Positions 1 to 64,000 of a stretch of DNA of 64,000 bases are shown piece after piece. Each line of letters starts with the position of its first letter. Positions within the stretch are counted from its first letter, which is position 1. The notes under the pieces are model-generated. The model ran no database searches. It saw nothing but the letters and a program-made list of their open reading frames with translations, and was not told the DNA's origin. The position numbers and the translations under genes are program-made. Where the stretch lies: contig NZ_CP012373.2 of assembly GCF_001305575.3 (NCBI RefSeq), positions 682,001-746,000 of the forward strand. Reading direction: 5' to 3'. This stretch comes from Beggiatoa leptomitoformis. Its GTDB lineage: Bacteria; Pseudomonadota; Gammaproteobacteria; Beggiatoales; Beggiatoaceae.

Positions 1-2
1 CT

Positions 3-1427
3 TTAATTGATGCGAATAAGCAACAGATGGATGGTGCAATTGATAAATTTATCGCTGTCTTGCAGAAAAATCCTGATGCAGAGGCATGGTTTTATTACTC
101 GGGGCATGGTATTTATCTAAAAGATGTTAATCGTCCTTCAGAAAGTGCTAATTATTTATTACCAATAGGGAATAAATATCAAGCGAGTAATCCTGCTTTT
201 ATTAAATACAATGCAGTTAACGCACATTTATTGAAAGAACGGTTAGAAAATACCCCTTTAAAAAATCGCCTAATAATTTTGGATACTTGTCGAGACAGAT
301 TGGAGTTATCAGGCAATAAAGGTTATTCAGGCGGGGAAGAGTTTCGTCCGATGACACCTAATTTAGGGTTATTGGTGGTTTATGCGACGTTACATAGTTA
401 TTCTTCTTTCGAAAATGAGAAAGAGCGGAATAGTCGATTTACCGAATTTTTATTATCTTCATTAAAAAGAAATAGTAATCAGGATATTTATAAAATAATT
501 GGCGAGACTATTAGTGGTGTTTTAAGTTCAAATTCAACATTACCCAGTGAGAAACGGCAAGTGCCGAGTGTTGAGGGAATATTAAATGGTTCATTTTGTT
601 TAGGGGAGTGTTTTCCTGTTCCTATACCTGCCACTCCTGCACCTGTGATACCTGAGCGATTACCAAAAACAATCACAAACAGTCTAGGGATGGAATTAGT
701 GCTGATACCCGCAGGGAGCTTTATGATGGGTTCTAATGAAGGGAAGGCTGATGAATATCCCATGCATGAAGTAAAGATAGACAAGCCGTTTTATATGGGG
801 AAATATGAAGTAACGGTAGGAGAATTTAGAGCATTTATAGCAGAGAAAGGATATAAGACAGAAAATGATTGTTACAGTTGGATGAAGAGTTATTTGGAAC
901 AGGAAGGAGAATACAATTGGAAACAAGTGGGATTTAAGCAAGAAGAAAATCACCCTGTGGTATGTGTAAGCTGGAATGATGCGGTGGCTTATACCAAGTG
1001 GTTAAGTCAAAAAACGAAGAAGGTTTATAGATTACCAACGGAGGCGGAATGGGAATATGTAGCGAGAGGAGAGGGTTCGGGTAAGTGGCATTTTGGGAAT
1101 GATGAAAGTCAACTTACATACTATGCGTGGTATGAAGATAATTCGGGTAAACAAACCCATGGAGTAGGGCAAAAACGCCCGAATGAATATGGACTATATG
1201 ATATGTTGGGGAATGTATGGGAATGGACATGCTCGGATTATGGCGAGTATGAAGATAAAAATAAGTTAGAGTTAGCTTGCTCAAAAAATAAAAATGAAAA
1301 CAAATCACTGCGTGGTGGTTCGTGGTATTTCAACTCTACTTTCACCCATTATGCTAACCGTTTTTATTACACACCTTTAGATAGGAACAACGATTTAGGT
1401 TTTCGTGTTGTTCGTCTATTCCCCTAA
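3..1427 (+). CDS. Caspase-like peptidase fused to FGE-type C-lectin domain (5' partial)
   Basis: The reading frame is open from the first in-frame codon of the window, so the true start lies upstream; the residues before the first Met continue the caspase fold. The caspase (peptidase C14) domain shows the catalytic His in YYSGHG (about nt 105) and the Cys in ILDTCRD (nt 288-290). A short Pro-rich linker (PVPIPATPAPVIPERLP) leads to a formylglycine-generating-enzyme/SUMF1 domain that starts at NSLGMELVLIPAGSFMMGS and ends LRGGSW...GFRVV. The two active-site Cys of true FGE are absent from the C-terminal stretch, so this is probably a ligand-binding C-type-lectin fold rather than a sulfatase-activating enzyme. 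It is a close paralogue of the gene at 6657-8258. Fusions of this kind are frequent targets of diversity-generating retroelements. Confidence 0.9.
   Translation, partial: LIDANKQQMDGAIDKFIAVLQKNPDAEAWFYYSGHGIYLKDVNRPSESANYLLPIGNKYQASNPAFIKYNAVNAHLLKERLENTPLKNRLIILDTCRDRLELSGNKGYSGGEEFRPMTPNLGLLVVYATLHSYSSFENEKERNSRFTEFLLSSLKRNSNQDIYKIIGETISGVLSSNSTLPSEKRQVPSVEGILNGSFCLGECFPVPIPATPAPVIPERLPKTITNSLGMELVLIPAGSFMMGSNEGKADEYPMHEVKIDKPFYMGKYEVTVGEFRAFIAEKGYKTENDCYSWMKSYLEQEGEYNWKQVGFKQEENHPVVCVSWNDAVAYTKWLSQKTKKVYRLPTEAEWEYVARGEGSGKWHFGNDESQLTYYAWYEDNSGKQTHGVGQKRPNEYGLYDMLGNVWEWTCSDYGEYEDKNKLELACSKNKNENKSLRGGSWYFNSTFTHYANRFYYTPLDRNNDLGFRVVRLFP
1308..1427 (+). other. Candidate DGR variable region of the first caspase-FGE gene
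   Basis: The last 120 bases run from LRGGSW to the stop and align codon for codon, without gaps, with 8139-8258. Within the first 24 codons after GGSW, most first- and second-position differences between the copies have an A in at least one copy, as expected of A-directed mutagenesis. Third-position T/C differences do not fit one shared template. Neither a template repeat nor a reverse transcriptase was seen in the window, so DGR diversification is inferred. Confidence 0.45.
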
Positions 1428-1481
1428 GATTCCTTACGTTTTACGCTTTTAGTTTTTTACCCTTTAATTTTTTCAAGATAG

Positions 1482-1497
1482 TTCCCTCACAAGGGGA
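1482..1497 (+). other. Hairpin 3' of the candidate variable region (copy 1)
   Basis: A 6-bp stem (TTCCCT/AGGGGA) with a 4-base loop (CACA) lies about 55 bases past the stop codon. The paralogous flank at 8329-8344 keeps a 6-bp stem and 4-base loop while changing bases in both arms. Hairpins with tetraloops downstream of variable regions are a known DGR feature; a transcription terminator is the alternative, since a T-rich stretch follows about 10 bases later. Confidence 0.4.
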
Positions 1498-1499
1498 GA

Positions 1500-1600
1500 A
1501 CGCGATATTTTTCGTTTTTTGCCAAATAAACACACATCAACTACAAATTATTAGCATTTTTTCGCCTAATAATTTGGCAATTTTCACCAACTCCCCGCCA
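1500..1600 (+). repeat. Duplicated 3' flank of caspase-FGE genes (copy 1, empty MITE site)
   Basis: This stretch matches 8346-8399 joined to 8610-8656. It contains a 9-bp inverted repeat (AAATTATTA at 1545-1553, TAATAATTT at 1567-1575). In the second copy a 204-bp element is inserted inside the left arm. The flank duplication suggests that the two caspase-FGE genes arose by duplication or transfer together with their 3' ends. Confidence 0.7.
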
Positions 1601-1612
1601 ATATAAAAATAA

Positions 1613-1675
1613 GAAGGTAGCTCAGTTCATAGAGACCTAACAGGTCTTTAAAACGGGTTAGATTCTTACCTCTAA
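1613..1675 (+). other. tRNA-like sequence fragment
   Basis: GGTAGCTCAGTT (1616-1627) followed by CATAGAG resembles a tRNA D-arm, and GGGTTAGATTCTTACC (1655-1670) resembles a T-arm. Between them is only a 6-bp hairpin (AGACCT/AGGTCT, 1633-1647) with a 3-base loop and no credible anticodon stem. A related GACCTAACAGG segment without the D-arm follows the second caspase-FGE gene at 8657. The remaining bases of this 362-bp gap hold nothing else I can identify. Confidence 0.25.
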
Positions 1676-1789
1676 AAAACATTTTAACGACATTGGCAAA
1701 TTTCAGATAACACGGTGCCAATAAATAAAATGAAGGGGTAGGAAACCTTCTTAAATCCATTCTCTCAATTTTGGCTCGGAGATACTATC

Positions 1790-2584
1790 ATGAAACTCTT
1801 ACAAACAACTGCCGTTCTGCTGTTTTTGCTTATCATTGGCTACATCAGTGCGAATGAATATGCACCCGCTGTGACCGCAGAACTACGTACTTACGTTAAA
1901 AATACTGCTACCGAGTGGTCAGATGAAGCTAAACGTAGCGACCCTGTTGGCTATTTACGTTTCTCACAAGAGAAATTAGAACAACAGAAAGTACAATTGC
2001 AAACCGTTGTTAAAGAAATGCGTGCCGCAGTGCAACCCCTCGCGGAATACATTCAACAAACACGTGAAGAACTCGCAAAAACCGCTGCATTGTTAAATGA
2101 AGGCAAAACCATTTATCAACAAGCAACCATCGTCGGTCCTTCTGAAGTTGTGAGCGGTATCAAGTTCTATGGTCGCACTTATCCCGATGTCAATTCTTTC
2201 AAAACACAACTAGAAGTGTTGATGCAAGAAAAAATGGGCAAGGAGTCTGTGCTCGCTAAAGCAGATACAACTCACAAACAATTAACAGAACGTCTTATTT
2301 CAACCCGTTTGCAAATTCATCAAGTTGAAATGGCTATCAACCAAATCGCGCCACAAATCGCCATTGTTCAAGCGGCAACTGCGGGCAATGAATTAAGCAA
2401 GCTGATTGGCGAAGCTGAGAAAGTTACTAACATCGCTTTAGATGGCTTTCAAGAACCTGCTGACAGTTACAACTTAATCAGAACGACTAAAGAACTGGTC
2501 GAGGATGCAGGACAACACAGCACGATTGGGGCAGTTGGAAGTGTAAGCATTGAGCTTGAAAACTTTTTACAATCAGGTAAATAA
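1790..2584 (+). CDS. Hypothetical membrane-anchored coiled-coil protein
   Basis: I do not recognise a family. The 264-residue protein starts with a hydrophobic segment (residues about 4-22) that could be a signal anchor or uncleaved signal peptide. This is followed by a long Gln/Glu/Lys/Ala-rich stretch (about 45-200) that looks like coiled coil, broken near 105-140 by a short region containing KFYGRTYPDVNSFK. GGAG lies about 8 bases before the ATG. It is first in a co-directional set leading to a caspase-FGE gene, but a strong hairpin at 2609-2640 separates it from the next gene. A role as an envelope scaffold or sensor for the locus is a guess from position only. Confidence 0.7.
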   Translation: MKLLQTTAVLLFLLIIGYISANEYAPAVTAELRTYVKNTATEWSDEAKRSDPVGYLRFSQEKLEQQKVQLQTVVKEMRAAVQPLAEYIQQTREELAKTAALLNEGKTIYQQATIVGPSEVVSGIKFYGRTYPDVNSFKTQLEVLMQEKMGKESVLAKADTTHKQLTERLISTRLQIHQVEMAINQIAPQIAIVQAATAGNELSKLIGEAEKVTNIALDGFQEPADSYNLIRTTKELVEDAGQHSTIGAVGSVSIELENFLQSGK

Positions 2585-2608
2585 ATAGTTTACTTACCCT
2601 GAAGGATG

Positions 2609-2640
2609 ACTTTCCCCTTTTAAAACTGAAAGGGGAAAGT
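2609..2640 (+). promoter_or_regulatory. Perfect 12-bp hairpin between genes (attenuator or mRNA-stability element)
   Basis: ACTTTCCCCTTT (2609-2620) pairs perfectly with AAAGGGGAAAGT (2629-2640) across an 8-base loop. No T-tract follows on either strand, so it is not a standard intrinsic terminator. Lying between the coiled-coil protein and the sigma-like gene, it may mark a processing or stability boundary. Confidence 0.5.
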
Positions 2641-2674
2641 TACAACTATACCACTGACCAGCAAAGGAAAAACT

Positions 2675-3502
2675 ATGAATCCTTTTGAATCATCTCAACT
2701 AAGAAAGCTGTGCATCACGATACATGGGGAGGAGCTGATTGAGCGTTTAATATGCCTGCAAGCAGATTGTGAACAGTCAGTAGTTAGCGAAACGCTACAA
2801 AAATGGTTAACAGAGTGCATTTTTCCGCAACTGACACAAAAAGAAAACCCTATCAGCTTTTTTACCCAAGAGTTTTTAACAAAAAGTTTTAGCCGTCGCT
2901 TGTATCACGCTTTACCCACTTTACGCATTAAATGGCAATGGCAAGATGAGTTTGTTAAAAATCAGTGCCTTGCTATTTTAGGTCAATGTTTTTCGCAATA
3001 TGCTTATGATGTGAGAAACGAAGGACAAACGCAGAATGAACGGCGTGAGCTTGTAGAAAAAGCCGTCAAACGACTTGAAAGAGAACGCGACAATTTTCAA
3101 CGCTTAAAGAAAGACCCTGCAAAGCTCGCCAGTGAGTTATTTAAAGAATTAGGTGAACGGTATAGCGAACAGTTGTTAGAAGAAACCATTTGGGCTATGC
3201 AACCACATATTGATATTAATGAGGATATTGCCAGTGAAGCATTTTTATTACAGCAATATGCACCAGACATATACAACAGTTTTGTCGACTGGGATAGCTT
3301 TCAAACTTGTTTGGAATGCACTCAATGTCCCGAACCTTTAACAGATGATGAACGTATTGCAGTAGAAATTGAATTGAAGAAAGAGATTGAAAACAAGACA
3401 GAACAAGAGTTATGCGCAGAGTATAACATTAGTCGTGAGACACGCCGTTTACGTTTTAAACGTGCTCAAGCAAAACTAATTGATTGTTTTAGCTCTTTAT
3501 AA
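2675..3502 (+). CDS. Sigma-70 region-4-like HTH protein
   Basis: The 275-residue protein carries a predicted helix-turn-helix at its C-terminus (about 235-270), with LCAEYNISRETRRLRFKRAQ followed by AKLIDCF. This layout matches the region-4 helix-turn-helix of sigma-70-type factors. The N-terminal 150 residues are rich in helices and charged residues and have no motif I can name; a region-2 domain is not obvious, so it may be a divergent sigma factor or only sigma-like. AAAGGA precedes the ATG by six bases. The next gene follows after 25 bases and may be its partner. Regulation of the downstream DUF4384/caspase genes is plausible but unproven. Confidence 0.6.
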   Translation: MNPFESSQLRKLCITIHGEELIERLICLQADCEQSVVSETLQKWLTECIFPQLTQKENPISFFTQEFLTKSFSRRLYHALPTLRIKWQWQDEFVKNQCLAILGQCFSQYAYDVRNEGQTQNERRELVEKAVKRLERERDNFQRLKKDPAKLASELFKELGERYSEQLLEETIWAMQPHIDINEDIASEAFLLQQYAPDIYNSFVDWDSFQTCLECTQCPEPLTDDERIAVEIELKKEIENKTEQELCAEYNISRETRRLRFKRAQAKLIDCFSSL

Positions 3503-3527
3503 CATCTACGAATGACGGATATTTAAA

Positions 3528-4076
3528 ATGAAACCGAATGCAGAACAGCTAAAAAAACTTTTACAAACTTTCTTAGCAACTCAAACCGACATAACGGATA
3601 CATCACGTTTTACGGATGAACAGTTAATTGCTGTTATTACAGGTAAAAAACAGTTTACTAAGGAAGAACAGAAAGTATTATTTACTTCACCAGCAACCCG
3701 TTATCGTTTGATACAACTGCAACAGTTACAGCGTTTAAAAGCCTATATGGAATGGGAGCAGTATCAAGTACAACCCGCGTTAATTGTTACAAAAGCGGCA
3801 ACAACAGCACTTGTTAAAAGAGAAGACATAGAAACGAACACACATACCTTGTCTTTAATTCCACACGATATAGCGGGAACAAGTTGGTCAATTGTGTTAG
3901 AACTAAAATCTGACTGTTTGAAAAGAACATACGGCGTTAAATTAGTCGACCAACACGGTGATATTTGGCTTAAAGGATATCCTGATAACAATGGCATTAT
4001 TGAGACATTCTGGCAACGGCAAGAATCACCTTTAGCGTTATTAAAGGAAGTTGAATTAAAGTTAGAACCACTTTAA
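3528..4076 (+). CDS. Hypothetical protein, possible partner of the sigma-like factor
   Basis: This 182-residue protein has no signal peptide or membrane segment. The N-terminal half is helical and Gln-rich (QLKKLLQTFL, then RYRLIQLQQLQRLKAYMEWEQ). The C-terminal half (about 105-180) looks like a small beta-rich domain (TSWSIVLELKSD...YGVKLVDQHGDIWLKGY). Its place directly after a sigma-like gene, with a 25-base gap, recalls sigma/anti-sigma pairs, but there is no zinc motif or membrane anchor to support that. Only 20 bases separate it from the next gene, so co-transcription is likely. Confidence 0.6.
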   Translation: MKPNAEQLKKLLQTFLATQTDITDTSRFTDEQLIAVITGKKQFTKEEQKVLFTSPATRYRLIQLQQLQRLKAYMEWEQYQVQPALIVTKAATTALVKREDIETNTHTLSLIPHDIAGTSWSIVLELKSDCLKRTYGVKLVDQHGDIWLKGYPDNNGIIETFWQRQESPLALLKEVELKLEPL

Positions 4077-4096
4077 AACAAAAGGGATAGACCATT

Positions 4097-5269
4097 ATGA
4101 AAGAATTTAGCGTATGGATTCCAATGGTTGAACAGCAACAAGTTGAATTAGTTGAGGCAATTATAACTGCTCATGAAGTAGAAGCTTCAATTTGGCTTAC
4201 TACGCATCCGAGCACGTGTAATCGAAAATCTGAGATTGGACAATTGTTAATAGGCGTGCGTGCTGTTGAAGGTGGGCAACAAGCACATCAGTCTATTACT
4301 CCAAGGTTCGAAAACAGAACAGTCGTTACAGGCAATAGTTGGCAATTAGCCATTGCAATAGCCGATAAAATGGTACGTTTAAACGCTAAAGCAGCATATT
4401 TTATTGTCGCAACTGGTGCTGTAGATTCACATGATTTAATGGTATTAGAGGTGGGAGATTTTTCGAAAAAACTTGCTTTTTTAGCAGATTATGCACAAAA
4501 GAATAAGCCTAGAAATCCTGTATTTGTTTATCCTACTGCGAATAAAGAAGATTTTACTGACAGTGATAAAGAAGCACTCACAACGCTAAAACAGAAAGGT
4601 TGGCAAATTCACGGTATTTCTAACTTAAGTGATGTTCAATTTTTGTGGGAACAGAAAAAAGCTACCACAAGCTCAATAGGTTGGCAAAAACAATCTTTAA
4701 TCGTTACTTCAGTGCTTTTATTAGTAAGTGCTTTATTGGTTTGGTATAAGCAATGCTATTTTGTTAATTGTTCTATTCCTCCACCTGTTCCTCCATCTGA
4801 TTCTCCATTTAAGCCTATTCCACGGGTTTTCAATTTTAACTTTACATATCGTAAAAGTGCTGACGAACACACCACTGAATATACATTAAATTCAGGGGAA
4901 ATTTTGAATGAAAGTGATGAGATTAAATTGCATTTCTTTTCATTAGAACAAGGTTATTTATATTTATACTATTTGGATAGTAAAGGAAATTTAACCGAAT
5001 TTTTTACGAAGTCAGAACAGTTTAATTTAATAGAAAGTGGGAAAAATCTCGTTTTACCTGCTGAGAATCACTCTTTTGTTGTTGATGATACACATGGTAC
5101 TGAAAAATTTTATTTAATTTTTTCTAAGCAGTTGGATATAGATATTTATCCACTTTTTCAACAATCGCAACTATTTGTAAAGCAAGGGAGGGTCAAAGAC
5201 GGATTGTTGCTTCAACAGCAAGTTATTAGCAAGTTGGAAAAATACAATATTTTGACTTTTTATCATTGA
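4097..5269 (+). CDS. Lon-protease-like domain / transmembrane / DUF4384 protein
   Basis: Three parts are visible. The cytoplasmic N-terminus (about 1-185) resembles the S16 Lon proteolytic fold: GNSWQLAIAIAD (Ser81) matches the Ser motif, and VLEVGDFSKKLAFLADYA (Lys125) followed by a YP..NKEDF segment matches the Lys motif and following strand. A single membrane helix (about 202-221) and Pro-rich linker (PPPVPPSDSPFKP) come next. A C-terminal DUF4384-type domain follows (LNSGEILNESDEIKLHFF, YLYLYYLDSKGNLTEFF, LVLPAENHSF). DUF4384 domains are often found beside caspase, kinase and FGE modules. The gene is flanked by 20- and 16-base gaps, so it is operonic. The catalytic dyad is my alignment by eye. 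Confidence 0.7.
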   Translation: MKEFSVWIPMVEQQQVELVEAIITAHEVEASIWLTTHPSTCNRKSEIGQLLIGVRAVEGGQQAHQSITPRFENRTVVTGNSWQLAIAIADKMVRLNAKAAYFIVATGAVDSHDLMVLEVGDFSKKLAFLADYAQKNKPRNPVFVYPTANKEDFTDSDKEALTTLKQKGWQIHGISNLSDVQFLWEQKKATTSSIGWQKQSLIVTSVLLLVSALLVWYKQCYFVNCSIPPPVPPSDSPFKPIPRVFNFNFTYRKSADEHTTEYTLNSGEILNESDEIKLHFFSLEQGYLYLYYLDSKGNLTEFFTKSEQFNLIESGKNLVLPAENHSFVVDDTHGTEKFYLIFSKQLDIDIYPLFQQSQLFVKQGRVKDGLLLQQQVISKLEKYNILTFYH

Positions 5270-5285
5270 TGTTGGGAGAAAGGCA

Positions 5286-5984
5286 GTGAAAATACTGAAA
5301 AAGCTTGTTTATATTGCGTTATTAGGGGTTAGTGTTCACTTACAGGCAAGTGATGAAAGAAAGGGACTGGACATCCGAGAGGATGCTAGACTTTCTATGA
5401 AGTTTGATCAAACAGTCCATAGTAACGCTAATGGTAACGGGGTGATGACTTCTGATGATGTGGTTGTTGGTTATAAGTACAGTAATGAAAACGGTACAGG
5501 TAAACAATTTGTATTGCGAGATCAGAGCAACTTACGGTCAGGAGATAAGTTTACAGTTTATGTACAGGCTAACAAGAACGTTTTTGTCTATTTGTATCAT
5601 TCGGATAGCCATGGTGAGACTAATGAATTAATATCCATGTCTGGTTATAAGAACTACCTGCAAGCAGGTCAAACATTGACATTGCCCGCTGAAAATAAAC
5701 ATTTTTTCTTAGACGACAAAACGGGTCAGGAGATGATTAATACTGTTGTGTCTTCGTCTGCGCTGTCTTTAACGCAAGGCTCTGATAACAGCCCAATTAC
5801 AAACGATAAAATTAATGCGTTAGTACCTAAAGGGATTATAATCGGTAATGATAACAATATTGCTGCTGGTAATGGTGTTATTACTCAGAAAAAAACCTCT
5901 GTTGCAGAAGGTTATACCGTGCAATGTCAAGCCTTAGACAGTGCTTGTCGAGATACTTTTGTGATTAATCACTTACCCCGTTAA
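5286..5984 (+). CDS. Secreted DUF4384-domain protein
   Basis: The gene starts with GTG (5286), preceded by a GGGAGAAAGG ribosome site. The 232-residue product has a signal peptide (MKILKKLVYIALLGVSVHLQA). Its DUF4384-like core resembles the C-terminus of the previous gene: LRSGDKFTVYVQANKNVFVYLY, then a D/G-rich turn, then LTLPAENKHFFLDDKTGQE. The last third is Asn/Ser-rich (NDNNIAAGNGVI), ending with two Cys in QCQALDSACRD. It is probably periplasmic and may pair with the membrane-bound DUF4384 protein. An intrinsic terminator follows the stop codon. Confidence 0.75.
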   Translation: MKILKKLVYIALLGVSVHLQASDERKGLDIREDARLSMKFDQTVHSNANGNGVMTSDDVVVGYKYSNENGTGKQFVLRDQSNLRSGDKFTVYVQANKNVFVYLYHSDSHGETNELISMSGYKNYLQAGQTLTLPAENKHFFLDDKTGQEMINTVVSSSALSLTQGSDNSPITNDKINALVPKGIIIGNDNNIAAGNGVITQKKTSVAEGYTVQCQALDSACRDTFVINHLPR

Positions 5985-6007
5985 GTGTTTAATTTTTTTC
6001 CATTTTG

Positions 6008-6042
6008 AAGATGAATAAATCTTTTTTTATTCATCTTTTTTT
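6008..6042 (+). terminator. Intrinsic terminator after the DUF4384 genes
   Basis: AAGATGAATAAA (6008-6019) pairs perfectly with TTTATTCATCTT (6026-6037) and runs straight into a T-tract. It separates the DUF4384 operon from the OmpA/caspase pair, which would then need read-through or its own promoter. Confidence 0.85.
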
Positions 6043-6077
6043 ATGTTTTTTCTAATAGCCATTAAGGAGATATGCAG

Positions 6078-6626
6078 ATGAATTTTTTTAGATTTATTTT
6101 ATTCAGCAGTTTCTTAATGATACACAGTGTAAAAGCAGCAGAATTGCAAAATGGGGTCTGTTTTCCTAAAACAACAGAGGAAATTTTACAGTTGTTACAA
6201 CAAGGTGTGTGTGCAGGCTTTGAATCGAATGATGGTTGGGAGGCTAAGGGATTTGGCGATGTTTCAAAGGGTATTCATATTGCTCACGATAAAGTAGCGG
6301 TATTGTTTGAGTTTGATTCTAGTGATTTATCACCTGACTTTTATGCGTTGTTGGATGAGTTTGGGAAAGCTATTCAAGTTTTATCTGATTCAAAATTTAT
6401 TATTCAAGGACATACGGATAATATCGGTTCAGATAGTTACAATCTGTGGCTATCAGAGCAACGAGCGAATCAGGTATTGTCATATTTAGTTAATAAACAG
6501 GGTATTAATAGACGGCGTTTATCGGTGCAGGGTTTGGGTAAATCCCAACCCTTAAAGGGTACTGTAACACATCAATCCGATGAAGAACGTGCTTGGAATC
6601 GGCGAGTAGAATTTGTGAAACAATGA
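6078..6626 (+). CDS. OmpA-family peptidoglycan-associated protein
   Basis: An OmpA C-terminal domain fills residues about 75-180: VLFEFDSSDLSPDFYALLDE, then IIQGHTDNIGSDSYNLWLSE with the Asp and the following LSEQRANQVLSYLV helix that contact diaminopimelate, then RRLSVQGLGKSQPL. A signal peptide (FFRFILFSSFLMIHSVKAA) sends it to the periplasm. I prefer the ATG at 6078 because AAGGAG (6064-6069) is eight bases away; the ATG at 6072 is only two bases from it. It sits 30 bases before the secreted caspase-FGE gene, which suggests that the pair acts together at the cell wall. Confidence 0.9.
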   Translation: MNFFRFILFSSFLMIHSVKAAELQNGVCFPKTTEEILQLLQQGVCAGFESNDGWEAKGFGDVSKGIHIAHDKVAVLFEFDSSDLSPDFYALLDEFGKAIQVLSDSKFIIQGHTDNIGSDSYNLWLSEQRANQVLSYLVNKQGINRRRLSVQGLGKSQPLKGTVTHQSDEERAWNRRVEFVKQ

Positions 6627-6656
6627 TTTTAATTCGGTTAATAGGAGGCTAATTGT

Positions 6657-8258
6657 ATGATTCGTTATGGGTTATTGAGTCTATTAATACTAACAAGTCC
6701 TATTGTACAAGCAGTTGATAAATATGCTTTAGTCATTGGGATTGGTAATTATTCTGACGGATGGCAATTAACTAACCCTGTTAATGATGCGGAAGATGTC
6801 AGTGTTGCATTAAAAAACGTGGGGTTTCGCGTTACAAAATTAGTCGATGTTGATAAACGTCAAATAAACCAAGAGATACAAAACTTTGCCTCATCATTAC
6901 AAAATGGGGATGTGGCTTTATTTTTCTTTTCAGGGCATGGATTTAGTGGGGAAAATATCGATAGGCGAATGACTAATTTTTTAGTGGGTAGTTTTGATGA
7001 ATCTGTTAGAACAGAAACAGCATTGCAAGAGAAATCTGTTGATGTGCAGTTTGTAATACGAAGTTTACGAGAGCGTAATCGTGGTGGCATCAATATTGTG
7101 GTATTAGATGCTTGCCGTAATATTCCTGAGCGGTTTCGCCGTGAACAAAAAGGTTTTTTTAATGATGGTTTGGTAAGTTTGGGAAAATATGAACGGTTTG
7201 TTATTAATTATGCAACACAGCCTTTGCAGGTTGCATTAGGTAATGATAAGAGCCGTAATAGTGCTTATACAAAGTATTTTATTCGTGGCTTACAGAATAA
7301 TGCATTAATTAATAAGAATATTACGGAGTTTTTTAACGAAGTAGGGTTGCAAATGGTAGAGGAGTTTGGCGAAAAACAAACGCCTGTAGTAGAAGCACCG
7401 CCGATACGTTTTTGTTTAGCCAATTGTGAGACATTAACGATTAGTCCTGCACCCGCGATACCTGAGCAATTACCGCAACCATTACCAAAAACAATCACAA
7501 ACAGTTTAGGCATGGAATTAGTGCTGATACCCGCAGGAAGTTTTATGATGGGTTCTAATGATGGGAGTCCTGATGAAAAGCCTGTGCATAAAGTAAAGAT
7601 AGATAAGCCATTTTATATGGGGAAATATGAAGTAACGGTGGGGGAATTTAGAACATTTATAGCAGAGAGCGGATATAAAACGGAAGCGGAAAAAGGAGAT
7701 GGTTGTTATGGATGGACAGGGAGTAGTTGGGAAAAGAAAAAAGAATACAATTGGAAATGGCTAGGATTTAAGCAAGAAGAAAATCATCCCGTAGCATGTG
7801 TAAGCTGGAATGATGCAGTAGCTTATACAGAGTGGTTAAGTCAGAAAACGGGAAAAACCTATAGATTACCAACGGAGGCGGAATGGGAATATGCGGCAAG
7901 GGGAGGGAGTTTGGGTAAATGGTATTTTGGGGATGACGAAAGTCAACTTGAAAACTATGCGTGGTATGGGGATAATTCGGGTAATCAGACTCATGCAGTA
8001 GGGCAAAAACGCTCAAATCAATACGGACTATATGATATGGCAGGGAATGTATGGGAATGGACATGCTCGGATTATACCAGTAATGGATACGATGGGAGTG
8101 AGCTAGTTTTATCTAAAAATTCCAATAAAGACAAGACGTTGCGTGGTGGCTCTTGGAGCTACTATTCCGATAACGCCCGCTCTGCTAACCGTGCCGACTA
8201 CGCACCTACGATTAAGGGCAACTATGTAGGCTTCCGTCTTGTTGTTATTTCCCCCTAG
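6657..8258 (+). CDS. Secreted caspase-like peptidase fused to FGE-type C-lectin domain
   Basis: A strong AGGAGG site precedes the ATG. The 533-residue protein has a signal peptide (MIRYGLLSLLILTSPIVQA), a caspase domain with His94 (FFFSGHG) and Cys153 (VLDACRN), a linker (PAPAIPEQLPQPLP), and an FGE/SUMF1 domain from NSLGMELVLIPAGSFMMGS to the C-terminus. The active-site Cys pair of real FGE is missing from the LRGGSW...GFRLV tail. The last 120 bases use C-ending codons (TAC, TCC, AAC, GCC, CGC, GAC), unlike the T/A-ending codons before them; this fits a transplanted variable region. It is paralogous to 3-1427. A periplasmic or extracellular receptor-peptidase is the likely role. Confidence 0.9.
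   Translation: MIRYGLLSLLILTSPIVQAVDKYALVIGIGNYSDGWQLTNPVNDAEDVSVALKNVGFRVTKLVDVDKRQINQEIQNFASSLQNGDVALFFFSGHGFSGENIDRRMTNFLVGSFDESVRTETALQEKSVDVQFVIRSLRERNRGGINIVVLDACRNIPERFRREQKGFFNDGLVSLGKYERFVINYATQPLQVALGNDKSRNSAYTKYFIRGLQNNALINKNITEFFNEVGLQMVEEFGEKQTPVVEAPPIRFCLANCETLTISPAPAIPEQLPQPLPKTITNSLGMELVLIPAGSFMMGSNDGSPDEKPVHKVKIDKPFYMGKYEVTVGEFRTFIAESGYKTEAEKGDGCYGWTGSSWEKKKEYNWKWLGFKQEENHPVACVSWNDAVAYTEWLSQKTGKTYRLPTEAEWEYAARGGSLGKWYFGDDESQLENYAWYGDNSGNQTHAVGQKRSNQYGLYDMAGNVWEWTCSDYTSNGYDGSELVLSKNSNKDKTLRGGSWSYYSDNARSANRADYAPTIKGNYVGFRLVVISP
8139..8258 (+). other. Candidate DGR variable region of the second caspase-FGE gene
   Basis: This is the gap-free counterpart of 1308-1427. Its codon style changes abruptly from the rest of the gene and the differences fall on surface-loop residues of the C-lectin fold. 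No template repeat or reverse transcriptase lies in the window; known DGRs can act on distant targets. Confidence 0.45.
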
Positions 8259-8328
8259 GATTCTTTACCCTTTATGCTTTTAATCTTTTACCCTTTTAAT
8301 CTTTAAGGATGTTAATCTTTTTTCTAAG

Positions 8329-8344
8329 TCCCCCTTGCGGGGGA
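8329..8344 (+). other. Hairpin 3' of the candidate variable region (copy 2)
   Basis: TCCCCC (8329-8334) pairs with GGGGGA (8339-8344) across a TTGC tetraloop. The stem length and loop size match the hairpin at 1482-1497 although the bases differ, which suggests the structure is conserved. Confidence 0.4.
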
Positions 8345-8345
8345 T

Positions 8346-8656
8346 CGCGATATTTTTTGTTTTTTTGCCGAATAAACACAGCCCAATTACAAATTATTAA
8401 CGCTAGTTCGGCGAGTGGCGAAAACCTTTTAGAATTTTTCAACTAAAAAAATGTAGGGTGGAATAGCGAAGCGTATTCCACCATACGATTTATAATCTGT
8501 TTTTGCTCAGTTTTTGCAGAATTTCAAGGTGGAATACGCTTCGCTATTCCACCCTACAACATTCAAGCTATTGTCTTTTTAAAAGAAACTCGCCGTACTC
8601 GCGTTATTAGCATTTTTTCGCCTAATAATTTGGCAATTTTCCCCAACTCCCCGCCA
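8346..8656 (+). repeat. Duplicated 3' flank of caspase-FGE genes (copy 2, interrupted)
   Basis: The sequence is homologous to 1500-1600 but interrupted by the element at 8400-8603. It resumes at 8610 with the same GCATTTTTTCGCC spacer and closing arm. A GACCTAACAGG segment shared with copy 1 follows at 8657. The remaining bases to the chemoreceptor gene (8680-8968) are AT-rich and presumably carry its promoter; nothing else was recognised there. Confidence 0.7.
8400..8603. mobile_element. 204-bp MITE-like element with TTATTA target duplication
   Basis: The element is flanked by direct repeats TTATTA (8394-8399 and 8604-8609). Its ends form an imperfect terminal inverted repeat, ACGCTAGTTCGGCGAGT against ACTCGCCGTACTCGCGT, with two mismatches. 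Inside are two 30-base segments in perfect inverted orientation (8453-8482 and 8529-8558) built around GTAGGGTGGAATA, each itself partly palindromic. There is no coding sequence. The paralogous flank at 1548-1553 has a single TTATTA, giving an empty-site comparison. A transposase acting in trans is presumed. Confidence 0.7.
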
Positions 8657-8968
8657 GACCTAACAGGCTTTTAAAGTGGGTTCTGAGTGTCGTAATCAGC
8701 TAAACAAGTGGGTGGTTTTAAGCGCATTATACGAAAACTCATTGATTATGAATGATTGTATTATTTCTTGTTGGTTAGCACTTCAAAACAGCCTTCTTTC
8801 CTACATAAATGAACGATAGAAAGATTATAATAGTCGGGGTAATTTCTCGCTATAACTCAACCATAAGATGGTAAATATAGGTAGAGAATTTGCTTTTTTG
8901 TAGAAAAATCGTTTTTTTATAAAAAATATGTTTTTTGTACATACTTTTATCTTCTAGGAATTGTTTTC

Positions 8969-11173
8969 ATGTTTACGACAATTAAGGTAAGCACCCGTTT
9001 GTGGTTTGGATTTGGTGCGATGATTCTTTTTATGTTGATGGTAGGTATTTCTGCCATTCTTCAATTGCAGGTTGTTTCTGGTTTAACAACCAAGCTATAT
9101 AACCATCCTTACACCGTCTCTAAGTCCATTTTAGAAATTCATACCGAAATTTGGCGTATTCGTAATAATATGAAAGATATTACTATTGCAGGGGAGGATG
9201 CCGAAAAAATAAAACAGCTAATTGACGATAATACCGCTATTGATAGTAATGTATTAACATTATTAGATATTTTAGATGACCGTTATTTGGGTGAGCAGTC
9301 TGATATTGCAGCATTACGGACAGAATTTATTGATTGGGTAAAATTACGGGAAAAAATCTATTTATTACCCCCAGCAGAAAGAGTATTGGCGATACGAGAG
9401 GGGGATGGCGCACATAGCTTTTCAGTTATGCTAGAAAATGTTAAAAAAATTATTACTTTTGCCAGTAATAAAGCAGTCAATTTTTTGGAAAATGCTAATC
9501 ATGAAGCAAACCAAGTATCTATTTGGGTTTTAGTTGTCATGTGTAGTGTTACGTTGGTAGGGTTTTGGACGGCATTTAGCATTGCTCGTTCTATTACTAT
9601 TCCACTACATCAAGCAGTACAGGCAATAGAAGCTATTACGCGTGGTAAATTGGATAATGTCATTAAAATTCATCAATTTGATGAAATTGGTAAGTTATTA
9701 CAAGCTTTTAGTATTATGCAGACACAACTGCGTGAACGCATACAAAAAGATAAGTTAATCATGGAGGAGGCGTTGCGGATTAAGCAAGCCGTTGATAGTA
9801 GTACAACGAGCGTTTTAATCATGGATAGCCAGTTTACAATTATTTATCTCAATAAATCTGCGCATAATTTATTTAAGCAGATGGAAACCTGTTGTCATCA
9901 AGAATTGGTGCAGTTGCGGGCTGATACGTTGTTAAATCAATCGATTGATGTTTTATATAAGAGTCCGCAACAACAGCGCGATTTATTTACTGTATTGACA
10001 ACTAGTCAACGGGCAAAATTTAATTTAGAAACTTTGCATATTGAATATATTGTTACGCCTGTTTTTAATGAACAAGGTGAGCGAATAGGTTATGTACAGG
10101 AGTTTTTTGACCGAACTGTAGAAGTCGCAACTGAAAAGGAAATTAACAGTGTTATTCAATCCGCTTCTTGTGGGGATTTTGAGCAGCGCGTGGATTTAAA
10201 AAATAAACTTGGCTTTTTTAATACGTTTAGTGCTGGGGTTAATGTCATTATGGACTATAACCAATTGGCTGTTAAAGATTTAATGCGCATTTTTTCTGCT
10301 TTGGCAAAAGGGGATTTAAGCCAAACGGTAGAAAATGATTATTTGGGTGCATTGGATACGTTAAAAAATGATATTAATTCAACAGTTATAAAAATAACAG
10401 CGGTTATGCGTCTGATTCAAGAATCCGCTGATATGGTTAATACCGCTTCTGAAGAAATTATGTTAGGTAATACCAGTTTAAGCCAGCGTACAGAGGAACA
10501 GGCCGCCGCTTTAGAAGAAACAGCCGCTAGTATGGAGGAGATGACCAGTACAGTGCAGCAAAATGCGGATAATGCCCGTCAGGCAATACAGTTAGCGATT
10601 ACTGCACAAGAGCGCGCAAATGCGGGTGGAACGGTGGTTAATCAAGCTGTGCAGGCTATGGGACAAATTAGTAGTAGTAGTAGGCAGGTTTCTGATATTA
10701 TTGGCGTTATTGATGAAATTGCTTTTCAGACTAATTTGTTAGCATTGAATGCCGCCGTTGAGGCAGCACGGGCGGGCGAGCAAGGACGTGGATTTGCGGT
10801 TGTTGCAAGTGAGGTGAGGCATTTAGCACAACGCAGTGCGAGTGCGGCAAAAGAAATTAAGAATTTAATCCGCGATAGTGTGCAAAAAGTTGAGGATGGA
10901 ACGCGCTTGGTAAATCAGTCTGGGCTGATGTTGGAAGAAATCGTGCTTGCTGTAAAGAAAGTTAATGATATTATTGCAGAAATATCTGCCGCTAGTCAGG
11001 AGCAATCCGCAGGTATTCATCAGGTGAACAAAGCGGTTAGCCAAATGGATGAGATGACGCAACAAAATGCGGCATTAGTCGAAGAATCCGCAGCCGCCAG
11101 TGAATCCATGCGTTCACAGGCACAAAAATTGAAAGAATATGTCAGTTTCTTTTCGCTAGGGAAAAATAGTTAA
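8969..11173 (+). CDS. Methyl-accepting chemotaxis protein with PAS domain
   Basis: The 734-residue receptor has a membrane helix near 13-33, a short periplasmic helical sensor domain (about 35-180), a second membrane helix (about 184-206), HAMP, a PAS-like domain (about 270-390, VLIMDSQFTIIYLNKSA) and the MCP signalling domain. The hairpin tip [20 protein letters not shown] is intact and methylation-type Gln/Glu repeats are present ([20 protein letters not shown]). It would report to CheA/CheW. No cognate che genes are adjacent. The C-terminus ends SFFSLGKNS and lacks the tethering pentapeptide seen in the second receptor at 26136. Confidence 0.95.
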   Translation: MFTTIKVSTRLWFGFGAMILFMLMVGISAILQLQVVSGLTTKLYNHPYTVSKSILEIHTEIWRIRNNMKDITIAGEDAEKIKQLIDDNTAIDSNVLTLLDILDDRYLGEQSDIAALRTEFIDWVKLREKIYLLPPAERVLAIREGDGAHSFSVMLENVKKIITFASNKAVNFLENANHEANQVSIWVLVVMCSVTLVGFWTAFSIARSITIPLHQAVQAIEAITRGKLDNVIKIHQFDEIGKLLQAFSIMQTQLRERIQKDKLIMEEALRIKQAVDSSTTSVLIMDSQFTIIYLNKSAHNLFKQMETCCHQELVQLRADTLLNQSIDVLYKSPQQQRDLFTVLTTSQRAKFNLETLHIEYIVTPVFNEQGERIGYVQEFFDRTVEVATEKEINSVIQSASCGDFEQRVDLKNKLGFFNTFSAGVNVIMDYNQLAVKDLMRIFSALAKGDLSQTVENDYLGALDTLKNDINSTVIKITAVMRLIQESADMVNTASEEIMLGNTSLSQRTEEQAAALEETAASMEEMTSTVQQNADNARQAIQLAITAQERANAGGTVVNQAVQAMGQISSSSRQVSDIIGVIDEIAFQTNLLALNAAVEAARAGEQGRGFAVVASEVRHLAQRSASAAKEIKNLIRDSVQKVEDGTRLVNQSGLMLEEIVLAVKKVNDIIAEISAASQEQSAGIHQVNKAVSQMDEMTQQNAALVEESAAASESMRSQAQKLKEYVSFFSLGKNS

Positions 11174-11216
11174 TGTCATGCGTAAAATCAATGTGCATGG
11201 CTGTTGCGCATTGATT

Positions 11217-11615
11217 TTAGAATAACGGAGAAGCAAACACTTGAACCCAATAATGTTTATAACTGCTATTTTCACAATAAGCATAGCCAAAACCTGTTAC
11301 GGTGAATTCTGGTTTTAAAATATTGGCGCGATGTCCTGTACTGCTCATCCAGCCATTCATCATAGCGATGGGTTCATTGATGCCTGCTGAGATATTTTCC
11401 CCCGCAAACCGATATTCATAACCCTGTGCTTTTAATCTATCGCCAGATGCCCAGCCGTGCAAATCAATGTGGTCAACATAGTTGTGTTGTGCCATTTCTT
11501 CTGCGTGTTTTTGCGCACTGTTCATTAGAATGGGGTGACATTCTACTGCGGCAAGCCCTGCATTATGGCGTGCGGTATTGGTTAAAATTAATAGTGTGTT
11601 GATTGTAGCGTACAT
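11217..11615 (-). CDS. CAP-superfamily (SCP/PR1) domain protein
   Basis: The 132 residues are almost exactly one bacterial CAP domain. It opens with LLILTNTARHNAG and keeps the cavity residues: His in YVDHIDLHG, Glu in AGENIS, and the GHRANIL motif. The last strand is YWVQVFASPLF. No signal peptide is visible, although CAP proteins are usually exported; an upstream in-frame start with a leader was not found. AGAGG lies nine bases before the ATG. The gene is convergent with the upstream chemoreceptor and looks monocistronic. Confidence 0.85.
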   Translation of the reverse strand: MYATINTLLILTNTARHNAGLAAVECHPILMNSAQKHAEEMAQHNYVDHIDLHGWASGDRLKAQGYEYRFAGENISAGINEPIAMMNGWMSSTGHRANILKPEFTVTGFGYAYCENSSYKHYWVQVFASPLF

Positions 11616-11895
11616 TTAAGAATCCTCTTGAAAAAGAAAGGGGAAAGCGGTGGATATTTATCGAAGTAGAAAGGAACATGCTAGAATAAAAAATAATCGT
11701 CTAGCCAATTTAATAACACAATAACTGGGCTAACGCTCAATGCCACTAAGTTAAACACGATAATGAGCGAGAAGAACTTCATTTATGTTATTTCTATTTT
11801 AAATGAAGCGTATTTACCTTAATGACATCGGGGCTAACTCATAAGTGAATGACGTTTAATACAGGAAATTAACCCACACCACTGGAAGACCACCA

Positions 11896-14829
11896 ATGGC
11901 TACAGACCTAAAATTATTAATATGTTACGCCCATCAAGACGCGACGTTTAAAGATACCCTGCTAGCCCATTTACAGGATTTACGTCAACAAAAAGCGGTA
12001 ACGGTGTGGGAAGATACTGCTTTGCACGAAGGGCAGTTACGTATCAGTGTCTTAGAAGCAGAATTGCAACAGGCAGGGGTGATTTTATTATTAGTGAGTC
12101 CTGATTTTATGCAATCACGGTTTGTTGCTATGCCTGCGTTATTGCGTCTTTTTAGGCAATTAAGCCTTGCAGGTAAGCGCGTTGTTCCTTTGATTTTGAG
12201 TGCGACAAATTGGGGTGTTTTGGATTTCTGTAAAACGCAAGCCTTGCCGAAAGGCGATATTCCACTGGAACGGGTGTTATATCCCGCAGAGGAATGGCAA
12301 GCCATTGTAAAACGGATTAGTCGTTGGTGTGCTGAACAATTGTCTGCACCTAATGAGGTATCCATTGCGGTTGATTTACAACATTTGCCCGCAACCAACA
12401 CACCGCTGGTGGGTCGTCGTCAAGCCTCAAAAGACTTAACGAATGCTTTTGATAATAAAAACACGTTTATTATTAGTATTACTGCCCCTGCTGGCGTGGG
12501 TAAATCAGCGTTAGTGAATGCGTGGTTAGAAAAAATTGCTCCTCATTATCTGGGAGCATCGCATGTGTTTGGCTGGTCTTTTTATGGTCAGTCTGATGAA
12601 CAACCGAGTGTTTCGTCGAGTTTATTTTTAACCCATGCTTTGCGATTTTTTGGACATACGGGGGAGTTGCCATTAACAGATGATGCAAAAGCGCAACGCT
12701 TAGCTATCTTACTCCGTGAAAAACCAATGATTTTAGTTTTGGACGGCGTGGAAGCCTTACAATACTCGCCACTGGTGCGTAAGGGCGCGTGTGCTGATTT
12801 GGGGCTAAAAACCTTTTTGCAAATCTTAAAAACCCAGCACTTGGGTGCGCAACATTTAGTCGTTCTCACATCACGCCAAAAAATCATTGAGCTGACCGAT
12901 ATTGAGCATAAAGGCTATGATAATTTAACCTTAGATAATTTAAATGCGGGCGAAAGCGCGAATTTATTGAAATTATTAGGTATTAAAGGTTCGCCTTGGC
13001 AATTAATTCCTGTCACAAAAACATATAGTGGTCATGCACTTGCCTTGATATTGTTGGGTAACTTATGTGTAGATGTTTATGCAGGAGATGTTACACAACA
13101 TGCCCGATTGCCTGCTCTATCCGTTGCAGAAGAGCAGGGTGGGCAAGCTTTGCGGGTGATACGGTTTTATGATGAAAAATTTTGGACTGTCAACGCCCCT
13201 GAACGGGTTTTTTTGCAGTTATTGAGTTTATTAGACCGTCCGTTGACACTGGCGGAAAGAACGTTGTTGTTACAGAATACGCAATTGGCTAAACCCGTGC
13301 GCAAACTCAGTGAGTTAGAATGGGCGGGGGTCATTTTTCATCTGAATAAATTGGGGTTGGTACAAACCCATCCGCAACAAAATCCCGAAGCATGGGACAC
13401 TCATGCCTTAGTACGTCATTATTTTCGTGAGCAATTACGTACTCAGCAGGCAGAATTATGGCAAGAAGCGCATCATGTATTGTTCGAGCATTTACAAACA
13501 TTACCCCCATCTAATCAACCAGATACATTAATTTCTTTAGAACCCTTATATAGAGCCGTTACACATGGCTGTTTGGCGGGGGAATATGAGGCGGCATTGC
13601 GTTTATATCGAGAGCGCATTTTACGAGGCGACCAGTATTATAGTACTCAGCAATTGGGGGCATTTTCGGCGGATTTAGCGGTCATTGCGAACTTTTTTGA
13701 AGCCAGTAATTGGGCAAAACCCATCACCAATCTTTCTATTGCTGATCAAAGTTGGCTGTTGGCGCAGGCTGCCTTTTATATGATGGCGTTAGGACAATTA
13801 GAAGAAGGATTGATGCCGTTAAAAGGCGCGGCGATGTTGTGTAAAGCGCGACAGGATTGGAAAAATGCGGCTAAAGCGCATAATAATCGCGCTGATTTAT
13901 TGTTGACATTAGGTCGTTTGAGTGAGGCTGAAGAGGTTGCACAGGCGGCCATTGAGTTAGCGGAAACCAGCCAGCATAATTTTACCCGTTTGTTATGTCA
14001 TGCAAAATTTGGGAATTTATTGCATCAATTAGGCGAGTTAGATTACAGCCACGCGGCGTTTGAGTTAGCCGAAATGTTGCAAGTTGAAGACCAGCCTAGT
14101 GATGGACAATTGTATTCACTTATTGGTTCTCAATATTGTGATTTATTGCTTGATACAGCACAAAATGCTGTGGAACACGGGACAATTTTATTACGTGCGC
14201 AGAAGTCTTTAGCCATTGCAGAAGAACAATTAGGCTTGGTAAGTATTGCGTTTGGACGGTTGACATTAGGTAAAGTATTTAATGTATTAGAGCGTTATGA
14301 GGAAAGTTTACTTGCCTTGAATGCGGCATTACAACAGTTGCGTCAAGCAGAAGTATTTTTATACATTCCTGAGGCGTTGTTAGCTAGAGCAGTGACTTAT
14401 CAACGGCTTAATCATTGGGATAGTGCTAAACGGGATGTAGAGGAAGTGTTAGACATTGCTAAACGCAGTAATATGTCTTTGTATGAAGTTAAAGCTAGCT
14501 TATTGTTAGCTAATTTGTTATTGGATAAGTATGCATTGCAACAACCGACGGGTAATTATTTTGTGACGCGCTTGGTTGGGCAAGGCGTGGGCGATAATAC
14601 GCTAACGCAAGCAGAAGAATTATATCGGCAAACATCGCGTTTAGTATATGAAATGAATTATCGATTGCGGTTAGCCGAGCTTTCATTGCTGGGCGCGCGC
14701 CTCGCTCATTATACTCATGCGACAGATAGCGCAATACATCATTTGGAAGTTGCACAGTCACGTATCGTTGCGATAGAGCAATGGGGGCTGTTAGGACAAT
14801 GGGAACGGGTACGCTTGGAAATAGGCTAG
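11896..14829 (+). CDS. TIR-STAND ATPase-TPR protein (NLR-like)
   Basis: The 977-residue protein opens with a TIR_2 domain (1-135: LKLLICYAHQDATFKDTLL, VTVWEDTALHEG, GVILLLVSPDFMQS). A STAND/NB-ARC-type ATPase follows, with Walker A APAGVGKSALV (about 197-207) and Walker B MILVLDGVEAL (about 277-287). A winged-helix region comes next, then TPR-like helices from about 540 to the end (KNAAKAHNNRADLLLTLGR). This architecture is used in bacterial antiphage sensing and plant-like NLRs. The Glu expected about seven residues after the fS motif in NADase TIRs is not seen; the stretch reads SRFVAMPALLRLF. The TIR may therefore be a signalling adaptor or inactive. It appears to be a single-gene unit. 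Confidence 0.9.
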   Translation: MATDLKLLICYAHQDATFKDTLLAHLQDLRQQKAVTVWEDTALHEGQLRISVLEAELQQAGVILLLVSPDFMQSRFVAMPALLRLFRQLSLAGKRVVPLILSATNWGVLDFCKTQALPKGDIPLERVLYPAEEWQAIVKRISRWCAEQLSAPNEVSIAVDLQHLPATNTPLVGRRQASKDLTNAFDNKNTFIISITAPAGVGKSALVNAWLEKIAPHYLGASHVFGWSFYGQSDEQPSVSSSLFLTHALRFFGHTGELPLTDDAKAQRLAILLREKPMILVLDGVEALQYSPLVRKGACADLGLKTFLQILKTQHLGAQHLVVLTSRQKIIELTDIEHKGYDNLTLDNLNAGESANLLKLLGIKGSPWQLIPVTKTYSGHALALILLGNLCVDVYAGDVTQHARLPALSVAEEQGGQALRVIRFYDEKFWTVNAPERVFLQLLSLLDRPLTLAERTLLLQNTQLAKPVRKLSELEWAGVIFHLNKLGLVQTHPQQNPEAWDTHALVRHYFREQLRTQQAELWQEAHHVLFEHLQTLPPSNQPDTLISLEPLYRAVTHGCLAGEYEAALRLYRERILRGDQYYSTQQLGAFSADLAVIANFFEASNWAKPITNLSIADQSWLLAQAAFYMMALGQLEEGLMPLKGAAMLCKARQDWKNAAKAHNNRADLLLTLGRLSEAEEVAQAAIELAETSQHNFTRLLCHAKFGNLLHQLGELDYSHAAFELAEMLQVEDQPSDGQLYSLIGSQYCDLLLDTAQNAVEHGTILLRAQKSLAIAEEQLGLVSIAFGRLTLGKVFNVLERYEESLLALNAALQQLRQAEVFLYIPEALLARAVTYQRLNHWDSAKRDVEEVLDIAKRSNMSLYEVKASLLLANLLLDKYALQQPTGNYFVTRLVGQGVGDNTLTQAEELYRQTSRLVYEMNYRLRLAELSLLGARLAHYTHATDSAIHHLEVAQSRIVAIEQWGLLGQWERVRLEIG

Positions 14830-14907
14830 GGGATGTTTACAAGCTAAATCTGTCGTTGTTTGAATCAGAATTTATTGCGTTTTTAGCATTAAAAAGTATT
14901 ATTTTTG

Positions 14908-14969
14908 CAAGTGTCCCTCTCTATCCCCCGTAAATGGGGGATGTTTTGCTTTGTGGAGAGGGTGACTTG
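14908..14969. terminator. Nested palindrome, probable bidirectional terminator
   Basis: An inner hairpin, ATCCCCC (14923-14929) with GGGGGAT (14936-14942), sits inside an outer imperfect inverted repeat, CAAGTGTCCCTCTC (14908-14921) with GAGAGGGTGACTTG (14956-14969). It lies between two convergent genes, where a two-way terminator is expected. Confidence 0.55.
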
Positions 14970-14992
14970 CTGTTGTGGTTTGTCTAGCCTGT

Positions 14993-16033
14993 TTAACGAG
15001 GACGTAAATCTAAGTTTTTCATTAAAAAGGCATCTAATGAGCTGTTAAATTCGGCAGATTTTTCAGGGTAATAATCGAATAATTCTGCTGTTCCTGTTGT
15101 ACCCGCTTCTTGTAGAGTAATCCCAACTTTATACGGTTTCCCCTCGCTTTCAGGGCGTTCCGCAGCTATGATAACTTCTAAATTTTCATAGACTTTCGCC
15201 CCTGCCATAACTTCTGCTTGTTCAGAAACAGCCGACCGTTCAACACGCAATTTAGAGCTTTGAATGGTATTGCGCACCATTTCGCTGATGGTATTGAGCT
15301 GGTCTTGTACGAGGACAGAACCTTGTATTTTGATATTAATCGTTTTTACAGAGGGGCTGGCGTTTTGCAGTTGCACTTCGTTCTTACCTGATACTGTGCC
15401 TGCGGGAGTATCGGTATAAACAACGGTGGGCGGTGGTGTTGCAGGCATAGATGGCATAACGGGTGCTTTAGTGGATGGTGCTACGGGTTCAGGCGTAGGC
15501 ATCATGGGTTCAGGCATTCCTGAGCTGTCTAGCGGGGTTAAATTGAGATTTTTAACCAAGTAGGCTTTAATGGCTTCTTTAAACGGCATTGGATTATTGT
15601 TGTCATAATCAAATGCTTGTGGTTTGTCTGTTGTGCCTGCTTCTTGTAAGGTGATATCCACTTTGTAAGGCATACCATCTGATTCGGGACGTGTCATTTC
15701 TATCAGAATTTCTAGGTTCTCATAGACTTTACTCCCTGAAACAACAGCACTTTCTCCAGAAACAGGAACGCGCACGACATTAATTTTACTGTGACGGATA
15801 ATATCCCTTACCATTTGTTGTACAGCATTGAGTTGGGATTCAACTAATACTGAACCACGTGTTTGAATGGTAAAGTTTTTTACCGCAGGGGTCATGTTTT
15901 GTAATTGGATTTCATGTTGGGGAGAGACAAAGCCCGTTGGTGTATCAGCCCAGCCTGTTGATATGGAAAACCCCGCGACCAGTGTGGTAACAGTAACAAG
16001 TAGAGGATGTCTTCTGTGGTGTTGCATTATCAA
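14993..16033 (-). CDS. Secreted protein with an internally duplicated domain
   Basis: I recognise no family. The 346-residue protein has a signal peptide (MIMQHHRRHPLLVTVTTLVAGFSISTGWA). Two repeats of about 125 residues follow (roughly 30-165 and 215-346), joined by a Pro/Met-rich linker (MPEPMMPTPEPVAPSTKAP). The repeats share EIQLQN/EVQLQN, GSVLV, VYENLEILI/VYENLEVII, a RPES.G.PYKV.ITLQEAGTT block, and an ending of KNLNLTP/KNLDLRP. A tandem duplication of one envelope domain is clear; the function is unknown. It stands alone, convergent with the TIR-STAND gene. Confidence 0.75.
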   Translation of the reverse strand: MIMQHHRRHPLLVTVTTLVAGFSISTGWADTPTGFVSPQHEIQLQNMTPAVKNFTIQTRGSVLVESQLNAVQQMVRDIIRHSKINVVRVPVSGESAVVSGSKVYENLEILIEMTRPESDGMPYKVDITLQEAGTTDKPQAFDYDNNNPMPFKEAIKAYLVKNLNLTPLDSSGMPEPMMPTPEPVAPSTKAPVMPSMPATPPPTVVYTDTPAGTVSGKNEVQLQNASPSVKTINIKIQGSVLVQDQLNTISEMVRNTIQSSKLRVERSAVSEQAEVMAGAKVYENLEVIIAAERPESEGKPYKVGITLQEAGTTGTAELFDYYPEKSAEFNSSLDAFLMKNLDLRPR

Positions 16034-16251
16034 TTTCCTTATTGTTGTTGGTTAAAATAAAGGGGGGTGCCAAACCGATAGGGATGAAAAACCCTTTGTG
16101 ATTATACGCGGGTTAAATTCAGCCATTATTCTCAAATAATGTTGGCATTACCAAATAAGTGGTTTTGTAACCGTATATTATTTCGGATAATATAGGCAAT
16201 CTTATAAAAATCAAGTCTTTTAGTCTGTTTAATGGGGCTTGCACTTCATGA

Positions 16252-19200
16252 TTAGTTTTTCTCTGCTAACCATTCGATAATTTCATCTAGTTGAAATTCT
16301 TTCACTAATCCTGTTACTTTTTCTATAAAAGCATGTAATGAGGGTTGATTTTCTAATTCGGTTAAATAGGTTTGAATTCCGCCTACATCACCGAGCATTG
16401 CTAGTTCATTTAAACGCTTGATTTGTTCTGGCGTGGGTAATGTTATTTCTTGCGATACGCTTGCCTGTGTAGTTTCTGTGGCGTTTTCTACTTCATAGCA
16501 CCATGTGATATGTAGTAATATTTCTAATAAATTAAAAAGTTCTGTTGCATGAATGGGTTTAGGAATAAATCCATCACATCCCGCATCATAGTAGTGTTGT
16601 TGGTCTTGTTCAAAAACACTGGCAGAAACAACAATAACAGGGATATGGTGTAGCGCAGGGTGGGTTTTAAACTGTTTAATAATGTCTAGCCCATTTTGTT
16701 GTGGTAAAACAGCTTCCATCAGGACAATATCGGGTAAAACGGCTAATGCGAGTTTTAGCCCTGCATCACCATTGTTTGCTTCGTGTGTTTCAAACCCAAG
16801 TGGTTTTAGCAGATTACTAATCACTGAGCAGTTTTCCCATTTGTCATCAATAATGAGTACCTGTTTAGGGGTAGGGTTAAAGCTCGTAATACGATAGCTG
16901 TCATCTTTCGGTTTTATAAAAAGTCCCGCAGATGTGCTGATGGTTAGTGGCATTTTAATAATAAAACAACTGCCTTTGGTGATTTCGCTTTCTACACTTA
17001 ATGTTCCCCCCATCATTTCAACCAGTTTTTTGGTGATGGCTAAGCCTAATCCTGTTCCCTCACCGCGAAATTTATCTTCACCAACTTGTTGGAAAGGATT
17101 AAATATTTTATCGATATCTTCGGTTTTAATCCCAACGCCTGTGTCTTTAATAATAAAGTGCATTTGTCCTGTACTGGCTCGCGCGACAATCAGGTTGACT
17201 TCTCCTGCTTCGGTAAATTTAATGGCATTGCCAATGATGTTGATTAATATCTGTCGCAACCGTTTTTCATCGCAGTGAATGACATTGGGCAGGGTGGAAA
17301 TTGTCGAGAAGGTAAATGCAATGCCTTTTTGTGCGGCTCGCATTTTGAACAAATCAGTAATGCCTTCTAAGAAACTGCCAAATGGAATATCGGTTTCGTA
17401 CAATTCAACACGGTTGGCTTCTATTTTTGATAAGTCCAAGACATCGTTAATTAACGTGAGTAGGTAATCACCTGAGCGTTGGATGATGTTAATTCCATCT
17501 AGTTGTTGAGAACTTAGGGTTTTATCGCGTTGTAGAATTTGGGCGTAGCCTAAAATACCATTTAAAGGGGTGCGTAATTCGTGGCTCATATTGGCTAAAA
17601 ATATACTTTTTGCTTTATTTGCCATTTCTGCATGTTCTTTTGCCCGTTTTAATTCGGCTTCTATTTGTTTGCGTCCACTAATATCACGGGCGATTGTACC
17701 AACACCAATGAGTTCGCGATTATCATCTAATAGGGGCATTATTACTTGTGAAACAGGGAGCAAGGTTTCATCCGCTTGTTGAAAACAATGTTCTCCTGAC
17801 CAAATCCCTTGTTCAATCGCTATTGGAATGTATTCCTCCATTAACGGTTTTACCAAGGTTGCAGGGATATAATTATCCAGTGTAATTTCTTTAGGGTTAC
17901 AACCTGTACGACCAATCATGCGCAAACCAGCGGGATTAATATATTGAATATTGCCGTATAAATCACTGTAACTGATAAAATCGCTGGTGTTATCCGCTAA
18001 GGCTTTAAAACTTGAAATAACAGCGAGTTTTTCTTTTAACAATTCTTCTGTGTGCTTGCGCTCGGTGATGTTTTCTAACATGCCAACGGCAAAATGTGGA
18101 TTGCCTTTGTTGTCTTTAATCATAGAAACTGTCACGGTTGCCCAGATGATGTGACCTTGTTTGTGAATAAACCGTTTTTCAAGTTGATATGTGTCAACCT
18201 TACCTCCAATCATCGCTTGATATTGTGCGACTGATTTGTCTATATCGGGCGGATAAGTGACTTCGGTTAATGTCATACGGAATAGTTCGTTACGGTCATA
18301 GCCTAGTAATTTTTCAAATGCAGGATTACAATCAAAAAATCGTCCTTTTGGGTCAACAAAATCAATGGCTAACGCGGAGTATTCTAGGACGGAACGTAAG
18401 AGTGATTCACTTTCACGCAGCTCTTGATTCATGAGTTCTACACTTTCGCGGGCTTGCTCTGCGGCGTTGGTTGCAAGGGTTAATGCGCGCGTTCTGTCTA
18501 TAACCCGTTGTTCTAGTTCTGCTTGTGAAAGTTCTAGCTTTTTTTGAGTTGTTTCCCGTTCTAAAATTTCGGAACGGAGTTTGTGTAGCATTTTTTGTAA
18601 ACTACACCGCATTTGTTCAAATATCTGTGAAAACTCGCCTAATTCTTGGTAAGAATCTTCCTCAATTCGATGTTCTAAATCGCCCGAGCCGAGCCGTGCA
18701 ATGGCTTGGGAAATGGCTTTTAATTGTTGGATAGGGGCTTTGGTTAAATAATTTAGGATAAAAAAGAATGAAATGGAAATAATGATAATGGCAAAAATAC
18801 CAAAACATATTAAATACCATTGTGTTACTGCGAAATTTTGATGAAGTGTGGTGAAGTTGTGTAAAACAAAGACACCACCCACTTGTTGTTGGGATGCGTC
18901 ATAAATGGGAAAAATGCCTTTGATATACACATTGCCATTATCTAGGGTTTGCATACCTAAAACATGGGGTTTGTTTGGAATGTTGGTAACACTCCGTTGT
19001 ATATCTGATAAGTCGGGGTCTTTAATAGTGCTGTCTATGAGTAAAATATTCGGGTCGTCAGCCCAATTATTTCGCTGATTTTTATTTTTTTGCAAGGCTT
19101 GCCATGCTTGCTCATCAATAAATTGTTTATACACAAATAGACCATATTCATCACCAATTTGGTTTTTCATGGCTGTTAAAAAATGGTCAATTTCTTCGCC

Positions 19201-19728
19201 CAGTTCTAAATAACCTACTAGGGTTTTATCAATGTAATAAGGGTGTACGACACGCAACGCAAACGCGGTTTTACCCAATTCTATGCCAATCCCAAAATCT
19301 TTAGTGAGTACTGATTGACGATAAGTCGGTCGTTGCACGGTATCGCCATATAAATCAGGATTGTGCATTCTTAAAAAAACGGTTTTAAAGGCTTCTGGTA
19401 AATGAAAATACCAATGGGTAATACGATAACGATTTTTTAATTGTTCAAATAAGGGCAGTGCTATTTTGTATAAGGCATCACGATTTTGTTGTGTAAATGC
19501 TGCTTGCCATTGTGGATTATCTAATAGACTTAGTAGGGTAGAGGATAATTTCTCTATATCATCTTTTTCTAAATTTTGAAAAGTAAGGGATGCGTTTTGA
19601 ATAGTACGTTCGGCAATAATATCTATGGTTTGATAGTAGGAGCGACTCAGGAGTAATAGTGAAGCCGAGATGCTAATGGCAACACAAACAACTGCAACAA
19701 TGGTCAATTTAAATTTGAGAGACCTCAT
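16252..19728 (-). CDS. Hybrid sensor histidine kinase with Glu-for-Asp receiver
   Basis: The 1158-residue protein has two membrane helices (about 8-28 and 303-326) around a large periplasmic sensor region, probably double-Cache. HAMP, coiled coil, two PAS domains (about 440-700), HisKA with phospho-His716 in NMSHELRTPLNG, and a HATPase domain with DTGVGI and GEGTGLGLAI follow. The receiver domain (about 960-1085) has the acidic pair IDD and the Lys of FIPKP. The phospho-acceptor position reads DIVLMEAVLP, so Glu1005 (codon at 16714-16716) replaces Asp. A helical tail of about 60 residues ends the protein. It probably signals through His716 to a separate regulator, with the receiver acting as a fixed or phosphomimetic module. 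No regulator gene is adjacent. Confidence 0.9.
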   Translation of the reverse strand: MRSLKFKLTIVAVVCVAISISASLLLLSRSYYQTIDIIAERTIQNASLTFQNLEKDDIEKLSSTLLSLLDNPQWQAAFTQQNRDALYKIALPLFEQLKNRYRITHWYFHLPEAFKTVFLRMHNPDLYGDTVQRPTYRQSVLTKDFGIGIELGKTAFALRVVHPYYIDKTLVGYLELGEEIDHFLTAMKNQIGDEYGLFVYKQFIDEQAWQALQKNKNQRNNWADDPNILLIDSTIKDPDLSDIQRSVTNIPNKPHVLGMQTLDNGNVYIKGIFPIYDASQQQVGGVFVLHNFTTLHQNFAVTQWYLICFGIFAIIIISISFFFILNYLTKAPIQQLKAISQAIARLGSGDLEHRIEEDSYQELGEFSQIFEQMRCSLQKMLHKLRSEILERETTQKKLELSQAELEQRVIDRTRALTLATNAAEQARESVELMNQELRESESLLRSVLEYSALAIDFVDPKGRFFDCNPAFEKLLGYDRNELFRMTLTEVTYPPDIDKSVAQYQAMIGGKVDTYQLEKRFIHKQGHIIWATVTVSMIKDNKGNPHFAVGMLENITERKHTEELLKEKLAVISSFKALADNTSDFISYSDLYGNIQYINPAGLRMIGRTGCNPKEITLDNYIPATLVKPLMEEYIPIAIEQGIWSGEHCFQQADETLLPVSQVIMPLLDDNRELIGVGTIARDISGRKQIEAELKRAKEHAEMANKAKSIFLANMSHELRTPLNGILGYAQILQRDKTLSSQQLDGINIIQRSGDYLLTLINDVLDLSKIEANRVELYETDIPFGSFLEGITDLFKMRAAQKGIAFTFSTISTLPNVIHCDEKRLRQILINIIGNAIKFTEAGEVNLIVARASTGQMHFIIKDTGVGIKTEDIDKIFNPFQQVGEDKFRGEGTGLGLAITKKLVEMMGGTLSVESEITKGSCFIIKMPLTISTSAGLFIKPKDDSYRITSFNPTPKQVLIIDDKWENCSVISNLLKPLGFETHEANNGDAGLKLALAVLPDIVLMEAVLPQQNGLDIIKQFKTHPALHHIPVIVVSASVFEQDQQHYYDAGCDGFIPKPIHATELFNLLEILLHITWCYEVENATETTQASVSQEITLPTPEQIKRLNELAMLGDVGGIQTYLTELENQPSLHAFIEKVTGLVKEFQLDEIIEWLAEKN

Positions 19729-19934
19729 GAAATGTTCCCTTATAATATTAAGTGCTGAAAATATCGTGAATGTTGATTCAGAGTCTTTTTACTCAAATGC
19801 CTTAACTTTGCTTATTTGGTGCTTAAGATAATCCTGAACACGCTCCTACCTTAGTTTCATATACTCACGCTTTGTTCTTATTTAGTGCCTATATTGTTAT
19901 AGTAAAACCCTTTTTCTAACGCAACCGCCCATAA

Positions 19935-20510
19935 ATGATGATGACTCTACGCTCGTTTTATCGCTTTTTCTATGTTTTACTTGGTTTATCTTATGGTCTT
20001 TGTGCAAATGCAGAAGAGGTTACACGTCATTATTTGAGTGATGATCCACTTCGCTGTGAGGTTTTGCGCTTTGCGTGTCCTGAGCAACAGCAACCTTTTT
20101 TTAATGCACAAGGATGTGGGTGTGAATTGGCACAAGCGGCATTAAAAACCGCACCACCTTATTACAGTACAGATGCGCTTAAGTGTTCCACGCTTGAGTT
20201 TACGTGTCGAGAGGGATTTTACCCATTTTTTGATCAGCAAGGCTGTGGTTGTCAGCGGGTGAATGCAACAGATTGTGCAGAAATGACAACGGGAATATTA
20301 ACAACATTAGCGACACGGACAGCAGACGAGCATTATTTGCAAACCGCGTTAAAACCACGTCGCCGTTATTTATTTAATACAGTTGCTGCTTGCCAAACAG
20401 CAACTTTTCAGTGTGAAACAGGATATTATCCTTTTTTTGACGCGCAGGGATGCGGTTGTCAAACGGTGCCAACTTGTCCAAAAATAACAGAGAATACCGT
20501 GCCAAAATAA
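19935..20510 (+). CDS. Secreted Cys-rich protein with three PFF.-.QGCGC repeats
   Basis: I do not recognise a named family. After a signal peptide (SFYRFFYVLLGLSYGLCANAE), the 191-residue protein contains three copies of a Cys motif: RCEVLRFACPEQQQPFF then QGCGC; KCSTLEFTCREGFYPFF then QGCGC; ACQTATFQCETGYYPFF then QGCGC. Each unit has four Cys, so disulfide-bonded or metal-binding modules outside the cytoplasm are likely. Three ATG codons in tandem begin the frame and there is no clear ribosome site, so the exact start is uncertain by one or two codons. It is divergent from the hybrid kinase gene. Confidence 0.8.
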   Translation: MMMTLRSFYRFFYVLLGLSYGLCANAEEVTRHYLSDDPLRCEVLRFACPEQQQPFFNAQGCGCELAQAALKTAPPYYSTDALKCSTLEFTCREGFYPFFDQQGCGCQRVNATDCAEMTTGILTTLATRTADEHYLQTALKPRRRYLFNTVAACQTATFQCETGYYPFFDAQGCGCQTVPTCPKITENTVPK

Positions 20511-20566
20511 TCAGAATTGAGCCGATTTTTTCATCCTGCATTGTTTTAGCACTGCCGATAGTTTAG

Positions 20567-20609
20567 CCAACAGTAGGGATAATGGACTTTTCCCTACTAT
20601 TGGGTTTTT
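20567..20609 (+). terminator. Intrinsic terminator of the Cys-rich protein gene
   Basis: CCAACAGTAGGGA (20567-20579) pairs with TCCCTACTATTGG (20591-20603), with one mismatch, followed by GTTTTT on the plus strand. It abuts the stop codon of the convergent ffh gene. Confidence 0.75.
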
Positions 20610-21969
20610 AGAACTGCATACCGGGGGGTAATTTCCCTTTTAGACCTTTTAACATTCCCATCATGCCACCTTTTTTTGTAATGCTTTTCATCATTTTTTG
20701 CATTTGGGTAAATTGTTTTAGCAGGCGATTGACATCTTGCACTTGTGTTCCTGAACCTCTGGCAATGCGGTCTTTACGCGAGCCTTTTACCAATAAGGGA
20801 AAACGCCGTTCTTGAGAGGTCATGGAGTTAATAATAGCTTCCATTTTAATGAATTCTTTATCATTCACCTGACTTTTAACATTAACGGGGATTTGTCCCA
20901 TTCCCGGTAATTTATCCATCATGCTGGCGATACCGCCCATATTGCGCATTTGTACTAGTTGGTCGCGGAAGTCTTCTAAGTCAAAGCCTTTTCCACCTTT
21001 TTTTAGTTTACCTACCAGTTTTTCAGCTTGTTCTTTGTCAACATTGCGTTCCACTTCTTCAATTAGGCTTAAAACATCGCCTTGTCCGATAATACGCGAG
21101 GCAATACGGTCAGGATAGAAGGGTTCAAGGGCGGCCGTTTTTTCTCCCGCGCCGATAAATTTAATGGGTTTGCCTGTGATATAACGGACGGATAATGCGG
21201 CACCACCGCGCGCGTCTCCGTCGGTTTTTGTCAACACAACACCTGTGAGGGGGAGCGCGTCATTAAAGGCTTTTGCGGTATTTGCCGCGTCTTGCCCTGT
21301 CATGCTGTCCACCACAAATAGGGTTTCGGTGGGTTTGACGGCGGCGTGTAATTCTTTAATTTCCTTCATCATTTGTTCATCGACATGCAAGCGTCCTGCG
21401 GTGTCGATGAGTAAGGCTTCAATCCCTAATTTTCGGGCTTGAACAATGGCGGCTTGGGCGATTTCTACAGGTTTTTGGGTGGTATCGCTGGGAAAAAAGG
21501 TTGCGCCAACTTCGCTAGCTAAGCGTTCTAATTGTTGAATTGCCGCAGGGCGATAAATATCGCAGCTAACGACCATGACTTTTTTCTTTTGGCGTTCAAT
21601 TAACCAGCGGGCTAGTTTGGCAACGGTGGTTGTTTTCCCTGAGCCTTGTAAACCTGCCATTAGGATAACGACGGGTGGCACGGCATTAAAGTTTAATTCT
21701 TCACTGTCGCCCATGAGTGCGATTAATTCATCACGCACGACACGAATCAGGGCTTGTCCGGGGGTTAAACTGCCAATAACTTCTTGTCCAATTGCGCGCG
21801 TTTGCACTCGTTCAATAAAGGCTTTTGCAACGGGTAGCGCAACGTCAGCTTCTAAAAAAGCCATACGAACTTCACGTAAAGATTCTTTAATATTTTTCTC
21901 GGTTAAGCGTCCTTGACCTTGTAGGTTCTTAAGGGTTTTTCCTAACCGTTCTGTTAAATTATCAAACAT
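20608..21969 (-). CDS. ffh: Signal recognition particle protein Ffh
   Basis: SRP54 GTPase that, with 4.5S RNA, directs nascent membrane proteins to FtsY. The 453-residue protein has the usual N domain, the G domain with P-loop GLQGSGKTTTVAKLA (about 107), DIYRPAAIQQLERLA, DTAGRLH and TKTDGDARGGAALS, and a Met-rich M domain (about 330-453: MRNMGGIASMMDKLPGMG, MQKMMKSITKKGGMMGML). The length is normal for the family. The gene looks monocistronic and is convergent with the upstream-lying Cys-rich gene. The 4.5S RNA core motif was not seen in this window. Confidence 0.98.
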   Translation of the reverse strand: MFDNLTERLGKTLKNLQGQGRLTEKNIKESLREVRMAFLEADVALPVAKAFIERVQTRAIGQEVIGSLTPGQALIRVVRDELIALMGDSEELNFNAVPPVVILMAGLQGSGKTTTVAKLARWLIERQKKKVMVVSCDIYRPAAIQQLERLASEVGATFFPSDTTQKPVEIAQAAIVQARKLGIEALLIDTAGRLHVDEQMMKEIKELHAAVKPTETLFVVDSMTGQDAANTAKAFNDALPLTGVVLTKTDGDARGGAALSVRYITGKPIKFIGAGEKTAALEPFYPDRIASRIIGQGDVLSLIEEVERNVDKEQAEKLVGKLKKGGKGFDLEDFRDQLVQMRNMGGIASMMDKLPGMGQIPVNVKSQVNDKEFIKMEAIINSMTSQERRFPLLVKGSRKDRIARGSGTQVQDVNRLLKQFTQMQKMMKSITKKGGMMGMLKGLKGKLPPGMQF

Positions 21970-22093
21970 ATATCATGACCTTAATTTGTGAAAACTTATT
22001 TAAGTGTTAATTATGTGCTTTTATCTATTTTTTTCAAAGATAGGGATAGTTTAACCGCTATTGATGTGGCGTTATAGATATCGCTGTTCGCGC

Positions 22094-22780
22094 TTATTCC
22101 CACTCGATTAACAGGCGTTCTAATTCGACTAAATTGCTAATAATGGCATGGGGGTGATATTTACCTGAGGGTGATTTGTATGAGCGATTAATCCATACTG
22201 CTTTCATACCGATGGCTAACGCGCCCGCAATGTCGCATTCTTCATCATCGCCTACATGGATAACTTCTTCAGGGGAAGCATTAGCCCGTTGACAAGCGGC
22301 TTCAAATAGCGCGGGATGTGGTTTAGCTGCGTTAACATCGCTTGCCATCAGGGAAAAATTCATAATGTCCCCTAAGCCAACGCGGTGAATATCTGCGCTA
22401 CCATTGGTTAATGTGCCGAGAATATACCGTCCTTGTAGTCGTTTTAGAACGGGTAGAACGTCTTTGTAAAAGGTTACTTGATGGCGTGCTGTTTGGAAAA
22501 CTTCAAACGCTATTTCTGCCATTTCTGCTTGATAACCTACTTCGACAGCCGCTTGTGCAAGTCCTAATTTTCTTAAGAGTCCTAGGTTATAGTGTAAATC
22601 AGGTTGCGTTTCTAATAGTTTTTGTCGTCGTTTGGCGAGTTCATTAATACTGAATTGTTTGGGAATGTGCGGATAATGTTGGCGTAACCAAGCAAACAGT
22701 GACTTTTCAGCCCGTTTTATAACAGGGTCAATAGGCCACAAAGTGTCGTCTAAATCAAAGCAAATGGCGCGTATAGGCAT
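22094..22780 (-). CDS. HAD-superfamily hydrolase (subfamily IA, YigB-like)
   Basis: The 228 residues show all HAD motifs: nucleophile ICFDLDDTLW (motif I), GTLTNGSADI (motif II), the Lys in AAKPHPALF (motif III) and HVGDDEECDIAGA (motif IV). The helical cap (about 20-95) is typical of subfamily IA. The closest enzyme I can suggest is the YigB-type FMN phosphatase/phosphoglycolate phosphatase group, but substrate cannot be assigned from sequence alone. It is divergent from the MerR-B12 gene, with a 190-base shared promoter region. Confidence 0.9.
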   Translation of the reverse strand: MPIRAICFDLDDTLWPIDPVIKRAEKSLFAWLRQHYPHIPKQFSINELAKRRQKLLETQPDLHYNLGLLRKLGLAQAAVEVGYQAEMAEIAFEVFQTARHQVTFYKDVLPVLKRLQGRYILGTLTNGSADIHRVGLGDIMNFSLMASDVNAAKPHPALFEAACQRANASPEEVIHVGDDEECDIAGALAIGMKAVWINRSYKSPSGKYHPHAIISNLVELERLLIEWE

Positions 22781-22971
22781 AAGAGCGGTTTTTTACAAAC
22801 GAATGAATGATGATGATAGGAGCTTATGAAGGGAATGCAAGTTTTTTTCGTGGTGAAAATAAGCAATAGCTTGAGAAAGTAACATTATATTAATATTTTA
22901 TTTTGTGGATTCATTTGTAATAAATGAGAACTATCTAGTTTTTTAATAGTAAGATTTATATAAGATTTTTC

Positions 22972-23889
22972 ATGATGACAACAGATAGCTTAACGATTGA
23001 TCAGTATCGCTACCCCATCCGAACTGTAGCTAGTTTAACAGGGGTTAATCCAATCACGTTGCGCGCATGGGAACGGCGTTATGGGTTAATGACACCTTAT
23101 CGAACAGCGAAAGGGCATAGGCTTTATTCGCAACAGGATATTGATTTAATTTGTCGGGTGGTCGATTTACTTGAGGCAGGTATCCCGATTAGTCAAGTTA
23201 AACAGGCTTTATGCCAACGGTCAGCGCAAGGAACTGAGGTAAAAGCAGAAAATATGTGGGGATGTTATTTACAACACATGTTAGTTGCCATTAGTCGTTT
23301 AGATGAAGCCTGTTTAGAGGCGACTTATAATGAAGTATTGTCTTTATACTCTATTGATGTATTTACGAATAAGTTAATTTTGCCGTTATTACAACTCTTG
23401 GGTAAGCGTTGGGAAAATACGGAGGGTAGTGTTGCTGAGGAGCATTTTTTTTCAGTTTATTTACGGAATAAATTAGGTGCGCGTTTTCATCATCATTCAG
23501 GGATGAGTAATGGTTTTCGTTTATTATGTGCTTGTGTTTCTGGTGAATATCATGAATTCGGATTATTATTTTTTGCCCTAGCGGCTAATGCGCAGGGGTA
23601 TGAAACGGTGGTATTAGGGGCAAATATCCCTTTGCAAGAATTACCCTTAGCAACTAAACGTTCTCATAGCCATGCGATTGTATTATCTAGTAGAGTTTCT
23701 TCTTTAGCCTCTGTTTTAACAGCAGAATTACCGCAATTGGTAAAAAATGTTAATGTTCCTGTCTGGATAGGGGGGCAAGGTTCAAGTGTTTATCATGATG
23801 AGATTATGCAAGCAGGTGCAATTCCTTTAGGGGAGGATATTTGTCAAGGATTGAAATGTATTCATCAACAATTTACAACAGTTCGTTAA
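22972..23889 (+). CDS. MerR-type regulator with B12-binding domain (CarH/LitR-like)
   Basis: The N-terminus is a MerR winged helix (PIRTVASLTGVNPITLRAWE, RYGLMTP, GHRLYSQQDI). A four-helix cobalamin-cap domain follows, with the W-x9-E-H signature of light-sensing CarH proteins (W..ENTEGSVAEEH), then a B12-binding Rossmann domain with the E-x-H-x-x-G ligand motif (GEYHEFGLL) and LGANIPLQEL. In CarH, adenosylcobalamin in the dark makes a repressing tetramer that light breaks. The motifs are seen in the sequence; light control here is inference. Targets are often carotenoid or photolyase genes, but none are adjacent. The 3' end overlaps ugpQ by 17 bases, tail to tail. Confidence 0.88.
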   Translation: MMTTDSLTIDQYRYPIRTVASLTGVNPITLRAWERRYGLMTPYRTAKGHRLYSQQDIDLICRVVDLLEAGIPISQVKQALCQRSAQGTEVKAENMWGCYLQHMLVAISRLDEACLEATYNEVLSLYSIDVFTNKLILPLLQLLGKRWENTEGSVAEEHFFSVYLRNKLGARFHHHSGMSNGFRLLCACVSGEYHEFGLLFFALAANAQGYETVVLGANIPLQELPLATKRSHSHAIVLSSRVSSLASVLTAELPQLVKNVNVPVWIGGQGSSVYHDEIMQAGAIPLGEDICQGLKCIHQQFTTVR

Positions 23890-24610
23890 TAAGTAATTGT
23901 GGATAATCCGAAAAAACGGCATCAACTCCCCAAGCAAATAATTGTCTGGCTTGTTGTGGTTGATTAACTGTAAATGTTAATACTTGATAACCCGCTGTTT
24001 TTACTGCTTGTACTTGTGATGCGGTGAGTGTTGTGTAATCGCAATGTAGGCTAATGCAACGTAATTCTTGTAATAAAGATTGCCAATGCGGGGGAATTTT
24101 TTCAGTTAAAAAGCCGCGTGGAATATTGGGTAGTTGGTCACGCGCAATCGCTAAACAGCGTGGACTAAAACTAGATATTAATAAGGGTAAACGATGTATA
24201 TCAATCTGTTGTAAAGCAGTTACAACGGCTTGTGCGGTTACTTGTTCTAATCCTTGTAAAGGTTTTATTTCTAAATTTAACCCCATATTCAACTGGATTA
24301 ATAATTCTACCGTGTTCGTTAAGGTTGCAATCTGTTCTCCTGCAAACTGGGGTGCAAACCAAGCCCCTGCATCTAATTGACGTAAAACCGTATAAGGTTG
24401 GTCTATCAATCGTCCAGTTCCATTGCTACAACGTTCTAACGTATCGTCATGAAAAATAATCGGTGTGTGACAAGCAGCAAGCATTACATCAATTTCTACC
24501 CAACGCGCGCCATATTCTGCCGCCAAACGCAACGCGCTATGGGTATTTTCAGGCGCATTAGCTGATGCACCGCGATGTGCAATAATTTTTGGTAAAACAA
24601 TTTGTTGCAT
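23873..24610 (-). CDS. ugpQ: Glycerophosphodiester phosphodiesterase
   Basis: Hydrolyses glycerophosphodiesters to glycerol-3-phosphate and an alcohol. The 245 residues match the cytoplasmic UgpQ type: IAHRGASANAPENTHSA (catalytic His and metal-binding Glu), VEIDVML, FHDDTLERCSNG (second His), NLEIKPL, and a C-terminal VLTFTVNQPQQARQLFAWGVDAVFSDYP. No signal peptide is present. It is convergent with the MerR-B12 gene and divergent from the binding-protein gene at 24729. Confidence 0.92.
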   Translation of the reverse strand: MQQIVLPKIIAHRGASANAPENTHSALRLAAEYGARWVEIDVMLAACHTPIIFHDDTLERCSNGTGRLIDQPYTVLRQLDAGAWFAPQFAGEQIATLTNTVELLIQLNMGLNLEIKPLQGLEQVTAQAVVTALQQIDIHRLPLLISSFSPRCLAIARDQLPNIPRGFLTEKIPPHWQSLLQELRCISLHCDYTTLTASQVQAVKTAGYQVLTFTVNQPQQARQLFAWGVDAVFSDYPQLLINELL

Positions 24611-24728
24611 TATGTCATTTTCCTTTCGTGTAAAGAATTTTATTGGTATGAGAAATGCTCATTTTCTCTAGTCCAGTCATTTTGCTTTATAATCCTGAAA
24701 AATTTCACTGTTTCCGAGTTACACCACT

Positions 24729-25802
24729 ATGTCAGTTATCAATAAAGTTACAACTCGTCGCCAATTTTTAAAGCAATCTCTTGTTTTAACGGGTGCAATG
24801 ATGACAATGCCCAAGTTGGTTCAAGCGCGTCAAGCATTAACCATTGCCGTTTATGGCGGGGCGTTTAAGCAGATTTTTGACCAATATATTTACCCCGATT
24901 TTACGCAAGCGACAGGAATCGATGTTAATTCAATTGCTATTCCGAGCAGTGAGGCATGGATTGGACAGTTAGAAGTTGCCTTGCGGAATCATTTTATACC
25001 TGCCGATGTTTCATTGGTGTCACAAATGGGAATGGCAGAGGGGCAAGCTATTAATGTGTGGGCGAATTTGGATATTACAGCGTCATCTACAGTGCCATTG
25101 GTCGCGCCACATTTGTTTCAGGATTTAACACAAAAACAAGTTTATGGGGTTGGTGCAATGTTGCGGGCAATTTCCCTTGTAACCGACGCAAGCGTTTATC
25201 CAACCGCACCAACACATTGGGCAAGTTTATGGGATAACACGAAAAAAGATAAGTTAGGGCTTATGTGTTTGGTTAATAACTCTTTTTTATTAGAGATTAC
25301 AGCATTAAGTTTTTTTGGGGGTATCGATATCCTCAACACAGAAGAAGGGTTGCTGAAAGTATTTGACAAGTTACAAACCCTCAAAGAACAAGTGACCTTG
25401 TGGTATCGAGATGCAGAACAATTTCCGATTGCGTTGCATGAGGGCGAAATTACAAAAGGTCAGTTTTATCATGATGCGGCTTTACTCGCGCAAGCAGATG
25501 GTATTGCATTAAATAGTATTTTTCCTGAAGAGGGTGTGGTTGTGGATGCGGAATATTGGGCAGTAACCGCAAATAGTGCGCGACAAGCGGAAGCTCTAAT
25601 TTTTATAGATTATATGTGTCAACCTGCGATACAAGCACGTTTAGCAAAGTACTTGCATGTGATACCCGTTATCGCACAACAATCGCTAGGACTGTCTCCA
25701 GCAGAATTGGCAATCCCTACACATTTCGTTGTCCCTAATTATGCGTTTCATCGAGAAAAGCAGGATTGGTTGGCACAAAAATGGAGTGAGTTAATTGTTT
25801 AG
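24729..25802 (+). CDS. Tat-exported extracellular solute-binding protein (PotD-like)
   Basis: A twin-arginine signal peptide (TTRRQFLKQSLVLTGAMMT) is followed by a periplasmic binding fold of the polyamine/PotD type (LTIAVYGGAFKQIFDQYIYPDFTQATG, and a C-terminal EYWAVTANSARQAEALIFIDYM). At 357 residues it is full length. No ABC permease or ATPase gene is adjacent; the next gene encodes a small membrane protein 26 bases downstream. The ligand cannot be read from sequence. It may feed a transporter encoded elsewhere or act as a sensor component for the chemoreceptor two genes downstream. Confidence 0.85.
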   Translation: MSVINKVTTRRQFLKQSLVLTGAMMTMPKLVQARQALTIAVYGGAFKQIFDQYIYPDFTQATGIDVNSIAIPSSEAWIGQLEVALRNHFIPADVSLVSQMGMAEGQAINVWANLDITASSTVPLVAPHLFQDLTQKQVYGVGAMLRAISLVTDASVYPTAPTHWASLWDNTKKDKLGLMCLVNNSFLLEITALSFFGGIDILNTEEGLLKVFDKLQTLKEQVTLWYRDAEQFPIALHEGEITKGQFYHDAALLAQADGIALNSIFPEEGVVVDAEYWAVTANSARQAEALIFIDYMCQPAIQARLAKYLHVIPVIAQQSLGLSPAELAIPTHFVVPNYAFHREKQDWLAQKWSELIV

Positions 25803-25828
25803 GTTTTTATAAAAGTGGATATAAGAAT

Positions 25829-26107
25829 ATGTTACAAATAATTATTATTTTAAAGGGCTTGGTGGAGATTGCCTTATTTGCGTTACTAGGGCAGGGAATT
25901 TTATATCTGTTGGCAGGTCAAACACGCCAGCACAACCCGTTTTATACACTATTACAAATCATTACGTTACCTGCGTTAAAGTTGACTCGTTTACTGATGC
26001 CACGTGTGATTGTTGATAAACACATTGGGATTATTACCTTTTTTTTGGTGTTGTGGATTGAGCTATTACTGATTTATTTGAAAGTACAACTCGTTAGAAG
26101 TTTGTAA
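25829..26107 (+). CDS. Small integral membrane protein
   Basis: The 92 residues contain two hydrophobic segments (about 3-28 and 66-88) joined by NPFYTLLQIITLPALKLTRLLMP, a layout loosely like half of a YggT-family protein. No family assignment is firm. It lies between the binding-protein gene (26-base gap) and a chemoreceptor (28-base gap), so the three are probably one transcript. Confidence 0.65.
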   Translation: MLQIIIILKGLVEIALFALLGQGILYLLAGQTRQHNPFYTLLQIITLPALKLTRLLMPRVIVDKHIGIITFFLVLWIELLLIYLKVQLVRSL

Positions 26108-26135
26108 CTTTACACTTAATTAACAAGGTATCGAT

Positions 26136-28559
26136 ATGAAAAGTATTAGTATTGGTAAAAAGTTTATCATATTGGCCATTTTTTCTATTATCGCCATTAT
26201 TAGTATTGGTTTGTATGGCTTATATAACATTCGCGCTACATTTGCGTGGGTTGGGAATGTGTACAACACTGCACAAGATATTCAACATATTGCATTTGAG
26301 ATGGGTGAGCCTTTAAATAAGGTTCATCAATTGTCCTTGTTGATTGTTACTGTTCCGCATCAAAAAATGCAACTTGATTTATACGAGCAACAAAAAAAAC
26401 TGATAAAGCAAATAGATGACACTATTAAAGTATGGCATGACCATGTTATGACAGCCAAAGAGCAAAATAGGGTCACACAGGTTGAGCAGGCGTGGCAACA
26501 GTATAAAAAACTGTCTTCTTACACTACGGAAACCTTATTGGAAGGCTATCGAGAAGCTGCTTTTATGAATGCAAGCGGTGCAGAACGACAACAATTTGAT
26601 GTATTACTCGATGTTTTTCATCAGTGGGTAACTGAGTACACGAAAACAGCACAACAAATTCAAGAAAATGCAAATGCAACTTATTATTCAACATTAACCG
26701 TTTCACTAGTTGCCTTAGTTGTATTGGTGTTATTGGTTGCTGTATTTAATTTTTACACCGCAAAATTAATTATCCGACCACTTAACAAAGCGGTTGCTAT
26801 TGCCAATGCGGTTGCAAACGGTAATTTAAATAATGAAATAATCGTGTTAAACCATGATGAGAGCGGACAATTATTACAAGCATTGGAACGGATGCAAACC
26901 CAACTTCGTGGAAAAATCGCTGAAGAAAAACGCATTACAGAAGAAGCGTTGCGTATTAATCAGGCCCTAGATAGCGTTACAACCAGTGTATTGATTGCAG
27001 ATAATAACTATAAAATCATCTATATGAATAATGCATTAAAAACATTATTCCAACAAGAAGCGGAGAAATTGCGCCGTGAATTACCCTTGTTTGACCCTGA
27101 TAAACTTCTTTACGAACCTGTTGATATACTACATAAAAACCCACAGGCGCATCGTAATTTATTGAAAAATCTAAAAGCAACTGAAAAAGCAAAGTTAGAC
27201 CTTGATAGCCTCGTCATAGAATATATGCTAACCCCCGTTATAAATGGTAATGGCGAGCGACTAGGGTTTGTAAAAGAATTTAACAATCGTACTCAGGAAT
27301 TTGCGACAGAACAAGAGATTAATCAAGTTATCCACACTGCCTCACAGGGTAACTTTACACAACGCATTCGCTTGACAGATAAGGCTGGTTTTTTCAAAAC
27401 GGTTAGCGAAAGCCTTAATCAAATTATGGATTTAAATCAACAAGTCATCAAAGATACCATGCGGATGTTTGCGGCATTGGCAAAAGGGGATTTAACACAA
27501 ACCATTAACACACTGTATGTGGGCGAATTTGCACAATTAAAAATGGATGCAAATGCAACGGTGTGTAAATTAACGGAGGTGATGGGGTTAATTCAAAAGT
27601 CAGCAAATATGGTTGATTCTGTTGCAGAATCTCTGTTACAAGGAAATACGAGTTTAAGCCAGCGCACAGAAGAACAAGCTGCTGCATTAGAAGAAACCGC
27701 TGCAAGTATTGAAGAAATGACCAGTATTGTTCAACAAAATGCGGAAAATGCGCGGCAAGCGAATGAACTAGCCATGAATGCGCGGAAAGATGCTCAAGAA
27801 GGCGGCGATGTTGTCAACGCGACGATTGCCGCAATGGTCAATATTAATACCAGTAGTAAACGTGTGACAGATATTATAGGCGTGATTAACGACATCGCAT
27901 TTCAAACGAATTTGCTGGCCCTTAATGCGGCTGTTGAAGCTGCGCGAGCAGGTGAACAAGGGCGTGGATTTGCAGTCGTTGCTGCGGAAGTTCGCAATCT
28001 CGCTCAGCGTAGCGCAGAAGCAGCCAAAGAAATCAAAACCCTCATTGAAGACAGTGTGAACAAGGTCAATGAAGGGTCTGTATTGGTTAATCAATCTGGT
28101 GCGACATTACAACGTATTTTTCTAGCCGTCAAAAAAGTTAGTGATATTATTGCGGAAATTACAGCAGCGAGTCAGGAACAAGCGGCAGGTATTCATCAAG
28201 TCAATAAAGCCATCAGCCAAATGGATGAAATGACACAACAAAATAGCAATATGGTTTCACAAGCTAAAGAAGCGAGTGAAATCATGCGTGAGCAAGCTAG
28301 CCAATTGATGAAACACACGGCATTTTTTCGGTTAAGTACAACAGAGTTGCCTTCCCCTACCCATAATACAACCGTTGAACAGGTTACAAAGCCTGTTAAA
28401 AAGATAAACACCCCAAGTGTTAAACAAGTTCATTATCAACATCTTGAGAACTTACACGCACAGCAAAATGCAAAAAAAGCTTCAAAATTAGCTTCTTCTA
28501 CTTATTCTTCGCCCACCCGCGCAAAGGTAAAAAAAGAGGATGATTGGGAAGATTTTTAG
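26136..28559 (+). CDS. Methyl-accepting chemotaxis protein with C-terminal CheR-tether motif
   Basis: The 807-residue receptor has membrane helices near 9-31 and 187-210, a periplasmic four-helix-like sensor, HAMP, a PAS-like domain (about 275-395) and the MCP signalling domain with [20 protein letters not shown] at the tip. After the methylation helices a basic, Lys/Ser/Thr-rich flexible tail of about 80 residues ends in DWEDF. This fits the xWxxF pentapeptide that tethers CheR/CheB methylation enzymes. It may sense a ligand delivered by the binding protein encoded just upstream. Confidence 0.95.
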
Positions 28560-28574
28560 ACCCTGCCGTAAAGC

Positions 28575-28666
28575 TTGTCTAAATCAGAATTATTAGAATC
28601 GGCGTTTTAAAAATAGTGTTTTTTGCTTGTAAACTCTGTTAATTTTGAAAGCTCTGATTTAGACAA
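28575..28666. repeat. Inverted repeat with TTGTCTAAATCAGA ends
   Basis: TTGTCTAAATCAGA (28575-28588) and TCTGATTTAGACAA (28653-28666) are a perfect 14-bp inverted repeat around 64 AT-rich bases. Single related arms occur at 35845-35859 (TTGTCTGAATCAGAA) and 14856-14870 (TTGTTTGAATCAGAA), all just after stop codons. It is a small dispersed non-coding element, or a terminator derived from one. Confidence 0.55.
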
Positions 28667-28697
28667 CCCTTAACTGGGTTGATGTTAGGATAATGAT

Positions 28698-30971
28698 ATG
28701 CAAGCAGATTACTGGCTTATTGGGGGGCAAGTACAAGGCGTTGGTTTTCGTCCTTACATTTATCGGCTGGCAACAGAATTATGCTTGTTAGGATGGGTAA
28801 AAAATTTATCAGGACAAGTTGAAATCCATGTGCAAGGCACAGAAACCCAATTACATACTTTCGCTACTCAATTATTAAAACATCCCCCGCCCTTAGCAAA
28901 ACCTTTCATTTTACAACATACTGCTTGCGCGCTGGTTGCGGTAAACTCCTTTAGCATTGCATCCAGCCTGCAAACGCAAGCCGATATTCATGTTCCGCCA
29001 GATTATTTTATTTGTGACGATTGCTTGCACGAGCTACATAATCCTTGCGATAGACATTATCACTACCCCTTTATTAACTGCACCCAATGTGGGGCGCGTT
29101 ACACCTTAATTCAGCGTCTGCCGTATGACCGTGCGGATACCAGCATGGCAAATTTCCCTTTATGTGCAGATTGTCAGGCGGAATATGATAATCCCAGTAA
29201 TAGGCGTTTTCATGCGCAGCCATTGGCGTGTCCTGCGTGCGGTGTGGGGCTTTGTTTTCGAGAGGCACAAACCGCGACAACACCGTTTATTTATAACGCA
29301 AGACAAACTGCAACGGCATTATCTGCTTGTGTTCAGGCACTACAAGCAGGAAAAATTGTTGCTATAAAGGGGATTGGTGGTTATCACTTACTTTGTTTAG
29401 CCCGTTCAGATACTGCCATCCAACGCTTACGCACACGTAAAGCGCGTCCCGATAAGCCATTAGCCGTTATGTTTCCTATACATGGTAAAGACGGTTTAAC
29501 GTTTATACGTCAACAATTACAGGTGAGTCCTGTTGCTGCCCGTTGTTTATCTAGCCCTGTCCGTCCAATTGTTTTATTACCCCGTCGTACAGATTGCAAT
29601 TTATCCGCTTTTCTTGCACCGCAATTAAATGAAATTGGGGCAATGTTGCCTTATAGCCCTTTGCATCACTTATTGTTGACAGCATTGGCTGAGCCTATCG
29701 TAGCGACTTCAGCAAACCTGAGTGGTGAACCTGTTTTAACAGATAATCAATTAGTTGAACAACGCTTGCAAACAGTAGCAGATGCGTTTTTACATCATAA
29801 CCGTGAGATTATTCGCCCAGCCGATGATTCGGTTATGCGGGTAATTCACCAACAACCGCGACCATTACGAATTGGGCGCGGTCTTGCGCCATTAGAATTA
29901 ACCCTGCCTTTTCGGCTGCCTTATCCTGTGTTAGCCGTTGGCGCACAATTAAAAAACACGATTGCGTTAGCATGGGAACAGCGCGTTGTGATGTCGCCGC
30001 ATATTGGAGATTTGGGGACAGCGCGGAGTATAGATGTTTTTAATCAAATAATTAATGATTTACAACGCTTATATGCGGTGTCCGCAACGGCCGTGATTTG
30101 CGACGCACACCCACAATATGCAAGTAGTCGTTGGGCAAAACAAAGCGGTTTACCTGTGCATTCTGTTTATCATCATCATGCTCATGCGTCAGCCATTGCG
30201 GGCGAATTTCCACAAGCATTACCATGGCTTGTTTTTACATGGGATGGTGTCGGGTTAGGGCAAGATGGCACTTTGTGGGGCGGCGATGCACTCTATGGAC
30301 AAGCAGGTGCATGGCAACGGGTGGCACGGATGCGTCCTTTTTCTTTGTTAGGGGGGGATAAGGTGGGGCGTGAACCCTATCGCAGTGCAGCGGGTTTATG
30401 TTGGGAAGTTGGATTACCGTTTTCTGTGGCTACAATTGATAGTGATTTGCTCTATCACGCTTGGCAAAAACGCTTAAATTGCGTAACAACCACGTCTGTT
30501 GGTCGCTTGTTTGATGCAGCCGCTGTGCTGATTGGTTTTTCACCTGTTGTGAGTTATGAAGGACAAGCCCCCATGTTTTTAGAATCCTTGTGTTGCTCAC
30601 AAATATCTCACGATATTCCTATGTTACCGTTGTCTCGGGTTGGTGACTTATGGGAAAGCGATTGGTCTCCCTTGCTACCTTATTTGCAAACCACACAAAG
30701 TAGTCAACAAATCCGTGCTGAAGGGTTTCATCAAGCAATGGCACAAGCATTATTGCAACAAGCCCTAAAAATTCGCACAGAAAAAACTGTCGGACAAATT
30801 GGTTTAACGGGTGGTGTTTTTCAAAATCGATACTTAACCGAGTTAGTTATTGCCCAATTAAATGCCGTCGGTTTTGAGGTTTTTTTACCAACACAACTTC
30901 CTTGCAATGATGGTGGTATGAGTTTTGGACAAATAATAGAAGCTGGCAATAGATTATTAGAACGGGTGTAG
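28698..30971 (+). CDS. hypF: Carbamoyltransferase HypF, [NiFe]-hydrogenase maturation
   Basis: Uses carbamoyl phosphate and ATP to make the thiocarboxamide on HypE that becomes the CN ligand of the [NiFe] site. The 757-residue protein is full length. It has an acylphosphatase domain (GGQVQGVGFRPYIYRLA), two zinc-finger-like units (CDDC...CTQC and CADC...CPAC), a YrdC-like domain (AIKGIGGYHLLCLA, RKARPDKPLAVM) and a Kae1-like domain with VYHHHAHASAIAGE and GLTGGVFQN. No other hyp or hydrogenase gene is in the window, so hydrogenase genes must lie elsewhere. Confidence 0.97.
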   Translation: MQADYWLIGGQVQGVGFRPYIYRLATELCLLGWVKNLSGQVEIHVQGTETQLHTFATQLLKHPPPLAKPFILQHTACALVAVNSFSIASSLQTQADIHVPPDYFICDDCLHELHNPCDRHYHYPFINCTQCGARYTLIQRLPYDRADTSMANFPLCADCQAEYDNPSNRRFHAQPLACPACGVGLCFREAQTATTPFIYNARQTATALSACVQALQAGKIVAIKGIGGYHLLCLARSDTAIQRLRTRKARPDKPLAVMFPIHGKDGLTFIRQQLQVSPVAARCLSSPVRPIVLLPRRTDCNLSAFLAPQLNEIGAMLPYSPLHHLLLTALAEPIVATSANLSGEPVLTDNQLVEQRLQTVADAFLHHNREIIRPADDSVMRVIHQQPRPLRIGRGLAPLELTLPFRLPYPVLAVGAQLKNTIALAWEQRVVMSPHIGDLGTARSIDVFNQIINDLQRLYAVSATAVICDAHPQYASSRWAKQSGLPVHSVYHHHAHASAIAGEFPQALPWLVFTWDGVGLGQDGTLWGGDALYGQAGAWQRVARMRPFSLLGGDKVGREPYRSAAGLCWEVGLPFSVATIDSDLLYHAWQKRLNCVTTTSVGRLFDAAAVLIGFSPVVSYEGQAPMFLESLCCSQISHDIPMLPLSRVGDLWESDWSPLLPYLQTTQSSQQIRAEGFHQAMAQALLQQALKIRTEKTVGQIGLTGGVFQNRYLTELVIAQLNAVGFEVFLPTQLPCNDGGMSFGQIIEAGNRLLERV

Positions 30972-30980
30972 AAAAAATAT

Positions 30981-31045
30981 AAACGCTATTAGTGTTTAAA
31001 ACGTATTTAGTATTTTTTACGTTATAAATGTTAATAGCGTTTTTA
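30981..31045 (+). terminator. Probable terminator downstream of hypF
   Basis: AAACGCTATTA (30981-30991) pairs with TAATAGCGTTT (31032-31042), followed by T-rich sequence. The 40-base loop holds a smaller inverted repeat (AACGT/ACGTT). A second copy of the left arm (AAACGCTATTA) appears at about 31507 in the same intergenic region. Confidence 0.6.
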
Positions 31046-31843
31046 ATTTTGCTAGAAAAATTCTATTCTTTTTTTGAATCTAAACCTAGCGCGTGAAATG
31101 AGAAAAAATTAGAAGAAAATTGCGTTTATTGCGTACCAAATGGCGAGTATTACGAGGAGAAAATAAGGGGGATAAATAGCGGGAAATGTAGATTAACAAC
31201 TAAGGGGCAATTAGTTGGTTTACTAGCTTAATAACATAGTAAATAAGCATTTTTTATAAAAAATTTATATTATGTAGATTCAGTGTAGATTATAAAAACA
31301 ACCATTATTTTTAATAAAAATCATGTTATTATATAAAAATAATAACACAGTCTTAAAATAAGTCCAATACAGAAATAGCCTTATTCTCCTTTCTTTTTCA
31401 CACGATTTAGCAACACTAAAATCCTTCCAGTGGCGCAAAAAAACCGCTTAATTTTTCGCCTGATTTCCTCACATAAATTATTTACATTACGTAATAGCAA
31501 TAATAAAACGCTATTAATGTGTTTAACATAACAAACATTAAATATATAAATAATGTTATTAACTTTATAAAAATAAGACCACGAAATAATCTTGCATGAT
31601 TAAAAATTACCTAAATAACTTAATGATTATTTATTTTTATACTATAAAAATTAATAATTAAAATTTATTATTAATGAAATAAAAAAATACAACTTGTCAA
31701 GTTAGCCCACGCACAGCAATATCTTGTACAACACAACAAGGGAAACAAGCGTGTTTTACAGACAGTGATATGACACTACTGTGATGGTTTTTAACTAAAA
31801 TATAATAAACAACAATTATTTGTGATGGACGAGGAGAGCGTTT
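31046..31843. promoter_or_regulatory. AT-rich intergenic region upstream of phosphoribulokinase
   Basis: About 800 bases carry no credible gene. Seen features are a perfect -10 hexamer TATAAT at 31801-31806, a GAGGAG ribosome site just before the start codon, a 13-base perfect dyad AACTTGTCAAGTT at 31691-31703 suitable as an operator, and many short A/T runs. A good -35 hexamer at the expected spacing is lacking, which would fit activator-dependent transcription, for example by a LysR-type CbbR; that is inference. Confidence 0.5.
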
Positions 31844-32722
31844 ATGTCAGTCAAACACCCGATTATTGCAGTCACTGGCTCATCAGGTGCAGGAACAACA
31901 ACCGTCAAGAAGGCGTTTGAAAATATGTTCCGTCGTTTAAAACTCAAAACGGGGGTTGTAGAAGGTGATTGTTTTCATCGCTATAACCGCATAGAAATGA
32001 AAGAAGCGATGGCGAAAGCAGAGGCTGAAGGGCGCATCATGAGCCATTTTGGGCCTGATGCAAACTTATTCCACAAACTGGAAGAGTTGTTTGTAAAATA
32101 TTCACAAACAGGAACAGGATTAAGACGTTACTACTTACATAACGAGTCAGAAGCAGCCCCCTACAATCAAGACCCCGGAACATTCACCGATTGGGAAGAA
32201 CTTACCACAGATACCGATTTGTTATTTTATGAAGGGTTACATGGCGGTATTGTGACCAAAGACATTGATGTCACACAATGGGTTGATTTACTCATCGGTG
32301 TCGTCCCCAGTATTAATTTAGAATGGATTCAAAAGATTAACCGCGATATTGCCGAGCGTGGACATTCACCAGAAGCGATTGTGCATACCATTTTGCGCCG
32401 TATGCCAGATTACATTAACTACATCGTGCCACAATTTTCGCGCACACATATCAACTTTCAGCGCGTCCCACTAGTGGATACTTCCAACCCATTTATTGCA
32501 CGGGATATTCCAACAGCCGATGAAAGTCTAGTCGTGATTCGCTTTAACAAATATCGTGACCAAGATTATCCTTATTTACTCAAGATGATTCATGATTCAT
32601 TCATGTCTCGCCCAAATACGCTAGTGATTCCGGGCGGGAAAATCGCCTTTGCACTACAAGTTATTTTTACGCCCATTGTAGAAAGAATGATGGAAAACAG
32701 ACGGAAAGCGTTGTTACTCTAG
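31844..32722 (+). CDS. cbbP: Phosphoribulokinase (Calvin cycle)
   Basis: Phosphorylates ribulose 5-phosphate to ribulose 1,5-bisphosphate for CO2 fixation. The 292-residue protein is of the proteobacterial (class I) type: P-loop IAVTGSSGAGTTTVKKAF, GDCFHRYNRIEMK, NHFGPDANLFHKL-like SHFGPDANLFHKLE, LLFYEGLHGG, and RRMPDYINYIVPQFSRTHINF. The length is normal. It is monocistronic, with a strong terminator behind it; RuBisCO genes are not in the window. It supports an autotrophic lifestyle. Confidence 0.96.
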   Translation: MSVKHPIIAVTGSSGAGTTTVKKAFENMFRRLKLKTGVVEGDCFHRYNRIEMKEAMAKAEAEGRIMSHFGPDANLFHKLEELFVKYSQTGTGLRRYYLHNESEAAPYNQDPGTFTDWEELTTDTDLLFYEGLHGGIVTKDIDVTQWVDLLIGVVPSINLEWIQKINRDIAERGHSPEAIVHTILRRMPDYINYIVPQFSRTHINFQRVPLVDTSNPFIARDIPTADESLVVIRFNKYRDQDYPYLLKMIHDSFMSRPNTLVIPGGKIAFALQVIFTPIVERMMENRRKALLL

Positions 32723-32765
32723 GCGTTTAAAAAAGCTGTTTTTGTTTTAGCTTTTTATAAATATT

Positions 32766-32790
32766 AAAAACCCCGTTACAGGGGTTTTTT
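32766..32790 (+). terminator. Intrinsic terminator of phosphoribulokinase gene
   Basis: AAACCCC and GGGGTTT form a stem around GTTACA, followed by a T-run. The A-run before it would also let it work on the minus strand. Confidence 0.9.
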
Positions 32791-32920
32791 GCTTTGTGCG
32801 ATGAGCCATTACCTACCTTGTTTTGAAATAACGTTAGAATGGAATGACACGTTACACTACGCTAACAACGCTATGCTTGCTATAATGCATTGTTATAATT
32901 TATAAAATTAAAGGTGCGCT

Positions 32921-33445
32921 ATGGCTAAATTTACAACCGTTTTAATTCCAGCCGATCACTATTTTATCCCTTCCCAAGAAGCGATTATGGCAGCTAAGTT
33001 ACTAATGGAAAAATATTTCCCTGACCGAGGTGATGATGTTAAATCTTGTACTTGGGAAAAACCCTTTTTTATTGAAGGGCGTGATGCTTTTGAAGAGATG
33101 ATTTGCCCTGCCTGTGGCGAGACGGTTAATCGCTTTGAATTAGAGTCTTTTGAATCAGCGTCTGAAGAAGAAAATGATGATGATTGGGATGAAGAATGGT
33201 GGTATGTGTTTCTCGAAAAATTGAGCGAGTCAGATAATCCCATCGCAACGCAAATACTCATGCCTTGTTGCAATCAGGCGGTAGTCGCAGAAAATATTCG
33301 TTTTCCCTACGATGCGGGTTTTGCACGGTTTAAATTATGGTTGCCTGATCCCGGTGATTCGATGAATGTCACTAATGAACAATTAGCGAATCTTGAAACA
33401 ACACTAGGCTGTAAATTAATTCATATCTCAGAAGTTAATTCGTAA
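32921..33445 (+). CDS. Hypothetical acidic protein with Cys pairs
   Basis: The family is not recognised. The 174-residue product is soluble, with no signal peptide. It contains CPACGE (about 64-69) and a later MPCCNQ, which together could make a zinc ribbon. Between them is a very acidic stretch (SASEEENDDDWDEEWWY). The N-terminus reads FTTVLIPADHYFIPSQEAI. It sits alone between two terminators, convergent with a candidate small RNA. Confidence 0.7.
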   Translation: MAKFTTVLIPADHYFIPSQEAIMAAKLLMEKYFPDRGDDVKSCTWEKPFFIEGRDAFEEMICPACGETVNRFELESFESASEEENDDDWDEEWWYVFLEKLSESDNPIATQILMPCCNQAVVAENIRFPYDAGFARFKLWLPDPGDSMNVTNEQLANLETTLGCKLIHISEVNS

Positions 33446-33496
33446 TCAATTAATTATTTTTTAATCAATTTTTATTCAGATAATACTCAAACGCCC

Positions 33497-33632
33497 AAAA
33501 AAAGAGGGGCAGTTCCGCGAGGAATCGCCCCTTCAAATGCTAACGGTAAATCTAGGTAACGTGACTCCCAGATTACCTCCCCATACACCAGATTAGGTAG
33601 GTGTCATCTGGGCATGGCTACCCCGATTTTAT
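33497..33632 (-). ncRNA. Candidate structured small RNA with intrinsic terminator
   Basis: On the minus strand the region ends in a GC-rich hairpin (GGGGC...GCCCC at 33531-33506, inner TTCC/GGAA stem) running directly into seven T (33503-33497). Upstream lie further stem-forming pairs: CCAGAT/ATCTGG and GGTAA/TTACC, separated by GGGGAGG and CTGGGAG segments. No open reading frame fits. No promoter is certain; TTGGTA about 20 bases before CATAAA is a weak candidate. It does not carry the core motifs of 4.5S, 6S, tmRNA or RNase P RNA. The rest of this 381-base gap is AT-rich leader of metG. Confidence 0.45.
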
Positions 33633-33826
33633 GCACTATCTATGCCTAAAAATACCAAAAACTCTCTTTTTATTTACTTATTTCAAGAAGAGAAAATAAC
33701 TTAACTTTATTTTAAAATCAATTAATTACCTACTATAATAAAATAAACGTTCATCAGTAATACCCCAAACTCAGTAAAATTCATTTAAACTTAACAACCA
33801 TTCAATTCCGTTAAAAAATTATAATC

Positions 33827-35833
33827 ATGACGCAACGTAAGATTTTAGTAACCAGTGCTTTACCTTATGCTAATGGTTCAATTCATTTAGGACATTTAGT
33901 TGAATATATTCAAACTGATATTTGGGTACGTTTTCAAAAATTATTGGGAAATACCTGTTATTACGTCTGTGCAGACGACACGCACGGCACAGCAATCATG
34001 TTGCGGGCAGAAAAAGAAGGCATCAGCCCAGAAACCTTAATTGACCGTGTTCGCCAAGAACATATTCAAGACTTTACCGATTTTTCCATTGAATTTGATA
34101 ATTATCATTCAACACATTCACCTGAAAATAAAGAATTTTCTAATCTTATTTATAAGCGGCTACGCGATGCGGGACATATTACGTCTAGCTCCGTTAAACA
34201 AGCCTTTGACCCTGTTAAAAATCTTTTTTTGCCCGACCGTTTTATTAAAGGTGAATGTCCTCGCTGTGGTGCAAAAGACCAGTATGGCGACAATTGCGAA
34301 GTGTGTGGTGCAACCTATAATCCTACGGATTTAAAAAACCCTGTTTCAGTATTATCTGGGGTTACGCCTATTGAGAAAGAATCCGAACATTTCTTTATGA
34401 ATTTGGCGAATTTTGAAGCCTTTTTACAAGCATGGACCAGCAGTGGCACGTTACAAGCGGAAACCATGAATAAATTAACCGAATGGTTTACCGCAGGTTT
34501 ACGCCCTTGGGATATTTCCCGCGATGCACCCTACTTTGGCTTTGAAATCCCTGACCAACCCAATAAATATTTTTACGTTTGGTTAGACGCGCCCGTCGGC
34601 TACATGGCGAGTTTTAAAAATCTGTGTGATAAACGCGGATTAAACTTTGAGGAATTCTGGTCAACCGAAAGTAAAGCCGAACTATATCATTTTATTGGTA
34701 AAGACATCCTCTACTTTCATGCCCTATTCTGGCCCGCTATGTTGCATGGTGCGGGTTTTAGAACGCCAAGCAGTGTATTTGCACACGGCTTTTTAACCGT
34801 TGACGGACAAAAAATGTCCAAATCACGCGGGACTTTTATCACCGCGCGCACCTATTTAGACCAATTAAACCCTGAATACTTACGTTATTATTTCGCGGCA
34901 AAATTAGGCAATCGAGTTGATGATATTGACTTAAACCTAGAAGATTTTTCCCAACGGGTAAATGCCGATTTAGTGGGTAAAGTGGTGAATATTGCCAGCC
35001 GTTGCGCGGGTTTTATCAGTAAACGATTTTCAGGACAATTATCGACTACATTAGCCGACACTGCTTTATATCAAACATTTATTGATGCAGGACAAGGAAT
35101 TGCAACCCAATATGAAAGTCGTGAATACCATCGCGCTGTTCGTGACATCATGGCATTGGCGGATAAAGCGAATCAGTATATTGATGAGCAAAAACCATGG
35201 GTAATTGCAAAACAAGCAGGTAATGACGAACAATTACAACAAGTTTGTACGCAAGGATTAAACTTATTCCGTGTATTAATGGGATATTTAGCCCCGATTT
35301 TGCCCGTTATGGCGAAAAAAGTGGCGGATTTTTTCAATGCGCCCACCATTTGGCAACCAGTCGCATTATTAACGCATACGATTAATCCGTATGAAGCCTT
35401 AATGCAACGGATTGAACCCAAACAAATTGAAGCCATTGTAACCGCCTCTAAAGAAGATTTACAAATGACCGCCCCTGCTAATAAAACCTTAAGCGACCCT
35501 TTGCAACCAATTATCAATTACGATGATTTTGCAAAAATTGATTTACGCATTGCAAAAATTGTTAATGCAGAACAGGTGGATGGTGCAGAAAAGTTATTAA
35601 AACTCACGCTGGATATTGGTGAAGATATGCCACGCACCGTTTTTGCAGGCATTAAATCCGCTTATGCCCCTGAAGCCTTAATCGGACGTTTTACCGTAAT
35701 GGTTGCCAATCTTGCCCCGCGTAAAATGCGCTTTGGATTGTCCGAAGGAATGGTATTAGCTGCTGGTGATGGGTCAGGCTTATGGATATTAAGCCCCGAT
35801 ACAGGAGCGCAAGCAGGAATGCGCGTAAAGTAA
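33827..35833 (+). CDS. metG: Methionyl-tRNA synthetase
   Basis: Charges tRNA-Met. The 668-residue protein shows the class I motifs HLGH (in [17 protein letters not shown]) and KMSKSRGTF, a zinc knuckle ([17 protein letters not shown]), the anticodon-binding helical domain, and a C-terminal EMAP/Trbp111-like tRNA-binding and dimerisation domain ([19 protein letters not shown]). The length is that of the long bacterial type. It is followed by proB after 142 bases. Confidence 0.98.
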
Positions 35834-35844
35834 AAATATAAAAA

Positions 35845-35859
35845 TTGTCTGAATCAGAA
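35845..35859 (+). repeat. Single arm of the TTGTCTRAATCAGAA motif family
   Basis: TTGTCTGAATCAGAA lies 12 bases after the metG stop codon. It matches the arms of the inverted repeat at 28575-28666 with one change. No perfect partner arm follows here. Confidence 0.4.
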
Positions 35860-35975
35860 CTTGCCAACAACCAGAAAATTCTGTGTGTCTAAAAAACCTG
35901 ATGCAAACAGTCTTGTTAATAAGTCCAAATCCCTCTTGATTTGGACTTTCTTCGTTTTTAACTACCTGAAAAAAT

Positions 35976-37100
35976 ATGAGTAAACAGACAGAAATTAGTA
36001 AATCCCAACGTTGGGTTATTAAAATCGGTAGCGCGTTGCTAACCAATGAAGGACGTGGTTTAGATAAAATCGCCATTGAAAACTGGGTAAAACAAATAGT
36101 AACGCTCTGTCAACAAGGTAAAGAAGTTGTGTTAGTTTCCTCTGGTGCAGTGGCTGAGGGAATGAATCGTTTAGGTTGGACAGAACGCCCCGCGACGTTA
36201 CACGAGTTACAAGCCGCCGCCGCCGTTGGACAAATGGGCATGGTGCAAACCTACGAAACTTGCTTTAAAAACTACGGCATTCATACCGCACAAGTTTTAT
36301 TAACACATGACGATGCAGCAAATCGTAAACGTTATTTAAATGCACGTAGTGCGCTAAAAACACTCATCAATTTAAAAGTTATTCCCGTTATTAATGAAAA
36401 TGATACGGTTGCAACCGATGAAATTCGCTTCGGCGACAATGACACCTTAGCGGGTTTAGTCTCCAATCTGGTTGAAGCAGATGTTTTAGTGATTATGACT
36501 GACCAGCAAGGACTTTATGAACGTGACCCACGTTTAGATTCAACCGCTAAATTAATTTCTCAAGGCTACGCAGGGGACCCTGTCTTAGAAGCAATGGCAG
36601 GCAGTACGGGCGGACGTTTAGGACGTGGTGGCATGGCAACTAAACTACGTGCAGCGCGAGTATCTGCACGTTCTGGCACAGCAACATGGATTGTATCAGG
36701 ACGAATTCCTGATGTTTTACTCAAAATCGCCAATGGCGGTAATCTTGGCACCTTATTATTGCCCGCCCAACCCCCCGTTGAAGCGCGTAAACAATGGCTA
36801 GGTGCAAATCAAAAAATGCGTGGTGAGTTATATTTAGACGATGGCGCGGTGAATGTTTTACGCAGTTCGGGAAAAAGTTTATTAGCGGTTGGCGTGAAAC
36901 AAATCAAAGGAGATTTTACACGTGGTGATATGGTTGCTTGTTTAACACTAGACGGGCAAGAAATCGCACGCGGTATTGTTAATTACAGTGCAGAAGAAAC
37001 CACAAGAATCAAGGGACAAGCCAGCAATCGCATTGCAGAGATATTAGGGTATGTAGATGAACCTGAATTAATTCATAGAGATAACTTAATATTACTGTAA
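35976..37100 (+). CDS. proB: Glutamate 5-kinase
   Basis: First step of proline synthesis, ATP-dependent phosphorylation of glutamate. The 374-residue protein has the amino-acid kinase domain ([59 protein letters not shown]) and a C-terminal PUA domain (about 280-374). That is the usual long form. A short palindromic repeat follows the stop codon. proA is not adjacent. Confidence 0.98.
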
Positions 37101-37121
37101 TTAAACTAACTAAACCACAAA

Positions 37122-37148
37122 GATACCACTGCTGCAAGCGGTGGTGTC
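37122..37148. repeat. GGATA-NCAC palindromic repeat, copy 1
   Basis: GATACCACTGC (37122-37132) and GCGGTGGTGTC (37138-37148) pair over 11 positions around a 5-base loop. Three similar hairpins at 50015, 54972 and 61976 share the arm consensus GATANCACYG and loop length, with compensating changes. It follows proB. Confidence 0.6.
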
Positions 37149-37394
37149 CAGCTACGAGCATCATTAACCATCTGAATCAACATTTTCAAGATTAACCAAA
37201 TTTTATAATTATTAACTGCTTTATAATCTAATAGTTGCTTTTCTATAATGGAAAACCGATATAGATTGCCACTAAAATAACGGGTACATTCCAATACGCT
37301 CAGGCAACAACCCGTAAGTGTAGTGCGGATAACACCACGCAAAGCAATAGTATCCCTTGCTTATCTTTCTTTTCACCCGACCCAGCGAAACCCC

Positions 37395-37700
37395 ATGAGT
37401 AACAAACCCACCGATAAAAAGCCCCAACAAGTCCGTGTCCGCTATGAACAAACGACAGCAATTTATGCGTCACAGTTTGTATTAAGCGTGACCGGTGAAG
37501 AAGTTATCGTCAATTTCTCCTCTGGCAGTTTACCAGACCCCGCAACAGGCGAGGCACATTTGCCCGTTCACACCCGTATTGCCTTATCACCTGATGGCGC
37601 AAAACGCTTAGTAAATCTATTAAACCAAGCACTCGCCAGTAGTGGAACGACAGAAACCGTGTCCAGTGGTGCTGCCCGTTTACCGACATTAAATAGTTAA
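37395..37700 (+). CDS. DUF3467-family protein
   Basis: I place the start at the ATG at 37395 (MSNKPTDKK), because upstream in-frame residues look non-coding. The 101 residues match the DUF3467 pattern: VRVRYEQTTAIYASQFVLSV, a central VIVNFSSG, then VHTRIALSPDGAKRLVNLL. The function of the family is unknown. It lies 8 bases before a HlyD-type adaptor gene and probably belongs to the same export operon. Confidence 0.8.
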   Translation: MSNKPTDKKPQQVRVRYEQTTAIYASQFVLSVTGEEVIVNFSSGSLPDPATGEAHLPVHTRIALSPDGAKRLVNLLNQALASSGTTETVSSGAARLPTLNS

Positions 37701-37708
37701 GCGCAATT

Positions 37709-39475
37709 ATGCAATTACCCCCAATAGACCTGCTAACCCTGCATACGCAACTACAACAATTACGCGATAAACAAACAGAGCGTGAAGCGTGGTTGTTGGA
37801 ATTATTGCAACTTTTATTAGGCTTAACCAATGCGGCCGGTGCAGCGTATGCGTTGCCTGATAAAACCACAGGTAAATTAGCCCTTGCACCCCGTATTTTG
37901 TCACGTCAAGCCCTAGACTGGCGGTCTGATTTAGAAAATTTACTATTACAAGAAATGCAACTAGCCTGCGAACAAAATCGTGTTCGCTTAACCCAACTTG
38001 ACCAGCACCGCCAAATTTGGTTGATTGCCGCCCCCGTGCCACAAACACAACATCCAGAAGCTATCACACTCGTTTTACTGCTAGGCGGTTATCAAACCTT
38101 AGAAACATTTGTAACAATTTTACAACTGGTTGCCAGTTATGCAGGCATTGACCACACCCAAAACCGCACACAACAACAAGTATTACACTTATTATTAGAA
38201 TTACTGCACTTAGGTGATATGCAACAAGCCGAACGTCACCTATTAAATCGCCTACAAACTGCGTGCGGGTGTCAACGAGTCATTTTAGGGTATCGTCAAG
38301 GACACCATTGTCGCATTCAAGCCATGTCTGAATTACCAGATGCACCACGACATGTGGATTTAAGCCATGCGATAGAATCGCTGATGGACGACACCCTACA
38401 AACAAAACAAGCCTTTATCGGCACTACTAACGATGCTCATCGAGTATCTCCCCACCTACAAAAAATCTTAGGACTAACCGCCACCCAACAAATTTGGAGC
38501 CTACCCTTACCACACCATCAACAACTACCAGCGCATTACGCCCTTGTTTTACTGTGGACAACCCCCCCTGCGCATCACGTCCCCCCCCTGCTCACTCAAC
38601 TAAGTAACGTATTAGGCATCGCATTAACAACCTTACGTCGTACCAAACAAGGACGATGGCAACAAATCCTAAATACCCTCAAGCGGCGACTCATCTGGGG
38701 CAGCCTACTTGTTAGTATCCTACTAATTCCTTTATTCATCCCCGTTACACATACCATTGCGGGCAAAGTGACGATTCAACCTGACACACGCCGTTTTATT
38801 ACAGCACCATTTGCAGGTATTTTAAAAACAACCCAACGCGAAGCAGGCGATGTTGTTAAAACAGGCGATATTTTAGCCCAGCTAGACGAGCGCGAAATTC
38901 AACTGGAATTAACAGGTTTAACCGCTGAACGTAATCGCCTTGCTAAACAAAAAGATGCCAGTGCCGCAGCAAAAGATACCGTTGCAACCCAACTGGCACA
39001 ATTAGAAAAAGAACGCGCAGAATCACAAATTGCACTTTTAGAATACAGAATTGCCAATTTAGAAATTAAAACCCCTATTGACGGCTTAGTTATCAGCGGC
39101 GATTTACAACGGGTACAAGGCAGCCCTGTGGAAAAAGGACAAAGCTTATTTGAAGTTGCTCCCCTCGCAACCATGCGCGTAGAACTCGCCATCCCTGCTG
39201 ACGACATCGCCTATGTTCGCGTAGATATGCCCCTAGAGATGGAATTAGATGCCTATCCGCAACAACGTTGGCAACTCACCGCAAGCCGCATTCAACCCCG
39301 TGCAACAGTACGCGATAGCGAAGCTGTTTTTATTATAGAAAGCATTTTAAACAATACCGACAATAAATTACGTCCCGGTATGAAAGGCGAAGGGAAAATT
39401 GCGGCTGATCAACAACTACTCGGCTGGGTACTTTTTCACAAAGTATGGGAAACGATATTACGATGGCTCTACTAA
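37709..39475 (+). CDS. GAF-like / HlyD-type periplasmic adaptor protein
   Basis: The 588-residue protein has a cytoplasmic N-terminal half (about 1-310) with a GAF-like segment (LNRLQTACGCQRVILGYRQG and following HVDLSHAIESLMDD). A membrane helix (about 330-350, LIWGSLLVSILLIPLFIPV) follows, then a HlyD/RND adaptor module: lipoyl halves around a coiled coil (AGDVVKTGDILAQLDERE, IKTPIDGLVISGDL) and a beta-barrel part. A sensor-linked membrane-fusion protein for peptide export is likely. Its stop overlaps the start of the next gene. Confidence 0.85.
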   Translation: MQLPPIDLLTLHTQLQQLRDKQTEREAWLLELLQLLLGLTNAAGAAYALPDKTTGKLALAPRILSRQALDWRSDLENLLLQEMQLACEQNRVRLTQLDQHRQIWLIAAPVPQTQHPEAITLVLLLGGYQTLETFVTILQLVASYAGIDHTQNRTQQQVLHLLLELLHLGDMQQAERHLLNRLQTACGCQRVILGYRQGHHCRIQAMSELPDAPRHVDLSHAIESLMDDTLQTKQAFIGTTNDAHRVSPHLQKILGLTATQQIWSLPLPHHQQLPAHYALVLLWTTPPAHHVPPLLTQLSNVLGIALTTLRRTKQGRWQQILNTLKRRLIWGSLLVSILLIPLFIPVTHTIAGKVTIQPDTRRFITAPFAGILKTTQREAGDVVKTGDILAQLDEREIQLELTGLTAERNRLAKQKDASAAAKDTVATQLAQLEKERAESQIALLEYRIANLEIKTPIDGLVISGDLQRVQGSPVEKGQSLFEVAPLATMRVELAIPADDIAYVRVDMPLEMELDAYPQQRWQLTASRIQPRATVRDSEAVFIIESILNNTDNKLRPGMKGEGKIAADQQLLGWVLFHKVWETILRWLY

Positions 39476-41667
39476 CACTCACAGAAATACCCCAACCCGT
39501 CGCGCCCGCTACGCAACAACCCGCTTTGCAGATTAAATTACGTGACGATTTAATTTTTACCTTTCAAAGCTATGGCGAACGTCCCTGTTACCTGATTGAA
39601 GACCCCTTATATGGCAATTACTTTCAAATCGGACTTGCTGAATACACCTTTATACAACAACTAGATGGACACAACAGCGTTGCCGATGCCGCAAAAGTCG
39701 CACCCGAACTTGATGCAACCCAAATTCAACAAATCAGTTATTGGCTAATCCAATCACAATTGGTTTACATCTGGAACGTAGAACAACGCAACTGGTTTTT
39801 ACCCCATGCCCCACGTGACCCCATGCAAAAATGGGCAGGACGACTAAATGCACTATTTATCAAAATCCCTTTGGGCAGTCCTGATTATTGGCTAGAACAA
39901 CTCTTACCTTACACACGCTGGCTGCTTGGATGGGCGTTTTTTGTCCTTTGGCTACTCATCTGTGGCAGTGGTTTTTACCTAGTCATGGCAAATATCGACC
40001 ACTTTATCCATAGCGCAAGCAGTTTACTATTACCACACAATGCCTTATGGCTTTTACTAGCATGGATAATTGTTAAAGTACTACACGAAACCGCCCACGG
40101 ACTGGTTTGTAAAAAATACGGTGGACATATTCACCAAGCAGGCATCATGCTGATTTTATTCGCACCAATCGGTGCATACATGAACGCTAACGCCAGTTGG
40201 CGATTAACCTCACGCTGGCAACGGATACACGTTTCCTTAGCAGGCATGTATGCAGAACTATTTGTTGCAGGCATTGCTGCATGGATATGGGCCTATAGCG
40301 ATACAGGGGCATTAAACTATCTAAGCTATAACATAGTGATTATTACCAGTATTTCCACCCTATTATTTAATGCCAATCCACTAATGCGTTTTGACGGCTA
40401 CTATATTCTGAGCGACTTACTGAATATTCCCAATTTATACATCTCTGGGCAACGCTATATTCGCTACTTAAATCAACGCTATATACAAGGACGTAAAATC
40501 ACCCGTCCCACATGGACAGGAAAACGTACAACCATTATTAAAGGATATGCCTTTGCCTCTTTAATCTGGCGATGGCTAGTTGTAATAGGCCTACTGATTG
40601 CAGCAAACCACCTATTTTACGGCGCGGGCGTTATTTTAGCGACAATGGCGGGTATTAGCATGTTAGCCTTACCATTAGCTAGATTTTTCATTGGATTATA
40701 TAAAGACACTAATCGTGGTGCAATATTGCGCCATCTTAGTCTTTTACTTCTTATTTTTAGTCTTTTCAGCGGTCTATTACTCACACAAGTTTACTGGTCT
40801 CGCACAATAACCGTGCCAGCCGTGTTTGATTATGCTGATGCACAAACTATCCGTACTGAAACCGCAGGATTTATCAAAAAAATCTATATAAAATCAGGTG
40901 ATAATGTCATGACGGGCGACATTTTACTAACACTGGATAACCCTGATTTATATCAAGAACAAAGAGATTTACAACTACAAATTCAAACCCGCGAACTACG
41001 TCGCCAACATGCCACAACACAAGGACAACTAAGCGATGCACAAGGCGAAAATGAAAAACTCCAAGACTTACAACACCAACTCCAAGAAAAAAATCTCCAA
41101 ATTACCGCCCTCAACATCAAAGCAACACAAACAGGAACGATTATCGCAACAGAATTAGACAATCTACTAGGCGTTTATTTACAACGGGGTACAGAAATAT
41201 TAACCCTTGCCAATCCCCAACAACTAGAAGTTAAAGCCTCCATCCCACAAATGGACATAGACGCATTTCGGGCAAATGAAGGTCAATCGGTTCATCTTTA
41301 TCGGCATAGCCAACCATCCCACGCGATGAATGCAACCTTAACCCGCGTCAACCCCAGCGCGACACAAACCATTCTGCATCCCGCCCTAACCGTATTAGCA
41401 GGTGGCGAACTCCCTGTAAAACCCAAAGCACAGCAAACCGAACATAAACAACAAAATAGTACAGATAATAGCGAAAACTACGAATACCTAACCCCCCGTT
41501 TTACGGCAACGCTAACCCTTCCCCCTGACGAACAACACACAATTTACGCAGGAGAAACCGCTTTTGTAACGTTAAAAAGCCCTGCACAAACCTTAGGGGA
41601 AATATTATGGATAGGAATAGAACGGTATATTAAACGGTTACAAAGTCGGGCAAGCAATCAGGGTTAA
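39463..41667 (+). CDS. PqqD-like / M50 site-2-type protease / HlyD fusion
   Basis: The N-terminus (about 20-105) resembles a PqqD-type peptide-recognition domain (YFQIGLAEYTFIQQLDGHNS). A polytopic M50 metalloprotease core follows, with the zinc motif HETAHG and the second site NPLMRFDGYYILSDL. After more membrane helices a lipoyl/HlyD module appears (GFIKKIYIKSGDNVMTGD, LNIKATQTGTIIATELDN). I chose the ATG at 39463; an in-frame ATG at 39445 would lengthen the overlap with the adaptor gene from 13 to 31 bases. Such fusions occur in peptide or RiPP export loci; the substrate is unknown. Confidence 0.85.
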   Translation: MALLTLTEIPQPVAPATQQPALQIKLRDDLIFTFQSYGERPCYLIEDPLYGNYFQIGLAEYTFIQQLDGHNSVADAAKVAPELDATQIQQISYWLIQSQLVYIWNVEQRNWFLPHAPRDPMQKWAGRLNALFIKIPLGSPDYWLEQLLPYTRWLLGWAFFVLWLLICGSGFYLVMANIDHFIHSASSLLLPHNALWLLLAWIIVKVLHETAHGLVCKKYGGHIHQAGIMLILFAPIGAYMNANASWRLTSRWQRIHVSLAGMYAELFVAGIAAWIWAYSDTGALNYLSYNIVIITSISTLLFNANPLMRFDGYYILSDLLNIPNLYISGQRYIRYLNQRYIQGRKITRPTWTGKRTTIIKGYAFASLIWRWLVVIGLLIAANHLFYGAGVILATMAGISMLALPLARFFIGLYKDTNRGAILRHLSLLLLIFSLFSGLLLTQVYWSRTITVPAVFDYADAQTIRTETAGFIKKIYIKSGDNVMTGDILLTLDNPDLYQEQRDLQLQIQTRELRRQHATTQGQLSDAQGENEKLQDLQHQLQEKNLQITALNIKATQTGTIIATELDNLLGVYLQRGTEILTLANPQQLEVKASIPQMDIDAFRANEGQSVHLYRHSQPSHAMNATLTRVNPSATQTILHPALTVLAGGELPVKPKAQQTEHKQQNSTDNSENYEYLTPRFTATLTLPPDEQHTIYAGETAFVTLKSPAQTLGEILWIGIERYIKRLQSRASNQG

Positions 41668-41832
41668 TTAACTTGTGTTTAGTTAGTGATAAATTAATAT
41701 TTTTCAATTTAACAAGCAGATTAAGACAAACTCTCGAGAAGGCGAATCATTCCGCTCATCGTACCTTAATGAGTACAGCTTTATTCAGCAATTTAGCTTT
41801 TTACAGATTACCGCTGAATTCAGTTTAATTTA

Positions 41833-41859
41833 TTGTTTTTACCATATTCTGGTTATAAT
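41833..41859 (+). promoter_or_regulatory. Candidate promoter of the glucokinase/STAND/radical SAM operon
   Basis: TTGTTT (41833-41838) and TATAAT (41854-41859) are separated by 15 bases, slightly short for sigma-70. They lie 60 bases before the first start codon of the operon. The rest of the 252-base gap shows only AT-rich sequence. Confidence 0.4.
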
Positions 41860-41919
41860 CCACAGATAGATATGCGATAATTTAAGTATCGTTACTTTAC
41901 TTAGTTAGAGATAACTTTA

Positions 41920-42918
41920 ATGTATATTTTAGCAGGTGACATTGGTGGCACAAAAAGCCACTTAGGCATTTTCCAACGGCAAACTTCTAAACTTCAGCTA
42001 ATTCATGAGAAAAAATTAGCAAGTCAAAACTTTTCTTCCTTAATCTCTCTCTTAACTGCTTTTTTTGACAACAGCCAAATTCCCCTAACTGATATTAAAG
42101 CAGCTTGTCTAGGTGTTGCAGGTCCTGTATATCAGGGGCAATGTCATATCACTAATTTATCTTGGACAATTCAACAAAACGAGTTGCAAAATTTTTTTAA
42201 TTGTAAAGAAGTTTACTTAATTAATGATTTAGAGGCTGTAGCGTATGGAGTTTTGTATACCAATGTGGAATATATTGATATTAATCCCTATGCATCTACT
42301 ACTGAGAAAGGAAATATCGCAATCATTACGTTAGGAACGGGATTTGGTCTTGCTATTTTAGCTTGGGAAAAGCAAGGTGAATGTTTCTTTGTGCTGCCTA
42401 CAGAAAGTGGACATACTAATTTTGCACCTCGAAATCAACAACACTTAGCCTTTTTGGATTTTTTATTAAAACAACAGCAGAAAACTGTTTATGATAATAT
42501 TTTATCGGGTTCTGGCTTAAAAATGATATATAGTTTTTTCTGCAAACAGAATCCAAAATATGTTTGTACTTCTGATTTCTTACAAAAAGAAGATTTTACA
42601 AAAGTTTTAATAGAAAAAGGATTAAAAAAACAAGAAACACTTTGCGAAGCCACTATCAATTTTTTTGCAGCTCTTTGTGCATCTAAAATAGCTGATATTG
42701 CTTTAGAGCATTTAACGTTAAATGGTATTTATCTCGGTGGTGGTATTGCGCCTGCAATTTTACCTAAATTACAAGAAACATTTTTTTTGGAATCATTTTT
42801 AGATAAACCTGAAAAATTTGCAGCGTTGCTAAAACAGATTCCTATCAAAGTGCTAACTAATCCAGAAATAGGAATGTTAGGAGCAGCACATTATATTCAT
42901 ACAGGAGAATATTCATGA
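41920..42918 (+). CDS. glk: Glucokinase (Glk family)
   Basis: The 332 residues follow the bacterial Glk family: phosphate loop LAGDIGGTKSHLGIF, CLGVAGPV, catalytic LINDLEAVAYG, and the sugar site ESGHTNFAPR (usually EGGH). The adenosine-binding motif reads LGTGFGLAIL rather than GTGLG. The core catalytic residues are kept, so glucose phosphorylation is plausible. Its stop overlaps the next start by 4 bases (ATGA), tying it to a protein that contains a second, degenerate Glk domain. This is not a normal glycolytic context. Confidence 0.88.
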   Translation: MYILAGDIGGTKSHLGIFQRQTSKLQLIHEKKLASQNFSSLISLLTAFFDNSQIPLTDIKAACLGVAGPVYQGQCHITNLSWTIQQNELQNFFNCKEVYLINDLEAVAYGVLYTNVEYIDINPYASTTEKGNIAIITLGTGFGLAILAWEKQGECFFVLPTESGHTNFAPRNQQHLAFLDFLLKQQQKTVYDNILSGSGLKMIYSFFCKQNPKYVCTSDFLQKEDFTKVLIEKGLKKQETLCEATINFFAALCASKIADIALEHLTLNGIYLGGGIAPAILPKLQETFFLESFLDKPEKFAALLKQIPIKVLTNPEIGMLGAAHYIHTGEYS

Positions 42919-45900
42919 TATTAATTGGTTATATTGATGTCAGTGTTTCAACGATTGCACTTTTTTCTGAAACCAAATTAACTGGACTATTAGTTAAACA
43001 TGATTTCTCTACACCGAGCCATGACCGTTTAGAAGATATTATCTTAGAGTTTAAACAACTATCTGAAGTTAAAAAGTATCTTTTAAGTGAAAAGATTAAC
43101 ATAGCTGCTTTTGGTGTTGCAGGTCCAGTCGAAAAGGATGAAGTTACAGGTCAACATGTTAAATTAACCAATGTATCTGCATTTGAACGAATTTATTCCA
43201 ATCGTTTAGCTGCCTACTTGAATATTCCTCAAGTTAAAATATTTAACGATATGGAGGCTCTTGCCTATGGTTTACCTTTGTTATCAGATAATGCCTTTAC
43301 TTTTTTAAGTCCTTCCACTCTATCATCTCAACAACAAGCTAGTAGGGTTTTAATTGCGGCAACAGGAAATGGTTTAGGTGAAGCAATATTAAACTGGAAT
43401 ACCGAACAAAAATGCTATTCCGTTATCCCGTTAGAAGGAGGACATATTGATTTTGCTCCTAGAACACCTAATGAAACACAATTACTTGCTTTTTTCCAAA
43501 AATTTTATTCACCTGTAAGTTACGAAAATATATTAACGCATAATGGACTTGAAAAAATTTACCAGTTTATAACATCTGGTTGTGATTTGCTTAAGGCAAA
43601 AGAAATTATTGAAAATGCATTATTATCCACAAATGAAAACTGTGTTGTTGCGTTAAAGATGTTTTTATCAATTTACGGCGCGAAAACAGGAAATCTTGCC
43701 TTGCAACAAACAGGATTCGATAAAATAGAAATAGCTTATATTGCTGGTGAAATGACAAGAGAACTTTTGCCACTTATTGTTGACAATATATTTACGGATT
43801 CATTCAAGAAACACAATCAAGAGAAATTCCAGACAATTTTATCTCAAATTTCTATCAAAGTCCTAACACAAAGCAACGTAGATATTGGATTAGAAGGATT
43901 AGCCGAACATGTAAAGCAATTTATCAATTGCTCATCTGAAACAGATATTTCTAAAGCTATTTTGTTGAACAACGAATCAAATGTTACTAGCCCCCGTATT
44001 TTTATTGGCAAACTTCGTGAAAAAGCACTTATTGTTAATATGTTATATCCGCCAATAACTCAGAAAAGCTGGATTTTACATTTTCAAGGTCAAGGGGGAC
44101 TCGGTAAAACGCTTTTATTGGAATATGCTTATGAAAGTAGTACTAAAAATGAACATTTTCTGTGTGTAAAGGAGCCCGTTGATTTTTATTTTTCACGGCA
44201 TGAACAAGAACTAGGGATATTAAAAAGTCTTGCTGATAATTTAAATCAAAATAATATATTCAAAAACTTTTATTTAAAATTAAATGCCACGCTTCAAACT
44301 CCCGATAGGCTACAGCAGGTGAGAGAGGCTTTTATACGCAATTACGCAAATTTACCACAAGACCATATCATTCTTCTATTTGATACCACAGAAAAAATTA
44401 CTGACTCAGCCAAAAAATTCTTTACAGAAACTTTATTAAGATTAAAGAGAGTTAAACCTCATACTTCTGTTATTGCAGCAGGGAGAAAACCCTTAGATTT
44501 TTTGCCAGATGAATTTGTAACCCAACAATCTATAAGTAGTTTATCTAAGCAAGAGGTAATCGAGTATTTTGAAGATGATCGAATAGGTATTCAATTATCT
44601 CCAGAAATATTAGATAAGTTATATTCTCTGTCTGAAGGTAAGCCAATTCTAATCGGTTTGTTTGTAGACTGGCATAAGAACGGAAGTGAAATTGAGGAGT
44701 TAATTAAATACGACACTCCCGAAAGTTTTAAACAGGCAATGGTTGAAAATATAAAATCTCTTAATTCCCCGCAAGATGCCATTTTGTTGATGATAGCGCA
44801 TTGTCATCGTCGTTGTAATGAATCTATCCTAACGTACTTATCTCCCGCATATAAAAGCCATATTGATACAACGTTAAAACAGTTGAGAAAATTTTCTTTT
44901 GTGAAGTATCGTCATACTCCTAATGGAGTGGAAAGTATATTATTGCATGATGAGGTATATGATCTTATAGAGAAATATATATGGGTAAGCATTGATCCTG
45001 TAGGCAACCTACAAAAAAACCATAGCACTCGTCTAGCTAATTATTATTTACAATGTATTGAAACAGAATCTGATGAACAAGAGAAACTAACTTTACAAAA
45101 GGATTATTTATACTATCAATTATATGCTGAGCGTGGTAAGGGTTTTCAATTATGGCAACATTGGATGCAAGAAGCTAAAAACCCCGAAACAAAAGAAGCA
45201 TTACAACAAGAAGTGAAATTCTTATCTCATCTTCCAGCAATAAAAATAATATACCAACATTATCAAACTGAAATTTATTATGCCCGTGGACAATATAAAC
45301 AATGTATAGAACTTGCGAATAACTTACGGAGAGAATCTACTGAGGAACAGCATCAAACTATTTATCCTCTTTTGCTTACTTCCTATGTGAATAGTGGAGA
45401 ACCTCAACAGGCAATCAATTTAGGGCTTGATTTATTATCAAAAATCTCCTCCAACACATTGATTGGTGAATTACATTCAGTGATTGGATATGCTTATAGA
45501 AAAAAAGCAAATTATCAAGAAACAATTAAACATTATCAATTAGCACTGAGATTTTATACTAAAGATGATCTTGAGCAGATTGCCCGCACTGAAAATAACT
45601 TGGGTTATTTATTACATCAATTAGGGCGAGATAGAGAAGCATTCGCATATTGCTCTAATGCATTACGTACCCGCCAAAAATTGAATATCCCTTATGAGCT
45701 GGGTCTCAGTTATAACGTATTAGGCATTATAGAGTCTGGTAGCTATCGCCAAGCTCGTGCTGTTGCTTATTTTGAGCAAGCATTAAATTGTTTTGAACAA
45801 GCGGGTTCTGAACGTGGTAAGGGATTGGTTTATATTGCTTATGGACAAATGTTATCAGAACAAGTGGATACTGTACGACAATCAGCAGAAGCAGAGCTTT

Positions 45901-46586
45901 TGAAAGCAGAAAATATGTTAAATAATGCGGTTGATATTATGGAAAGAACAGATCGTTCTACCCTTATTGAGGCGTTATATGAGAAAGGACGTTTACTTCG
46001 TAAACAGTCAAGTTTTAAATTTAAGCCTGAAGGTTTTTATCAAGCGTTAGAAACATTAGAGTATGCAGAAAAGTTAGCAATAGAAAATAGTAATATTATA
46101 TTTTCACTAAAGATTAAAAAAGACATAGCAATTACTCTATATTTATTAGCTAAATTTGAAAAAGAAAATATTGAAAAGCAAGAAACATTTAAGAAAGCGA
46201 AAGATGTTTGTTTACAATCCATTCAACTAATACAAGATGAACACTTACCTAGTATTTACATCCTTAGTCGTATTCAACGCACACTTGCAAGTATATTGTA
46301 CGAAGAACAAGCCTATGAAGAAGCTTTTATGAATGCAGCTAACTCTGTAATTACTTTGTGCCAAAAATGCGAAAATGCTATTGATCAAGTGGACATAACA
46401 CCAGCTAAACGAGAACTTTTGTATAGTTATTGGCAAGAATGGTTAATTAATGACATGTTTAATCCATATCCATTAGTGGATAAAGTAAAATATATTCAAT
46501 ATTTATTGCAATGCTGGCAAACCGAAATTTCTGAAACTGAAAGGATAAGTTTTGTTATTGCCATAACAGGTATTGAAAAGGTTTGA
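42915..46586 (+). CDS. Degenerate glucokinase domain fused to STAND ATPase and TPRs
   Basis: The 1223-residue protein has a Glk-like N-terminus (about 1-335): FGVAGPV, IFNDMEALAYGL, GNGLGEAIL and EGGHIDFAPRT are kept, but the phosphate-1 loop DIGGT reads YIDVS, so kinase activity is doubtful while sugar binding may remain. A STAND ATPase follows, with Walker A GQGGLGKTLLLEY (about 391) and Walker B HIILLFDTTEKI. A winged-helix region and a long TPR array (about 740-1200; ENNLGYLLHQLGRDREA) complete it. The design suggests ligand sensing that triggers STAND oligomerisation. It is translationally coupled to glk upstream and the second STAND gene downstream. Confidence 0.9.
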   Translation: MILIGYIDVSVSTIALFSETKLTGLLVKHDFSTPSHDRLEDIILEFKQLSEVKKYLLSEKINIAAFGVAGPVEKDEVTGQHVKLTNVSAFERIYSNRLAAYLNIPQVKIFNDMEALAYGLPLLSDNAFTFLSPSTLSSQQQASRVLIAATGNGLGEAILNWNTEQKCYSVIPLEGGHIDFAPRTPNETQLLAFFQKFYSPVSYENILTHNGLEKIYQFITSGCDLLKAKEIIENALLSTNENCVVALKMFLSIYGAKTGNLALQQTGFDKIEIAYIAGEMTRELLPLIVDNIFTDSFKKHNQEKFQTILSQISIKVLTQSNVDIGLEGLAEHVKQFINCSSETDISKAILLNNESNVTSPRIFIGKLREKALIVNMLYPPITQKSWILHFQGQGGLGKTLLLEYAYESSTKNEHFLCVKEPVDFYFSRHEQELGILKSLADNLNQNNIFKNFYLKLNATLQTPDRLQQVREAFIRNYANLPQDHIILLFDTTEKITDSAKKFFTETLLRLKRVKPHTSVIAAGRKPLDFLPDEFVTQQSISSLSKQEVIEYFEDDRIGIQLSPEILDKLYSLSEGKPILIGLFVDWHKNGSEIEELIKYDTPESFKQAMVENIKSLNSPQDAILLMIAHCHRRCNESILTYLSPAYKSHIDTTLKQLRKFSFVKYRHTPNGVESILLHDEVYDLIEKYIWVSIDPVGNLQKNHSTRLANYYLQCIETESDEQEKLTLQKDYLYYQLYAERGKGFQLWQHWMQEAKNPETKEALQQEVKFLSHLPAIKIIYQHYQTEIYYARGQYKQCIELANNLRRESTEEQHQTIYPLLLTSYVNSGEPQQAINLGLDLLSKISSNTLIGELHSVIGYAYRKKANYQETIKHYQLALRFYTKDDLEQIARTENNLGYLLHQLGRDREAFAYCSNALRTRQKLNIPYELGLSYNVLGIIESGSYRQARAVAYFEQALNCFEQAGSERGKGLVYIAYGQMLSEQVDTVRQSAEAELLKAENMLNNAVDIMERTDRSTLIEALYEKGRLLRKQSSFKFKPEGFYQALETLEYAEKLAIENSNIIFSLKIKKDIAITLYLLAKFEKENIEKQETFKKAKDVCLQSIQLIQDEHLPSIYILSRIQRTLASILYEEQAYEEAFMNAANSVITLCQKCENAIDQVDITPAKRELLYSYWQEWLINDMFNPYPLVDKVKYIQYLLQCWQTEISETERISFVIAITGIEKV

Positions 46587-46590
46587 GATT

Positions 46591-48255
46591 ATGCTTGGTA
46601 AAGATATAAACATGGGACATGTTGCTGGAAATACAAATATTCAACAAGCTGGATGGGACATTATAAATCCTCTTTTGGTTTTTGTAATGCCACCCGATAT
46701 TGAAGAGTTACATTCAGACATTTGTCAAGAACAGATTGATTTTGGAAAAGTTATTTCTATATTAAAGAGATGGCAAAAGCAAGTAGATACAAATGATAAG
46801 AAATATCTTGTTATTAAAAATGCAATCGAACAACTTGAAGAGCTTGAGCAACGTAAATCTTATTCAATATCTCAGTTAAATAAAGAAGAAGAACTTGTAG
46901 TAGCTGTAGATCAATTTCCTGATTTAAAGTATGGTTTTCATAATCAAAATTTGGTTTTTAAAGACATTGTTGATAATATAGAAATAGAACGTATTTTTTA
47001 TATTTCAGCTCCAGCGGGTTATGGCAAATCTGCAATTTTAAAAAAGATTTCAGCCAACTATGCTGACAAAGGTTATCAATGTCTTTATATCCACATCAAT
47101 CATTTAGCATTGGAAAAAGAGTATAGCGTTTTTGGTAGAAATCGAGTTTTTCTGTTTGATTCTTTAGAAAATGCAAGTCCAGAAACATTAGTATGGTTAA
47201 AACATTTTTTATATCAGTTAAAGGATGCAAGACAAGCTATGTGTTATGCCGTCTTAGCTGGTAGATATCTGGATATTAAAAAAGCTCCATCTATTGCTAA
47301 AACACTTGGATTAAATGCGAGAACACACAAGAAAAAATTATCCACACTAACTGAAAAAGAAGTTTACGATTTTATTAGAACAGCTCATTCTAAGTCTCAT
47401 CCTGACTCCAATGATATAACCCAAATCCCGGATTATGATATTAAAAAATGGGCTAACAGAATCGCTAAGTTAAGTTGTGGACACCCCGGAATTATAAAGG
47501 CCCTGGTGGATAAATTAAGTAAGGATGGATATCGTGCTTCTTTTGCAAGCAGTAAAAAAGAACAACAAGATTTATTTAAAGAAATTTTAGAAAAACATCT
47601 TATTGAGATATTTATGGTATCAGGAAGTCATCTTGGTGATAATGATGCTGACTTGGCGGATAAATTTATACCTGCTTTTGAGCAATTGAGCATTTTTAGT
47701 CGTTTCAATTTATCAATGGTCGAAGGTATGAAAAAATTAAAAAGGATTAGCAATGATATTGACATTTTATTGTTCTTAACAGAGGCAAAATTAATTTGTG
47801 AACGGGCTGAAGATGAAATGTCAGAAGGTATTTCTGTTTTTTATACGGATGCTTTAGTAAGGAAGTTGCTGTTAAAAAAAATGGAATTATTCTCTACGGA
47901 AGGGAGTTATTTATCTCTCCTCAAAGATGCAAAATCCATGTTAGTTGACTTAGTAGAAGAATGTTATGAATTTGAAACTATTAACAGGAGTCAACCACAT
48001 GAATTTTTATATAAAATAAACGCAGCAAGAGCATTTGCACAACAGTATTTATATTTATCTATTCAAGAAATAGTTGCAGCTTACCCTGAGAGTGAAAAGA
48101 TTACTGATGACCAGAGAAAGAAAATCAGTCAAGACATTGAAAAAAATATAGCTGACGCAACTAAGTTGTCTAGAGTGCCTAGAAAAGAATATCTTATAAA
48201 GGATGAAGCTATTGAAAAAATAATAGAAGACTATGCCTTAGACGACTTTTTTTAA
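46591..48255 (+). CDS. Second STAND-type ATPase with GN-rich N-terminus
   Basis: I place the start at the ATG at 46591, with GAAAAGG nine bases upstream; an in-frame TTG at 46573 would overlap the previous gene by 14 bases. The N-terminus INMGHVAGNTNIQQAGWDI resembles short Gly/Asn motifs found before NACHT/STAND ATPases. Walker A APAGYGKSAIL lies at about 140, and Walker B NRVFLFDSLENA at about 190. The C-terminal half is helical with no effector domain I can name. Codons are AT-rich like its operon partners. It probably works with the Glk-STAND protein. Confidence 0.8.
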   Translation: MLGKDINMGHVAGNTNIQQAGWDIINPLLVFVMPPDIEELHSDICQEQIDFGKVISILKRWQKQVDTNDKKYLVIKNAIEQLEELEQRKSYSISQLNKEEELVVAVDQFPDLKYGFHNQNLVFKDIVDNIEIERIFYISAPAGYGKSAILKKISANYADKGYQCLYIHINHLALEKEYSVFGRNRVFLFDSLENASPETLVWLKHFLYQLKDARQAMCYAVLAGRYLDIKKAPSIAKTLGLNARTHKKKLSTLTEKEVYDFIRTAHSKSHPDSNDITQIPDYDIKKWANRIAKLSCGHPGIIKALVDKLSKDGYRASFASSKKEQQDLFKEILEKHLIEIFMVSGSHLGDNDADLADKFIPAFEQLSIFSRFNLSMVEGMKKLKRISNDIDILLFLTEAKLICERAEDEMSEGISVFYTDALVRKLLLKKMELFSTEGSYLSLLKDAKSMLVDLVEECYEFETINRSQPHEFLYKINAARAFAQQYLYLSIQEIVAAYPESEKITDDQRKKISQDIEKNIADATKLSRVPRKEYLIKDEAIEKIIEDYALDDFF

Positions 48256-48260
48256 TTATT

Positions 48261-49694
48261 ATGCAACTATCTTATCTATTCTTTTTTACAGAAAATGCTC
48301 ACTTAAAACAATGTGACGATTGTGCTTGTTCCGAAGCAACATTGACATCTTTTGAAACTAAAAATTATTCAAGTGATACTCAATTCACTGCGATTAAAGA
48401 TAATTACTTTACAAAACTCAATGATGAGTTTTACTTAGGTTTTAGCCCTTATGCGCCCGCTGGACCTAGTGTCTTAAATCAAGAAGCATTTGAACGTTAC
48501 CAATGTTTTCTTCAAAGCCCCCAGCCAATAAGTTTGGAAATAGATAAACAATTTGCGCAGCAAAATTTAATTGTTCCCCTCAACCATACTCCTGAGATTT
48601 CAGATACAGCGCCTTCACAATTGTCAGTGTGGTTACATGTTACAAACGCGTGTAATTTAGACTGCGCCTATTGTTATATCCAAAAATCCTCTGAATATAT
48701 GGATGAAGATATAGGTAAACAAACAATTGATAAATTATTTGCAATAGCACAAACACAACAATTTAAACACCTACGTTTAAAATATGCAGGTGGGGAAGCA
48801 TTATTACATTTTAAGTTTATTAAAAAAATTCATGAATATGCTCAAAAAATTGCGCAAAAAGAACAAATAACATTAAGTGCAGTAATATTAAGTAATGGTG
48901 TCGCTATCACTCCGCAGATGGCTAACTGGCTTAAACAAGAAGATATTAAGTTAATGATTTCTATAGATGGAATTGGTACGGTTCATGACGAGCAACGTCC
49001 TGATAAACGAGGCAAAGGCTCATTCCAGCGAATTCAAAAAACGATATATGAAATTCTCTTACCATTAGAGATAAAACCTGAAATTAGCATCACTGTCACA
49101 GGAATCAATGCCAATTTTATTGCTAACGTAGTCGAATGGGCTCTTCATAATAAATTAGTTTTTCATCTTAATCTTTATAGACATCCTTCCATTTTTCCTA
49201 CTCCTTTGTTAAAAGAAAATTTAACATTAGAGCAACAGCACGTTATCAATGGAATAAGAGCTGCTTACAAAGTTATTGAGGAAAATTTACCAAATTACCC
49301 TTTTCTGAATAACTTATTGGATAAAATGCAATCGACAGCACACACCCATACATGTGGTGTTGGTAAAAATTATGTAGTTGTCGACCATCATGGGCAATTT
49401 TCTCAATGTCAAATGCAAATAAATCAAACTATTCCTTCTAAGCTTGCTACTGCAATTGCAGTTTTGCCTACACTAGCAACTAGCACTATCCGTAATTTGC
49501 CTATTCAAGATAAAACAGACTGCCAAACATGTGAGTTTCGCTATCGTTGTACAGGCGGGTGTCCTATTGAAACTCATCGTGTAACAGGACGCTGGGACAT
49601 CAAAAGTCCACATTGTAATATTTATAAAACCCTTTACCCCGAAGCCTTACGTTTAGAAGGGTTGCGTTTATTAAAATTACACGAAAAATTGTAA
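48261..49694 (+). CDS. Radical SAM/SPASM protein
   Basis: The 477-residue protein has the radical SAM cluster motif CNLDCAYC (Cys131, 135, 138), followed by LKYAGGEALLHF and SIDGIGTVHDEQRP, and a C-terminal SPASM-type Cys set (HTCGVGKNY, SQCQMQ, DCQTCEFRYRCTGGCPIE, HCNIYK). The N-terminal 100 residues hold a CDDCAC cluster and a PqqD-like stretch (FYLGFSPYAPAGPSVLN). SPASM enzymes usually modify peptides or proteins. It starts six bases after the second STAND gene, so it belongs to the operon. No small precursor-peptide gene was found next to it. Confidence 0.9.
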   Translation: MQLSYLFFFTENAHLKQCDDCACSEATLTSFETKNYSSDTQFTAIKDNYFTKLNDEFYLGFSPYAPAGPSVLNQEAFERYQCFLQSPQPISLEIDKQFAQQNLIVPLNHTPEISDTAPSQLSVWLHVTNACNLDCAYCYIQKSSEYMDEDIGKQTIDKLFAIAQTQQFKHLRLKYAGGEALLHFKFIKKIHEYAQKIAQKEQITLSAVILSNGVAITPQMANWLKQEDIKLMISIDGIGTVHDEQRPDKRGKGSFQRIQKTIYEILLPLEIKPEISITVTGINANFIANVVEWALHNKLVFHLNLYRHPSIFPTPLLKENLTLEQQHVINGIRAAYKVIEENLPNYPFLNNLLDKMQSTAHTHTCGVGKNYVVVDHHGQFSQCQMQINQTIPSKLATAIAVLPTLATSTIRNLPIQDKTDCQTCEFRYRCTGGCPIETHRVTGRWDIKSPHCNIYKTLYPEALRLEGLRLLKLHEKL

Positions 49695-50071
49695 ATTTTT
49701 TGTACCTAAAAAATACTATTCTAACCAAATCTCAGTGATAAAATTAATGCTTTTCTGAACAGGATTTGAGAAGAACGTTGTAATTTTAGGCAATCATCAA
49801 GTTTAGGTTTAGCGTATAAATTCAAAATATGATGTTCAATCTGTGAAATATTTCCGAGTTGAGCAATGACCGTTTTCATGTAGTGAACGTTTTCGCAATG
49901 TCGCTTTATCAAAAGCATTTATATCTTGTTACGCACAGATATAACTAAATCAATCTCTTGAGTCTTCAAGGTATCAAGAAGATTCTCACCGAATTCAGGT
50001 TTAGTTAAAAAAACGGATATCACCGCATGAAGCAGTGATATCCATCTGTTTATATTCTTTCTTCTAAACCA
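49695..50071. other. Gene-poor gap with one doubtful small frame and a palindrome
   Basis: A 65-codon minus-strand frame (49918-49721, starting MLLIKRHCENVHYMKTVIAQ) has no recognisable family and no clear ribosome site; it may be a gene remnant. The GGATATCAC palindrome follows at 50015-50043. Nothing else was identified. Confidence 0.4.
50015..50043. repeat. GGATA-NCAC palindromic repeat, copy 2
   Basis: GGATATCACCGC (50015-50026) pairs with GCAGTGATATCC (50032-50043) at 11 of 12 positions around a 5-base loop. It lies 3' of the yraN gene on the minus strand. Confidence 0.6.
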
Positions 50072-50446
50072 TCAACCCACGCGAAATGCATCTTTAAGCC
50101 ATTGAATATCAGGTGTTGTATTGATATTGCCGCTGAGGATAATTGCGTCAAAACGACAAGTGGGTTGCGGGTGAAATGGTTGTTGCTGTAAATATAAACT
50201 GGCAGTTGTTACAATACGCTGTTGTTTTTGCTTGTTAATACTTGCAATGCCACCACCATAATGCTGGGTTTGGCGATAACGCACTTCTACAAATACCAGT
50301 ATCGCTTTTTCCCACAGAATTAAATCAATTTCTCCAAATTTACAGCGATAATTTTGCGTAATAGGTATTAACCCTTGTTGTATAAGGTATTGCTGGGCAA
50401 GCTCTTCTGCCCAGTGTCCTTTATCAGCACGAGTAGGCGAACTCAT
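50072..50446 (-). CDS. yraN: UPF0102/YraN-family endonuclease-like protein
   Basis: The 124 residues match YraN: GHWAEELAQQYLIQQGL, NYRCKFGEIDLILWE, LVFVEVRYRQTQHYGGG, a PD-(D/E)XK-like arrangement of the Asp, Glu and following basic residue. The biochemical role of the family is not settled. Its start overlaps the lpoA stop by 4 bases. This rsmI/lpoA/yraN neighbourhood is conserved in gammaproteobacteria and supports the assignment. Confidence 0.93.
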   Translation of the reverse strand: MSSPTRADKGHWAEELAQQYLIQQGLIPITQNYRCKFGEIDLILWEKAILVFVEVRYRQTQHYGGGIASINKQKQQRIVTTASLYLQQQPFHPQPTCRFDAIILSGNINTTPDIQWLKDAFRVG

Positions 50447-52248
50447 TGCAGACTATAACCACCTTGTAAACTGGTCGGTACACCATTCACAAAACGCGCC
50501 CACACCAGTTGTCGACGTACAGAGCCTGTTGTATCTACAGAAAGTAATCCTGTTTGTCCTTGCCATTGACGATAAGGTTGATTGACCAGTGTTATTAGTT
50601 GTTGTGTGAGTTGGTAAGCATCAACGCCAAAAGCATACAGACGTTTAAATTGTGCCGCTTTTTGGTTATTTAATGCCGCTTGTAGTTGTTGCGCTTGTGC
50701 ATCGGGCGCGATAATCCAAGGCATATCGCCAAAAATAACCCCATTGAGGTCTTTATCTACTTGTGGGTCTGGCATACCTGTATATACGTGGGAGGTGCTG
50801 TAAATTGGTAAGCGGTTAGCTGCGTAGTAGTCAAAATAAGGACGAATTTGTCGAGCTTGTTGGGCAAATCCTGCCATAAAGACCATGTTAATTGCGGGGT
50901 TTGCGGCTATCCGTTTTACAGGCGCGCTAAAGTCATTTTTGTAGGATTCTGCTGAGATAACTTGTCCACCCCGTTTTTGCCATTCTATGCGAAAGGCATT
51001 AACAACCCGTGTTCCCCATTCGCTATCAGGAAATAGAATGGCTGCCGAGCGATAGCCGTCTGACCATGCGCGACTGGCAACGTTGCTGGCTTCATCTTCG
51101 GGTGAGAGTCCAAATTGATAAAAGTTTGCTGTATTAACAGGAATATCAACGTAGTTTAGTGCTAGTGTTGGGACAGCGAGGCGAGTTTGACTGGTTGCAA
51201 GCAGTTTAACGGCTTCTTTTTCTAGTGGTCCAATAATAAAACTTACATCCCCTTTAGCAACAACTTGTTGATATATTTGTAATACATTATTTGTATTAGT
51301 GTCATAAACGCTAATGCGTGGTTGTTGTCCTGTGGTGTTGTAAAGAGCCGCAAAGATGCCATCTCGAATTGCTTCAGATTGTGATTTAAAGTTGCCTGAA
51401 AGAGGAAGTAATAACGCAATTTGTTTGCCCGCCATGTCATTTACTGGGGGAATATTAGGGTTACTTGCAACAGCCCCTCCCCGTGTCAGGGTTGCGACGA
51501 TATAGCGATTGGCAGGGTGGTTAGGATAACTGGTGCGCCATGTGTTGAGTGATTGGTTAAGTTGGTCGGCTGGGGTGGTTTGTGTAATGAGGGATAAAGC
51601 AATCCAGCCTGAAAAGGCATCTCCTTGTAATTGTGATACTTGTGTCAGTTCTGGCGTGGGTATCATGGAGAGTGTGCGCCAAATATTTTGTTGATTATTT
51701 CGCCCTGCGAAAGGGTCTTTTTCTAATAGGTCATCAACTTGAACGAGCATCCGCACAGCTTCTAGGCGATTGCCTTGTGTGGCTAAAATTTCGGCTTGTA
51801 ATTGGTAGTATTGGGCGCGAATGCTGTTGGGTAGTGTATCGGGATTAATGCGTGTTAAACGGTTATTAACTTCGTCCAAGCGATTTTCTGCCAGTGCAAT
51901 ACGGGCGAGTGCTAATTCAATTTGCATTTGTAATGTTGCAGAGCTGGCATTGACTTTTCCCAGTTCTGTTTTTGCTTGTTCTAATAGCCCCCCATTAATC
52001 AATGTATTAACCGCTAATAATTGATAAGTTTGTCGTTGTGGGGCAGCCTGTGTACTTGCAAGACGCAAATACTCGCGGGCAGCTCCTGTATAATTACCCT
52101 GCGTTTCTAGGCGTTTTGCTGCTTGAGTGGGGTCGACAATCGTGGGGGTGGTTGCTGTACGGTTTTTTTCGGGAAATAACGCAATGTTTTGACAGCCCAT
52201 TAGCGTTACTAAGACCAGCATAAGTAAGGTTAGTTGACGAAGTAGCAT
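50443..52248 (-). CDS. lpoA: Penicillin-binding protein activator LpoA
   Basis: Outer-membrane lipoprotein that stimulates the class A penicillin-binding protein PBP1a. The 601 residues begin with a lipoprotein signal (LTLLMLVLVTLMGCQ, lipobox Cys at about 19). TPR-like helices (about 40-235) and a periplasmic-binding-fold C-terminal domain follow (IALLLPLSGNFKSQSEAIRDG, FIIGPLEKEAVKLL). Size and layout are normal. It is divergent from rsmI, with 275 bases between them, and overlaps yraN. Confidence 0.95.
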   Translation of the reverse strand: MLLRQLTLLMLVLVTLMGCQNIALFPEKNRTATTPTIVDPTQAAKRLETQGNYTGAAREYLRLASTQAAPQRQTYQLLAVNTLINGGLLEQAKTELGKVNASSATLQMQIELALARIALAENRLDEVNNRLTRINPDTLPNSIRAQYYQLQAEILATQGNRLEAVRMLVQVDDLLEKDPFAGRNNQQNIWRTLSMIPTPELTQVSQLQGDAFSGWIALSLITQTTPADQLNQSLNTWRTSYPNHPANRYIVATLTRGGAVASNPNIPPVNDMAGKQIALLLPLSGNFKSQSEAIRDGIFAALYNTTGQQPRISVYDTNTNNVLQIYQQVVAKGDVSFIIGPLEKEAVKLLATSQTRLAVPTLALNYVDIPVNTANFYQFGLSPEDEASNVASRAWSDGYRSAAILFPDSEWGTRVVNAFRIEWQKRGGQVISAESYKNDFSAPVKRIAANPAINMVFMAGFAQQARQIRPYFDYYAANRLPIYSTSHVYTGMPDPQVDKDLNGVIFGDMPWIIAPDAQAQQLQAALNNQKAAQFKRLYAFGVDAYQLTQQLITLVNQPYRQWQGQTGLLSVDTTGSVRRQLVWARFVNGVPTSLQGGYSLQ

Positions 52249-52523
52249 AGAATTGTGTCTTAGAAGAGGTTGATGGATGTAACTAAAAGGATGATGTGGA
52301 GAACAGGCTGTAGTGTCCTTATTCGTTTATTCACTATAAGATTATTAATCATGAAAAATTTTTGTTTGTGCTAAAGCAGCAAGGGTAGAGGCAGAATTTA
52401 ATTTCTCTCTAATGCTCTCTGTAGTAGCGTAAAGTTTCCTTATTAAGAACGTTATTTAATAATGTTCCCGCCTTGTTTAACACAAGCAGATTTTTATCAT
52501 AACGCATCTACAGGAGAGATTCA

Positions 52524-53369
52524 GTGTCAAATACACACGGGGTATTATATGTTGTTGCAACCCCTATCGGTAATTTAGCGGATTTTACCCACCGCGCCCA
52601 AGCCGTTTTAGAAAAAGTTCAGGTAATCGCCGCAGAAGATACCCGTCATAGTCGACATTTGCTAACGCACTTTGGCATTAATACACCATTGCAGGCATTA
52701 CATGAACATAATGAGCGACAAGCAACCGAAACATTACTAAACCGCTTACAAGCGGGGGAATCTGTTGCCTTAATTAGCGACGCAGGCACACCCCTCATCA
52801 GCGACCCCGGACGGCTATTAATTGAAACCGCGCATAACGCACGTATTCAAGTTGTGCCTATTCCCGGTGCAAGTGCATTAATCAGTGCATTATCGGTTGC
52901 AGGATTGAGCGCGGATAAATTTGTATTTGCCGGTTTTTTACCTGCAAAATCTAACGCCCGCCAACAGCAATTACAAACATTACTCTCAGAAACCCGCACG
53001 TTGGTTTTTTATGAAGCCCCGCATCGCATTGTGGAGTGTATCACTGACATGGTGCAATGTTTTGGTGAACAACGGGTAGGAACACTCTGCAAAGAATTGA
53101 CCAAGTTATTTGAAACTATTTATAGAGATAATTTACAAGGCTTATTAACGTGGCTTACCGCAGAAGCGGAACGACAAAAAGGAGAGTTTGTCATTGTTTT
53201 ACAAGGTGCAGAACCCATAGATACGCAACAGCTAACAGCAGAAACAGAACGGACAATGCGGATTTTATTAACTGAACTCCCTCTAAAACAAGCGGCAAAA
53301 CTCGCCAGCGAAATCACTGGCGTTAGTAAAAATACCTTGTACGCATGGGGATTAGCGCAACGAGCATGA
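52524..53369 (+). CDS. rsmI: 16S rRNA (cytidine-1402-2'-O)-methyltransferase
   Basis: Methylates the ribose of C1402 in the 16S decoding centre. The 281 residues carry the SAM-dependent tetrapyrrole-methylase-type fold: GVLYVVATPIGNLADFT, IAAEDTRHSRHLLTHFGI, ALISDAGTPLISDPG, VVPIPGASALISALSVAG, FYEAPHRI. The start is GTG (52524) with AGGAGAG eight bases upstream. It is convergent with mltF, with only one base between the stops. Confidence 0.97.
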   Translation: MSNTHGVLYVVATPIGNLADFTHRAQAVLEKVQVIAAEDTRHSRHLLTHFGINTPLQALHEHNERQATETLLNRLQAGESVALISDAGTPLISDPGRLLIETAHNARIQVVPIPGASALISALSVAGLSADKFVFAGFLPAKSNARQQQLQTLLSETRTLVFYEAPHRIVECITDMVQCFGEQRVGTLCKELTKLFETIYRDNLQGLLTWLTAEAERQKGEFVIVLQGAEPIDTQQLTAETERTMRILLTELPLKQAAKLASEITGVSKNTLYAWGLAQRA

Positions 53370-53370
53370 G

Positions 53371-54816
53371 TTATAACATGGGTGTTTGCACGGGCGATAA
53401 ATATTGTGTGGGTTGTTGTGGTGAAAAAATACGAATTTCGTGGTCATCTGCATGTAATGTGTCTAATGAAGCTAATAATTTGTCATAAAACCGTCGAACA
53501 TTATTAACGAAATACACAGGCTCACTGCCCCGCGCATAACCGTGTCGAGTACGACGATACCAAGTCGGCTCGCTCAACAATGGCAAGGTTTTTTTAACGT
53601 CTATCCAACGTTTCGGGTCGTGTCCTTGTTGACGGGCTAATTGTTGCGCGTCATATAAATGCCCTAAACCCACATTATAAGCCGCTAAAGCCAACCAAGT
53701 ACGGTCTGGTTCAGGCACATCCTCATCCACTTTACCCCGTAACATCAAAAAATATCGTGCAGCACCATCAATACTTTGATAGGGGTCTTCGCGGTCTTGA
53801 ATATTCACTTCCATTGCGGTTGCATGTGTCAGCATCATAATGCCCCGCACGCCTGTGTAAGAAACCGCTTCAGGATTCCAGTGAGATTCTTGATAACCCA
53901 TAGCCGCTAACAACCGCCAATCTAAGTTATACAACAAGCCCACCTGTTCAAAATATTTACGGTAAAAAGGCAACCGCTCTTCCACATGACGATAAAACGT
54001 GCGGGTATCAACATAATCAAACTCAGTAAAATCAATATGTCCATAATAACGGTCAATTAAACGGTCTAAATCACCTGACGCACGCAAACGATTAATAAAG
54101 CGCATTGCCGCAATATATAAACTATCATCACCCACTGTGCGCGGAAATGCCCACGCAATCAACTCATCCTCAGCAACTTCAAAACTAACTTGCAATTCAG
54201 GAAAAAAGCGTTGTATCTGCGTGATTTCACTCGCATGTAATAAAGAAAATTTAATTTCACCCGTATTGATTTTTTCTAATACTTCAGCTGGCGATAAATC
54301 AACGGTTTGCCATGTTAAATGTGGATAATCTTGTTGTTGCAAGCGTGTGACCAAATCAACTTGGCTTGTTCCCTCAATAAGAACGAGCGTGGTCGTTTCA
54401 TTTAAATCCGCCAAACTGCGAGGCACATTTGGCGTATTTTTACGGTACACCAATTGATGCGTTGTTTTTTGATAAGCAGGACTAAAACGCACTTGTGAAC
54501 GGCGTTCATTATTAATAGTCAATCCTGCGGCGGCAAAATGGACTTGTTGACTCACAACCATCGGTAAAATATCGGCATAACGCTGTGCAACTACTAACTT
54601 TAATTGTACCCCTAACTCCGTTGCAAACTGTTGAGCAAGTTCATATTCAAGCCCCATTGTTTCCCCATCAACGTTTACATAATAAGTCGTCGGACTTTGG
54701 CGGGTGACAACGACTAATTCACCTTGTGTTTTGATTGTTTCTAGCAACGTGGGTTCTGGAGAACAGAACGTGACGATAAAGCCTAATAAAATGGTTGTCA
54801 GAATTTTCATAAGCAT
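53371..54816 (-). CDS. mltF: Membrane-bound lytic murein transglycosylase F
   Basis: Cleaves peptidoglycan glycan strands. The 481-residue protein has a short hydrophobic leader with a possible lipobox Cys (ILLGFIVTFCSPEP), an SBP_bac_3-like regulatory domain (about 30-265), and a C-terminal lysozyme-like domain with the catalytic Glu in AAMGYQESHWNPEA, then GVRGIMMLT and LAAYNVGLGHLYDA. This two-domain layout is diagnostic of MltF. Confidence 0.95.
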   Translation of the reverse strand: MLMKILTTILLGFIVTFCSPEPTLLETIKTQGELVVVTRQSPTTYYVNVDGETMGLEYELAQQFATELGVQLKLVVAQRYADILPMVVSQQVHFAAAGLTINNERRSQVRFSPAYQKTTHQLVYRKNTPNVPRSLADLNETTTLVLIEGTSQVDLVTRLQQQDYPHLTWQTVDLSPAEVLEKINTGEIKFSLLHASEITQIQRFFPELQVSFEVAEDELIAWAFPRTVGDDSLYIAAMRFINRLRASGDLDRLIDRYYGHIDFTEFDYVDTRTFYRHVEERLPFYRKYFEQVGLLYNLDWRLLAAMGYQESHWNPEAVSYTGVRGIMMLTHATAMEVNIQDREDPYQSIDGAARYFLMLRGKVDEDVPEPDRTWLALAAYNVGLGHLYDAQQLARQQGHDPKRWIDVKKTLPLLSEPTWYRRTRHGYARGSEPVYFVNNVRRFYDKLLASLDTLHADDHEIRIFSPQQPTQYLSPVQTPML

Positions 54817-54971
54817 TATTCACAGGTTAGTAAAGCATCACTGTTATGTATGCACAGAATGGAATGTCAGACACTCTAAAACAAGCCCTTTATAAAAGCA
54901 ATCAATAATGAGGAAAATGAATATATTAGTAGGTGTTTATCTGGATTGATTTTTAGCCACTATCATAAAAA

Positions 54972-55004
54972 ACGGATAACACTGCTTAAAGCGATGTTAT
55001 CCGT
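54972..55004. repeat. GGATA-NCAC palindromic repeat, copy 3
   Basis: ACGGATAACACTGC (54972-54985) pairs with GCGATGTTATCCGT (54991-55004), with one mismatch and one wobble pair, around a TTAAA loop. It lies 3' of thiC on the minus strand. Confidence 0.6.
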
Positions 55005-55046
55005 GCGATTTGGTAATACTTACATTACCACATAAAAAATAATGAT

Positions 55047-56948
<1,902 letters not shown>

Positions 56949-56993
56949 TTAAAGGGTTAAAACAAACAGCGCAGGAATAACAAGCGGTTATCT

Positions 56994-57080
56994 AAACGCG
57001 CATCCCTCCGCTGGTACTAACCAGTTCAGGTTCAAAGGGTCTTTCTCAGTTTTCAGCGCATTGCTAAAAACACCCCTAGC
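56994..57080 (-). promoter_or_regulatory. TPP riboswitch (THI element) upstream of thiC
   Basis: On the minus strand the conserved blocks appear in order: AGGGGTG (57079-57072), CTGAGAAAGACCC, TTTGAACCTGAACTGGTTAG, TACCAGCGGAGGGATGCG. The thiC start codon is about 60 bases downstream. The rest of the 490-base gap up to 57424 holds no gene and no other motif I recognise. Confidence 0.95.
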
Positions 57081-57424
57081 CGTTTTAGACAGTGTTCAGA
57101 CTATCTAAGTGAAATAGTAGCATTATGTGAGCAGATAAGTCAGGTATCACAAGCTAGACCTGCATTATATTGGGCAAAAGTAAGCGAGATACTTTTCCAT
57201 CGCACGGTATTATCCGTTTATTTATAGGCTTGCAACGGTCTATTAACATTCAACGTATGATGGTAATAAAACAGATTTTTCCCCTGTATTCCCTCATTGA
57301 CGCGGACATTTAAGGGGCGATGTTTTCTTATCCTTGCTTGAACATATTGAGCATTCTGCAAAACACCCGATAACAACATGATAAACTAATAATTAACCAT
57401 AACACTGCATATAGGCACATCACA

Positions 57425-59095
57425 ATGGACTATTACATGCAAGGCGGGGGAAAAGTAAAACTGGTCGATACCGATTTTGTTGCTGAAGGGGGAGAAGGCA
57501 AGATTTATGTGAAGAATAAAACAGTTTACAAAATTTACACCGACATTGCCCGCGTAATGCCTGTTGCTAAGATTCAAGAACTCAATGTGTTAGACCATCC
57601 TTGCATTGTTCGCCCATTAGCACTGTTGCTGGACAAAAATAATCAACCTGTCGGTTTTACCATGCTACAAGCGGTTAATACCCAATCGCTACCACGTTTA
57701 TTTACCAACGATTTTCGTCAACAGCAAAATATTAGCGATTCGATGATTTTCGCTTTATTAGAAAAAATGCACGAAACTATCCATTTTATCCATCAACACC
57801 ATTGTTTAATGGTTGATGGAAATGAAATGAATTACTTAGTAGATACCCAAACATGGGAAAAGCCGTATTTTATAGATGTGGATTCTTATCAAACCCCCCA
57901 TTTTCCAGCCACCGCATTAATGCCATCTATTAAAGATTATCATACACAAGGATTTAGCCCACTAACTGATTGGTTTGCTTTTGCTATCGTCGCCTGTCAA
58001 CTGCTGGTTGGCATACATCCTTATAAAGGTAAACACGCCAATCATAAAGGCTTAGAAAGTCGGATGAAAGCCAATATTTCCATTTTTAACGCCACAGTTT
58101 CCCTACCCGCTGCGGTGCGTGATTTCGCCATTATTCCCAGCACATGGCAAGATTGGTTTATCCGTTTGTTTGAAAAGGGAGAACGCCTTGCACCGCCACT
58201 ATTATCAGGTAAATTACCCGCACCTGCGCTACGTGTACATGTTGTACAGGGAACAAATAATTTTACGGTGACGCTGTTACACGATTATAAAGAACCTATT
58301 CGGGAACATCATTATTACAATGGATTAAATACCATTTTTGTAAAAAATACGGTTTATATACAAAAACAGCCTTTTTCTTTACAAAATACGACAACACAAA
58401 TTATTTACGAACCGCGCAGTTTAACAGCACTCGCCGCAACGATTCATCAACAACAATTACAACTCACGGTTTTATCAACAGGAGAAGTGCTTGCCCTTAC
58501 GTTGAATGCAGAGCAATTATTGTGCGTTAATAATAATTTATATGTTGTGCAATATGACAAACTTATCACCATTCAGCTACGTCAAGTCAATGATAAATTA
58601 TTCGCCAGCAGTGGGACTGTATGGCAAATCATGCCCAATTCACACCAAGTTTTTCAAGGGATTATTTATCAAAATGTACTGGGTAAGCCTTATTTAGTCA
58701 TCCCTTACCAACAATCTTGCGCCATCTTGGCTGTCCCCGAATTAATGGGTTATAAACTCATTAATGCAAAACATGATAAAGGGGTTGTAATGTTGATGGG
58801 GCGAAAGAATGGGCAATATGATGAAATAATTATTCGTTTTAACGATAACTACAGTCAGTACGATGTCCGCGTTTTAGAAAATCGGGATATTTTAGAAAGT
58901 AACTTTGTAACATTGGATAATGGCGTTGTTATCCATATTCCCGAAGAAGGGGAAATGCACATTTTCCATCGTCAGGCGAATGCCATGAAAACGATTAAAG
59001 ACCCCTTTATTCGTACTTCAATGCGTTTATGTCATGAAGGCACGAGCGTTTTATTTTATGAAGGTACAACGTTGTTTGGGATGAAAATGAAATAG
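57425..59095 (+). CDS. YegI-like protein-kinase-fold protein with C-terminal repeat domain
   Basis: The N-terminal 270 residues resemble bacterial YegI-type kinases: a Gly loop (EGGEGKIY), VYKIY, a catalytic-loop region reading MVDGNEMNYLV where related proteins have GD-x-N-x-x-N, and the metal-binding segment FIDVDSYQ. TDWFAFAIVACQLLVGIHPYKG is a kinase-like helix region. The second half (about 280-556) is a string of beta-strand repeats that looks like a propeller. The displaced Asp in the catalytic loop leaves kinase activity uncertain. YegI-type kinases usually sit with vWA or phosphatase genes, none of which are near. Confidence 0.75.
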   Translation: MDYYMQGGGKVKLVDTDFVAEGGEGKIYVKNKTVYKIYTDIARVMPVAKIQELNVLDHPCIVRPLALLLDKNNQPVGFTMLQAVNTQSLPRLFTNDFRQQQNISDSMIFALLEKMHETIHFIHQHHCLMVDGNEMNYLVDTQTWEKPYFIDVDSYQTPHFPATALMPSIKDYHTQGFSPLTDWFAFAIVACQLLVGIHPYKGKHANHKGLESRMKANISIFNATVSLPAAVRDFAIIPSTWQDWFIRLFEKGERLAPPLLSGKLPAPALRVHVVQGTNNFTVTLLHDYKEPIREHHYYNGLNTIFVKNTVYIQKQPFSLQNTTTQIIYEPRSLTALAATIHQQQLQLTVLSTGEVLALTLNAEQLLCVNNNLYVVQYDKLITIQLRQVNDKLFASSGTVWQIMPNSHQVFQGIIYQNVLGKPYLVIPYQQSCAILAVPELMGYKLINAKHDKGVVMLMGRKNGQYDEIIIRFNDNYSQYDVRVLENRDILESNFVTLDNGVVIHIPEEGEMHIFHRQANAMKTIKDPFIRTSMRLCHEGTSVLFYEGTTLFGMKMK

Positions 59096-59107
59096 GCTAA
59101 AAAACTA

Positions 59108-59161
59108 TTTGAAGCAGAATTTTTAAGGTGATTAGATAACCCGCGTTTATTCTGCTTCAAA
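59108..59161. terminator. Inverted repeat between convergent genes
   Basis: TTTGAAGCAGAA (59108-59119) and TTCTGCTTCAAA (59150-59161) are a perfect 12-bp inverted repeat, with T-rich sequence after the first arm and a partial TTTT after the second. It lies between two convergent genes. Confidence 0.55.
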
Positions 59162-59194
59162 CAGGTTTTAAGATGGATAACACTGCGCAATCTA

Positions 59195-59770
59195 TCAAAC
59201 GCGGTCTATCCATTTATCCATTGTCGGGGCGTGATAATCTTCAAATGCCTGTAATAAGCGTTCAGGTCTTTCTTCAACAAGTAAACTTTCTAAGTGTTCA
59301 CTTCTTAAAAAACCTTGTGCAACGGCATGTTCCAAAAATTCTAATAAATAGCCAAAATATCCTGCAATATTCAGGAGTCCACAAGGGCTATTGTGTAGCC
59401 CTAATTGTGACCATGTGAGTATCTCAAATAATTCATCTAATGTTCCCCACCCGCCCGGCATTGCAATAAAACCGTCGGATAATTCCATCATTTTTGCTTT
59501 GCGTTCATGCATACTGTTGACAATAATTAACTCCGTAAGCCCCTGATGAGCAACTTCCTTAGCAACAAGAAACTCGGGAATCACACCAATAACATTGCCG
59601 CCCTCAGCCAGTACCGCATCCGCTAAAACCCCCATTAAACCAATATTGCCACCGCCATAAACCAGTGTTATATCGCGTTTAACTAAGGCTTTACCTAACG
59701 TCTGTGCGGCATGGCTGTAATTAGGATGGCTGCCTTTATTCGCACCAGTAAATACGCTAATACTTTTCAT
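59195..59770 (-). CDS. LOG-family nucleotide 5'-monophosphate phosphoribohydrolase
   Basis: Members release a base from a nucleoside monophosphate; in plants and some bacteria this makes active cytokinins. The motif PGGWGTLDELFE and the upstream ISVFTGANKGSHPNY are typical. I prefer the start MKSISVF (59770), because GAGG lies nine bases upstream; an in-frame ATG at 59785 overlaps that site. At 191 residues the length is normal for type I LOG. The physiological substrate here is unknown. Confidence 0.9.
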   Translation of the reverse strand: MKSISVFTGANKGSHPNYSHAAQTLGKALVKRDITLVYGGGNIGLMGVLADAVLAEGGNVIGVIPEFLVAKEVAHQGLTELIIVNSMHERKAKMMELSDGFIAMPGGWGTLDELFEILTWSQLGLHNSPCGLLNIAGYFGYLLEFLEHAVAQGFLRSEHLESLLVEERPERLLQAFEDYHAPTMDKWIDRV

Positions 59771-59865
59771 TGTTATGTACCTCATGGGTTGGGGTCAATA
59801 AGTAGCGCAAAGTGCTTGTGCGCTATACACTACGCCTTTTCTTTTAATCAATAGATTGCTCAATT

Positions 59866-60903
59866 ATGCGTGTGTTAGGTATAGAAACATCTTGTGATGA
59901 AACAGGGGTTGCGCTGTATGACAGTGAACAGGGCTTGTTAGGACATGAATTATATAGCCAAGTAGCACTACATGCACAATATGGCGGGGTTGTGCCTGAG
60001 TTAGCTTCGCGTGACCATGTGCGCAAAATTATTCCCTTATTAACAACATTATTAGCAAAAACAGCAACACGTCCACAACAAATAGCAGGGGTTGCTTATA
60101 CCGCAGGGCCCGGACTGATTGGCGCGTTATTGGTGGGTGCATCTGTTGGGCGTAGCATCGCGTGGACGTGGGGAGTGCCTGCCATTGGCGTGCATCATTT
60201 AGAAGGGCATTTACTCGCCCCTCTGTTAGAAACCCCCGCGCCCACTTTTCCTTTTTTAGCATTATTAGTATCAGGGGGACACACGCAATTAGTCGCTGTG
60301 CGTGGAATGGGTGAATATCAATTATTGGGTGAATCGGTGGATGATGCCGCAGGGGAAGCATTCGATAAAACAGCTAAATTACTGGGTTTAGGCTATCCGG
60401 GGGGAGCTGCACTAGCGCATTTAGCCGAGCAAGGTCATCCTAATGTGTTTCATTTTTCCCGCCCAATGACGAATCGTCCGGGTTTAGCATTTAGTTTTAG
60501 TGGCTTAAAAACCCATGTTTTAACCGCTTGGAAAAGTCAGGAAAATCCATCAGAACAAACACGTGCTGATATTGCCCGCGCATTTGAAGATGCAGTAGTT
60601 GATACATTGGTCATTAAATGTCGCCGTGCTTTAAAAGAAACGCGCTTGCAACGGCTGGTTGTCGCGGGGGGCGTGGGGGCAAATAAACAATTACGGCATC
60701 AATTGCAAGTGTTGGGTCAAGAATTAAACGTAAAAGTCTTTTATCCCCGTATTGAATTTTGTACGGATAACGGCGCGATGATAGCGTTAGCGGGTTGTTT
60801 ACGCTTGCAAGCAGGACAGCAAAGCCCATTAAATTTTAATGCCCATCCCCGTTGGCTGATGACGCAAATTGATGCAACTTATTCTCAACTTAAATCACCA
60901 TAA
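59866..60903 (+). CDS. tsaD: tRNA N6-adenosine threonylcarbamoyltransferase
   Basis: Transfers the threonylcarbamoyl group to A37 of ANN-decoding tRNAs, working with TsaB, TsaE and TsaC. The 345 residues begin [17 protein letters not shown] and include metal ligands in [12 protein letters not shown], then [28 protein letters not shown] and [13 protein letters not shown]. The length is standard. It overlaps rsmE by 19 bases, tail to tail. Confidence 0.98.
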
Positions 60904-61616
60904 AGCATTTGAAAAATGGTTAAAATAGAAATAGTTGCTGTTTCTGTGCGTAAAATGCGTGTTCCCAAACTCACCGCTTTATAGCCCACTTGTTCTGCAT
61001 CAGCTATTTCCGTGTCACTTAAGCCACCTTCTGCCCCAATTAAGACCCGTATTGCAGTGGGTGGCGTTGCCATGTGCAAGGGCAGTGCTTGATTAGCCGT
61101 AGGAGAAAGGACATAAGCCAAACCGTCTGCGGGTTCAGTTAAATACTGTGTTAAAGACGTAACGGGTCTAAGCAGTGGTAGGCGATTGCGTCCTGATTGT
61201 TCGCAAGCACTAATGAGGATTTTTTGCCAATGTTGGGTGCGTTTGGTTGCGGTGATAGGGTCTAAACGCACGCTACGTTCCGTCATGATGGGAACAATAC
61301 AAGTTACGCCCAGTTCAACGGCTTTTTGCAACGCATAATCCATGTGGTCGGTACGGGAAATAGCTTGTACAAGTGTTAAAGACAGTGGGGATTCGCGTTC
61401 TATTGTATGCCATTCACTTACCCGCAACCGTGCAGATTTTTTGCCTACGTCAATCAAGCAGGCATCATATTCCCCCCCTTGCCCGTTAAAAACTCGTAAT
61501 CTATCGCCCTCACGCAAACGTAGCACGGTCAACATGTAATGCAACACCTCTTTAGGTAAGTCAAAAACGGTATTTGTTGCAAGCGGAGAAGCGAGAAAAA
61601 AACGAGATAAACGCAT
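60885..61616 (-). CDS. rsmE: 16S rRNA (uracil-1498-N3)-methyltransferase
   Basis: Methylates U1498 of 16S rRNA. The 243 residues have an N-terminal PUA-like part ([40 protein letters not shown]) and a SPOUT domain with the trefoil-knot residues [12 protein letters not shown] and [12 protein letters not shown]. Length and motifs match RsmE. Confidence 0.97.
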
Positions 61617-61766
61617 AATAAATCCTAGTCTGAGTCGAGAACCCGCTCTATTTTACTGCACTCGTCGGTTTTCTTCTCAAAAATCCCTGTAAATTATAAG
61701 AAATAGATAAGATTCTATTATTGATAAATATTGTATAGTAACCGTATTTTAAAAAGAGAATAAGAA

Positions 61767-61805
61767 ATGACCTATTCAACAGATTTCCGTAAAAAAGTAT
61801 TGCTC
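61767..61805 (+). pseudogene. N-terminal remnant of an IS630-type transposase
   Basis: ATG at 61767 encodes MTYSTDFRKKVL, the characteristic start of IS630-like transposase helix-turn-helix domains. After about 13 codons the frame enters a cluster of palindromes and no further transposase sequence is seen. No terminal inverted repeats were identified. Confidence 0.5.
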
Positions 61806-61940
61806 ATTACCAAGTTTCACTTGGTAATACCTATTCGCCAAGTGCTGCTTGGCGGGTACTTGAACGCCCCCCGCTTAAGTCCGCTTGTACTCGGCAAGCG
61901 GAGCTTGCAAGGCAGGCATTACCAAGCAGAGCTTGGTAAC
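61806..61940. repeat. Cluster of four CCAAGC-type palindromes
   Basis: Four short palindromes lie in tandem: ATTACCAAG/CTTGGTAAT (61806-61828), CGCCAAG/CTTGGCG (61836-61854), GCAAGC/GCTTGC (61894-61908) and TTACCAAGC/GCTTGGTAA (61919-61939). They share the CCAAGC core. They interrupt the transposase remnant, suggesting repeat insertion or expansion there. Confidence 0.65.
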
Positions 61941-61975
61941 GAGCAAAATCTTGATTCAGGCAATCTTTTAAAGAT

Positions 61976-62004
61976 GGATACCACCGTTTGATGCGGTGGT
62001 GTCC
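61976..62004. repeat. GGATA-NCAC palindromic repeat, copy 4
   Basis: GGATACCACCGT (61976-61987) pairs with GCGGTGGTGTCC (61993-62004), including two G-T wobbles, around a 5-base loop. It belongs to the same family as 37122, 50015 and 54972. Confidence 0.6.
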
Positions 62005-62085
62005 GTACTATTTTTGTAGGAAGTTCGCTGAAGGGGAAATGAAGGCTAAACGGGCGCGCTAATTTTAAAACGGATGTATTATGGT

Positions 62086-62138
62086 AAAAAAACAGGTGTC
62101 TAGCGCACTTTACATCCGTTACGGCTTAGACATCCTGT
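62086..62138 (-). terminator. Intrinsic terminator of the truncated haemoglobin gene
   Basis: On the minus strand ACAGGATGTCTA (62138-62127) pairs with TAGACACCTGT (62102-62092), with one bulged base, and is followed by seven T. A second inverted repeat (AACGGATGTA/TACATCCGTT) overlaps it. Confidence 0.65.
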
Positions 62139-62161
62139 CTGATTAAGTGTTGACTATCAAT

Positions 62162-62566
62162 TTATGTATTGCTGACTTCTTCTTTGTTCCGTAAAAAATC
62201 AGCCGTTCGGAAAAAAGAGAGTTGCAACTCTTTTTGTAATTCCTCTGATAAGCCTATATCGCGCATTGCTTGATACATACATAGCAACCATTCATCACGC
62301 TCTCTCTCACCAATCGCAAAGGGTAAGTGACGAGCGCGTAAACGCGGATGTCCATATTTTTCAACGTAGAAATTAGGCCCGCCCAACCAACCACTTAAAA
62401 AATCAAACAAGACTTGTTTTACTGCGGACAAATCACGCTCGTGCATTGCCCGAATGGTCTGGGCTTCTGGCAATGTATCCATCAATTCATAAAAACGATT
62501 GACGAGTTCGTGAATTTTAGGCTCACCACCTAAACGCTGATAGGGTGTTAAAATATTAAGTTGCAT
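62162..62566 (-). CDS. Group II truncated haemoglobin
   Basis: The 134 residues match the 2-on-2 globin fold of group II (GlbO-like): YQRLGGEPKIHELVNRFYELM, FLSGWLGGPNFYVEKYGHPRLRARHLPFAIG with the proximal His in RARH, and the conserved Trp in DEWLLCMYQAM. It binds O2 or NO through haem in the cytoplasm; a role in oxygen handling or NO protection is inferred from the family. It stands alone, with a terminator downstream. Confidence 0.95.
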   Translation of the reverse strand: MQLNILTPYQRLGGEPKIHELVNRFYELMDTLPEAQTIRAMHERDLSAVKQVLFDFLSGWLGGPNFYVEKYGHPRLRARHLPFAIGERERDEWLLCMYQAMRDIGLSEELQKELQLSFFRTADFLRNKEEVSNT

Positions 62567-62649
62567 AATTAAATTCTACAGTTAGCAATATTAAGTTAGA
62601 TAACATTTAATAAAGACAGAACAAATGTAAACGTTATCTAAAATCTATT

Positions 62650-64000
62650 TTAAGAAGACGGTTTCAAACTGATACGGTATAAAGTATGTGATTCTTGAAT
62701 ACCCTTGAGTCTAGCGGTAAATGCGTTGACAGTTAGGTCAGTACAGGTATCTAGCCATGCTTGTGCGGCTTGATAAATCACGGCGGATAAAATAATGTCA
62801 TCCCCTTCGCCTATTCCTTGTACTCGAGCAGCAAGATTAACAGTAGAGCCAAAATAATCCAGTTTTTCGTTAAGATTTAACGCAATACACGCCCCTTTGT
62901 GTAACCCCAGTTTAATGATTAACTGCTCTTCTACACTATGATTTTGATTATAGCTAGTAAAGCCCCGTAAAATATCAACACTGGCTTGTACGGCTTCAAG
63001 ATGGTCAGTAAAAACTGCCATGACTGCATCCCCGATGGTTTTTACCACCCCACCATGATAACGCGCAATGATGGTTGTCATGATGTCGAAATGTGCTTGC
63101 ACCAACGCAAATGCGCTCGCATCGCCGCGTTTTTCATATAATTCCGTAGAACCTTTAAGGTCAGTAAATAACAGGGTGATGTTAGAAATACCCAGTTGCA
63201 CACCGGGGCGCAACACTTCCGAGCTAAATAAATCGCGGAAATCTTGTAACGTTGTTACCAATGCAGCCGTTGCAATACGCCCCTGATAATCCATTTTTTC
63301 AATTTTTAAGATTTGCCAATCGTCTTGTATATTCTCTATTTCTACGTGTAAAGAAGAGGCAAAACGTTGTGTATGCCGTAGCGGAAAAGCCTCGCCTAAG
63401 GTGAGTTTGAGTGTTTCAATCGCTTGTTTATCATCAATACCATCGGTGACGTACCCTTGTAAATCACCTTGCATCGTAGGACTGGTAAAACGATACATTC
63501 CTTCAGGTAAATCTAACTGCACAGTGCGTTGTTCTTGCGGGTCCATCGTCACTTGCGCCCAAATATGAGGCGTTGCAGCAGGGCTACCCGCGCAATAACT
63601 AGCCGTGTCTAATGTACGCCATTGCGGTTTGGGTCTAAAAGTAACTTCTACATTTTGTTCAAATTGCGCATCGTATTGAATATTGCAGGCAGTACAATGG
63701 GCTGTTGGCGAGAATTCGATAAGTCGTGAAGTATGTTTACCCGCACCCCGACAACTAGGACATAAAATATCCCAGCTCATTTCTAAAAACCCCTGCTTGG
63801 TGGCTAAGAGACAAAAACGTAATACGTCCATACGCGGTAATTTGTAATAATCCGCAATTTCAAACGGGCGAAGGATAAAAACTTTTTTATCTGGCGCAGT
63901 GCAAACATATTCAGCCACGTTAGCAGGAATGATGCTATTAGGCATGAGCGTTTCCCATGCTTGTTGTAAGGCTTTTATTTTCTCTTGGGTTTCTGTAGCG
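62650..64000 (-). CDS. Adenylate/guanylate cyclase-domain protein with DUF5939-like N-terminus (5' partial)
   Basis: The frame is open to the right edge of the window (upstream residues read TQEKIKALQQAWETLMPN), so the start lies beyond it. The N-terminal part has a DUF5939-like layout (VAEYVCTAPDKKVFILRPFEIADYYKL) with a zinc-ribbon-like CPSCRGA...CTACN pair. The C-terminus (about 255-425 from the first in-window Met) is a class III cyclase domain: NITLLFTDLKGSTELYEK with metal Asp, VKTIGDAVMAVFTD with the second Asp, and LNEKLDYFGSTVNLAARVQG. Production of cAMP or cGMP is expected but the base preference cannot be told. Confidence 0.9.
   Translation of the reverse strand, partial: ATETQEKIKALQQAWETLMPNSIIPANVAEYVCTAPDKKVFILRPFEIADYYKLPRMDVLRFCLLATKQGFLEMSWDILCPSCRGAGKHTSRLIEFSPTAHCTACNIQYDAQFEQNVEVTFRPKPQWRTLDTASYCAGSPAATPHIWAQVTMDPQEQRTVQLDLPEGMYRFTSPTMQGDLQGYVTDGIDDKQAIETLKLTLGEAFPLRHTQRFASSLHVEIENIQDDWQILKIEKMDYQGRIATAALVTTLQDFRDLFSSEVLRPGVQLGISNITLLFTDLKGSTELYEKRGDASAFALVQAHFDIMTTIIARYHGGVVKTIGDAVMAVFTDHLEAVQASVDILRGFTSYNQNHSVEEQLIIKLGLHKGACIALNLNEKLDYFGSTVNLAARVQGIGEGDDIILSAVIYQAAQAWLDTCTDLTVNAFTARLKGIQESHTLYRISLKPSS

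Follow-up and report, generated by a model that had tools for sequence, protein, structure and literature searches.

A caspase locus in Beggiatoa leptomitoformis hints at a changeable surface-recognition system in a filamentous bacterium

The window analysed here, a stretch of 64,000 nucleotides from Beggiatoa leptomitoformis (NZ_CP012373.2, positions 682,001 to 746,000), contains a run of seven co-directional genes at 1790-8258 (Table 1). All seven open reading frames are present on the + strand, as a sequence-only reading had stated, and are separated by gaps of 90, 25, 20, 16, 87 and 30 bp (5' to 3'). The Pfam families found in them over cut-off are DUF4384 (twice), OmpA and, in the last gene, Peptidase_C14 together with FGE-sulfatase. 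While the genes of that reading stand, its limits are too narrow, because a second caspase-FGE gene (g1, the last gene of the run being g2) and an EAD7 gene precede the run and probably belong to the same neighbourhood.

Table 1. Features of the caspase-FGE neighbourhood (window positions, unless L005 numbering is given)
Feature	Position	Strand	Basis
EAD7 gene, upstream of g1	L005:6229-6738		Pfam, over cut-off
Caspase-FGE paralogue g1, 554 aa	1..1427 (L005:6763-8427; start about 238 bases ahead of the window)	+	Pfam C14 and FGE-sulfatase, over cut-off
VR-like C terminus of g1	1314..1427	+	Alignment with g2 and the L007 gene
264-aa protein with N-terminal hydrophobic segment	1790..2584	+	
275-aa protein with C-terminal sigma-region-4-like stretch	2675..3502	+	TIGR02937 E 4.8e-4, below cut-off
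182-aa protein, no hydrophobic segment, no family	3528..4076	+	
Lon-like N-terminal domain, one TM helix (199-217) and DUF4384	4097..5269	+	Pfam, TM scan, hhalign
DUF4384 protein, predicted exported	5286..5984	+	Pfam, N terminus
OmpA-type peptidoglycan-binding protein, predicted exported	6072..6626	+	Pfam OmpA 1.9e-21, N terminus
Caspase-FGE g2, predicted exported	6657..8258	+	Pfam C14 5e-30, FGE 5e-65, His/Cys dyad, N terminus
Putative DGR-type variable region of g2	8145..8258	+	Codon-position skew, coincidence with relatives' template adenines
3' flank common to g2 and the FGE gene L007	8259..8368	+	59/60, then 42/49
Hairpin TCCCCC(TTGC)GGGGGA, 3' of the g2 VR	8329..8344	+	

Judged by its Pfam match and its His/Cys pair (SGHG at 92, DACR at 151), the g2 protein is a caspase of family C14 and would be expected to have proteolytic activity. 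Its match to the EACC1-associated caspase model NF047832 reached 45.9 bits against a cut-off of 140, and its PDB relatives are PvdO, TvpA, FGE and MALT1. The FGE part (residues 399-529) is homologous to the FGE/CLec domain of TvpA from Treponema denticola (PDB 2y3c, E 8e-29), a variable protein of a diversity-generating retroelement (DGR); the match spans this part only, the TvpA chain having no caspase match. Because of this match, the earlier description of the C terminus as lectin-like was right, and, as in DGR targets, it is this C-terminal domain that contains the putative variable region. A functional formylglycine-generating enzyme was considered and rejected, because in an alignment to human FGE the g2 protein has residues other than Cys at the positions that we take to be those of the catalytic cysteine pair.

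The last ~30-35 codons of g2 resemble a DGR variable region (VR). This feature, absent from the sequence-only reading, is the main clue that the locus offers. Nine FGE genes were found in the genome (C termini viewed for eight of the nine), at least three of which are VR-ended genes of this kind, and there is one orphan VR copy; the latter might in principle be a decayed template repeat (TR), but we read it as a VR because the codons at its variable positions are mixed. Between g2 and the FGE gene L007, differences at codon positions 1, 2 and 3 number 15, 9 and 1 in the VR versus 55, 53 and 94 in the FGE body (p 1.7e-5), and the VR differences coincide with the template adenines of all six relatives that were compared (p 2.6e-4 to 1.7e-7), a set that excludes five further loci as well as G004, whose TR was incompatible with the search pattern. 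The 3' flanks of these two genes are 98% alike and their FGE bodies 70-71%, and hairpins like the one downstream of g2 occur in 7/10 VR flanks examined, 0/3 TR flanks and 50/500 random stretches. In g1, there is no codon-position skew versus g2 (p 0.20) or L007 (p 0.57); its differences from L007 meet the relatives' template adenines weakly (p 0.005 to 0.15), and those from g2 do so at p 9e-5 to 0.015. The VR signature, which is indirect, is seen in g2 and the L007 gene, not in g1.

A search of the same genome with a DGR reverse transcriptase (RT) gave no match, the one RT found being Drt4-like (NCBIfam, 391 bits versus a cut-off of 450), and DNA searches for a TR gave VR-like copies only. The diversity of the VRs in this genome is either frozen or supplied from elsewhere. 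The failure of the searches to find a DGR RT or a TR and the unskewed g1 VR weigh against an explanation based on a DGR, and they are what would favour a locus with no DGR history, its common C terminus having arisen by gene conversion and positive selection. We consider that origin very improbable, since third codon positions are nearly unchanged (1 of 25 differences between g2 and L007), the differences coincide with the template adenines of relatives, and the hairpin resembles theirs.

DGRs lie beside homologous genes in relatives. Genome G041 keeps the order of sigma-like gene, gene for a ~180-aa protein, Lon-like/DUF4384 gene, secreted-type DUF4384 gene and exported-type caspase-FGE gene, and this run leads straight into avd, a DGR RT and a TR; 18/19, 16/16 and 18/19 of the mismatches between TR and its three VRs lie at adenines. 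This five-gene order is found in two genomes only, that of B. leptomitoformis and G041, the OmpA gene of the latter lying elsewhere in its genome. Identity between the two is 28% for the sigma-like, 29% for the 182-aa and 27% for the Lon-like/DUF4384 protein, and 38% over 180 aligned positions for the secreted-type DUF4384 protein. In a Thiomargarita sp. (G015), OmpA-DUF4384 adjoins an exported-type caspase-FGE gene with its own avd-RT-TR (15/15 mismatches at adenines). Across the order, homologues do not consistently lack these neighbours: when the best DUF4384 locus was taken from each of the 33 other genomes having one and a caspase sought in the fetched stretch, one was nearby in 26 (1.4 expected), ten of these being DUF4384-caspase fusions, and an OmpA-like gene was present in 13 of the 33. 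Among 19 RT loci of relatives, 12 yielded a TR/VR pair and only three of these 12 a recognised caspase target; of the remaining nine targets, some are truncated. Both this low share and the restriction of the five-gene order to two genomes weigh against the explanation favoured below. In a DGR survey limited to the best 80 of 563, a caspase was in the flank in 16, and DUF4384 plus OmpA in one, from Thiomargarita.

The remaining partners are of uneven standing. The secreted DUF4384 protein and the OmpA-type anchor of the sequence-only reading are borne out as families by Pfam, their export being predicted from the N termini. Of its sigma-region-4-like factor the stretch itself was recovered, but TIGR02937 (NCBIfam) scores 19.8 bits against a curated cut-off of 42.9 (14.2 for the G041 homologue); no PDB sequence matched a profile of the protein up to E 1, and a search of viral contigs for the gene gave no match. 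Likewise, DUF4384 and the TM helix of the Lon-like protein stand, while the Lon resemblance is weak: Pfam finds no Lon family, and the case for it is a single local hhalign match to the E. coli Lon P-domain (E 6e-4, probability 28%; E 0.015 and 1.4% in global mode). The score of 29.6 was reached by 0/70 unrelated pieces and 0/100 shuffles, the best piece coming close at 25.5. In this weak alignment, S81 and K125, which both homologues share, fall within the GPSAG and GGLKEK stretches of Lon, where we presume its Ser-Lys dyad to lie. A single-sequence structure prediction of this part (mean pLDDT 52) gave no fold match at E 0.001, and a profile of the protein matched no PDB sequence up to E 1. 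Across the class, the Lon-like/DUF4384 profile had matches in 7/369 sampled genomes, without an entry for G041, and covered the Lon-like part only in the protein's own full-length match. The sigma and Lon labels are weak and weigh against the explanation that we favour. The 264-aa protein, by reading of the coiled-coil type, has its gene in 3/42 genomes of the order (B. leptomitoformis, G041 and G002), each time near a caspase or OmpA; that it is an unrelated neighbour was rejected because, elsewhere in the order, its homologues occur only next to those genes.

Five proteins of the neighbourhood look exported by their N termini. The N-terminal 8-residue hydropathy peaks of the DUF4384 protein (2.64), OmpA (2.36), g2 (2.79), the 264-aa protein (3.90) and g1 (2.50) compare with at most 2.02 in 14 other ORFs of the window, and all five have an AxA-like site, the hydrophobic N terminus of g1 ending in ASLASA. 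Under a stricter scan for membrane helices over 19 residues, the 264-aa protein, g1 and the Lon-like protein were the only ones flagged. The earlier claim of a secreted caspase with two secreted partners holds as a prediction from hydropathy and cleavage-like sites. That such a caspase is unusual among prokaryotes was overstated: the available part of PMC3501461 reports membrane helices in 104 metacaspase sequences (15%), many of which may be signal peptides. The apparent signal peptides might go unused if the caspase worked in the cytoplasm by abortive infection, as in the known DGR conflict type, given that caspase-like effectors are described in DGR conflict systems of multicellular bacteria (PMC10907252 and PMC7159879, as far as their available text goes) and that EAD7 adjoins g1. 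We find this improbable in view of the N termini of g1, g2 and their homologues (in G041, G015 and others), which are hydrophobic and end in an AxA-like or lipobox-like motif, and of OmpA and exported-type DUF4384 as neighbours, although the strict scan left g2 unflagged.

The gene content, the conserved linkage, the DGRs of relatives and the indirect VR signature here are best explained, in our moderately confident view, by an envelope recognition system built on a DGR-diversified exported caspase with peptidoglycan-binding and DUF4384 partners; a surface recognition role, proposed from the sequence, is much strengthened because of the DGR link. We infer that the caspase would leave the cytoplasm via Sec, with its FGE/C-type-lectin domain serving as a binding scaffold, not as an enzyme. 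Rewriting of its C-terminal ~30 codons by a retroelement, now or until recently, would yield many binding specificities among cells, and OmpA and the 264-aa protein would anchor the complex at the peptidoglycan and envelope. Binding of a ligand—the surface of a phage, predator, competitor or kin—may activate the caspase. Its substrate would then be a partner in the periplasm, either DUF4384 protein being the most plausible candidate. Of these two, the one that spans the membrane could pass the signal inward, with its Lon-like domain and then the 182-aa protein relaying it as far as the sigma-like factor. That the whole is a receptor for immunity or allorecognition in giant and filamentous sulphur bacteria, spanning the envelope and diversified by a retroelement, is a tentative proposal; in it, a hypervariable tip on the exported caspase would sense ligands beyond the cytoplasm, and cleavage of periplasmic DUF4384 partners would signal through the inner-membrane Lon-like protein to a sigma-type factor. 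The caspase-FGE proteins might instead be adhesins or receptors, diversified to serve the recognition of kin and the formation of filaments or biofilm, whose caspase domain only processes the proteins that carry it, with neither immunity nor transcriptional output. An exported-type caspase with a VR domain and the OmpA-like partner at 13/33 DUF4384 loci would suit such a role, which nonetheless seems unlikely to us given the intact His/Cys dyad, the sigma-like and Lon-like genes linked in two genomes and the EAD7 gene at g1.

DGR-diversified caspases and conflict systems are already known, and the comparisons that follow are with the available text of each source. Like the clade 5 DGRs of Thiohalocapsa PB-PSB1 (PMC10907252), the present system combines a C-terminal CLec target and, in relatives, a DGR with caspase-like parts, which lie in or near some PB-PSB1 loci; the hosts of such systems are filamentous or aggregating, as here, and one PB-PSB1 target (DGR 5) also has a signal peptide. 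Unlike those loci, with their MoxR-like or STAND NTPases, the seven genes contain no such ATPase by Pfam, and the target, partnered by OmpA, DUF4384, Lon-like and sigma-like proteins, is itself a caspase of exported type. Nor did Pfam find the MoxR ATPase or vWA of the MoxR-vWA/VMAP ternary system in the seven genes or the G041 operon. Cyanobacterial orthocaspase-CLec DGR proteins (PMC7517822) likewise fuse a caspase to a CLec variable domain, but are mostly predicted to be cytosolic, with some evidence of membrane localisation and secretion, and section 7 of that source describes no OmpA/DUF4384/sigma-like operon for them. EACC2/caspase neighbourhoods with an ECF sigma factor (PMC8195603) also link a caspase to a sigma-type gene; here, unlike there, we found no EACC adaptor, and the caspase is of exported type with a DGR-type FGE variable domain. 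In the literature searched, we found no description of an exported trans-envelope caspase-DGR module.

The DGR conflict systems described so far are mostly cytoplasmic and NTPase-based, as far as the sources at hand go. If our explanation is true, an extracytoplasmic caspase with a rewritten binding tip would give bacteria their own equivalent of a variable surface immune receptor, one switched by proteolysis. It would also offer a hypothesis for the abundance of caspases in filamentous and giant sulphur bacteria, with up to 52 caspase matches in one genome here and 59 caspases reported for Thiomargarita nelsonii (in the available part of PMC4853749), and DUF4384 would gain a testable role. 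The locus thus hints at a changeable surface-recognition system in a filamentous bacterium.

Our analysis shows both the anatomy of the caspase locus and its link to diversity-generating retroelements (DGRs). All seven co-directional ORFs described by the sequence-only reading are present, and family matches exceed the cut-off for DUF4384 (two genes), OmpA and, in the caspase gene g2, caspase C14 plus FGE-sulfatase. The sigma-factor resemblance of the 275-aa protein is below the cut-off both for this protein and for its homologue in a relative, G041. A second caspase-FGE gene, g1, is preceded by an EAD7 effector-associated-domain gene. The genome (G000) is a single contig of 4.27 Mb, of which the window is G000:C1:682001-746000.

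Features of the window and of other stretches of the same genome (L006, L007 and L008 local coordinates where so marked)
Feature	Location	Strand	Remarks
g1, caspase-FGE gene	window 1-1427		start beyond window edge
Seven-gene locus	window 1790-8258		264-aa, 275-aa sigma-like, 182-aa, Lon-like/DUF4384, DUF4384, OmpA, caspase-FGE (g2)
g2, caspase-FGE gene	window 6657-8258	+
53-bp direct repeat	window 1548-1600 and 8604-8656		52/53 identical; 3' of both caspase-FGE genes, brackets operon
Repeat-type element with stem (by sequence reading)	window 8457-8565		GGTGGAATACGCTTCGCTATTCCACC in inverted copies
TIR_2 + AAA/NTPase + TPR protein	window 11896-14829		ThsB-like TIR match; second candidate defence gene near locus
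A+T-rich stretch (GC 31-34%)	window 42915-49694		1223-aa NTPase/TPR-type protein, 560-aa ATPase, radical-SAM/SPASM-like protein (names by sequence reading)
TPR-FGE gene	L007:4071-6995
Orphan VR	G000 3,919,984-3,920,096 = L008:6985-7097		shared 3' end, without FGE body; flanked by carboxylase gene on one side, tandem Rpn-like nuclease genes on the other (names by sequence reading)
FGE gene in L020	G000 2,066,788-2,067,465	-	VR-like C-terminus, LRGGSW...VRSAYR...GFR
Drt4-like antiviral reverse transcriptase	L006:5274-6851	-	sole RT found in own genome

The last ~37 codons of g2 look like a DGR-type variable region (VR), with counterparts in g1, the TPR-FGE gene and the orphan VR; the C-termini of eight of the nine FGE genes in the genome were inspected. 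TvpA, a Treponema DGR variable protein, is the second-best PDB relative of the g2 FGE domain. Ordinary divergence changes third codon positions most, and DGR mutagenesis of AAC/AAT codons alters the first two. Between g2 and the TPR-FGE gene, VR differences number 15/9/1 at codon positions 1/2/3, against 55/53/94 in the FGE body (Fisher p 1.7e-5 for the contrast). This skew is absent from the two g1 VR pairs (16/13/13 and 10/12/12) and less clear in the three orphan pairs (16/8/10, 15/10/9 and 17/14/11), so the g1 and orphan VRs look older or of a different shape. Along the FGE body, g2 and the TPR-FGE gene are 70-71% identical. The value is 82% over the 60 bp preceding the VR and 78% within the VR; past the stop codon it is 98% for the initial 60 bp and 86% for the following 50 bp, and it falls to 64-65% after that.

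Complete DGRs are found in relatives within the order (42 genomes compared, own included). In G020, reached by DNA search with the g2 VR, a VR of this kind precedes an avd-like gene, a DGR-type reverse transcriptase (RT) and a template repeat (TR). This RT is 45% identical to that of G041. Searched against the 42 genomes, it has no match in our own, and 12 of the other 41 have matches at E < 1e-50. One of these RTs, that of G041, lies 5 kb from the sole other homologue of the sigma-like gene, in the order sigma-like, 180-aa protein, Lon-like/DUF4384, DUF4384 (hydrophobic N-terminus), caspase-FGE, avd (assigned by family models), RT (the RVT_1 protein directly behind avd) and TR; unlike in this arrangement, the window has an OmpA gene between its DUF4384 and caspase genes. 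Mismatches between the G041 TR and three VRs are at adenines in 18/19, 16/16 and 18/19 cases, the third VR belonging to a lipoprotein-type caspase-FGE gene with OmpA and a homologue of the 264-aa gene upstream. In Thiomargarita sp. SulCav_FS08 (DYNP01000008.1, DYNP01000027.1), OmpA and DUF4384 genes diverge from a caspase-FGE gene (exported-type N-terminus) with avd, RT and TR, and TR/VR mismatches are at A in 15/15 cases; other TR/VR pairs tested give 20/22, 16/16, 12/15, 16/18, 13/15 and 13/15.

These templates also bear on our own VRs. Within a 31-codon core, the 23 differences between g2 and the TPR-FGE gene coincide with template adenines for each of the six relatives' TRs compared (13-19 coinciding positions where 5.9-8.7 are expected; p between 2.6e-4 and 1.7e-7), with p 9e-5 to 0.015 for g1 versus g2 and 0.005 to 0.15 for g1 versus the TPR-FGE gene. 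A hairpin lies 3' of seven of the ten VRs examined (absent at g1, the orphan and a relative, G013), and the same type occurs at 0/3 TRs and in 50/500 random stretches.

The predicted proteins point to a chain that spans the inner membrane, since the 275-aa and 182-aa proteins are without hydrophobic segments, the Lon-like/DUF4384 protein is single-pass (Lon-like part N-terminal of the helix, DUF4384 C-terminal) and four genes (264-aa, DUF4384, OmpA and caspase) have predicted exported-type N-termini. The Lon-like label, also given by the sequence-only reading, is based on an hhalign alignment with E. coli Lon, at E 6e-4 (probability 28%) in local mode and E 0.015 in global mode; 0/70 control pieces and 0/100 shuffles score as high. 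The alignment places S81 and K125, which are unchanged in both homologues, on the Lon dyad region. The FGE catalytic cysteines of g2 are replaced by other residues. From this predicted trans-envelope anatomy, the Lon-like and sigma-like labels and the replaced cysteines, we propose a signal in which the diversified tip would recognise a ligand, recognition would activate the caspase, the activated caspase would cut a DUF4384 partner, and a signal would pass inward.

The claimed association of these genes is borne out around DUF4384: at the best DUF4384 locus of each of 33 other genomes with a match, a caspase lies in the fetched stretch in 26, against 1.4 expected from caspase counts, and ten of the 26 are DUF4384-caspase fusions. 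An OmpA-like gene is present at 13/33 and both together at 11/33. The caspases and the OmpA-like genes alike were assigned by small local HMMs trained on this family, in stretches of which many are shortened by contig ends; a few extra loci picked by eye are outside these counts. In the relative G002, the two parts of an apparently split 264-aa gene lie at the terminus of contig C11 and at the beginning of C7 (L168/L169), which suggests that these contigs are neighbours and that the joined set holds caspases, DUF4384, the 264-aa gene and OmpA. Among 369 genomes sampled across the class, a set in which G041 gave no match, only our own genome matched in the Lon-like part.

In the portions of the published texts available to us, conflict systems of multicellular bacteria include hypervariable C-type lectin targets, one with a signal peptide (PMC10907252), gammaproteobacterial hosts of DGR-linked VMAP systems include Beggiatoa (PMC7159879), and cyanobacteria have orthocaspase-CLec DGR targets, their variable proteins being mostly predicted cytosolic (PMC7517822). 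DUF4384 appears there as an accessory domain of orthocaspases (PMC7475262, PMC8283722) and in a pseudo-orthocaspase clade (PMC6426788). We found nothing on DUF4384 together with OmpA, and no description of this module in the accessible portions of the DUF4384 or DGR-caspase/metacaspase/Beggiatoa/Thiomargarita literature. A survey reaching beyond the order took the 80 best of 563 named DGR loci: 16 carry a flanking caspase, and the Thiomargarita locus is the only one with DUF4384 and OmpA. DGR-linked caspases therefore have a wider distribution than this order, and the OmpA/DUF4384/caspase-FGE module appears to be peculiar to this lineage.
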